In this document: in pieces, positions 1-64,000 of the stretch
Layout: each line of letters opens with the position of its first letter
Numbering within the stretch: the first letter of the stretch is position 1
Origin: Haliclona indistincta
Taxonomy: Eukaryota > Porifera > Demospongiae > Haplosclerida > Chalinidae
Assembly (NCBI GenBank): GCA_964017065.1
Contig: OZ024784.1
Span: forward strand, 1,858,598 to 1,922,597
Length of the DNA stretch: 64,000 bases
Direction of reading: 5' to 3'
Position numbers and translations under genes: made by a program
Notes under the pieces: generated by a model
The model's database searches: none
Told to the model about the DNA's origin: nothing
Seen by the model: the letters and a program-made list of their open reading frames with translations, nothing else

Positions 1-54
1 ATGTGAGTATGATGATATCAGATGCTTGTATATCAGACAATTTTTATGTTTTAG

Positions 55-778
55 GTTGTAAATGGACTGTACTTTCTTGAAGTAAACAAGTATGTTCATC
101 GCGATGTAGCGGCAAGGAATTGTCTCGGTATAATGAAGATTTTTATGTCGAAAGTTGTTGTAAACTTCTCAATGTCTACATGTAGTTGGTTCTCGTCTTC
201 AAGTGAAGATAGCTGATTTTGGGCTCGCCAGAGGAGTCCAGCAGAAGGATTATTACAGAATCGCTGGTCAGGCGGTTCTTCCTGTGCGATGGCTAGCACC
301 TGAGTCCCTCATGTATGGAGTATTTACATCAGCTTCTGACGTCTGGTGAGTTGATATATGTATCTACTACAGAATGCAGTTATTTAAGTTCACATTGTGT
401 TGGTCTCTAGTGCTTGACATGTTTCTCTTGTTGCTGTAATAACTTAACACTCCTTAACACCATTACAGGTCATATGGAGTGCTGTTGTGGGAGATAGTTA
501 CATACGGAGGTCTACCATTAGAAAACCATGAGTCACTGGAAATTGTTGAAATGGCGCAAAAAGGTGGCATTGTCCATATATGGTATGTGCTTTAAATTGT
601 CGCTCAAAGTTGGAATGTATTTTTACAACATAGGCCTGAGGATGGTAGTGAACGACTAGGCAGTATTATGCAGCAATGTCACAACTACAACCCCGAGGAT
701 AGGCCGACCTTCTCACAAATTCTCACTCTTCTTCCAACCACAAAGTCACCGGAAAGAAAGGGAGAACAGACGGAATAA
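55..778 (+). CDS. Receptor tyrosine kinase RTK1, 3' end only (partial)
   Basis: This is the C-terminal half of a tyrosine kinase domain; the rest lies left of the window. Four exons can be joined in phase: 55-127, 186-345, 469-582 and 634-778. They encode the catalytic loop HRDVAARN (the AAR form marks receptor-type tyrosine kinases), the DFG motif in IADFGLARG, the tyrosine-bearing activation loop QQKDYYRIAGQ, WLAPESL, the SDVWSYGVLLWEI helix and the late-lobe PEDRPTF arginine. The protein ends in a short polar tail after LLP. Exon sizes 73, 160 and 114 nt are identical to those of the next gene, so the two are tandem duplicates. It should phosphorylate tyrosines on the cytoplasmic side of the membrane. 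The ectodomain and ligand cannot be seen. Confidence 0.9.
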
Positions 779-1167
779 CCCCAAGATACACTTCACAACT
801 CTCATCTGGTCATAGTTCATCAGCTGTTCAAATTTTTCCTTCTGTCATTTCACTAGTGATACAGTTTTAAACTACAGTAAATTTCATTATTTTTCTATTA
901 TTACACTACATTTGAATATTCAGACATCACACCACTGCCACCTGCCTGTATACAGTGTAGCATCGAGTATACATGTGTTACACTACTATTTTGATAATTA
1001 TTCACTACTATGGTTATTCTACCAGTATGGTGTGTGCCCAAATAGAGCCAGTGCTCTGTAAGCTAGAACAATTCTTATCACTGTCTCACACATGCTCACT
1101 GAATCAACTGCTTGCACATAACTGTATTCGTGCCTTTAAACAGTCCAAGTGTGGTAGCAGTGGTAAG
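779..1167. other. Intergenic region between RTK1 and RTK2
   Basis: This AT-rich stretch should hold the RTK1 3' UTR and the RTK2 promoter and 5' UTR. A reading frame from 973 runs into the RTK2 start, but its upstream residues are not signal-peptide-like. I see no other gene in it. Confidence 0.5.
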
Positions 1168-4100
1168 ATGGGGCTCTGTTCCTGGCTCTTCTACTGGATA
1201 GCATTGCTTCTTATGTCAGTCTGTCATACACAAGCAGAGAGAAGAGGTGAGAGAGATGTAGCATAAAGTACCAGTAGCTACTACTGCTTTGCTATACAGA
1301 CCTATCATTGATCACATATCGCTTCACAACATGCAATGAAACTGGTATGAATGGTCCTACATTTTCCCAATGTTCCTCCTACTACGAGGCTATTGGGTCA
1401 CCTATCCATCGTGATGGTCTCCTCAATGATTCTCCAAACCAGCAGGGCTATCCTGGAGGGCAGGGATTTGTCTTCCCACGCACTGGCTGGTACAATGTCA
1501 CTGTTGCTGGTGCAGCTGGAGGTCGTGGACTGTGTAACCCTGAGAAGGGTAAGGGCGTAGTGGCTAGTGGACGCCTGTATGTGAAGAAAGGAGTCAATGA
1601 TAGTGTGCTAGTGATGGTGGGACAGCAAGGGATAGGACCCTGTGATATATATCCAACCGATCCATTTTGTAACTTGGAGGTCACTAATACTACAAATGCT
1701 GCAGAATGTTATTCCAAATGGATCAACCAGACATCAGAAATGATACGGCGTTTTGTTGGTGGTAGTTCAGGTGGTGGAGCAAGTATGATATGGCCGTCGA
1801 ACAGTACTGGTCACTTTGATAGTTCTAACTCACCTTTTGTTGTGAGTGGAGGAGGAGGTGGAACATCAGTAAGACTGAACTACGCTACATTCATATTACC
1901 TCCAAACTTCACTGCAGAGGAGTATTATCTATATGTTATTAATGCAAACTACAAGTTTCGTGGACACACTGGCCTCGCTTTAGGAGTATCAGGGAATCGT
2001 CCCGAGGGCATTAATATTCCCACTGCTGGTGGTGGTGGAGGTTTCCTATTTGTGGGACAGCTGGCACTACGAATTGATGGAAAATCAATCTCTCGACCAA
2101 ACCTGTTTGCAGAGGGAGGAGTAGATTGTGCTGAGCTACACGGTACCACAGTACTGGTTCCATTCGTTAACGTCATTGGAGGATTTGGTGGAGGAGGAGG
2201 TGGTTGTGGGGAGGGAGGTGGAGGAGGCGGCTACACTGGAGGATCGGTAGTTGGTTCTAGAGAAGACATCCCTGGTGAAGGTGGTTTCTCCTTCCGTCGT
2301 GACCAAATGACAGATGAATTTGAACTACCACTAAACGAAGGTGATGGATATGTGAACATTGTTCCCTCGGACTGTGGCTGTGCTGATGAGTGCCTAGTGT
2401 TCAGAGAAGAAGCAATGTTTGAATGTATCTGCAACTCATCTATATTAGCTCCTGATGGATTTGATTGCTACTCAAGTGAGTTGAATTTTACTCATCTGGT
2501 TCATAGTTGAATTTTCCCTCACTTTAGCAACACTTCTCAGAATCAACCAGAGTGCAAGTGTCAACATAACTTTTGAGGATTTTGCACAAACCTCCACCAT
2601 AGAATATTCCCTGCTTGTCCTTTCGTTTCCATTTATAATCTACAGTATGAATATGAGTGTAAGACTCCAGAATGCTACTGAAGCAGATACTTGTGCTATA
2701 GTTTGGTTCGGGGAGAACGGAAGCCCTGTTCTAGCTACAAACAGGTTTGTTAATGAAAAGGACTATTTCACTAGATTGATACTTTTGCAAACAGGTTTCC
2801 TAGAGCTCTTGATATGCTGTCAACAATAACATCGAACAACGATGGAACCTTTACAGTGTCTGAGTCAAGCAGATTTCTGAGTCAAGGAGTGACAGTTATC
2901 TATGGCCTTGTCATCAGTACAGCGCCTTGTGTAGTAGATGGAATAATGGAAGCCAACATAAGTATACGACAAATAGACCCAGGTGAGTGTGTTAAAGAAT
3001 TTTTGATTTAATTTTGTTGCTGTTTTAGGTCCACCTACCAATTTGTCCAGTGTTTTATCAGCTTTGAACAAAAGCATTGAGAGTGTGACAGAGAATGTAC
3101 TTCATATTGAAACAGTTGATAGGTTTCGCATGATTGTATTACAAGTCATAATTCCGTTGGGAGCATCAGCAATCATTGTCTTATTTCTTGCTGCTGTTAT
3201 CATCTTGATATGCGGAGGAGTTTTACTAAGGTACGATCACACACTTATGTCTTATGCCGCCTATCGTATTACCAATCTAGAAAGTGCAGAGTGAAAAAAA
3301 CAATGCAACAGTCAAATTCTTTAAGGAGTCCGTTTCTATCAAGGAACTCGTCAGATAACGAGATGCAAATATCTCAGTTAGAACACGTGTATGTTAGCAG
3401 TAAAGCAAAGAAGAGCAGCTTAAAACCAAATGCAGCTTACTATAAGACCAAAATTTTGGTAAGCTAGCTAGCTCATGACAGAATACCATCTTCTCTTTTT
3501 TTTGCAGAATGACGGGAGCAGCACAAGCCCAGTTGTCTATGACGAACTGAGATTTGGTGACAGTATTTTTGCAGTAAGCGCATAAATTATTTTGTAGCAC
3601 ATGCAATTTTTGCTTCATTGAAGACAAGCAAAATCGGTCCATTATCAAGAATGAGAAGTCAAGCATTTACGTTCCGTCCACGATTTGGAGTGATGCCTCC
3701 GACTGTTGATTTTACACAGTACAATGCACAAAGATCTGAAAAGGTACGTTGGTGTAAAATATTTTGTCTGACTGCATATTAATTTTGCACAGGACTGGAT
3801 GTACGATAGAAGCAATCTCATATACACAAGAGAGATAGGAGAAGGAGAATTTGGAAAAGTTCTTTTAATGAAGGCAAAGGTTTGTAAACTCTGATTGTAC
3901 TGCACATGTGTCATTTTTTTTGCAGAATATTGCAGGTTATGAAGGAACACTACCAGTGGCTGTCAAGACTCTGTCCAGCACTGATGAGCATGATATTGAG
4001 AAGTTCCTGGAGGAGATTGAGTTGATGAAGAGATTCTGTCATCCCAACATTATCAGTTTGTTGGGAGTCAACTGCGTCTACAGTGAAGGAGCTCCTCTCA

Positions 4101-5003
4101 TGATACTAGAGTATATGCCCTACGGAGACTTAAAGAGTTTTCTACAGCAACATAGGTATAGTATATTAACTTATAGTGCATCAATATTATTCTGCTTAGT
4201 CCGGACAGTACAGGAAATACATTGATTTGTAAACAGCTGCAGCTGAGCTTTGCAGAAGACGTATGTTACACCATGCACTGGTTATAATGAAATAATGCAC
4301 TTTGTCTGCTATAGATTGCTCGAGCTTTAAGCTTTCTAGAATGTCACAAATATGTTCATAGAGATGTGGCTGCACGAAATTGTCTCAGTAAGTATATATT
4401 ATATCTATACTCTAGCATATATCACTTGATGCTGTATTCTAGTTGGTACTACTATGAATGTAAAATTGGCTGATTTCGGAATGGCTAGAGGTGTCAATGA
4501 GAGCGACTACTATCGTGTTGCTGGTCAAGCAATCCTTCCTGTGAGATGGCTAGCTCCTGAGTCTCTCGTATATGGAATCTTCACGTCTGCTTCTGATGTC
4601 TGGTAATAATATAGATTTAATCACTGAGAGTTCAACATGCAAACACATTAGGTCCTATGGAGTAGTTTTATGGGAGATTGGGTCTTTTGGTAAATTTCCT
4701 TTGGCAGACATGCAACCAGACGAAATTATTGAAAAAGCTGAAAGAGGAATACTGGAGCATAAAAAGCAAGTTTTGCATTAAATTTTCACTTCTTTTAGCT
4801 CTTTAATGATTTCACACAGACCAAGTGGCTGCAGTATGGAGCTATACAGCATGATTGTAAAGTGTCACAGTTTCAAAGCCGAAGAGAGACCTAGCTTTTC
4901 TGAAATTCTATTTCTACTGCCATCTTTGAACCAATCATTTGACTCTGAATCACTAGAATCTAGCAGTGATTCTGGGAGTTACTGTGAAGCTTATAAACTT
5001 TAA
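1168..5003 (+). CDS. Receptor tyrosine kinase RTK2 with ALK/LTK-like glycine-rich ectodomain
   Basis: Fifteen exons (1168-1246, 1300-2475, 2528-2744, 2795-2982, 3029-3230, 3281-3458, 3508-3573, 3624-3743, 3793-3879, 3926-4155, 4200-4260, 4315-4387, 4443-4602, 4652-4765, 4820-5003) join in phase to give 1044 residues. The start ATG precedes a clear signal peptide ([18 protein letters not shown]). The large second exon encodes a glycine-rich domain with [13 protein letters not shown] and runs of five to six glycines. An EGF-like module with CGCADEC and LAPDGFDC follows. This order, glycine-rich then EGF-like just outside the membrane, is that of ALK/LTK. A membrane helix (about 3120-3220), a juxtamembrane segment and a complete kinase follow: GEGEFG loop, VAVK lysine, [15 protein letters not shown]. 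The intron at 4766-4819 uses a GC donor. Assignment to the ALK subfamily rests on the ectodomain; the kinase placement needs a tree. Confidence 0.9.
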
Positions 5004-5195
5004 TGTTAAGTACATAATGTCAATATCTTATCAGTCATGTGAATCCATTTGTATACATTATAGCTACTACTCTTGGTGAACAATAAGTTGTAAGATAGTG
5101 TTATCTGCATGTCCTAATGTGGTCCGTCTATATCAGCTGTGAGTGGTGAGTGAGCACGTGGGTGAAGGTGTGGCTATGTGCTTGAGTAATGCAAC

Positions 5196-7759
5196 ATGGA
5201 TCTGCTGACTATAATAATCTGCTCTTCATTGCCTCTTCTGATCACAGCTGACGAATGTCAGAACTATACAACTCTACCAGAAAGTGAGTGCAGTGCTCCA
5301 CACAGGGTTGCTGGACAAGACCTGTGAGCTTCATTTTTCCAGATATAGTTTTCAATTCCACTCAGTCACTTCCAAGAGTTCTCTCACAGCTTTCAACAAT
5401 TCCAGTGCTGGTGTCACTAGTCACTATCCCAGTCCCTTATTTTCTGTTCAGTATGAAGATTGGTATACGGATACCAGATGACCTGGACCCAGAGACCAAC
5501 GTCTCATGTGCTCTGATATGGTTGGGACAAGATGGTGCTCCTGTGCGTGTGTCCAATGTTATCCACAGGTAGGTAGACATTAACTGATAAATATTTCACA
5601 CATGTGTGCACATATATATTTCTTGTAGTCCTGGTGGTACAGCAGACACGTTGACAATCATACATCCGCAACAAAATGATTCGGTATGTGACAATAAAAC
5701 AGTCACTGGTGCACTGTTGGTTGGTGAAAACTCTTGTGGTATTACTAAAGATATTAACAACACTATAAATGCAATTGTTCTAAACAACACAGGTAAAAAA
5801 TAAAAATTAATGTTTACAATAAATTAACAATATTTTGTGACTATAGCAATTAATATCAACAATTTGACTCAATTCTTGTCAAGATTTAATGCCAACAATG
5901 AAATCGAAACTCTCATCAGATCTACACTAATGGTGGAAAACACCACCTTACAACCCTTGGTCATTATTCTAATTGCAACCAGTGTTCCCGCTAGTCTGCT
6001 GCTCTGCATCACACTCACCATCTTGTGCATCATGTTCTGTTCAAGGTAACTACTGGATCCAAATTACTGACATTTTGTCATGCTTATAGATCCAAGAAAA
6101 TATCTACGTCTCATTCTCAACAACTTGATAACCTCAACCGCCCATTGCTGTCTAATTCAAAATCATGCAGTGATGTTCAATCTAGCATGGTTCCAAATCT
6201 TCTCTACAACCACGAGGTAATCTCGTGTGTACTGCATTCAAAATGTTGACAGCTCTTTCTGGGCAGGGCATGATACAACAGACGCAGGTCGTGAGAAAAG
6301 TTACTGACATTGAGCACAGTATACATAGCACATCTCATTCAAATGTCACTCACAAAACAGACAAGGTGCATTACTAACTGACAATGTGCTCACATGTGAT
6401 CATTTTGAACCACATAATTATTTGTTTATTGTTCAGAACGTTCTAGAATGGACTAGAGAAGCTAAAATTAGAAGAAAGCAAAGAGCACAATATACTTTTC
6501 GTCCAACATTTGGAATCATGGCTCCTGCAGTGGACTTTGCACTGTACAACTTACAGAGAACTGATGTAAGTAGAAAATGTCGCTAGCTAGTGAGCAGCTG
6601 ATGAAGTAGACTCTCCTCCTCAGGATTGGAAATATGATCGCTCTAATTTAGTATACCTTAGGGAAATCGGGGAAGGACAATTTGGCAAAGTTTTGCTCAT
6701 GAAAGCCAAGGTAACCACAAATCCCTAATCTTAGTTTCTAAAAATAATTTTGCTGATCCTGCAGAATATAGCAGGATTCAAGGGAAGATTGCCTGTGGCT
6801 GTAAAAACACTTACTAGCACTAGTCAGCAAGATGTGAAGAACTTTACAGAAGAGGTTGAATTGATGAAGAGATTCTGTCATCAAAATATTGTGAGTTTGT
6901 TGGGAGTCAGTTTCCATAACGAAGGAGCTCCACTAATGATATTGGAGTACATGCCTTATGGTGACCTACAAGGGTTCCTTGAAAAGCAAAGGTAGTGCAC
7001 AGTAATGATGATGTTGCTTCTTGTAATGATCTACATGTAGACACACACAACTTGTACATCTTGGTCACCTGCTATCATTTGCTAAGGATGTAAGAATGCT
7101 CCACTGGAAGTATGATCACATTATTATGTAATACACATTAGGTGGCACAGGCTCTTTCATTTCTTGAATTTAAAAAGTACATTCATAGAGATGTGGCTGC
7201 TAGAAACTGTCTAGGTAAAGTAACACTATTCGCATATCTTACATTTTTCAAAACTCTTACATGTAGTTGGTCCTTGTCTAGAAGCTAAATTAGCAGACTT
7301 TGGCATGGCGAGAAGAGTAGGGCAGGATTGGTATGTTGCTTCAGGACCTGGACTCTTCCCAGTAAGATGGACTGCTCCTGAATCGTTGACTCAGAGAGTG
7401 TACACCAGTGCATCAGATGTATGGTGAGCAGGTCCGCCTCACACACTGCACTGTACATCCACTGCACATAGGTCATACGGTGTTCTTCTCTGGGAAATAA
7501 CTACATTCGGACAACTACCTCTTAGCGGACTGGATTCGCAGGAAATAATAGACAAAGCTCATGAAGAGACTCTCCATCACACCTGGTTAGTCCTCTTGAT
7601 ACTACATGCCGTCGTCTTCATTGCAATCATGACAGGCCTCCAGCATCCTACATGCCGCTTCAAAACCTTGCTATGCAGTGTCACAATTTGAATCCGAAAG
7701 CTCGTCCTACTTTCTCCCAGATATTAGCTATAATACAAGAGATTATAACAGCTCATTAG
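5196..7759 (+). CDS. Receptor tyrosine kinase RTK3 with short ectodomain
   Basis: Fourteen exons (5196-5283, 5343-5568, 5629-5792, 5847-6045, 6090-6216, 6267-6365, 6437-6565, 6624-6710, 6765-6991, 7041-7089, 7142-7214, 7267-7423, 7472-7585, 7636-7759) join in phase to 620 residues. A signal peptide (MDLLTIIICSSLPLLIT) leads straight into the membrane-proximal domain that in RTK2 follows the EGF-like module (compare CALIWLGQDGAPV with [13 protein letters not shown]). The glycine-rich and EGF-like parts are absent. The membrane helix is near 5960-6040. The kinase has [24 protein letters not shown] and APES, so it should be active. The activation loop (QDWYVASGPG) has one tyrosine where RTK1 and RTK2 have two. 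The first intron is 59 bp and contains an apparent in-frame stop, which is intronic and not a mutation. Confidence 0.88.
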
Positions 7760-8079
7760 TTTGTTGTTGTTAAATCAAATCAAGTATGTTTTAAGTGATA
7801 GCCAATGAAAAAATATTGCTGCATATAAACTCTTATTCATTCGTGAGACCGCGCCCTACTGCTTCGTTGCAAGGTTTGAAATAACAATGAATCTATCAAT
7901 GTCTAAATTTACACAGCAGGCCCGCCTCTCACTAGTGACCACTAAAAACATGCCCTCTTGCAACTCTTGAAGCCAAATAAAAAGGACACTTGTTGAGCTT
8001 AGCAACTGAAGACTGATCTACACGAAGGATAGTAGTAGCTCGTTGCTAATGAGACTACCTGTATACTGAAGTACGTACA
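7760..8079. other. Intergenic region between RTK3 and the IGF2BP homologue
   Basis: It contains the RTK3 3' UTR and presumably the promoter and 5' leader of the next gene. No reading frame or RNA gene is recognised. Confidence 0.5.
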
Positions 8080-12752
<4,673 letters not shown>

Positions 12753-14959
12753 GCCTTGCTAAAATTCACTGTTCCTACATGGATATCTCTTCTTCACCAG
12801 TCCTCTTTTATTTGTTTTTCTTTCCCTCATTTTTACTCTTTTGTCATATCTTAGTGATATCTCAACAGAGTGTTAAGTGTGTGTACATGCTTGCGTGTAC
12901 AATATATGTGTGTGTGTGTTCCAATAACCATCCAATCATGTCCGTCTGCTGCGCTTATTTACTCACTTCTCATTATAACCTTAATTGTGGCACAATCTGT
13001 ATAATCCAGGTGATCATTACACAGTATATATTATATTATCTAGCCCAATCAATATGTGTGTGTGTTTCCAGTCTTATACCAGTGATTCAAATCATCCATA
13101 TTATTATACAGTTTCACTCCCTCCCTCTCTCACTCCCCACCGTGTACATCCGTCACTTATCACATACAACACAAGACTATGTTCCTCCTCCAGCATCCCA
13201 GCTGCCATATTTCACTTGCCTTCGTGCCGACTCTAGTTCATTCTTCCAAGAAACCAATGCCGTTTTCATGTATCATTGTCAAGACCCTCCACACAGACAC
13301 CGTAACAGCCATCATCTGTCCTATGTACAGCTTTGTCCAGCCAGTGTGGACCAGAACTCAACCAGAACATATTAAAATAGCTCTCCCCTCACTAGTACAG
13401 ACATTAATCAGTTTGTAGGTTTGTTGACTGACTTCATTAGTCTTTATTTAAAGTAGATTTTCAGTTTTATAAATTTGCAGACTACTCCTGTCGACTTTGC
13501 AAATCAAGTCGATAGCTGCTGGAAATTTTTTTTTTGAGTTGTGTAGGTTTTCTTTTACCAGGTGTGATACCATCATTTTGTCCATGTTTGGAAGAGATTC
13601 TTTACTGGTGAATGAAAAGAGTTGTCCAATTTAGTTAGCAGTACCTAGTTAGCTGTTGATTAACGAGAGGGAGGTGCTGATGCTTTGTGGTCAAATATTG
13701 GACTGGTTATTTCATTCTGATGATAAGCCTCTTTTGAGATAAAATCATCACTTGGTCAACTCTGAAGCCATGATGATGATGCTATCTCAATGATGCATGC
13801 AAGAATATATCACTGATCACATCTGGTGCGTGAGGTGACCCACATAAGGATGATGAGTAGAGTGATGATGCATTCATAATATGAATATTATATGTTAGTT
13901 TGTATTAACATTAGTGCATGAATAATCAGCACAACTACAAGACATAGAGATACCCAACTAAGGTATTAGAGAATGCCTGATGCTGTAGCTATGACATCCC
14001 ATTTCACTGAGTGGTTTATACAGGCTATCTTGAGTTTTGACAGAGCCAGTGACATTGGCTTTATTCCATAGACACCATGTGGTTTTAATGGAGGTGTGTA
14101 GGAGTGAAGTTGACACATTGCATCTGCTTCTTGGTCAATTTGAACTGTGCAGAGTAGGCAAACATCTGTTTTGTGTCTCCAGCATGTCTCATTGCCCACA
14201 ATACCATCACACAATGTAGCACACTGCCCTGGCACAACCACACCACTTACAAATTACAGGTTGACTCAGCCAGCAATCTGAAATGCTACATCCAAACTAG
14301 GTAGCTGAAGATACACACATACAAACAGAAAACTGTTATTCTTTACTTCTCAGTGTGTGATTTGTTGCTATTATATCACTCCACACAACTGGTAGGTCAA
14401 ATAGATTTTGTGATAACTTGACCTGGTTGCCATGAATACCAGCCCATCACATGATGCATGTGAATATCCATACTAGAACACAAAATCAACTTCACAAAAA
14501 CCTGCAAGCTGTCACTGGTATTCATATCATCATTCCAACCAAGTGAATCTGACAGTTACAGCTATGAAACTCATCTCTACTAGGCTATTCATTCTCAGAA
14601 CTAAGTACCAGGTAAATATAGTAAGGAGCCAAGCAACTGACAATGAATTATAGCACTACAATAGATTTGAGTGCTGAGCAATTGTAGTGATCAAAAGCAC
14701 AAAGCACCTCCTCTCATTATTACAGCTATGCACACTCTTTTACAATACACAAAGCAACATTGATTTATAGTGAGGTACCACTACATGTACACAACATGTA
14801 AATGGAGCAAGATGCTATTGTAGAGCCTTCAATACTGGATTTTCCATGTACCTGTAAGTGTGAAATTCAAGCGATTTTTTTCACATAAAACTCAAACCAA
14901 TATAAAACACAGACAACGCACATACGATTAATTTTTTCATTGATTGATATAATAATTAG
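12753..14959. other. Convergent intergenic region with 3' UTRs
   Basis: About 2.2 kb lies between the stop of the IGF2BP homologue (+) and the stop of the USP40 homologue (-). It should hold both 3' UTRs. A 234-codon frame across 12671-13375 is compositional (CT- and GT-rich runs) and I do not accept it as a gene. I see no RNA gene or mobile element. Confidence 0.5.
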
Positions 14960-23175
<8,216 letters not shown>

Positions 23176-23527
23176 TGCAGGCTAGCTAAGCGCTAGGCGT
23201 GCACGTTATAGCCACGCCCACGCCACGCCTAAATAGATATTCTTTGGCGGGTAGTAGCTGGGAATATCCCTCAGAGACTGATCAAGGCTAAGCAGAGCGG
23301 TATTCCCCAAACACTCAATAAATATTACACAAGATTCATTCACAACCAGTCCACGCTACACCACTGGCTTACCGAACGAGCAACAGGTGCTACAGCTATG
23401 TTCAACTGTTTGTCTTGAAGAAGCCAACTTGTCAAACAACCTAGGTTTGGGTAAGTGCCTATCACTGATGCTGTAGCTCAAGCTATGCGTCTTTCTCTAT
23501 TAGGTGTCGTGTGCGCTATTTGATAAG
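23176..23527. promoter_or_regulatory. Divergent promoter region, USP40 and ankyrin-pseudokinase genes
   Basis: These 352 bp separate the start codons of two oppositely transcribed genes. A likely 5' UTR splice acceptor (TTAG) for the plus-strand gene ends at 23503. No clear TATA box was found. Confidence 0.45.
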
Positions 23528-26500
23528 ATGTCTTTCGAGTCTGGTTATGACCAGCTGCTCGAGACGATACAGGAGGGCAAGCTCAAGGCTCTTGAGCGCC
23601 TCCTGTGGGACGGCAAACTATACAACGTAAACGAGAAGATACCGTTTCGATCGGAGGAAGGCAAACAGTACATTATTACGCCACTTTACTGGGCGGTCAG
23701 ATGGCGCCAGAAAGAGATCTGCAGATACCTACTCAAGAATGGCGCCAATCCCTGGAAACACATGGTCTACGATTACTACCCTCTGCACCAGGCCTGCAGC
23801 CAGGGGGACACGGCGATTGTTGAAGAGTTTATTAACTCATCAGGATGCAATCTTGATATTGTGAACATAGATTGTGACACAGCTCTGCACATTGCCTGCA
23901 TGCGAGGCCATATTGAGTGTGTCACAAAGTTGTTGCAAGCTGGAGCTAATCCTTCTCTGCGAAATGCAAAGGGACACACACCACTTGAAGCAGCTCAATA
24001 CAACAATCATGGTGATCTGTTCCCCTTGTTTAAGCAGTTTGTCAAAGGTCAGTGCATACTGTGCTGTGTGTGTGGGGGTCTATCCACTGAATCACTTGTT
24101 ATTGTCTTGTGGGCTGATAGCATTGTAGCTAATGCCAATGCTTGGAAGCCAACATTTGGGGAAATGATCCGTTTACAATCAGAAAATAGCTGAACAACAC
24201 TTGAGCTCCGTGATCACAATGTATCCTTGAGGAAGTGATCAACAAATGCTACAATCATTGTAGCCATGGGCTTCAATTAGGCAACAACCCTGCTAGCTTC
24301 CTTCATCGAGATATATAAGAGGCCGGCTTTTCTAGTAGAGGTTGGCCTTCTTTCAGTTTGGGAAATTTTGATTCCAAGAGGTAACCAGGGAGCCTGCCAA
24401 CTACAGGTAGCTTTACCTAGGTAAACGTTGAACAGGGAAACTGTGGCTTGCCTGTACAAATTGAAACTTCGTTGCTTAGCTGTAGCGATGGCTAGTGGCT
24501 ATTCGACACACCCATTCACGTGCTGCAGATTATTGTGGGCCTCCACTAACTACTCTTTCCTGTTGTGAATTGCTCCATGTCTGATCAATGTACACTGAAC
24601 ATTGTGTCCAACTCCTACACTGTTTGTAGGACACTATTAATGATTTGTCTGTTTTCATCAACAACTTGTAAACTGTCATGTCCTGGTGCAGGCACCTTTA
24701 TCAACCTGTTCCGCCCTTGCTTGCTTGATTAAAATACAATTGTGCTCTGTGAATACTGTAGTGGCTGAGCGGTACTTCACCGTCTTGGTGTTTGCATGCA
24801 AAGTGTTTGTGGTGATGTACAGGTGCGGTTAGTACACTCGCGCAGGTGGTACGCTAACCTGGTAGTTTCCCCTAGAATATAAACTGCTTGTAGTGTATGT
24901 AGTACATGTGTACTAGCTGTTTTTGATAGCATGTCTTTTAGGCTTCGCTGGTTATAATACTCAAGTGGCAGCTCTCGCCAGTATATAAGCCAGTGTACAC
25001 ATGTTGTACACACTTGTCCTCCTGGACCTGCTCACATTACACTCTTGCCAAATGTTGCTGAGTAGGTAAATATCCAATCACCTTCTAGCCTGGCCTCTGA
25101 AAAATACCCTACTTTTCAGCTTCCTTTGATGTGCAGTATGAGTTTCTAGTGAACATTGTCTATTGGTTGTAGTGTTTACCTGCTAGACTGACCACTTCTA
25201 TGCCTCTAGTCTTTGATCTTTAGACCAGAGCATCAGACAAAAATTGTCTACTGTCTAGCCAATCTCATTGAAGGCAGAATGGTCCCATGGACTCAGTGTG
25301 CATAGTTCAACTATTCTGCTTCTGTTGTGGTGCAGTATTCACACATGAGCAGGCTAGCGGCCAATTAGCTGGTCTTGATCTTATGGAATCAAGATTATTA
25401 ATTTTAGAGCACAATAGGTGACCTCAACTTTTTGGGTTCCTGTAACCATGGGTTTTGCAACTAGGGAGTAGGTGTGGTAGCAATTGAAACTATCAATACC
25501 TTGATTGGGTAATACAGATTACCAGACAGCTCAAATCCAGCGATGGAGCCGACCTCATAAACTCTGAGGTACAGGTCATGATTTGGACTTTTCCCCTGCC
25601 TTGTGATAGCGAAATCAGAGCAGTGTGTTCTGCTGACAGTAGGCATGAGGTCAGGTGACCCTCTGTATGGTATAAAATATTAATGGTGCTCCACCTAGTT
25701 AATATTTCCTGTAAATTGATTACTGGGACTTATTAAGTTTACATTAATATCTTCAATTTATTCCCTGGTGCTTTGAACAGGAAGGTATAGCTGAGTGACG
25801 TGCACACTCACTGTCTAATTCTTAAACAAACCAAGCATTGACACGCACGCACACAATGTACACACACCAGTGGGTCACTGTCGTTTGTACACTAACTCTC
25901 CTGCGTGGTTCTTTCCCTCGAGTTCAGAGGCGGCTATCTGTAATAGAAACAACAACTGAACTGTTTGTTAAACAGCCTCATACACTTTACACAGAGCACT
26001 TTTAATAGTGCCAGCTTGTTTATGTGTACCTAGTAAACATGCCTCTAGCTGTGGCTTCCCTTTGTTAAATAAACAATTTCTGTTTCCCTTCTCTTTGTGT
26101 AGGTATTGAAGACAGCTCTCCTAAAAAATGGAATGATGAGCATCCACCTAAAGTGCCATCGCCCGAACGAGTTCTGGAGCGACGTCGATCACACAGCTCT
26201 ATAGCTCGAATTCACTCCTTCCCTAAATCTCCTCGACCTAACTCGCTTCAAGACTATCCACAACAACTCCAAGACTACCATACCTCTTTTGCGCCTTCCT
26301 TTCTTCCTCATGCTCAAAAACTGACCAGCTCTCGGGAAGAGAACAGCTGTCAGCGTAGCAGAGTGGACATCAAAGGCACGTCTCCTCGTCCCTATCGTAG
26401 TCACAGCAACCGAGATCCATCGAGAGCACGATTGAATCAGTCACCACTTACTCGTCGCAAAGTATCTCCAGCGAAACCGATGCTCGGGCAATACTCGCAT

Positions 26501-28627
26501 GACTCACAGCTGACCTTGCCCACTCAAAACCTTATTGCCGATACTCGACGCACCAAGACAGTTCCCGATTTTGGTAGCAGCCTTCTTGTAGAGGATTTTA
26601 CTGATCGTGACAGACTTGGTGCACATCATTTTTATTCAAGTAACGATGACATAGAGGTGGATCACGGGAAGAAGGGACGGCCTGTGTCATTCTCGCCTGA
26701 AGGCAAGGTCCAGAAGCTATCCGAAGTCCTCATTTCTTCCATGGGGACCAGTAATTCCGAGCAGCTTGGTACCATAGTGAACCAGCTGATGTCAGCTCTG
26801 TACAGTGAGGTCGGTCTGTCTGAAGAAGAACACACCAGCCTTAGAACACTGGCTGGAGACATCGAAGAGACAATGGAGGGAGAAGCAAGAAAGAGAAGGA
26901 GGCGCCGACGAAGAAGACGGCTATCCCAGCTTGAGATGGGTGTGGATTACGATTTCGTAGATCATCAGCCGGTAGCCATAACAGAAAACATGCCTACAGT
27001 TGGGTGTGGTCGATTGACATTCAGAACTCATTTTGTTAGTGAACAGAGCAGTTCAGACAAAAGACACAACTCCATCATGAAGGTAAATAATGAAATTCAT
27101 TGTTAGTTTTGCCCAAGAATACAAAAATGTATGTGTCATCGAAACCAAGCAACAGCTCTACTTAATTTCAAATTATTTTAAATTGCTATGCAAAGGAAAC
27201 CATAAGAGCCAAGTTTATTATAACTAAGACTAAAATATGTGTTTTATTTACTCAATAATTTGAGGGAAGTTCCTACCCTTGTGACCTGGCATTCAATTGT
27301 TAAACATACATTTTTAGCTCTGTTGGTGTCCTTATATGGTTGTTTTGTAGTGGGTAAGTCCCTCGCTTCCTGTTATGTTAGCGGCCATGTCTTGTTTTAT
27401 GAGCAGTCTGTAGAGGAAACATTTGTGGTATTTTGACTATTTCCTGTCAATTTGTAGCGATTACACAACAAATTAATATTATGGTTATGGCTATTAGTTT
27501 TTATGCCATGTGTACTATAGTGCTCTCACAGGTGACCTTTCTCTGTTTTCTCTCCTTATGTAAAGGTCACTGTAAAACTGTTCAACTTGGTTGATAAAGA
27601 AGAAGCTGATCGATATCACTCTGGCTGTTTTGGTGATATCCCAACAATGGAAGGAGAGATCCTAGAGTCTCTACCCCATCATCCACACATTGCTAAGCTG
27701 CTTGGCTACTGTGTGGCGGATTCGTCGTTTTTTGAAAAGTTTACTTGTCTCTTCTGTCAAGAGCAATCTCATCGTACACTAAAAATGAGTTCGCATGCAT
27801 CAGTCGTGGTACTCGATGAGTACACTTCAACACTGTCTGACTATATCAAAAAGAAGCAACAGACTCACTCGCTTCCTCCGTATGGCTTTGATGAAGGTAG
27901 AATAACCATGATTCTTGCCCAGCTTCTTCTTGCAATGGCGCATTTAGACAAGCATGGTGTGATAATGAGCACAGTCACTTCGGCTGATTTGTATATAGAT
28001 GATAGACGGTTGTTAGTCACGGGTGACTTCAGCACGTGTGTCGACCTTTTGCATCAGCAACCGGAAGACATCAGAAACAAGCTCAGAGAGATGCCGCAAG
28101 AAGTCCTCCTGACATTTCCACCAGAGCTGTGTCACCTCTGTGACTGCCCGCCCTCAGAGGTGCTCGAAGGAGAAGAGGGGAGAGCTCAGCTTAGGCAAAT
28201 ACTGTCAAAATGCAACGCCTATGTTGCAGCTCGTCTGATTTTACACCAATTCACACTTCACTCATCCCTTGACTGTATTCTCGAAGAGTTTCGTTCGCCT
28301 TCTCAGTTCTCGCCACAGTTGAGTCAGCTCTTGAGAATGCTGGTAGCGACAGACCCAAAGCATCGTCTGACTGCATTCGAGGGAGCTATGTGCTGCCTGG
28401 TGCTTCTCTTTGGTCCTCAAGAAAACATTTACTCTGAAGAAGACTGTAAACAATGGTTGCTCTCTCACGCTCTACACTTCTTTCTTCTGCCCTCAATGAA
28501 GGGGAAAACTTCATCACAATCCTCGGAACAGCATACTAAACTACGTTATACTTATCTTACTTTAGCATCTCCCTCACGAATTTGGAAAGCAATAAACCAA
28601 CTAAAGTCTTTTGTAAACTCATGTTAA
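23528..28627 (+). CDS. Ankyrin-repeat protein with C-terminal PEAK/PRAG1-like pseudokinase
   Basis: Three exons (23528-24047, 26103-27082, 27566-28627) join in phase to 853 residues. Exon 1 carries ankyrin repeats (TPLYWAVRWRQKEICRYLL, YPLHQACSQGDTAIVEEF, TALHIACMRGHIECVTKLL). Exon 2 is a Ser/Arg/Pro-rich linker with a basic run RRRRRRRRRL near residue 430. Exon 3 is a kinase-like fold: TVKLF keeps the VAIK-type lysine, but the catalytic HRD is replaced in GVIMSTVTSADLYI and the metal motif reads DFS. Catalysis is therefore unlikely. The helical C-terminus (LVLLFGP, then CKQWLLSHALHFFLL and RYTYLTLASPSRIW) resembles the tail of the PEAK1/PRAG1 pseudokinase scaffolds. A PINK1-like relationship is the main alternative. 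The likely role is a signalling scaffold. Confidence 0.72.
24048..26102 (+). other. Long first intron (2055 bp) of the ankyrin-pseudokinase gene
   Basis: It is by far the largest intron in the window, where most are 45-100 bp. It separates the ankyrin exon from the linker and pseudokinase exons. No coding exon, RNA gene or mobile element was recognised inside it. A regulatory element or a missed alternative exon is possible. Confidence 0.55.
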
Positions 28628-28867
28628 ATTTTTACCTGTAGGGAGCTTGTGTTCAGTGCAGTAAATCACTATTGTACACCTCATCAATTGTTTGATTATA
28701 ATTATTATTATGCTGAGTGTTAATCTGCAGTGGCGTTACATTATTAAGAGAATTGATAATTTTTTTATTTTCGTCTGAATTATAATAATTTCAGTCAAAA
28801 TAATAATAATTATTGATAGCACAGACAGACACCTGACAACTGCGTAGCACGTATTCACATAATATTA
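28628..28867. other. Convergent intergenic region
   Basis: These 240 bp lie between two stop codons on opposite strands and hold both 3' UTRs. They are strongly AT-rich with TAATAATTAT runs. Confidence 0.5.
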
Positions 28868-30934
28868 TTAAACCTCTTCAATGAAACTCTTTAGCATAGC
28901 AAGGGCGGCCTCTGGCTGGTCATGAGGTAGGATATGACCAGCTCCTCTCACTACCACCTATTGACAGGCAAGAATGATAGCTAGATGAGATGCAGGAGTA
29001 CATCGACTCACTTGTCGAAATCGTCCAACTTGTTTAATATATCCAGCAACATCAGATTGGTCATCACCAAGCCGCCATATTGCACGAGGAGCCTTGTTGT
29101 AGTCATCCTGTCCGGACCACTTCAGCTGCTGAAGAAAGTCCTCGGTAAGTGGCACGCCTACTATGATGTCCAACTGGCCGTTGTAAAGAAGAACCTGCAA
29201 AAACGAAAGATCCCAAAATGATCAAATTGCTTTGACTCTCACTTTATAATTTTCAAGAAGCACTGTAAAGTTATAAGCCATAGACGCCATCACATCCTGA
29301 ATCAAGAATAGAATTTAGACGCACCACTACCTTGATGGCAGCTTACGTCAAGCAAAGCTATTTCCACTTCGTCTCCTTGATTGAAGGTCATGTTCCCAAC
29401 ATGTATTGCTTGCCGCACCATAGCAGTGTTAATATAAGAAGTGTAGTAACCAAAATCAGCTGGAGCCTGTAGCAAAGCATGAATATTGATTACTCAGAGA
29501 TCAATGCAAGTCTCACTGATGTACGCAGAAAATTATCATAATTCGTGACTCCAGTGATATTGTAGAACAAGGTCTTGTAAGGGAAGAGATCTCCATTCAA
29601 GAGATAGTCAAATATCTGTAGAGAAGATGTGAACATAAGAACTGAACTGTGTTATAAGAATACCAGAAATGCTCCGTGATAGTCTTTCTGCTTTATGAGC
29701 TGGACGGCTTGATCTGTTATCCGTTGCAAGTCAGCTTGCTGCATCTTATCAGCCATTCCAATGTTATACAAGAGGTCAGCATAGCCGCCTAATTGCTGGT
29801 GTGTGAAGAAAGAGAAGTATAACAATCAACATTTGGTCGATATTCCTCACAGTTTCTGGGTCAATAAGGGCGTCTCCAATGCTAATACCAGCTAGGTTGA
29901 TCTTCAAAGAGGCAGTTGGATTAGACGTGTGAATCTTGTAGCCGATAGCTGGTACGTACTTTCCTGCATACGACTGTTTGAAAAGAAAGACTGAGTCACA
30001 TTGCAGCTGATGGATGCTCATTCATACCTCTCCAGTAATATAGAAAGGACATTTTTGGTATTCAGTATAGACTTGGAAAAACTGGAGCAAAGCACTGCAC
30101 AATAATAAGTTATAAAAACTGTATGTAGACTAGTATGCAGCTGTGTACCGATACAAGTTGTTTGCTACATCATCTTCATTGGTAGAATAACCACCTTTAG
30201 TGGTGTAGCTGAACCCAGTACCCACAGGATTATCAATAAACACCATATGGTAATGGCTGTTCCAGGATATGTCACGCTCGTAAACTACACAAGATATGAA
30301 CACCATGACCGCTACAGTTCGGTTACCTTTGCCGTTCACATCTACTCCCAGAGGACCATTTTCAACGAATAATCCAAAGATTGATGATCCTCCTGGTCCT
30401 CCTTGTAACCACAGCAACAACGGAGCACTAGCATTTCCATCCTATAGAGTCAAGCAATAAACAAACCATTTTAGTTATGCAAGTACTACTGGTTTTACCT
30501 GAGATGGAAAGAACCAAAAGAACATTTTGCTTTCATAATCTTTATCTACCAAGAAGTAGCCTAAACAGTGGGATGTGTGAATTTTTTCATAATCAATATT
30601 GAGAGTTCCTAGACCAATGTCTGTGTTAATCTGTCAAAGAATGCTATACCTGAGTAACTGGGGAAGTCTCCAATTCCTTGAACACGACTTAGTTCACGTG
30701 CTGTAGAATAACAATGAATACACTATAAATACTAATGCATGTCTGTTGCAGACCTTGATCAATCTCTCCTTTCTCAATGTAATCTGTCAGCACCAGCGGC
30801 TCGCCTGGGTCAGGCTGATCGGCCCGTGGTACAAAGCGGAGAGTTTGCCTGCTGGCGTGGGGGTAAGGAAAGCTTGCTCCATAGGCGCTGTAGGTAAAGC
30901 AGATCAGCAATATACAGACACACTTGGCATCCAT
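28868..30934 (-). CDS. CPVL: Serine carboxypeptidase, CPVL-like (peptidase family S10)
   Basis: A multi-exon gene for a secreted or lysosomal carboxypeptidase that trims C-terminal residues from peptides. The start ATG at 30934 opens a signal peptide (MDAKCVCILLICFTYSAYG); a longer upstream frame would need a GTG start. Visible motifs in order are LLWLQGGPGGSSIFGLF (oxyanion region), NPVGTGFSYT, the nucleophile Ser in GESYAGKYVPAI (split by an intron at about 30000-30030), the catalytic Asp in YNGQLDIIVGVPLTE, and the catalytic His in VVRGAGHILPHDQPEAA in the last exon (28868 to about 28958). The DIIVGVPLTE phrase favours CPVL over cathepsin A. All three catalytic residues are present. It is divergent from the sulfatase gene, 114 bp away. 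Confidence 0.88.
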
Positions 30935-31048
30935 TCTGCTGCTCACGTGTCAATGTGAGGGAGTGGCTCAGATGCACACGTGGCGGACGCTATTCATGAT
31001 GCAGCTCGTGATTTCTGCTTCTTCGCTTGCTAACCATTGGCTATCATC
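30935..31048. promoter_or_regulatory. Shared promoter of two lysosomal-enzyme genes, with two CACGTG boxes
   Basis: These 114 bp separate the start codons of the carboxypeptidase (-) and sulfatase (+). They contain CACGTG at 30944-30949 and 30977-30982 and an inverted CCAAT box (CCATTGG) at 31034-31040. CACGTG is the core of the CLEAR element bound by TFEB/MiT factors in vertebrate lysosomal genes. A CLEAR role is inferred from the two flanking genes. Confidence 0.6.
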
Positions 31049-32659
31049 ATGCTGTCAGCTCACTGGTCTGCAGTGTTCCTTGGGCTACTGGTGGTAGTAG
31101 CCAGCGCACACCCGCATCGTGCACGCGCGACTCGCAAAAACATCTTGTTCTTTGCAGTCGATGATCTTCGCGTGGAACTGGGCGCCTACGGTCATCCCCA
31201 AGTAAAGAGTCCAAATGTCGACAAACTAGCATCCAAGTCACTATTGTTTGAGCGTGCTTACTGCCAGGTTGCGGTCTGTTCACCATCGCGAGCTTCTCTA
31301 CTGACAGGGCGTCGACCAGACACTAACCACGTGTGGAGGATTGCTGCGGATGAGTATTGGAGGACATTTACCAACGCCACATCCATACCACAGTACTTTA
31401 AAGAGAACGGCTATGTCAGTATTGGAATGGGCAAAATATTCCACCCAGGCCCTCCCAGTGGTTTCGATGATGAGAAATATTCGTGGAGTCCCGAGGGCTT
31501 GCCTTACTTCCATGCAAAGCAACCTCCAATCACTCCTCGTGACTCATGGAAGTCCATCACAGGAGAAACAGCTGAGAAGCTGCGAGACACTCAAGTTGGT
31601 GATAGAGCCGTTAGTGTATTGCAAGAGCTACGCAAGAACAAGACACAAGGTGATGACAGGCCCTTCTTCCTTGCAGTGGGATTCCACAAACCTCATCTTC
31701 CATTTTATGCACCATCTGAATACTATGACATGTATCCACCTGCCTCTGAGATAGAGCTGCCTGCTAATCCTGATGCTGATGAAAAGATGCCACCAATTGC
31801 ATGGAGCATTTCACATGAGATTAGAGCATATCATGATAATTTAAAATACAACCTGACGGAATGCTACGATAACGCCACTGCTTCAATGTTTGGCACTGAA
31901 TGTCACTTCCCAGATGACATGGCTCGTCAGTTTCGTAGAGCATACTATGCATGTGTTAGCTACACTGATAGTCAGATTGGTAAAGTATTGGATGAACTAG
32001 AAAAACAACAGTTTGAAGAAGACACTATTATTATCCTGTGGGCAGATCATGGCTGGCATCTTGGTGAGCACAATATGTGGGGCAAGTTCACCAATCTTGA
32101 AGACTGCACCAATGTGCCTCTGATTTTACGAGTGCCTGGAGTGACTGATGGTGGCAACCGAACATGGGCATTGGTGGAATTGGTTGACATTTTCCCATCT
32201 TTAGCTGATCTTGCAGGTCTCCAAGTGCCACCGATGTGTCCATCTGGCAAACATAACCTTCTGACATGTGTGGAGGGTAGCAGCTTTGTACCACTGCTCG
32301 AAGACCCCAAGCAAGTTTGGAAAAAAGCAGCATTCTCTCAATATGCTCGTCCACAGTATGCTGGACTAACAAAAATTCCGAATGAGCCTCCTTTTGATCC
32401 AGCAGACCATGGGGAGGATGTGATGGGTTATGCTGTACGAGTCGACAAGTATCGCTATGTGGAGTGGGTCAAATTCAATCGAGACACAGCTGAACCGGAC
32501 TGGGGGAATGTTTGGGGAGTGGAGCTATACGATCATTCAAATCCTGCTACGTTTTTTAACCAGGACAACAGCAATTTAGCCAATGATCCTGGAATGGCAT
32601 CTATTGCACGAGAGCTGAAGCAGTTGCTGCATGATGGCTGGAGATCAGCTCTTCCTTAA
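31049..32659 (+). CDS. IDS: Iduronate-2-sulfatase, intronless
   Basis: A single open frame of 536 residues, close to the 550 of human IDS. A signal peptide (MLSAHWSAVFLGLLVVVASA) directs it to the secretory route and lysosome. The sulfatase signature CSPSRASLLTGR holds Cys77, which in this family is converted to formylglycine. AVDDLR supplies the metal-binding aspartates, and WADHGWHLGEH is the conserved C-terminal active-site motif. The phrases TGRRPDTNH, IPQYFKENGYV, GFHKPHLPF and AGLQVPPMCP are specific to IDS, which removes 2-sulfate from iduronate in heparan and dermatan sulfate. It has no introns, in contrast to every neighbour, which could reflect retroposition or intron loss. Confidence 0.93.
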   Translation: MLSAHWSAVFLGLLVVVASAHPHRARATRKNILFFAVDDLRVELGAYGHPQVKSPNVDKLASKSLLFERAYCQVAVCSPSRASLLTGRRPDTNHVWRIAADEYWRTFTNATSIPQYFKENGYVSIGMGKIFHPGPPSGFDDEKYSWSPEGLPYFHAKQPPITPRDSWKSITGETAEKLRDTQVGDRAVSVLQELRKNKTQGDDRPFFLAVGFHKPHLPFYAPSEYYDMYPPASEIELPANPDADEKMPPIAWSISHEIRAYHDNLKYNLTECYDNATASMFGTECHFPDDMARQFRRAYYACVSYTDSQIGKVLDELEKQQFEEDTIIILWADHGWHLGEHNMWGKFTNLEDCTNVPLILRVPGVTDGGNRTWALVELVDIFPSLADLAGLQVPPMCPSGKHNLLTCVEGSSFVPLLEDPKQVWKKAAFSQYARPQYAGLTKIPNEPPFDPADHGEDVMGYAVRVDKYRYVEWVKFNRDTAEPDWGNVWGVELYDHSNPATFFNQDNSNLANDPGMASIARELKQLLHDGWRSALP

Positions 32660-32826
32660 TAGTCTAGTATGACAATATGCTTGAAATATGCTGCTACTGT
32701 AGCTCAAAGACAGTTTTACGTGCTGTGTACGTTTGCTGTATGCCCTAAACAACCTTTTGTCAATTTTAAATTTCCCGCTACTAATAATGAGAGGCGTGTC
32801 TATCTGAAACTTGCAGTAAGCCAGCC

Positions 32827-35467
32827 ATGGCTGTGGGGTTAGCATCTGTACGTGGCCGCTTTCGACTCATTGGTGGGTTCATTGTAACTGAATATAGAAT
32901 GTTTAGATGTCTTTTATTACTATAGACATAGGAGCTAACCTGACAGGCAAGCACACGTTGTGGTTATAGCATAAACAGTCAACATTATTATATTAGATCC
33001 CATGTATCAAGGTGTCTATCACCGCAAGCCATATCACCCTGGTAATACCTTGACTACTAGCAATATCACATTATCTGCCCATATGCACACAGCTGACCTG
33101 GACGCTGTATTGGAAAGAAGTTCCGAAGCAGGTGTTGAGAAGGTGTATAGAATTGTGTGTAGTCATTTTTAATGTGTACATGTGTATAATACTCAGATTA
33201 TAATCACTGGAGGCAGTTTAACTGATTGTAAAGCATCACTTGATCTGGCTAAGACTAAACGTGGGCTAGGAGCATGTTCACAGATTGTGCATGGATGTAC
33301 GTTTTATTTCAGCGTATCTCTATACCACTGTTGGGTGCCATCCAACAAGATGTGGTGAGTTTGAGTCTACAGAGGGTGTCCTCCCACGTGACTACCTAAA
33401 CCAGCTGCTCCAACTGGTTAAGGATAACAAAGAGAAGGTGGTAGCCATTGGAGAGTGTGGTCTGGGTATGTTAGCCTGTAAGATTATATAACAGCACTGC
33501 ACTATCACTCTATTCTATAGACTTTGATCGACTTCATTTTTGCAGCAAAGAGCTCCAGCTAAAGTACAGTATAGATTTGTAATTTTGCTGCTAATGTTCG
33601 CAACAGCTTGAATGGTGTATAGACACACTTTAGATAGCCGAGTTGTTGTACACACTAATGTGTTACCCTCAGGTACTTTGAAATGCAACTAGAGATGGCG
33701 CAAGAAACACGTCTACCACTGTTCCTGCACTGCCGTAACTCGTTTGAAGATTTTATCGGTCAGAATCACACCTAGTAGTTACTAGAATCACGCTAACTTC
33801 CCTAATTATTACGCCTAATTATTGGGTACTATTACGCAATGTAAGATAACACTTTCAATGGTATCATTTATAATTAAGTTTCTCTGGGTGTTGATTGGGC
33901 GGAGGTCGTGTCTAAATGTTGCTGTAACTAGAGAGGAAGGAATCTTAGTTCTGATAACACGTATTGAGTAACACAAAGCACAAAGACGCCTACTTACATT
34001 GTATTGGCTGCTCTGCACATTTTCTCTCTTGATGCAGATATTCTGAGGAGGAATAGAGACATGATCACTAATGGAGGAGTGGTTTGTTTTTCCTCTAGTA
34101 TATCAGTGTATTGCCGTGCTACAGGTACACTCTTTTGATGGCAGTCTAGCTGAGGCTCACGCATTCATTGACATGGGATTATACATAGGCGTCAATGGAT
34201 GGTAAGGAGAAATATGTGAAATTGAGGCATAATTCATTCCGAGCCTTCGGTCTGTCACTTAACTACTAAAAACCATTTTTAGTAGATAGACAACTCGTTA
34301 CAGCAATTCTCTGTTTTTTTCTGTAACATTATCTGATGATCCTTCTGTAGTCCGGTAAAATACAGATGCCTAAGTCGTGCATTGTGCAGTTGGAATTTAT
34401 TAAGTAATCTTGGTCATGATTCACTGTATTACAAGGAATGCCATGATTTGTATTCACTTGCCCCTCCTTGTTTCCAAAGACCTGACTGCATGGTGTTGTA
34501 ATGATGACAGAGTGAGGAAGTGACTGCCAATGGCTTGATCTCATCTTTCTTGCTGATACCATCCTTTGAGCACTATTACTGTGTTTTTGGTGACAAACGG
34601 CCTTCCACAGTCAGTTCGTAAGACATAAATTTTTCTAAGGCTTTGAAGTACAAGTCACAAGCTGTACTAATCATGCATTTACTGGTTATTAAAGAACACT
34701 CTAGTTTGAAAAATACAGTAAACATAAAAATTTTCACCTTCCCTTCAATTTTTAATTTTCGGGATAAAATTTCGTTGCTCCAATATAGAAATTTTGCACT
34801 ATAAGGGCACTCACAAAAACGTAGAAAATTTATATTTCTTTTCATACACAAAATTTCTACACATATGGTATGCTTGTTCTTCATCAAAAAACAATTAGGC
34901 GATCTCTTTTCTCATGTTCTCACTAGCTCTTTGAAGACCGATGCCAATCTCAGTGTTGTCAAACAGCTGCCTGTTGACAAGCTGCTCCTAGAAACAGGTA
35001 TGCACAATTTGCTAAACCTACCAAAAGTGCTAACAGAAATATTGTTTGTGGGTTATAGTTAATTGTATGACCTGAGTACTCATGTTCACAAACATCGTAT
35101 GTAATTTTTTTTCTTGCTTACAGCCAAGCTACTATTTTTGAATCAGTTTAATAATCTTATTTAGATCAGTTTTGTCTTTGGATTCCTAGATGCTCCATGG
35201 TGTGAAATTCGGCCGACTCATTCTAGTCATGGATACGTCACAACTCACCACACCTGCAAAAAAAAGGAGAAATGGGAATCTAGCTTTGGTGTGAAGAGCA
35301 GGAACGAGCCTCGTAATATGATGTGAGGTGTTCTTTTAATGCTGATTATATTATTCTGTTTATATCCTAGTCAAGTTCTGGAGGTGGTGGCTAAGCTGCA
35401 AGGAAGAGATTTGTTCGAAATGTCTGAACACGTGTACACTAATTCGATTAATTTGTTCTCATTTTAA
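32827..35467 (+). CDS. TATDN1: TatD family metal-dependent deoxyribonuclease, TATDN1-type
   Basis: Thirteen exons (32827-32872, 32926-32946, 32997-33041, 33093-33142, 33197-33260, 33313-33465, 33521-33563, 33673-33758, 34038-34081, 34125-34201, 34927-34997, 35190-35322, 35371-35467) join in phase to 309 residues; human TATDN1 has 297. [15 protein letters not shown] gives the first metal ligands, [14 protein letters not shown] and [12 protein letters not shown] follow, then [17 protein letters not shown] and LLLETDAPWC. All are TatD nuclease motifs and the ligand residues are intact. The second exon is only 21 nt and the following 50-bp intron begins GC, a GC-AG intron. The intron at 34202-34926 (725 bp) is unusually long for this locus and holds no recognisable gene. 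The role is a 3'-5' DNase acting in DNA degradation or repair. Confidence 0.92.
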
Positions 35468-35624
35468 CTACATGTTGACGCCCTCGTGAATATGATTATT
35501 GTGGGTGGGGCTGCTTTATTTTGCAGTGAATAAGTAGCAGAGACGCTTCTGTTCTCTGCATCCTTTGAGGACAGAGACAAGACGAGAAACTTAGTGGTGC
35601 GAAATCGAGTCAGAAGCAGAACGA

Positions 35625-38600
35625 ATGATGGAGCGTTTGCCAGCTTTCTTGGCGTTTATCTTGGGTGTGTGTGCGCTTGCAGCAGCCGATGACACAGCGC
35701 CTCCACAGCTAGTCGGTGAGAAAAATACATTACTACAGCTTTCTGTTCAGTTTTACTGATAAACATGCCTTTTCTGCAGATGAGTGTTGTGAAGCACTAT
35801 CAGCATGGCCTGAGTGCTCGCAAGCGTGCAAGCAGGTAAGCAATAATACTGTTCTGTCTGTTGCTGACCAGTCTGGTCTCGAGGATGTAACCAAGACTGC
35901 TCAGTCTAGTCAAGAAGCACTAACCGAGCGCGCAAAGTGGTTGTTAATAGCTAGTGGGTAGCCATACTGTGAATTGATGTGGGCGCCTAAGGACAACCCA
36001 CCGATTGAGGCGAAAATTTCATGTCGTTAGCTTGCAAGTCATTCAGCTAAAACGTAATCCAATCAGAGAAACACTGGTCTGTGGGCACACCAAAGCCACC
36101 AGCCAAGCATCCCATACCGACAACTTTCACTGCATCTTTTCTTTCTATTTTGCAACATACAGCTATCATTACTTGAGTGCACAATGACCTATGAGAAAAG
36201 AGCTCTGTACCTCAACCAGTACTGCCTTCAAGTGCCTGTAAGTATATCACATTTTCTCTCTTTGCTGCATATACTTCATTATGCATCATTCAATAGTAAC
36301 TCCTATTCATGATCTTGCTCCCACACATTATTAATAATGCTTATCACCTAGTACATAATTTTATTTCATTGTCATCAGACATCTTGTTAATTGCTCACAT
36401 GCTCTTTTCTCACCACACCTCACCCATCACAGAATGGTGTACTGACGTGCCTGAACAACTCAGAAGTCTCAAGTATGTTCAAACGTAATCAAAAAAATCA
36501 CTTTAATCATTTTCGCTCCTATTTATCATAGGACCATCATCACCACCCACTCCGTCACCACGTAATAATTTTTTGTTTGTGCCTTCATAATTCACACTTT
36601 CCTCTTACTTTGTTATATGTCACCTCCTCTGTAATACTATAACACTGTTATAGTAGCCCTTTTTGATTATGCGATTTTTTTTCTGCAGAAGCCAGATGTT
36701 GCAATGAAACAAGCAATCCAGTCTGTCATCAAACCTGTGTAGAGGTTAGCTGTACTAGATCCTGATGTTTTATTACTGTGCTCTTTGTTCTTCACAGACT
36801 CTAGCGAGTGGTAATCTTGATGATGAAGCTCTTGGCCGAGTGCAGGACTCATGTGGACCTCCATTCACTGTACGTGTTGATTACCCATCAAAGCTATTCA
36901 TACCATGAAATTAAATTTCTCACATTGTACAAATTTTTCACATGTTTTAAATTTCACAGGTGACCAGTGATCCCGTGTGGGCTTGCTTTATTTCATTCAG
37001 TCAAGGTGACAAATCTATTGCAATGCATGCATAGTGTACGATTATTAGAAATAAAGTTGGTGCATGCATGCATGCCTGCATAAACTGTGGGATATAATTA
37101 TTACACAATGCTATTGACAGTATTATACACTATCTGCTGCTAATAACACAAAAGAGGTTATAACTCTGTTAATCCATATGTTCCTCAGGCTCACAAATGG
37201 GACAAGCCACCAACAATGCTGCTCCAGTGGAATGCAAAGTCTCACCTGTACCAAAGTACTCCCCAGGTGATAGAAACACACTCTCACACTTTTATATGTT
37301 GAGTTCCTTTTTATTCCCTTATAGGGGACTGGGCGAGAGTGCAATGTTGTTTGCAGGCTAATAGCAGCGCCTGTCGGGAAGCCTGCATACAAGTGAGTTC
37401 AGAGTATATCATTTTTAGTTTTCTTTCAAGTTACACATTCCAAAAACCTTTGTGAGCGCCTTTCATGATTAGTATCAGTGACAACATAGACACTTGGTCT
37501 CACATGCAGTTACTAGTGCTGTGGTATTTTGTTACGATCATCTGCATAATTATGTTGCAGGAATACACCAATAGACCTATTGGATCAACTCTGACTACAC
37601 TGCATCATTGCAGAAATATGCCTACAGAGGTCTGTCTTATACGCTTTTCTATATTCCATGCCTCACTGAATTTTCTTATTCAGGGCCGACTAGAGACTTG
37701 TCTTCGTGATAGTAAGTGACTTCCTCGCAATGTTTACTAATCACTAACTGATTTATCCTGTATGATATAATAGCTGATGCACCATGCAAGTTGAGTTGCT
37801 CAGAAGAAATGCAATTTTGCTCGCAGTTTACAAACAGGTATGCCCTTATTGCCCCGCCCTGTCAAACCAAATTATATTCCGAAACTTTAGACCATTGACT
37901 CTGTTCCGTAAGTGCAACACACTGGCTTCAGTGGAAGCTAAATTGCTTTATACCGAGTGGGGAGATTCCAAGAGCATCACGCACCCATTGGATGGAACTC
38001 AGATTGATGTCAACGTGTATAATTGTAATGCGGAGCTCTGGAGACTGACTGCTTGCTCTCTCCACGTCCAACCATGTCATCCTAGGACACACACAACCCT
38101 TCTGTGCTAGTAAGTGAAATTCTTTAACCGGTAAAGTCATGGATCCATTATACAACATTAGTGATCCAATGTTTGTTTAACTAATGAGTGTCGCTTTTGT
38201 GGATGCAATGGATACTAATTTGCTCCACCACTAAATATTTACATCATTCCAAACATTTACTCTGAGTAATTATGCCTTTTGTACTCTCCATAGCGACGAC
38301 TGTATGAAGTTGATAGGAGAATGCATGATCCAAGGAAGCTTATCACAAGCAATGCAGATCTGCAATGAGCTCTCTCCGCCATATTTGCAGGAAACATGCA
38401 TTCCATTCTCTGAGTATCTTAGTAAGTGTATGACCTAATTTGTAGATTTTATATCAATGCAATCACTGAATGCAATTTTTTTGCAACTGCACAGATGCTT
38501 CAACGCCAGTAACACAGAAAGCTACTTCTCTACAGTTTCCATGCGATTCTAATCCTTGTGTCAGCGGTCTCAACTGTTCTGTGAACCACGACTGCCATCA

Positions 38601-40576
38601 TAATGACAAGACCTGCACTCCATACACCTGCTCATCTGGTTGCAGTCTGAATACAGATACTGCCCTAGCACTGAACAATGCAGACAATGCTTATATTGGA
38701 CTACCAATAGCCGATGAAGATTGCTATGGTTTTGTGATCAGAGAAGATGGTGCAAAATGTAGTTATGGGAATAATGTCACTGCTGCTTACTGTGAGGAGA
38801 AAGATGAACACAGTTGTGTACATCTTGGTAAAACATATGGTGAGTTCTAAGTATAGAGCATTTGAACAACTGACTAACTGATGTTATATCACACAGCTCA
38901 TCGGGACCATTTCCAGCCAGATTCGGACAACTACTGTGTCTGTTATTATGGTCGAATGGCATGCACTAATCAGCTGCTTCTTTCCTCGTGTAACTGTCCA
39001 GCAGATTATCGCCCTGTTTGCACTCACACGGGAAGGACCATACCAAACCTGTGCTATGCAAGGTAGAGTACAGAGGGTGTTATAGGTGTGGTAGCGAGTT
39101 AATTGTATTGTAATTATGATTCACAAAGGAAATAACATGATCTAAGACACTGTTTTGTAAATAAAAAACAACATAATTATTAGTAACTTTGTTTCATTCT
39201 AATTTTTATTGACACAATAGGTGTCTGGGCTTTGAGAAAAGTATGCTCAAAGATGGAGACTGTGTTTCATTAGCAGACTGCTCAAGCAACACTTGCCAGC
39301 AAGGGAGTAGATGTGTGCCAAGACAACATGTATGTGTGTCTGGTCAAAATTTGACCAGCGAGACAGCTTGTCTCCAGTACAGCTGTGGTGAGTGAGTATG
39401 CTATAACCAATAGTAGTCTCTATTACCTCTTTGTCTGATATAGAACCACAAGGACCTAGCAGCTGTGCAGGAATACTTCACGAGCCAGTATGTGACAAGT
39501 CAGGAAAGGAGCACTCCTCAATGTGCTCCCTACTGCAGACTAACAAACTGCTTGACTACAGAGGCTACTGCAAGGTCAGTATTGAATCATCTCTTGTGAT
39601 GAGCTATGTTGAACTACTGCTATATAGGAGGAATGCACAGCAGAGTTGAGACAGCCAGTGTGCGGAGTGGATGGTCAGACATACCCTAGTCACTGCCACA
39701 GTGAAGCAGCACGAGTAGCCATTGACTATGTCGACAGTTGTCATGAAGTTCCTGAAAAATCTCAGAATCGTTAGTTTATACAGTCTAATGATCATAATCT
39801 GTTACTGTGTCAACTCATTGCAGCTCTGTGTGGTATCAAGTGTCCTGTAATGCCTATCTTTGATCAGAATGAGCAATGCATTGGATCAACACCTCCTGGA
39901 GCATGTTGCCCACAATGTGGTGAGTATAGAGTGGATTATTAGTACACACTCCTTCACACATCTTCCAGGAGCTATAATCAGAGTGGTAATGGATCAACAG
40001 CTTATGAGGAGATCTACCGTAGCAATGCAGCACAGTATAGTATCAACCGATATCATATCGCGACTAAGACGAATGATAGACAATGTGAGATTGCAACAAT
40101 AAAACACATAAAAGTTGAATGCATGAATATTTTGCAGGTTGAGTGTGACTTGTATGGACATATTTGGTTGGACAGGACAGCAGTGATCATAGTACTGCCT
40201 GTGATAACCAACACCACCACACTATTCACTGTGAGTGACTCTATCCCATCACACAATCACCATACACTCTTTCTCTTTGCAGCTGCAAGCTTGCAACGAG
40301 CAGGCACAGAGAATCGCAACACTCGTCAACAATCGTAGTCCCATCATAACCTCGGATCCTCATCTAGCGTATCTTGTTGGAGCCCAGGTCCAAACAGCTG
40401 ATCACGGAACACACCAGATACTCACCACTCCTCCATTCCAGCCGGTCCTGCCGCCCAACAGTAGTGCACAAACACAAGCCCCGTTATATATGGTGGTGTG
40501 CTTAATGGTAGTCATGACATTAGCGTTAGCTCAGTTGCTGACAGATAGATCCTTCATCACCTCTCACCTCCGATAA
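35625..40576 (+). CDS. RECK: RECK homologue: Cys-rich, Kazal-repeat, probably GPI-anchored protein
   Basis: A gene of about 20 exons whose first is 35625-35715 and last ends at 40576. A signal peptide (MMERLPAFLAFILGVCALA) precedes repeated Cys-knot motifs such as DECCEALSAWPECSQACKQ and RCCNETSNPVCHQTCVE. The middle contains CKLSCSEEMQFCSQFTNR and the NAELWRLTACSLHVQPCH segment, matching the RECK region before its Kazal repeats. Three Kazal-type modules follow (for example CNCPADYRPVCTHTGRTIP at about 38990-39050). Then comes a CxxCPxxP-like segment and a C-terminal domain with LQACNEQAQRIATLVNN. The last residues (MVVCLMVVMTLALAQLL) are hydrophobic, as expected for GPI attachment. In vertebrates RECK inhibits metalloproteases and serves as a Wnt7 co-receptor. 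The function here is inferred from family. Confidence 0.88.
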
Positions 40577-40826
40577 GCATCAATCAAACATTTTTCGTTT
40601 TTCATGAGTTTTTGTCTTTATTCCAATCAATCATCATTCTGTACATACCCGCCATGTTGCAACTGTGTTGTGTTTTTATTATATTATAAGAGCTGGTCTT
40701 AAAATAACAAGATTCACGAATAAAAAAATCCAACATATCAGAAACAATTTCACTATGATTGTGAATTTGACGGATGAATAATAAAATACACTACGAACCA
40801 CACACACACGAACAAACGTAATGCTA

Positions 40827-43800
40827 CTATTGCTGAACAATGTAAAGTTGAGCGTAACCAATCAATTTCTTATCGTCAGCTTGCTCTGGAGGAACATTAC
40901 CCTGAAAGAGAAGGAAAGGGAGTGTGTGTGTGAGAGAGAAGAAGAGGAACTCACTAGTTGGAAAGTTATTTTTTCTAAAGAGACGTTGTCCACGAGCTTT
41001 TGAATATTGGCTGCAACTACAAATACCAAAGCAGTAAAACTAGACACAATATACCAGTAATACATTGCTGGTACAGATCACCCATATACTAGAAATCGTG
41101 TTGTCATAGTAGTTAATGAGACTAACTATACAATAAAAACTATGACACAACTTAAAACAAGATGTGATTATAGTAACCAAGAGACCAAGTACTGACACAG
41201 CAATGTAACCAGAACTAGAGCAGTAATCAAGTGAACAAAATGAATTATAGGAGTCACCATTGCTGCAATGAACCAGTTGTACCATAGCAGACATAGACTA
41301 GACATAGCAGCACAGTCTAGTGCCAACACTATAATCAGAGCTGGTGTAGTAATCTTTAATACAAGGAACAGATTCCAGTGCAACAAGCAAATCAACAACA
41401 CACACACAACCTGTGTATTTCATGTACAATAGATTCCTATAGTACATACCAGTCAACACACACCACACACACAGTGGCACCAAATGTGTAGTAATATAAC
41501 CACTTACCGCCGACTAGATTTCTTCCTTCCACCAAACCAGCTGTTAAAAGTTCCTTAGCGATTGCATCAGCAGAGTCTAACCGAGAACAAATCACGCACA
41601 AGTTGACATAATACTCTGTAAAACATTATTAGCACCAAACCTTTTCCTTTTATGAATTGGAACTTAATGTCTTTCAATTGGTTATTCTCAGTTCTGTCAA
41701 AGAGAAGGAGAAGATGATAAAGGAGTGATTTTTTGATACCTTTTTCTCAGAGCTAATCTGAGAGTAACTGGCGATTGATGGTGTTGTTGCGTGGTTGGTT
41801 GAGTCTGTGGTTGTGGTTGTCCCTGCTTCTGTATCTGGCGTGATACCTGCGTCGAAACAGCATAGTTATTCCAAAACTTTCGAATATGTTACATGCAATG
41901 CGAATGCCTAGCATGCGTGAATGAGTAATATTGAGTGGGTGTGTTCTAGCTCTCACTTGTTGCTGTTGGAAGAGGAGGTGCTTCTGTTTTCTCTCTAAGT
42001 CTTGTCTTTTATCAAGTACAGACATAGCTTTCTCTTGTATCTCCAGAGAGTCTACAAGCACCGTAGCAATACCATTCAGCAGTATGGTGGTCTAAACCTC
42101 ACCCGGGCTCTGTTCCTGCTGTGTAAGCAGGTCTTGCTCCTGTAGTTTGAGCACTTCTATCTGTTCCTCGAGCTCTGTTAGTTGCTGTGAGTTCTGTTCT
42201 TGCTTCTTCTTCAGCTGCTCCACTTCTTGGCTGGCGGCTACTTCTCCTTGGCTCAGCTTGGGCTTAGTTGATGAGTCAGCAGATGGAGTACCACCCAGTG
42301 AAGAGGAGGAAGCTGATTTAGTGGAAGGTATCTTGTTTTGTGATTTGGTAGCGATGCTCTGTGTGAGCTAACAGACTGTGAACAAAGCTCCTACACCACA
42401 ACATCACCCCATTAGTCTCACACACTGTCACTTCTCACACCATCACTATTCATACCTTGTCTCCATCTTCTTCAGGGTCGTACTCCTCGGTGAGCTCATC
42501 ATCAGACCACACCCATCCACCATCCTCAGTCTTGTGTAAGTGACCACTAGTGCCAGGAACACGCTTCACCTTCACAACACAGCATGAGTTGGCACGATAC
42601 TAGTCATACAACAGATACCTTCATAGCTCTGGATTGAAGGGATGGAGCGTTCCCTAATACCACCTCCTTAACATACTCTGGACCCTAATGTGCAATAATT
42701 GATGATTATGGGTTGTCTAAACACACATACACATTTGGAGATGATAGTTGAAAATAAACACATTATGATGGATGTGATAAGTTAATTTTGAAAGAAAAAC
42801 GATCAGATTAGGAAATGGTTGAGCAAAAACAAAATAGGAAATGGTGTGTTTGGACATCTGGTGACCTACTTTGGCTTTCTTGAAGAATGTCAGTTTGAGG
42901 AGTTCAGCAGCTGTTGGCCTACATGACAAACAATCACCCAATTCCCACCTCCCTCCTCCGTCATGTTCCCTACACCACTCCCTAGCACTCTATCCCATGA
43001 ACTCCACACATGAAACAATTCTTGTGATTTCTCAATTATCAAAACAAGTGGAGTATAGAGAGGGCAGAACATGTGGTCTGACCATGTTATACCCCTACTG
43101 AAATACCATCATACTGTATAGCATGAATCAGATAGTATTCCCATGGGCCTATCTCCTTTGATCACTCAAGTAATGGTTCTATTATGCATAGTACAATGGT
43201 AATTGTATGGACCTTTTCTCAGGATCTTTTTGAAGACATTTTTCAACCATTTTTTGAAATGATTTAGAATAGTTCTTGCGGTAGTCCTCGTTGGCAAGCT
43301 CACAGCAAGTGTCCAGAGTGGGAGGAGGGTTCTCAAGGGTAAGCATTATCACCTAGCGGAGAGAGTGAGTGAGATGAAGGCTTCAAGGTGAGACTACGGT
43401 GTGATTGTACCTTCATGGGAGGGAACTTGGCGTAGGGAGCAGTACCTGTAGCTAGCTCAAGAGCTGTGATACCAAAGCTCCATATGTCAGCTTTAGCATC
43501 ATAACCCACGCTCTGTAGAGAAACGGAGCAGTGATCATGTGTCCTGGTCATTGCTGTAATATTCCTGGTAGAGCCTCGCTAATTTTAACTAATGCAGACA
43601 CAGCCATATCATAACGGATGCATTTGCAGACATGCAAGGCAATCATTCTGAGAACCTTTGAAATACAACACTTCATCAATCAGGATCAAATATTATAATG
43701 AGTCTGAATCACCAATGCTCCACTCAAATCATCAAATTTGAGAAATTTGTTCGTAACTTAGTAGTATAGTAAATGTCTTGTTCTCACCTGGTCCATAACC

Positions 43801-44716
43801 TCTGGTGCCATCCAACATGGCGTGCCAACAAATGTGTTACGAGGCTTCTTCTTGCGACCAGCCAAACCTGTCTCTCCGTACAACCAGTTACTGACACCAA
43901 AATCTGCAAAAAGAAGCAAACAAGAAATGAGAGAAGAGAAAGGAAGAGGGTGGTGGTTACCTGCCAAGTGAACTGTACCATCGTTCCCGACAAGAATATT
44001 ACCTGCCTTCAAATCTCTGCAAGTAACACAACAATCCACAGTCTCTCTCTGTCTGGCTGGCTGGCTCCTAACCTGTGTATCTGTCCGTTAGCGTGAAAGT
44101 AGTCCAGTCCCTGGAGAACAGCCTTCAGTACAGTTGCTATGACAACCTCATCTAAAACTCCACCCTTCGGGTTCCGAGAGATGACATGCTTGATGATATC
44201 CAGCAATGAACCTGCAATGACAAAAAATAATAAATCCCGAGATATCATATATCATTTCATACCTCCTGACATGAGCTTCATTACTAGCCACACTTCATCC
44301 TTGACGACAAATGAGGTATAACAGTTAGCAACATTAGGATGATTGCATCGACTCATTAGACTGATCTCTTTCTGTGAGTATGACCAGGAGGAGGTGGAGT
44401 CAAGGGGTGGTGGCTAGAGAGGAGTCTAACACACTACACTGACATACCTGTAGCTCCTCAATAGAGGACCCATACTGCTCTAAGTCAATTCTCTTCACGG
44501 CTACCTTTTCTTTACGAGGGAGACACATTGCTGCCTGGACCACTGAAGAAGCGCCGCTTCCTACACAAACGATATGACCCAGGGCATCGTGAAGCAGCTC
44601 CTCTTCTAACCTATCACTTCAAGCAACTCATAATCTTCTTTTCTGTTCGGCCAGGGTAGCGGGGGCGACAGTGGAGGTCGCTCATGATCCTGGTCAGGAT
44701 CCACGGTAGCAGCCAT
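40827..44716 (-). CDS. OXSR1: STE20-type kinase of the OSR1/SPAK family
   Basis: A multi-exon gene starting at 44716 and ending [10 protein letters not shown] at 40827. DYELLEVIG then [11 protein letters not shown] forms the glycine loop across an intron. [11 protein letters not shown] has the ATP-binding Lys. [13 protein letters not shown] and DFGVSNWL are the catalytic motifs, and [13 protein letters not shown] is the activation loop whose first Thr is the WNK target in OSR1. [11 protein letters not shown] closes the kinase. [14 protein letters not shown] is the regulatory segment. [29 protein letters not shown] and KKLIGYAQL form the conserved C-terminal (CCT) domain that binds RFxV peptides. 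The family relays WNK signals to cation-chloride cotransporters and controls cell volume. The last intron (41011-41507) holds open hydrophobic frames, discussed separately. Confidence 0.92.
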
Positions 44717-44848
44717 CTTTAAAAAGGCGGGGTTTGTGCAAAAACCACGCCTAAGTCTTATATAAAATTTTTAAGGGCTGTCAAAAAAATAATTAATTAC
44801 AATGGGTCAGTAGTCTACTGTACAGCAAAAGGAGTTTATTAAGTGCAG

Positions 44849-46081
44849 TTATTGATTGTCATCATCAGAATTGTAAATATCAATCTTGATCTTAGAATAC
44901 TGTCCATCATCATCTCTTTGTAGTGACTGCTTATCATCATGAGTGGTAGCTGACAGCTGCACCTGATGGTTGAGAGAGCTATACTGGTGATCCAACCCTC
45001 CAACACATCCTGTCATGTACACTGGATTATCTAGTGTGGGCTGTGCCCCACTATCATCAGATAAACAGAAGTTCTCTCCATTTTCAGTTTTGGTTTTGTT
45101 GACTGGTTTCACAACACTGTACTGTGCTTCAACAGTTTGTTGTTTTCTTGTACTAACAACAGGTACTTCATAAGCAACCGGTTCATGACTAAATATAGTC
45201 TCGTCACTTCTGTGTATAAACAATAAATCATGAAAGATAAACCAGCATGCATCACTTACTGCTGTATAACTATGTTGCTGTTATCATCTATAGAATAAAG
45301 AATTAGTGTCAGTTCTGTATTGAGCAGATACATTCACTTACTATTGCACTCATTCATAACATACTCTTTCCTTCTTCTTCTTCGTCTCTGCACTAGTAGT
45401 ATTACAATCAATAACAAGGAGATGATTATGATAATCAGTAGAACTACTCCAGTTGCTGTAGCTGCATATAGTATAGTAGACTGCATCTCACTTCTAGGAG
45501 CAGGTAGTGTGGTCTGTTCAGAGTGAACTGGTAGATCAGCACATGTTATATTTTCCATTGTCTGTGTTGTTGTGTTCTGGCTAACACATGTTGGTTGAGT
45601 GTAGTTCTCAGGAGCCAGTAGAGTGAACACATTGCTCCTCATCAGAGGCTGGTCAGGATCAGCTGTTGTGTTGATCACCTGACACCAGTACTTGCCAAGA
45701 TAGCTGGGGTTGTACTGCTGGTTGATAAAGTCACTGTTATGATATCTTGAGAACCAATGCATGCTCTCTAGTGATCCATTAGGTTCACCAAGTCCCAGGT
45801 CCTCTACTGCTCCAGTTGTGTTCTCTCTGAACCATCGTATTTCAAACTCATTAGTTCGATGCCTCACAATACATTCCAGTACTATTGTAATTCTTTTAGT
45901 ACGATTGAAAGGATTACAGTTTTGTGTAGTAGAGAGAGGTTGCTGTGTGTATTCAAAGATGCACAGACCTGCTATCAGTAAATCATGCTGATGACAGTAT
46001 TCCTTAGTTTAGCTTACCTGAACAGCACTGAGCACACTGACACAATAATGTCAGTAAGAAGATAATACTTTGAGACTCCAT
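44849..46081 (-). CDS. Ig-domain receptor A (tail type A), intact
   Basis: The leftmost member of the tandem receptor array. The signal exon starts at 46081 (MESQSIIFLLTLLCQCAQCC). One exon, 45342-45968, carries the Ig domain, stalk and membrane helix. The Ig core shows LECIV, EIRWFRENTTG and GKYWCQV, i.e. the two canonical Cys and the Trp. The stalk has a second Cys pair (PTC...ITCADLP). The helix (VVLLIIIIISLLLIVILLV) and a poly-Arg stop-transfer are a class unique to this copy. A 28-nt exon (45260-45287) and the tail exon 44849-45209 follow. The tail tyrosines sit in AYEVPV, AQYSVV, NPVYMTG, HQYSSL and GQYSKI. Exon phases agree and there is no lesion. The likely role is a tyrosine-signalling surface receptor; the ligand is unknown. 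Confidence 0.8.
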
Positions 46082-46406
46082 CAAATCAACTATGAACCAG
46101 AAATCAGTCATCAGTCAATCCATTCAGGCTTCACGTAACATCAATTGATATTTATACTAGAACCTCAGTCAGTAAATACACATGACCATGTGATTTGTTA
46201 TAACAACAACACTCCAGTTGTGTTGTGTTGTGTAGAAAAGTCCACAAATATTATCAGCTGTTGTAGCAATAAAAATATTGTGGTTTGACTAACCAGTACT
46301 GCACAACCTACTACTATGGCTAGTTTATTATCTCCTTTCATACTAATAATATTGCATGAAAGAGAGAGGCTGAAAAGTCACATGCAATTGTGATGTTTGC
46401 AGAAAA
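46082..46406 (-). promoter_or_regulatory. 5' flank of gene A (flank class 1)
   Basis: The sequence just upstream of the gene A start is closely repeated upstream of gene C (50714-50973), including the block around ATGAACCAGAAATCAGTC and a TGTTGTGTTG run. A shared promoter carried along by duplication is the simplest reading. Confidence 0.5.
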
Positions 46407-47340
46407 CTAGTCATGAATATCTAGCTTAGAATACTGTCCATCACTATCAGTAGCATCTCTTTGTAGTGACTGCTGATCATCATGAGTGGTAGCTGACAGC
46501 TGCACCTGATGGTTGAGAGAGCTGTACTGGTGATCCAACCCTCCAACACATCCTGTCATGTACACTGGATTATCTAGTGTGGGCAGTGTTGATAAACAGT
46601 GTCTGTCTTCATTTTCATTTCTCTTGTTGCCTTCATTGTTGACTGGTTTCACAACACTGTACTGTGCTTCAACAGTTTGTTGTTGTTGTTGTTTTCTTGT
46701 ACTAATAACTGGTACTTCATAAGCTGTTGGTTCATGACTAAAAACACTCTCATCTATAGCAGAGGTTTCTTTACACCTGCAAAGAAAATAGAAGCTGTGT
46801 TTTGGTATACAAACAAGTATACTCACGGAGGATGAGTTATGATGTCATAGTAACCTAGTATAGAAAAGTCAACATTAATTAGGGAGACACGGTAGTGTCT
46901 CCCTATGTAGGGTTGAACGAGAAAACAAGATGGCGGCTACATACAATGTATTAGCGTTCAAACGCTGATATTTCGCCTGGTGATGAATTTTATACGTCCA
47001 AAGACACTTAAATCTGCTATCTGGCGTTGCCCCATCTTACAGTAGCAAGGAGATTGCTCGAGATTGTTACTAAAGTGACGAACCTGGAAACGGTGAAAAT
47101 CGAGTTTCGTCATCTTCGTTTTCTTCTTCTTTCTTTCTTTCTTTCTTCCACTCGCCTAGCACCTTTACGTGAGCAGTGCCGAGACCAAAACACCCACGAA
47201 CAGTCGTGAAATTCTCCTGGCATGTGCCTTTTGAACTTAGTTTTTAGCGAAACGGCGATATAAATTCCGCGATTTCTCGATCGTGATCCATTGTCAGCTA
47301 AGTGTTAGACGCCATTAATAATTATAGTGATTGCGCAATA

Positions 47341-47379
47341 CGCACGTGACCAAGCTGTGGTTAGCGCACGTGACCAAGC
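47341..47379. repeat. Direct repeat CGCACGTGACCAAGC, two copies
   Basis: Two copies at 47341-47355 and 47365-47379, within the insertion in gene B, each with a CACGTG core. Confidence 0.85.
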
Positions 47380-47713
47380 ACAAGCTTGAGTATCGCCACG
47401 CCGTATAGATCACGGAGTTGTCTGGAGTCTTCGAAGAACGGTAAGCTAGCAAGCGCCGATTCACCATTCTGCCTTGATAGATAATTATAACCGCCGTAAA
47501 CAAGTGTGGGCGGGGCTCGTATGCACTGTATTCATGCATGCGTAGGCGAGCTGATATCTACAGCATAACAATTGTTTAGCTACAAGTTTAATAATAAAGA
47601 AAAGCCATCAACAACGTTAACAGGAAAACCAAACCAATGGTGGAAACAAAGATGGCACAGTAATTACATGATATTGAACTGTACTTCACTGAAAAAGAAA
47701 AAAGGACACAAAC

Positions 47714-48097
47714 AAGAAAATTAAAAAGATTTCTATCGAAATCAAAAGGATGTAGGGTTGTGAAATCTACCACTGGTCAACAATGTAAACTAACAAGGAA
47801 CAAGCATGGAATGGTAACACGATTGACTTGCTAACAGACCATAGATCCCTACATCAGTGGCTGTACATAAGCTGTTACAAGCTGAATGCACGTCAGGTGT
47901 CAGTCAACAGCAACAAGCTAAGCTGAACTAGCTATAGTCAACTACAACAGCCACTGATGTAGGGATCTATGGTCTGTTAGCAAGTCAATCGTGTTACCAT
48001 TCCATGCTTGTTCCTTGTTAGTTTACATTGTTGACCAGTGGTAGATTTCACAACCCTACATCCTTTTGATTTCGATAGAAATCTTTTTAATTTTCTT
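47714..48097. repeat. 151-bp perfect inverted repeat (foldback)
   Basis: The left arm is 47714-47864 and the right arm 47947-48097. The loop is 82 bp. The identity of the arms indicates a recent origin or ongoing repair by conversion. Confidence 0.9.
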
Positions 48098-49045
48098 TAT
48101 TATCATGTGTTGTACCAATAACGATATTGTGGTTTCACTAACCAGTATCTTTGCTGGTAGAGCTGCTTTGTGCCTTCTTCTTCCTCCTCTTCTGGTGTAT
48201 CACTATCAGTATTGCAATCAGTGATGAGCAGACAATGAGTAGTAGAACTACTGCACACACTCCTACTACTGATACAATGATGGATGCTTTATTGGGTGTC
48301 ACTGAGCCTGAGATAGTTGGAAATACTGATGATGACAAAATGATGATTGATGTGTGATGAAGGAATTAGTTAAAAGCATAAAAAACCTTTCTTGTCTTTA
48401 CCTATAAAACAAGAGTTTACTAGCGCATATGAACTCAGTGTAGTGGTAGGAGCAGGTAATGTGGTCTGTTCAGAGTGAACTGGTAGATCAGCACATGTTA
48501 TATTCTCCATTGTCTGTGTTACTGTGCTCTGGCTAACACATGTTGGTTGAGTGTAGTTCTCAGGAGCCAGTAGAGTGAACACATTGCTCCTCATCAGAGG
48601 CTGGTCAGGATCAGCTGTTGTGTTGATCACCTGACATCAGTACTTGCCGAGATAGCTGGGGTTGTACTGCTGGTTGAGAAAGTCACTGTCATGATATCTT
48701 GAGAACCAATGCATGCTTCCTTGTGAGTTATCAGGATCACCAAGTCCCAGTTCCTCTACTGCTCCAGTTGTGTTCTCTCTGAACCATCGTATTTCAAACT
48801 CATTAGTTTGATTCATCACATAACACTCCAGTACTATTGTAATGAATCCATTTTGATCAATAGGATTACAGCAGTTTAGTGTAGTAGAAGGAGGTTGCTG
48901 TGTGTACTCAAACATACACTGACTTGCTAGCAGGAGACATTTTATTATGAGCAGCTAAAATTTTACAGACCAACTCACCTGAACAATACCAATTCAAGAG
49001 ATGTAGTATCACCATTACACTGAAAGCAGTGTATTGAGACTCCAT

Positions 49046-49320
49046 TGATCCAGCCGATCTGGACAGCTTCAGAGTATAATCCCAAAGGAAGTCGGACACT
49101 GTTTATAGTATTGTGTTTGTTTACTCATTCATGTTGCTCCATGTACACTACAGCACAACTTGTAACGATAATGAAGATAAACATTCAAACTTCCAGTGGG
49201 TGCCATCGAAACTAAAATCTTCATTCATACATGCATGCACTTTTAGTGAAGATTCTCATGAATAAACATGTTGTACATCTCAATAGCAAGGGCACTATGT
49301 GATTATCATACAGTAAATTA
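49046..49320 (-). promoter_or_regulatory. 5' flank of gene B (flank class 2)
   Basis: The block around ATGTTGCTCCATGTACACTA and the CAAACTTCCAGTGGGTGCC segment recur upstream of genes D (52497-52793) and F (56089-56400). These three genes also share the MES(Q/R)YTAF signal peptide. Confidence 0.55.
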
Positions 49321-49375
49321 TCATTGTGGAATAGTGTAGGTGTGTTCCTCTCGACTAGTAGGGTCTACAATGGCG

Positions 49376-50713
49376 TTACTCCTTGTCTCCTATCTTCACT
49401 GAGGGTGCTCCTTTCTTCCCAGCACTAGTGCAGGGTGTGGTGTACATACTGGTGTAGTCAGTGGTAACAGTGTCCAGTGGTTGGTAGTGGGAGCTCTGCT
49501 GGTCATCATTGCGAGTGTGTGGTGGGTTAACATCAAAATAGTGAGGATTCCAATATTGTGGATATTCAGTCGTTTGATGATCTGCTGGAACATAATTGCA
49601 AACACGATACAAGTACAGTACACAGTAAAATATCATTCAGTGTTGTCTTACTGATTATTTCTGTAGATTCTACCTTTCTTTCTGAAGAACTAGATAATGT
49701 TTACATTATAATAATCTATAAATTATGTAAGTAGTTGTCTTTATTGTTGCTCACTTCTGATGTTTGTTTCTCTGGGTTTGTTTTGCTGTAATTGATGATT
49801 CTAATACAGTTGTGTAAATATTATTGCTTTATGCTAACCTCTTTTCTTTATTCTTTGTCTCTTTACTAGTAACAGAATGATAGTAACTGATATTACACTG
49901 ACAATAACAATGACAGCACTCAATACAGCTGCTACTGGATACACTATGAGCAATACACTTGCTGTTGGACTAGCTGGAGAGATAGTGGAGGAGATGATAT
50001 TTGTAACATAACTACCTGAAGTAGCATTAGTTAGTGAAAGACCAGCACACAATGTCATTGACTGCATGTATTCTGTAGGACTGTCTTGCATTTTGCTGCT
50101 TGATTTGTCCAATGAACTCAGTGTAGTGGTAGGAGCAGGTAATGTGGTCTGTTCAGAGTGAACTGGTAGATCAGCACATGTTATATTCTCCATTGTCTGT
50201 AATGTGCTCTGGTTAGCACATGTTGATTGAGTGTAGTTCTCAGGAGCCAGTAGAGTGAACACATTGCTCCTCATCAGAGGCTGGTCAGGATCAGCTGTTG
50301 TGTTGATCACCTGACACCAGTACTTGCCAAGATAGCTGGGGTTGTACTGCTGGTTGAAGAAGTCACTGTTATGATATCTTGAGAACCAATGCATGCTTCC
50401 TTGTGATTTATTAGGTTCACCAAGTCCCAGGTCCTCTACAACTCCAGTTGTGTTCTCTCTTAACCATCGTATTTCAAACTCATTAGTTTGATGCCTCACA
50501 ACACAGTCCAACACTATTGTAATTCTTTCATTACGATTGAAAGGATTACAGTTTTGTGTATTAGAGAGAGGTTGGTGTGTGTATTCAAAGATGCACTGAC
50601 CTGCTATCAGTAAATCATGCTGATGACAGTATTCCTTAGTTTAGCTTACCTGAACAGCACTGAGCACACAGACACAATAATGTCAGTAAGAAGATAATAC
50701 TTTGAGACTCCAT
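49376..50713 (-). CDS. Ig-domain receptor C (tail type B), tail truncated by one inserted base
   Basis: The signal exon starts at 50713 (MESQSIIFLLTLLCLCAQCC). One exon, about 49837-50600, carries the Ig domain (EIRWLRENTTG, GKYWCQV), a long Ser/Thr stalk and the helix of class 3 (VAAVLSAVIVIVSVISVTI). A 9-nt microexon (49652-49660) and the type B tail exon follow. Compared with genes E, G and J, an extra T in the GGCGTTACTCC stretch makes TAA after IGDKE. The tail therefore loses YAIVDP and YTIPQ but keeps DPxYW-like YPQYWNPHYF, SHYQPL and TDYTSMY. The undamaged frame would have ended at 49321. The product may still be functional with three fewer signalling sites at most. Confidence 0.72.
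49652..49660 (-). other. Predicted 9-nt microexon in gene C
   Basis: The minus-strand sequence AAATAATCA, flanked by CTACAG and GTAAG, joins the TM exon (ending in phase 1) to the tail exon (also needing phase 1) and adds EIIN. The same sequence and flanks occur in E (53123-53131) and G (56882-56890). Confidence 0.6.
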
Positions 50714-50973
50714 CAAATCAACTATGAACCAGAAATCAGTCCTCGGTCAATCCATTCAGGCTTCACGTACAGCAAAAACACTCCAGTTGTGTTGTGTTGT
50801 GTTGAAAAGTCAACAATTATTATCAGATGTTGTAGCAATAAAATATTGTGGTTTCACTAACCAGTATTTCACAACCTACTCTGGCTAGTTTATTATCTCC
50901 TTTCATACTATTAATATTGCATGAAAGAGAGAGAGGCTGAAAAGTCACGTGTAGTTGTGATGTTTGCAGAAAA

Positions 50974-52496
50974 CTAGTCATGAGTATCTAGCTTAGAATA
51001 CTGTCCATCACTATCAGTATCATCTCTTTGTAGTGACTGCTGATCATCATGAGTGGTAGCTGACAGCTGCACCTGATGGTTGAGAGAGCTGTACTGGTGA
51101 TCCAACCCTCCAACACATCCTGTCATGTACACTGGATTATCTAGTGTGGGCGGTGTTGATAAACAGTGTCTGTCTTCATTTTCATTTCTCTTGTTGCCTT
51201 CATTGTTGACTGGTTTCACAACACTGTACTGTGCTTCAACAGTTTGTTGTTGTTGTTTTCTTGTACTAATAACAGGTACTTCATAAGCTGTTGGTTCATG
51301 ACTAAAAACACTCTCAACTATAGCAGAGGTTTCTTTACACCTGCAAAGAAAATAGAAGCTGTGAGTTTGTATACAAACTAAGTATACTCACGGAGGATGA
51401 GTTATGATGTCATAGTAACCTAGTATAGAAAAGTCAACAATTATTATCAGCTGTTGTACCAATAACAATAATATTGTGGTTTCACTAACCAGTATCTTTG
51501 CTGGTAGAGTTGCTTTGTGCCTTCTTCCTCCTCCTCCTCCTCTGGTGTATCACTATCAGTATTACAATCAGTGATGAGCAGACAATGAGTAGTAGAACTA
51601 CTGCACACACTCCTACTACTGATACAATGATAGGTGCTTCATTGGGTGTCACTGAGCTTGAGATAGTTGGGAATACTGCCATCATCGAAAACGATGATTG
51701 ATGTGTGTCTACTAATGATGAGGGCTGGGTAGTTGAGTTAGATATGGCACATTGGGTAAGTTGAAAGGAGATGCTAGTGGTAGTTGAAACATCATTAGCT
51801 GCAAATAAAGAATTAGTTAAAAGCATAAAAAACATTGCATCTTTACCTATAAAATCTGAAAAGCTTGAGTTCACTGGTGCATATGAACTCAGTGTAGTGG
51901 TAGGAGCAGGTAATGTGGTCTGTTCAGAGTGAACTGGTAGATCAGCGCATGTTTCATTATTAATTGTATGTGTTACATTGCTCTGGTTAACACATGTTGG
52001 TTGAGTGTAGCTCTCAGGACCCAGTAGAGTGAACACATTGCTCCTCATCAGAGGCTGGTCAGGATCAGCTGTTGTGTTGATCACCTGACACCAGTACTTG
52101 CCGAGATAGCTGGGGTTGTACTGCTGGTTGAGAAAGTCTCTGTCATGATATCTTGAGAACCAATGCATGCTTCCTTGTGAGTATTCAGGTTTACCAAGTC
52201 CCAGGTCTTCTACTGCTCCAGTTGTGTTCTCTCTGAACCATCGTATCTCAAACTCATTAGTTTGATGCCTCACAACACACTCCAGTACTATTGCAATGAG
52301 TCCATTATGATAAGGATTACAGCAGTTTAGTGTAGTAGAAGGAGGTTGCCGTGTGTACTCAAACATACACTGGCTTGCTAACAGGAGACATTTTATTAAG
52401 ACCAGCTAAAGTTTTACAGACCAACTCACCCGAACAATACCAATTCAAGAGATGTAGTATCACCATTGTACTGAAAGCAGTGTATCGAGACTCCAT
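50974..52496 (-). CDS. Ig-domain receptor D (tail type A), intact
   Basis: The signal exon starts at 52496 (MESRYTAFSTMVILHLLNW). The Ig exon runs from about 52376 with LNCCNP, LECVVRHQ, EIRWFRE and GKYWCQV. The stalk and TM exon continue in an open frame to 51488. A 48-nt segment with GT...AG ends (51799-51846) lies between them and can be spliced out or read through without changing frame. The helix is VVGVCAVVLLLIVCSSLIVI, followed by a run of Arg/Lys. The tail has AYEVPV, AQYSVV, NPVYMTG, HQYSSL and GQYSKL and stops at 50974. It is the best full-length model for the TM2/tail A subclass. Confidence 0.8.
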
Positions 52497-52793
52497 TGAT
52501 CCAGTCGATCTGGACAGCTTCAGAGAATAATCACAAAAAAAGTCGTACACTGCTTATACTATTGTGTTTGTTTACTCATTCATGTTGCTCCATGTACACT
52601 ACAGCACAACTTGTAACGATAATGAAGATAAACATTCAAACTTCCAGTGGGTGCCATCGGAACTAAAATCGTCATTCATACATGCATGCACTTTCAGTGA
52701 AGATTCTCATGAATAAGCAACAAAACATTTTGTACATATTTCTAATCTCAACAGTCACTAAGTTGTTATCATACTAGTCTTGTCAGTAAATTA

Positions 52794-54198
52794 TCATTGT
52801 GGAATAGTGTAGGTGTGTTCCTCTCTACTAGTAGGGTCTACAATGGCGTACTCCTTGTCTCCTATCTTCACTGAGGGTGCTCCTTTCTTCCCAGCACTAG
52901 TGCAGGGTGTGGTGTACATACTGGTGTAGTCAGTGGTAACAGTGTCCAGTGGTTGGTAGTGGGAGCTCTGCTGGTCATCATTGTGAGTGTGTGGTGGGTT
53001 AACATCAAAATAGTGAGGATTCCAATATTGTGGATCTTCAGTCATTTGATGATCTGCTGGAATATAATTGCAAACACGATACAAGTACAGTACACAGTAA
53101 AATACCATTCAGTGTTTCTTACTGATTATTTCTGTAGATTCTACCTTTCTTTCTGAAGAACTAGATAATGTTTACATTATTATAATAATAATTATTTAAG
53201 TAGTTGTCTTTATTGTTGCTCACTTCTGATGTTTGTTATTCTGTGTTTGCTTTGCTGTAATTAATACAGTTATGTAAATATTATTGCTTTATGCTAACCT
53301 CTTTTCTTTATTCTTTGTCTCTTTACTAGTAACAGAATGACAGTAACTGATATTACACTGACAATAACAATGACAGCACTCAATACAGCTGCTACTGGAT
53401 ACACTATGGGCAATACACTTGCTGTTGGACTAGCTGGAGAGATAGTGGAGGAGGTGATATTTGTAACATAACTACCTGAAGTAGCATTAGTTAGTGAAAG
53501 ACCAGCACACATTGCCATTGAACTGCATGTATACTTACCTTCTGTAGAACTGTCTGGTATTTTGCAGCTTAATTTGTCCAATGAACTCAGTGTAGTGGTA
53601 GGAGCAGGTAATGTGGTCTGTTCAGAGTGAACTGGTAGATCAGCACATGTTATATTCTCCATTGTCTGTGTTACTGTGCTCTGGCTAACACATGTTGGTT
53701 GAGTGTAGTTCTCAGGAGCCAGTAGAGTGAACACATTGCTCCTCATCAGAGGCTGGTCAGGATCAGCTGTTGTGTTGATCACCTGACACCAGTACTTGCC
53801 GAGATAGCTGGGGCTGTACTGCTGGTTGATAAAGTTCCTTTCATGATACAGTGAGAACCAACGCGTGGTTCCTTGCCCTTGTGATCCATCAGGTTCACCA
53901 AGTCCCAGGTCCTCTACTGCTCCAGTTGTGTTCTCTCTGAACCATCGTATTTCAAACTCATTAGTTTGATGCCTCACAATACACTCCAGTGTTATTGTAA
54001 TGTACCCATTTTGATCAATAGGATTACAGCAGTTTAGTGTATTAGAAGGAGGTTGCCGTATGTACTCAATCATACACTGACCTGTGATAATAGAAAGTTA
54101 ATGTCAAACTAAATTCACTAGACCATCTCACCTGAACAACACTGATTAAGCAGACATAGTATCATCTGTAAACTGATAGCTATGTGATGAGACTCCAT
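52794..54198 (-). CDS. Ig-domain receptor E (tail type B), intact
   Basis: The signal exon starts at 54198 (MESHHIAISLQMILCLLNQ). The Ig-stalk-TM exon runs from 54081 to about 53300. It differs from its sisters at the most variable part of the Ig domain (SQGQGTTRWFSLYHERNF). The helix is class 3. The 9-nt microexon lies at 53123-53131 and the tail stops at 52794. Tail tyrosines: DPQYWNPHYF, SSHYQPL (Ser at -2, Leu at +3, an ITIM match), TDYTSMY, KEYAIVDP and HTYTIPQ. It is the best full-length model of the type B tail. Confidence 0.8.
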
Positions 54199-54639
54199 TG
54201 ATACTAATTTAGGACGAAATGATGCACTGCTAATGCTTGTACTTGTGTTTATTTATGCACTCAAACTGAATGATAACATCTAAAATAAACAACAAAGCAT
54301 TGATCATTGTAAACGCGAAGTCTGACGTCTCACATACAACTTATAGTTATTCTGTCCTCAAGAAGGAATGCTACTGCTGATACTTTAACTTGTCCTCATG
54401 CTCTCACCTCTGTTACAGTTTTCTGCTCTCAACCATGTCCTGTGCTCTTCATGTTGCATTTGTCCTTTCAGTTTTTGCAAATTTGTCAATATTTTTGTAC
54501 AATTTCCTGTGTATTTTTTTATTTATGTACACTACAAACATCATTAGAGAAGAAGAACACAAAGCAATCAGCTAGTCTCTGTACTGTGTATTTGGTCTAT
54601 ACACTACAATACTAGTCCAGTATTTCTAGTTATAACATT
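54199..54639 (-). promoter_or_regulatory. 5' flank of gene E (flank class 3)
   Basis: The flank around TTATGCACTCAAACTGAATG and the TCCTCAAGAAGGAA block recurs upstream of genes G (57932-58416) and J (62574-63082), which share the MESHHIAIS signal peptide. No other gene is seen here. Confidence 0.55.
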
Positions 54640-56088
54640 CTAATTGTAGTCTGCAAAGGCTGATTCAATCTTGATCTTAGAATACTGTCCATCACTATCA
54701 GTATCATCTCTTTGTAGTGACTGCTGATCATCATGAGTGGTAGCTGACAGCTGCACCTGATGGTTGAGAGAGCTGTACTGGTGATCCAACCCTCCAACAC
54801 ATCCTGTCATGTACACTGGATTATCTAGTGTGGGCAGTGTTGATAAACAGTGTTCGTCTTCATTTTCATTTTTCTTGTTGCCTTCGTTGTTGACTGGTTT
54901 CACAACACTGTACTGTGCTTCAACAGTTTGTTGTTGCTGTTTTCTTGTTCTAATAACTGGTACTTCATAAGCTGCTGGTTCATGACTAAAAACACTCTCA
55001 TCTATATCAGAGGTTTCTTTACACCTGCAAAGAAAATAGAAGCTGTGAGTTGGTATACAAACTAAGTATACTCACGGAGGATGAGTTATGATGTCATAGT
55101 AACCTAGTATAGAAAAGTCAACAATATTATTATCAGCTGTTGTAGCAATAACAATATTGTGGTTTCACTAACCAGTATCTTTGCTGATAGAGCTGCTTTG
55201 TCCCTTCTTCTTCCTCCTCTTCTTCTGGTGTATCACTATCAGTATTACAATCAGTGATGAGCAGACAATGAGTACTAGAACTACTGCACACACTCCTACC
55301 ACTGATCCAATGATAGGTGCTTCATTGGGTGTCACTGAGTTGGAAATACTGATGATGACAATATGATGATTGGTGTGTGTCTACTAATGATGAGGGAATT
55401 AGTAAAAGCATAAAAACCTTTCTTGTCTTTGCATCTGTACCTATATAATCTGAAGAACATGAGTTCACTATCGCATATGAACTCAGTGTAGTGGTAGGAG
55501 CAGGTAATGTGGTCTGTTCAGAGTGAACTGGTAGATCAGCACATGTTTCATTATTCATCGTCTGTGTTACTGTGCTCTGGTTAGCACATGTTGGTTGAGT
55601 GTAGTTCTCAGGAGCCAGTAGAGTGAACACATTGCTCCTCATCAGAGGCTGGTCAAGATCAGCTGTTGTGTTGATCACCTGACACCAGTACTTGCCGAAA
55701 TAGCTGGGGTTGTACTGCTGGTTGATAAAGTTCTTTTCATGATACAGTGAGAACCAATGCATGCTTCCTTGTGATCTATTAGGAAAACCAAGTCCCAGGT
55801 CCTCTACTGCTCCAGTTGTGTTCTCTCTGAACCAACGTATTTCAAAATCATTAGTTTGATTCCTCACAATACACTCCAGTGTTATTGCAATGGATCCATT
55901 TTGATAAGGATTACAGCAGTTTAGTGTAGTAGAAGGAGGTTGCCGTGTGAACTCAAACATACACTGACCTGCTAGAAGGAGTCCTTTTATTAAGAGCTGC
56001 TATAGTTTTACTGAGCAACTCACCTGAAACACAAATAAGAGAGATGTAGTATCACCATTGTACTGAAAGCAGTGTATTGAGACTCCAT
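54640..56088 (-). pseudogene. Ig-domain receptor F (tail type A), frameshifted
   Basis: The exon order matches gene D: signal (start 56088), Ig, TM, small exon, tail (stop 54640, SKIKIESAFADYN). Two lesions are visible. First, the start of the TM exon lacks 10 nt present in gene B (at about 55340), so splicing at the conserved CATCATCAG acceptor runs into TGA before the helix. Second, the end of the signal exon differs and appears to finish in phase 2, whereas the Ig exon needs phase 1. Without alternative splicing, no membrane protein can be made. The Ig domain itself (EIRWFRENTTG, GKYWCQV) is undamaged, so a secreted product remains possible if the first lesion is tolerated. Confidence 0.7.
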
Positions 56089-56564
56089 TGATCCAGTCGA
56101 TCTGGACAGCTTCAGAGTATGATCCCAAAGGAAGTCGTACACTGCTTATACTGTTGTGTTTGTTTACTCATTCAAGGTGCTCCATGTACACTACAGCACA
56201 ACTTGTAACGATATTGAAGATAAACATTCAAACTTCCAGTGAGTGCCCTCAAAACTAAAATCTTCATTCATACATGCACGCACATTTAGTGAAGATTCTC
56301 ATGAATAAGCAACAAAGCATTTTGTACATATAATTTCTAATCCCAACAGTCACTAAGTTATTATCATACTAGTCTTGTCAGTGAATTATCATTGTGGAAT
56401 AGTGTAGGCGTGTAGAGAAACTGGAGCAGACACATCCACTAGTGCTTTATCCATACCATACATATAGAAAACAGATGCTAAAATCATTATTATGTAACCA
56501 TGTATGACTGTTGGTAAATGTGTATAAGACAGCAGTATCAAGAACAAAATTCCTTTATAGTTCA
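56089..56564 (-). promoter_or_regulatory. 5' flank of gene F (flank class 2) and 3' flank of gene G
   Basis: Its right part repeats the flank seen upstream of B and D. Near 56387-56410 there is a second copy of the type B stop region (TCATTGTGGAATAGTGTAG), about 180 bp before the real tail exon of gene G. This marks a short internal duplication or a recombination scar. Confidence 0.5.
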
Positions 56565-57931
56565 TCATTGTGGAATAGTGTAGGTGTGTTCATCTCTTCT
56601 AGCAGGGTCTACAATGGCGTACTCCTTGTCTCCTATCTTCACTGAGGGTGCTCCTTTCTTCCCAGCACTAGTGCAGGGTGTGGTGTACATACTGGTGTAG
56701 TCAGTGGTAACAGTGTCCAGTGGTTGGTAGTGGGAGCTCTGCTCGTCATCATTGTGAGTGTGTGGTGGGTTAACATCAAAATAGTGAGGATTCCAATATT
56801 GTGGATCTTCAGTCATTTGATGATCTGCTGGAACATGATACAAGTACAGTACACAGTAAAATACCATTCAGTGTTTCTTACTGATTATTTCTGTAGATTC
56901 TACCTTTCTTTCTGAAGAACTAGATAATGTTACATTATAATTAATATTTAAGTAGTTGTCTTTATTGTATCTCACTTCTGATGCTTGTTTCTCTGGGTTT
57001 GTTTTGCTGTAATTGATGATTCTAATACAGTTATGTAAATATTATTGCTTTATGCTAACCTCTTTTCTTTATTCTTTGTCTCTTTACTAGTAGCAGAATG
57101 ATAGTAACTGATATTACACTGACAATAACAATGACAGCACTCAATACAGCTGCTACTGGATACACTATGAGCAATACACTTGCTGTTGGACTAGCTGGAG
57201 AGATAGTGGAGGAGGTGATATTTATAACATAACTACCTGAAGTAGCATTAGTTAGTGAAAGACCAGTCATTGAACTGCATGTATACTTACCTTCTGTAGG
57301 ACTGTCTGGTATTTTGCAGCTTAATTTGTCCAATGAACTCAGTGTAGTGGTAGGAGCAGATAATGTGGTCTGTTCAGAGTGAACTGGTAGATCAGCACAT
57401 GTTATATTATTCATTGTCTGTGTTACTGTGCTCTGGTTAACACATGTTGGTTGAGTGTAGTTCTCAGGAGCCAGTAGAGTGAACACATTGCTCCTCATCA
57501 GAGGCTGGTCAGGATCAGCTGTTGTGTTGATCACCTGACACCAGTACTTGCCGAGATAGCTGGGGTTGTACTGCTGGTTGAAGAAGTCACTGTCATGATA
57601 TCTCGAGTACCAATGCATGTTTCCTTGTGATTGATTAGGATCACCAAGTCCCAGGTCCTCTACTGTTCCAGTTGTGTTCTCTCTGAACCATCGTATCTCA
57701 AACTCATTAGTTTGATGCACTGCATTGTTATTGCAATGATTCCTCTATTATAAGGATTACAGCAGTTTAGTGTAGTAGAAGGAGGTTGCTGTATGTACTC
57801 AAACATACACTGACCTGTGATAATAGAGAGTTAATGTCAAACTAAATTCACTAGACCATCTCACCTGAACAACACTGATTAAACAGACATAATATCATCT
57901 GTAAACTGATAGCTATGTGATGCGACTCCAT
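56565..57931 (-). pseudogene. Ig-domain receptor G (tail type B), frameshift in the Ig domain
   Basis: The signal exon starts at 57931 (MESHHIAISLQMILCLFNQ). The tail is complete (stop 56565, DEHTYTIPQ) and the helix is class 3. The Ig exon lacks 10 nt just before the HQTNEFEIRW segment (about 57720), where sisters encode LECVVRHQ. This removes the first Ig cysteine and shifts the frame. Everything after the lesion is open down to the TM region (57055-57720). The 10-nt size equals that of the deletion in the adjacent gene F. It is probably a recent pseudogene. Confidence 0.7.
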
Positions 57932-58416
57932 TGATACTATTTTAGGACGAACTGACGCACTGCTAATGCTTGTACTTAGTGTTTATTTATGCACTCAAAC
58001 TGAATGATAACATCTAAAATATACAACAAAGCATTGATCATTGTAAACGTGAAGTCTGTTGTTTCACATATGACTTATAGTGATTCTTTCCTCAAGAAGG
58101 AACGCTACTGCTGATACTTTACCTTGTCCTTGTGCTCTCACCTCTTTTTCTGCTCTCGGTCATGTTCTGAGCTCTTCATGTTGCATTTGCCCTTTCAGTT
58201 TTTTGCAAATTTATCAATATTTTGTGCAATTTTCTGCAGATATTGGCTTAAATTAGTCACTGCTAATATAAATGATTTATGTACACTACAAACATCATCA
58301 GAGAAGAACACAAAGCAATCAGCTAGTTTCTGTACTGTGTATTTGGTCTATACTAATCTAAGACTGCCCAGTATTACTAGCTATAACATTCTTTGATTAC
58401 ATTGTAGTCTGCAAAT
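57932..58416 (-). promoter_or_regulatory. 5' flank of gene G (flank class 3)
   Basis: It repeats the flank of genes E and J over most of its length. No other gene is seen. Confidence 0.5.
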
Positions 58417-60071
58417 TTAATTATTATCTTCAAAAGGCTGATCGTAAATATCAATCTTGATCTTAGAATACTGTCCATCACTATCAGTATCATCTCTTTG
58501 TAGTGACTGCTGATCATCATGAGTGGTGGCTGACAGCTGCACCTGATGGTTGAGAGAGCTGTACTGGTGATCCAACCCTCCAACACATCCTGTCATGTAC
58601 ACTGGATTATCTAGTGTGGGTGGTGCCTCACTAGTACCAGGAGATGGCACTCCATCTTTGTCATCCTTATTGTCCTTTCTCTTGGTTTTGTTAGCTAGAT
58701 TCACAACACTGTAGACCACTTCAGGTTCCTGTTGCTGGTTATTGCTAGCAATGGGCATATCGTAAGTACGTGAGTTGTTAAAAGCACTCTCAGTTACGAC
58801 AGATGATTCTAAATTCCTGTAAGTACTCACACAATGAAGTGAGCAAGGAATGGTATTAGTACTCACTGTAGTGGAGGAGCAATGATATTGTAACCATCTA
58901 TAATAGATAAATTTATTAAATAACGCTGATTAATTATAATATTATAACAGGAAGGCATATTATTGAGGTTGAGCATAGTATAGGAAAGCTTCCTAATTCA
59001 CTCACTCTCGTTATAAGCTCCTGATTATAATGACTAAGATGATGCAGAATTCCTTTAACTAACCTTTAACTTTATTGGTAGAGTTGATTTGTCTCTTCTT
59101 CCTCCTCCTCCTCTGGTGTATCACTATCAGTATTACAATCAGTGATGAGCAGACAATGAGTAGTAGAACTACTGCACACACTCCTACTACTGATCCAATG
59201 ATAGGTGCTTCATTGGGTGACGCTAAACTTGAGGATGTTGGGTTTACTGGTGTCATAAATAATGACGATAATGGATTTGAGCTAAGGACTGCTATAGAGT
59301 GGAATGCGAGAAAATATTATAAATGTGAATGCTAAAATATAGCACTATGCAGCACTGTATTACAATTGCTACTGTAATTCTTCAAAATTCTCATGTCATT
59401 GCATCCTTACCAACTGTTGTATAGTTTGATAATTGAGAAGAGCTGAATTTATCCAAGTTTACATATGAACTCAGTGTAGTGATAGGAGCAGGTAATGTGG
59501 TCTGTTCAGAGTGAACTGGTAGATCAGCACATGTTTCATTACTCATTGTCTGTATTGTTGTGTTCTGATTAATACAAGTTGGTTGAGTGTAGTTCTCAGG
59601 AGCCAGTAGAGTGAACACATTGCTCCTCATCAGAGGCTGGTCAGGATCAGCTGTTGTATTGATCACCTGACACCAGTACTTGCCAAGATAGCTGGGGTTG
59701 TACTGCTGGTTTAATAAACCATGATACCTTGACAGCCATTGTGTGTTTCCCGAGTTCAAGCTTTCATTGTAGCCAAGTCCCAGGCCCTCTACTGCTCCAG
59801 TTGTGTTCTCTCTGAACCATCGTATTTCAAACTCATTAATTTGATGCCTCACAACACAATCTATTACTATAAAAGTGTAACCATTAAATTGGTATGGATT
59901 ACAGCTGCTTAATGTAGTTGAAGGAGGTTGTTGAGTGTACTCATACGTACACTGACCTGTAGTTGGCTATAAATTGTCAATAGCAACAACTATACAGATT
60001 AGCTCACCTGAGCAATACTGAGCAATCTTGTGAAATATCAACAGTAAGCTGACAAAGTGATGAGATTCCAT
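58417..60071 (-). CDS. Ig-domain receptor H (tail type A variant), intact
   Basis: The signal exon starts at 60071 (MESHHFVSLLLIFHKIAQY). The Ig exon runs from about 59957 to 59412 (IDCVVRHQ, EIRWFRE, GKYWCQV). It is the most divergent Ig here, with GLGYNESLNSGNTQWLSRYH where others have SMHWFSRYH. The TM exon (about 59066-59300) is class 2. The small exon gives DGYNIIAPPLQ. The proximal tail differs from A-F: RTYDMPIA and VVYSVVNLA (Val at -2 and +3, an ITIM match), followed by the shared distal part NPVYMTG, HQYSSL and GQYSKI, ending QPFEDNN at 58417. Phases agree throughout. Confidence 0.8.
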
Positions 60072-60264
60072 TTGTGCAAGCTATGAAGACAAAAATCAAT
60101 TCTGTGCTTATTCTCTCATTCAAGTTCTAAATACAACAATGAAAATAACTTTCATTCAGATAGATCACCTGTTTATCCTCAGGATTAATAATAACAGCTG
60201 TATGTGAACTAAAAATATATACACATGATGCATTGAGTCATGTAAACCCTAAACCCTGATGCAA

Positions 60265-60650
60265 TCACTTATAGTAGTAGGAGTGAATAATGTGGTCTGT
60301 ATCAGTGAACACATTGCTCCTCATCAGAGGCTGGTCAGGATCAGCTGTTGTGTTGATCACCTGACACCAGTACTTGCCGAGATAGCTGGGGTTGTACTGC
60401 TGGTTGAAGAAGTCACTGTCATGATATCTTGAGAACCAATGCATACTTCCTTCTCTTAGTGATCCACTAGGGTGACCTAACCTCAAATCCTCTACTGCTC
60501 TAGTTGTGGTCTCTCTCAATCATCACAATTCATCAATTAAACTCACTACTCTGATATCTCACAATACACTCCAGTGTCATTTATTGTGATGAATCCATAA
60601 TGATATAGATTACAGCAGCTCCAAATAAACAGATATTTATGATCACCAAT
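60265..60650 (-). pseudogene. Relic I: fragment of an Ig exon
   Basis: Only the second half of an Ig exon is recognisable (SMHWFSRYH through GKYWCQVINTTADPDQPLM). The first half is decayed with stops, and an internal deletion fuses the stalk directly to SNVFT. No signal, TM or tail exon belongs clearly to it. The preserved segment is nearly identical to functional copies. Confidence 0.75.
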
Positions 60651-61007
60651 AAGCTGATAACAGTGTATCATTGATTCATGAAGACCGGACAGATCATGAC
60701 CTCAAATTAAAAATGGTCAGTGCTTATACTACATGTATGTGTTTGTCACTCATTCATGCGGCTCCATGTGTATACTACAACACAACTAGTAATAATGAAC
60801 ACTCACTCAAAGAAATATTAAGTGAGTTTAGTGGTGTTCTCAGAACTACAAACAGTATTGCATACACGCATACACTTTAGATGGTAGTGAAGAGTCTCCT
60901 CAATGGTATTCTCTTACGAAGAAATGAGCAACAATACAAGCTAGTACAATGTACCCAAGTTTTTCATGGAATACATACTAATTTACTAAACTAATGTTAG
61001 AAATTTA
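60651..61007. other. Intergenic sequence between relic I and gene J
   Basis: AT-rich, with weak resemblance to class 2 flanks (GGCTCCATGTGTATACTACA). No gene is seen. Confidence 0.4.
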
Positions 61008-62573
61008 TCATTGTGGAATAGCGTAGGCATGCTCCTCTCTTCTAGTAGGGTCTACAATGGCGTACTCCTTGTCTCCTATCTTCACTGAGGGTGCTCCTTT
61101 CTTCCCAGCACTAGTGCAGGGTGTGGTGTACATACTGGTGTAGTCAGTGGTAACAGTGTCCAGTGGTTGGTAGTGGGAGCTCTGCTGGTCATCGTTGTGA
61201 GTGTGTGGTGGGCGAAGATCATAATAGTGAGGATTCCAATATTGTGGATCTTCAATCATTTGATGATCTACCATCATACAAGTAATCAATACAAATGCAA
61301 TAAAATACCATTCAAAGTTTATTTTTCTTACCAGTAGATGGTGCTCCATCTTTGTCATTCTTGTTGTCGATTCTCTTGATAAGGTTTGCTAGATTCACAA
61401 CACTGTAGACCAATTCAGGTTTCTGTTGTTGTTGCTTTTCACTAGCAATGGGCATCTCGTAAGCACGTGGGTTGCTAGAATCACTATCCATTATGGCTAA
61501 ATTTCTGAATACAACAAAAGAGCAAGTATTGGATACTGATATCATTACTCACTGTAGTGAGGCAGTGTTGACATGGTAACCATCTACATAAAATTTAATA
61601 ATAAGTTTAGTTGACAGATTTGATATCAATTTTTCACTAACCATTATCTTTGCTGGTAGAGCTGCTTTGTGCCTTCTTCTTCTTCTTCCTCCTTCTCTGG
61701 TGTATCACTATCAGTATTACAATCAGTGATGAGCAGACAATGAGTAGTAGAACTACTGCACACACTCCTACTACTGATACTAGTACGATCATAGGTGCTT
61801 CACTAGGTATCACTGAGCTTGATGAGGTAGTTGGGACTACTGCAGTATCAAAAGGCGATAGTTGAAATGAAGTAAACTCTGCAATAAAGTATATTTCTGA
61901 GCTCGTATTTAAAACTTAAAGCCAATGTTCTTACCTACATATTCCATTGGACAGTCTGACACATATGAACTCAGTGTAGTGGTAGGAGCAGGTAATGTGG
62001 TCTGTCCAGAGTGAACTGGTAGATCAGCACATGTTATATTATTCATTGTCTGTGTTAATGTGCTCTGGCTAACACATGTTGGTTGAGTGTAGTTCTCAGG
62101 AGCCAGTAGAGTGAACACATTGCTCCTCATCAGAGGCTGGTCAGGATCAGCTGTTGTGTTGATCACCTGACACCAGTACTTGCCAAGATAGCTGGGGTTG
62201 TACTGCTGGTTGATAAAGTCACTGTTATGATATCTTGAGAACCAGTGCATGCTTCCTAGTGATCTATCAGGATCACCAAGTCCCAGGTCCTCTACTGCTC
62301 CAGCTGTGTTCTCTCTGAACCATCGTATTTCAAACTCATTAGTTTGATTCCTCACAGTACAGTCCAGTGTTATTGTAATGAATCCATTTTGATAAGGATT
62401 ACAGCAGTTTAATGTAGTAGAAGGAGGTTGCCATGTGTACTCAAACATACACTGACCTGTGACAATAGAAAGTTATTGTCAAACTAAATTCACTAGACCA
62501 TCTCACCTGAACAACACTGATTAAGCAGGCATAATATCATCTGTAAACTGATAGCTATGTGGTGGGACTCCAT
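61008..62573 (-). CDS. Ig-domain receptor J with hybrid tail (A-variant proximal, B distal)
   Basis: The signal exon starts at 62573 (MESHHIAISLQMILCLLNQ, as in E and G). The Ig exon is intact (EIRWFRENTAG, GKYWCQV), about 61936-62459. The TM exon (about 61640-61910) is class 2, like B, D, F and H. The small exon gives DGYHVNTASLQ. The proximal tail exon resembles H and K (RAYEMPIA, LVYSVVNLA) and ends APSTG with a splice donor at about 61332. It joins in phase 1 to a type B distal exon (DPQYWNPHYYDL, SHYQPL, TDYTSMY, KEYAIV, HAYAIPQ) ending at 61008. So J combines modules seen in separate genes elsewhere, replacing NPVY, YSSL and YSKI with the B set. Confidence 0.78.
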
Positions 62574-63082
62574 TGATACTACAGTTGTGTGTATTTTAGG
62601 ACGAAATGATGCACTGCTAATGCATGTACTTAGTGTTTATTTATGCACTCAAACTGAATGATAACATCCAAAATATACAACAAAGCATTGATCATTGTAA
62701 GTGTGAAGTCTGTCGTTTCACATATGACTTATAGTGATTCTTTCCTCAAGAAGGAAAGCTACTGCTGATACTTTACCTTGTCCTTGTGCTCTCACCTCTG
62801 TTACAGTTTTTCTGCTCCCAAGTGCTCTTCATATTGCATTTGTCCTTTCAGTTATTGCAAATTTGTCAATATTTTGTACAATTTTCTGCGTATTTTACAG
62901 ACGATGGCTTCAGTTAGTCACTGCTAATATCAATGATTTATGTACACTATAAACATTATCAGAGAAGCAGAGCACAAAGCAATCAGCTAGTCTCTGTACT
63001 GTGTATTTTGGTCTATACACTACAATACCAATCTAAGACTGTCCAGTATCTATATTCTATGATTACATTGTAGTCTGCAAAT
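62574..63082 (-). promoter_or_regulatory. 5' flank of gene J (flank class 3)
   Basis: It repeats the flank of genes E and G, including the TCCTCAAGAAGGAA block. No other gene is seen. Confidence 0.5.
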
Positions 63083-64000
63083 TTAATAATTATCTTCAAA
63101 AGGCTGATTGTAAATATCAATCTTGATCTTAGAATACTGTCCATCACTATCAGTATCATCTCTTTGTAGTGACTGCTGATCATCATGAGTGGTAGCTGAC
63201 AGCTGCATCTGATGGTTGAGAGAGCTGTACTGGTGATCCAACCCTCCAACACATCCTGTCATGTACACTGGATTATCTAGTGTGGGTGGTACCTCACTGA
63301 TACCAGGAGATGGTACTCCATCTTTGTCATCTTTGTTGCTCTTTCTCTTGGTTTTGTTAGCTAGATTCACAACACTGTAGACCACTTCAGGTTCTTGTTG
63401 CTGGTCATTGCTAGCAATGGGCATATCGTAAGTACGTGAGTTGCTAAAAGCACTCTCAGTTACAACAGATGATTCTAAATTCCTGTATGTACACACAATG
63501 AAGTGAGCACGTAATGGTATTATAGGACTCACTGTAGTGGAGGAGTGCTGATATTGTAACCATCTATAATAGATAAATATTTATTAAGTAATGCTGAATA
63601 ATAATTGTAACAGGAAGGCATATTATTGAGGTTGAGCACAGTATAGGAAAGCTTCCTATTTCACTCACTCTCGTTATAAGCTACTGATTATAATGACTAA
63701 GATGATGCAGAATTCCTTTAACTAACCTTTAACTTTATTGGTAGAGTTGTTTTGGGCCTTCTTCCTCCTCCTCTGGTGTATCACTATCAGTAATACAATC
63801 AGTGATGAGCAGACAATGAGTAGTAGAACTACTGCACACACTCCTACTACTGATCCAATGATAGGTGCTTCATTGAGTGTCACTGAGCTTGAGGATGTTG
63901 CTGTTGTAAATGATGACGATAATGGAGTTGAGCTGAGGAATGCTATAGAGAGGAGAACGAGAAAATATTATAAATGTGAATGCTAAAATATAGCACTATG
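63083..64000 (-). CDS. Ig-domain receptor K (tail type A variant), partial at window edge
   Basis: The 3' part of another array member: TM exon (about 63727-63942, class 2), small exon near 63534-63562, and tail exon about 63083-63485 with RTYDMPIA, VVYSVVNLA, NPVYMTG, HQYSSL and GQYSKI, ending QPFEDNY. The tail is nearly identical to that of gene H, marking these two as recent duplicates. The Ig and signal exons lie to the right of the window, so the array continues. Confidence 0.78.

Follow-up and report, generated by a model that had tools for sequence, protein, structure and literature searches.

Part of a tandem array of genes for single-Ig, single-helix receptors lies in a 64 000-nucleotide stretch of the genome of the sponge Haliclona indistincta (hereafter the window; C2:1858598–1922597 in an assembly of 144 Mb and 46 contigs). 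The genes are modular, in that the variable (V) halves of their Ig domains occur on all tails. We consider it probable, at roughly 60%, that they form a germline-diversified family of type I cell-surface recognition receptors with interchangeable outputs. How sponges tell individuals apart at the molecular level is a long-standing question. With its physical map and its measurable modules (V halves that vary, a common F–G half and two kinds of phosphotyrosine tail), the receptor array offers a concrete candidate locus for sponge self/non-self or pathogen recognition.

Gene models and genomic extent

Exon mapping placed nine receptor genes (44849–62573), the helix and tail exons of a further gene and an Ig relic on the minus strand of the window. 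The genes share one plan: a signal exon, then an Ig exon some 163 codons long, a single-helix stalk region and the tail exons; the encoded protein runs from a signal peptide through one V-like Ig domain, a threonine-rich stalk and the helix to a tyrosine-rich tail. Three signal exons were missed by the single signal-peptide query and were recognised by eye.

Gene 4 (50977–52496) is the model gene, with its signal exon at 52496–52428, Ig exon at 52372–51884, TMb helix at 51652–51488 and T2b tail at 51306–50977; its exons, joined by hand, encode 433 amino acids. T2b tails are also found in gene 1 (44849–46081; signal approx. 46081–46018, Ig 45963–45478, TM 45483–45352, tail to 44849), in gene 2 (46410–49045; signal 49045–48977, Ig 48921–48430, TM 48302–48141, tail 46742–46410) and in gene 6 (54673–56088; signal 56088–56041, Ig 55966–55478, TMb 55335–55171, tail 54990–54673), while gene 8 carries T2a (58459–60071; signal approx. 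60071–60006, Ig 59954–59466, TMb 59220–59062, tail 58764–58459). The T1 tail follows a TMa helix in gene 3 (49376–50713; signal approx. 50713–50650, Ig 50598–50113, TMa 49965–49837, T1 49591–49379), gene 5 (52797–54198; signal 54198–54130, Ig 54079–53582, TMa 53425–53297, T1 53063–52797) and gene 7 (56568–57931; signal 57931–57863, Ig 57812–57334, TMa 57186–57058, T1 56834–56568). Gene 9 (61011–62573) combines two tail exons, T0 at 61491–61330 and T1 at 61268–61011, behind a signal exon at 62573–62505, an Ig exon at 62454–61966 and a TMb helix at 61813–61640. Only the 3′ part of gene 10 (63125–63883; TMb 63883–63725, T2a 63448–63125) is in the window; its Ig exon lies beyond and is split across two frames. 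The Ig-exon relic (60304–60620) ends right after the F–G region described below, and has sister relics at C2:1930428–1930626 and C8:6503385–6503752. Exon junctions, read by hand from the genomic sequence of genes 4, 5 and 9, are in phase 1, except for phase 2 before a T2 or T0 exon.

Three of the nine window genes carry lesions: gene 2, a probable pseudogene, has a TGA in frame within its Ig exon, the reading frame of the gene 7 Ig exon is broken, and the tail of gene 3 stops early, at about 49379. The first-pass annotation had described at least ten single-Ig, single-helix receptor genes and one relic, head to tail on one strand, with diversified Ig domains, shared stalks and pseudogenes, in an array that leaves the window. 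Its architecture, single strand, relic, damaged copies, diversified Ig part and shared stalks are borne out; the gene count becomes nine plus a partial tenth. The array does run on, with Ig-exon matches up to C2:1978783.

In all, the array spans about 76 kb on C2 and has relatives on C8 and C10. The Ig exon gave 129 genome matches, many of them fragmentary, at C2 1.904–1.979 Mb, C8 6.50 Mb and C10 0.27–0.31, 0.69–0.71, 0.92–1.06 and 4.89 Mb; further matches elsewhere in the genome were short or distant. Tail T2 was found exclusively on C2 and C8 (22 matches) and T1 on C2, C8 and C10 (52, including fragments). Across C2 1.9026–1.9807 Mb, excepting two gaps of about 2 kb, there are 45 Ig matches, 28 near full length (26 stop-free, two with stops) and 17 fragments; C10 was covered in part.

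A single protein search of a 5.8-billion-protein set returned 67 homologues, all from the source ‘ena’ and none from a named proteome, in a set that includes named Amphimedon queenslandica proteins. Thirty of the 67 were examined individually. Seven (P0003, P0004, P0008, P0028, P0029, P0039 and P0050) match array sequence at 100% over their full length, while P0001, P0005, P0006 and P0011, grouped by a common longest contig of 60 592 bases, have best matches of 86, 92, 88 and 77% to the sequence examined. Among the open-licence papers listed by literature searches for a sponge Ig array, we recognised none on this family, which is weak evidence of absence. A sulfatase gene neighbours the array at 31049–32659 of the window; its next relative is 91% identical, and A. 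queenslandica, the sole named organism among the 120 matches listed, is at 61–62% in two of them.

Variation and homogenisation within the Ig domain

The Ig exon encodes a V-domain fold with B-strand and F-strand cysteines. No Pfam Ig family scored above cut-off in seven window proteins (four of them tails), and at an E-value of 0.01 V-set matched one and ig five of 65 family proteins. We aligned 37 intact Ig exons, 27 from C2/C8 and ten from C10. Among 25 C2/C8 copies, variation peaks at residues 21–31 and 61–82 (mean difference 0.32 and 0.30), is moderate at residues 2–20 (0.14) and 119–142 (0.11), low at residues 32–60 (0.06) and lowest (0.01) in a stretch formed by the F strand, FG loop and G strand, hereafter the FG stretch. 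Consistent with this, 13 of the 18 columns that are invariant across 65 family sequences fall inside residues 91–120. The dN/dS ratio is below 1 along most of the Ig exon and exceeds 1 in C2/C8 at residues 22–31, 32–41, 132–141 and 142–151. We make no claim of recent positive selection, since dN/dS is mostly below 1; recombination would bias formal tests.

On the minus strand, the FG stretch of gene 4 occupies 87 bp (52016–52102), and those of the other window genes lie at 45610–45696, 48562–48648, 50242–50328, 53714–53800, 55610–55696, 57466–57552, 59598–59684 and 62098–62184; the relic retains a 41-base FG core at 60305–60345. This core occurs 82 times in the genome at up to three mismatches (60 exact, 19 with one mismatch, two with two and one with three), against none for the reversed control. 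Judged by eye, all 82 occurrences fall within Ig-exon matches, and some Ig-exon matches, for example at C10:0.69–0.71 Mb, are without the core at this threshold. These counts, together with the E-values of the nine window Ig exons (6e-117 for the query itself and 5e-99 to 8e-76 for the others), exclude chance similarity.

In six of the eight aligned type-1 genes, the two with uncertain outer bounds being omitted, the nucleotide difference is 0.277 in intron 1 and 0.174 in the V part; it falls to 0.004 in the FG stretch, and amounts to 0.067 in the helix–tail intron and 0.024 in the tail. Divergence thus marks the 5′ end of these genes, and homogenisation everything beyond the start of the F strand. 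Silent sites follow the same division. Pairwise silent differences, scored where the encoded residue is conserved to 90% or more, were in C2/C8 0.011 in the FG stretch (27 codons) and 0.080 outside it (71 codons; p = 5e-4), and in C10 0.015 (27 codons) and 0.267 (49 codons; p = 1e-6). GC3 is higher in the FG stretch than in the V part (0.60 versus 0.41, and 0.58 versus 0.36). A gene that is homogenised at silent sites and has raised GC3 in one of its parts shows the pattern of regional gene conversion of the protocadherin type; for the fugu protocadherin clusters, the available text of PMC1852091 takes this combination as evidence of gene conversion. By the same reasoning, we infer that regional gene conversion within arrays, besides protein constraint, holds the F strand, FG loop and G strand near-identical.

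Between arrays the excess is weak. A count at array-consensus codons gave two silent differences in 27 for the FG stretch versus 24 in 79 for the remainder (p = 0.019); limiting it to residues with 95% conservation or more gave two in 25 versus eight in 29 (p = 0.086). Windowed dS had suggested an FG stretch invariant between contigs amid saturated surroundings, as for ultraconserved functional DNA, but the array-consensus count found only this weak excess and we rejected that candidate. Our claim is therefore limited to homogenisation within arrays and does not extend to a proven function of the nucleotide sequence across arrays. Over residues 87–121, all five alternative frames are closed in each of the 37 copies, the RNA fold of the FG stretch is unremarkable (z = 0.43), Rfam gave no match in the window at gathering scores, and a scan of viral contigs with an exact 49-base pattern found no match. 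Nor is the FG stretch immune to change, because the stop of gene 2 lies within it. All three sister relics keep the 41-base core without a change, though the C8 relic has three base differences just upstream; the relics were too small in number and too recent to serve as a neutral yardstick. Homologues from public assemblies retain the FG protein sequence.

A recombination hot spot at the FG stretch was also considered. V-part sites in C2/C8 show linkage of 0.057 to the 3′ part at 100–199 bases (null 0.044, s.d. 0.008), compared with 0.142 among themselves; across the ten C10 copies the value between V part and 3′ part was 0.239 (null 0.107, s.d. 0.040). We do not claim a hot spot: linkage is kept in C10 and is low within the 3′ part too.

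Tail kinds and their association with Ig halves

Three tail layouts were found: T1 alone, T0 followed by T1, and T2 in two subtypes. They replace the exact tail pair of the first-pass annotation, whose tyrosine motifs (YxxL/I/V, NPxY and YxxP) are present as it claimed. All 29 stop-free T1 tails, among 31 examined from the 52 genome matches, carry an ITAM-spaced pair, YQ[PS]LDT[VA]TT[DE]YTS[MVI], seen in gene 5 as YQPL-x6-YTSM and retained in that form by the divergent relative P0031. The pair is absent from all 17 T2 tails, which instead have NPVY and YSSL in every case and YSKI or YSKL in 16. The strict ITAM pattern (YxxL/I-x6-12-YxxL/I) was found in two of the 29 T1 and none of the 17 T2 tails; a relaxed form allowing L, I, V or M fits all 29 T1 tails and 3.8% of 5000 shuffles of one T1 tail. 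The ITIM pattern, (S/I/V/L)xYxx(L/V/I), occurs as VVYSVV in four of 17 T2 tails, an ITIM-like motif is found in five of five T0 exons, and SHYQPL fits in 15 of 29 T1 tails, so this motif does not separate the tails.

General motif rules would make T1 activating and T2 modulating. The ITAM-spaced pair of T1 (YQPL-x6-YTSM/V/I) may recruit tandem-SH2 kinases, whereas NPVY, YxxP and single YxxΦ motifs of T2, some of them ITIM-like, may engage PTB or SH2 adaptors or phosphatases. This polarity is uncertain, because strict ITAMs occur in only two of 29 T1 tails and the ITIM pattern fits 15 of them.

Helix type tracks the tail wherever a helix was found on C2/C8, TMa going with T1 alone and TMb with T2 or T0+T1. 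The longest run without D, E, K, R or H is 28–34 residues in 11 TMa and 18–36 in 21 TMb helices, and none of these 32 (of 38 C2/C8 helix matches) has a charged residue in its core. No short-tail partner gene was noticed in the exon map. An activating partner with a short tail and a charged helix residue, the strict mark of paired receptors, was thus not seen among these helices or in the map, and the earlier label ‘paired-type’ is not supported in that strict sense.

The Ig halves show no comparable tie to the tails. On an Ig-exon tree of 27 C2/C8 copies, 25 of them labelled (the two with a tail stop were left unlabelled), the four tail layouts required 14 changes; shuffled labels gave a mean of 13.9 and a count as low in 135 of 200 trials. 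The tree was built on recombining sequence, with six of its 24 inner branches starred and 12 open, and the starred branches by themselves force three to four changes per tail label. The same ectodomain type is therefore found on contrasting tails among the 25 labelled copies. In 25 C2/C8 copies, two divergent ones being omitted, none of seven Ig segments correlates with tail type, while distances in segments 2–20, 21–31 and 61–82 correlate mutually (r = 0.42–0.61). Position along the contig correlates weakly with segments 32–60 (r = 0.24) and 143–163 (r = 0.18). Recombination between tandem copies, eased by the phase-1 junctions, would be the simplest cause of this scatter, placing like Ig domains on different tails.

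The vertebrate paired receptors KIR, LILR and PILR are tandem Ig receptors in which recombination has joined similar ectodomains to contrasting tails, and the sponge array resembles them in these respects. It differs in the uncharged cores of the helices examined, in showing no short-tail partner, in carrying the ITAM-spaced motif in the receptor's own tail and in having ITIM-like motifs in only part of its tails. Single-chain receptors of the FcγRIIA type likewise have an ITAM-like pair in the ligand-binding chain; in the sponge, however, all but a few tails close the second motif with M or V instead of L or I. The likeness suggests that an immune-type design of related ectodomains, contrasting tails and recombination may predate, or have arisen apart from, the vertebrate examples.

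Candidate roles and related systems

In a recognition receptor of this build, the N-terminal two thirds of the Ig domain, chiefly residues 21–31 and 61–82, would set the ligand preference of each copy, and the array as a whole may work like Alr, KIR or the clustered protocadherins. What such receptors might bind can be read in more than one way. Pathogen or symbiont sensing, with every variable Ig domain specific for its own microbial surface molecule, is a possible, if tentative, answer: a high copy number, damaged copies, reassortment and tails of contrasting kinds would suit a family of sensors that evolves fast. It sits less well with a nearly invariant FG loop, which is the CDR3-equivalent and often a binding loop. 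The Sp185/333 proteins of sea urchins belong to a different protein family from the sponge receptors. Their genes are nevertheless a parallel, as a clustered, similar and diversified immune gene family in the available text of PMC5103432.

Rather less likely is a role in allorecognition, in which the variable Ig half would bind homophilically or allele-specifically and decide between fusion and rejection, as Alr1 and Alr2 do in Hydractinia. The allorecognition complex there is a cluster of single-pass genes of the Ig superfamily, many of the gene models resembling pseudogenes, as far as the accessible parts of PMC11067881 and the review PMC11999971 describe it, and the sponge locus shares this clustering of single-pass Ig genes with pseudogenes. 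The likeness is one of architecture. Low overall identity is given for Alr proteins in the accessible part of PMC11067881; the sponge array has strong similarity between copies, a single V-like domain, a homogenised FG stretch, reassorted tails and a spread over three contigs. Identities of 77–92% for P0001, P0005, P0006 and P0011, beside seven of 67 homologues at 100%, are as expected if haplotype repertoires differ and fit another haplotype or individual, but these four may derive from a sister species or from stretches outside the sequence examined (the two C2 gaps and most of C10). Some 80 core copies, relics included, on three contigs also exceed what an allele-matching locus would need, and sponge fusibility has elsewhere been ascribed to the aggregation factor. 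A more elaborate version, with the FG stretch as a recombination anchor that moves V halves between activating and modulating tails and the arrays as a histocompatibility region, strikes us as improbable.

Outside the recognition-receptor reading, a non-immune adhesion code for cell types or tissues, like that of the clustered protocadherins, is comparably hard to credit. The divergent 5′ part, the 3′ part homogenised at silent sites and the raised GC3 do match the fugu clusters as presented in the available text of PMC1852091. In the sponge, however, the domain is Ig and not cadherin, the boundary falls within one Ig domain, each mapped copy has its own tail with no shared constant exon, and there are many fragments and relics. 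An ITAM-spaced tail is, to our knowledge, unusual in adhesion molecules. Recognition receptors remain our preferred reading, and it is very unlikely that the copies are mostly drifting tandem duplicates of little function, their patterns by-products of unequal crossing-over and biased gene conversion: the relics, lesions, 17 fragments among 45 C2 Ig matches, raised GC3 and a core unchanged even in relics would suit drift, but 26 of the 28 near-full-length C2 Ig exons are stop-free, the tail tyrosines are conserved and the FG protein sequence is kept in homologues from public assemblies.

Spacing within gene 2 of the array

In gene 2, a member of the tandem Ig receptor array, the helix and tail exons are separated by approximately 1.4 kb (window 46742–48141), an interval that far exceeds those of the neighbouring array genes.

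Genes beside the array

The array is immediately adjoined by a protein-kinase exon on the minus strand (43758–44087), which matched Pfam Pkinase with a score just under the cut-off. On the plus strand, 23504–28627 holds an ankyrin-repeat exon followed, farther along, by a kinase-like exon that falls below the Pfam cut-off. A single-exon iduronate-2-sulfatase-like gene (31049–32659), approximately 12 kb from the array, provides a useful control when haplotypes of the array are compared.

Ig exons elsewhere in the genome

A V-set search of the whole genome (365 candidates, 150 of them scored) yielded at least 60 matches. Further clusters of these, on contigs C8 (3.95–3.96 and 8.15–8.25 Mb), C9 (6.7–6.87 and 8.34–8.37 Mb), C7 (7.61–7.65 Mb) and C3 (8.94–8.96 Mb), apparently represent distinct Ig families.

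Family Ig exons more diverged than those of the array cluster on the plus strand of contig C10 (693726–707451), where the Ig-exon search of the genome placed at least two hits within a 1006-aa open frame. The public homologue P0002 carries three Ig domains of this kind, with proline-rich repeats between them and an altered FG loop; our guess is that it and the C10 cluster belong together.
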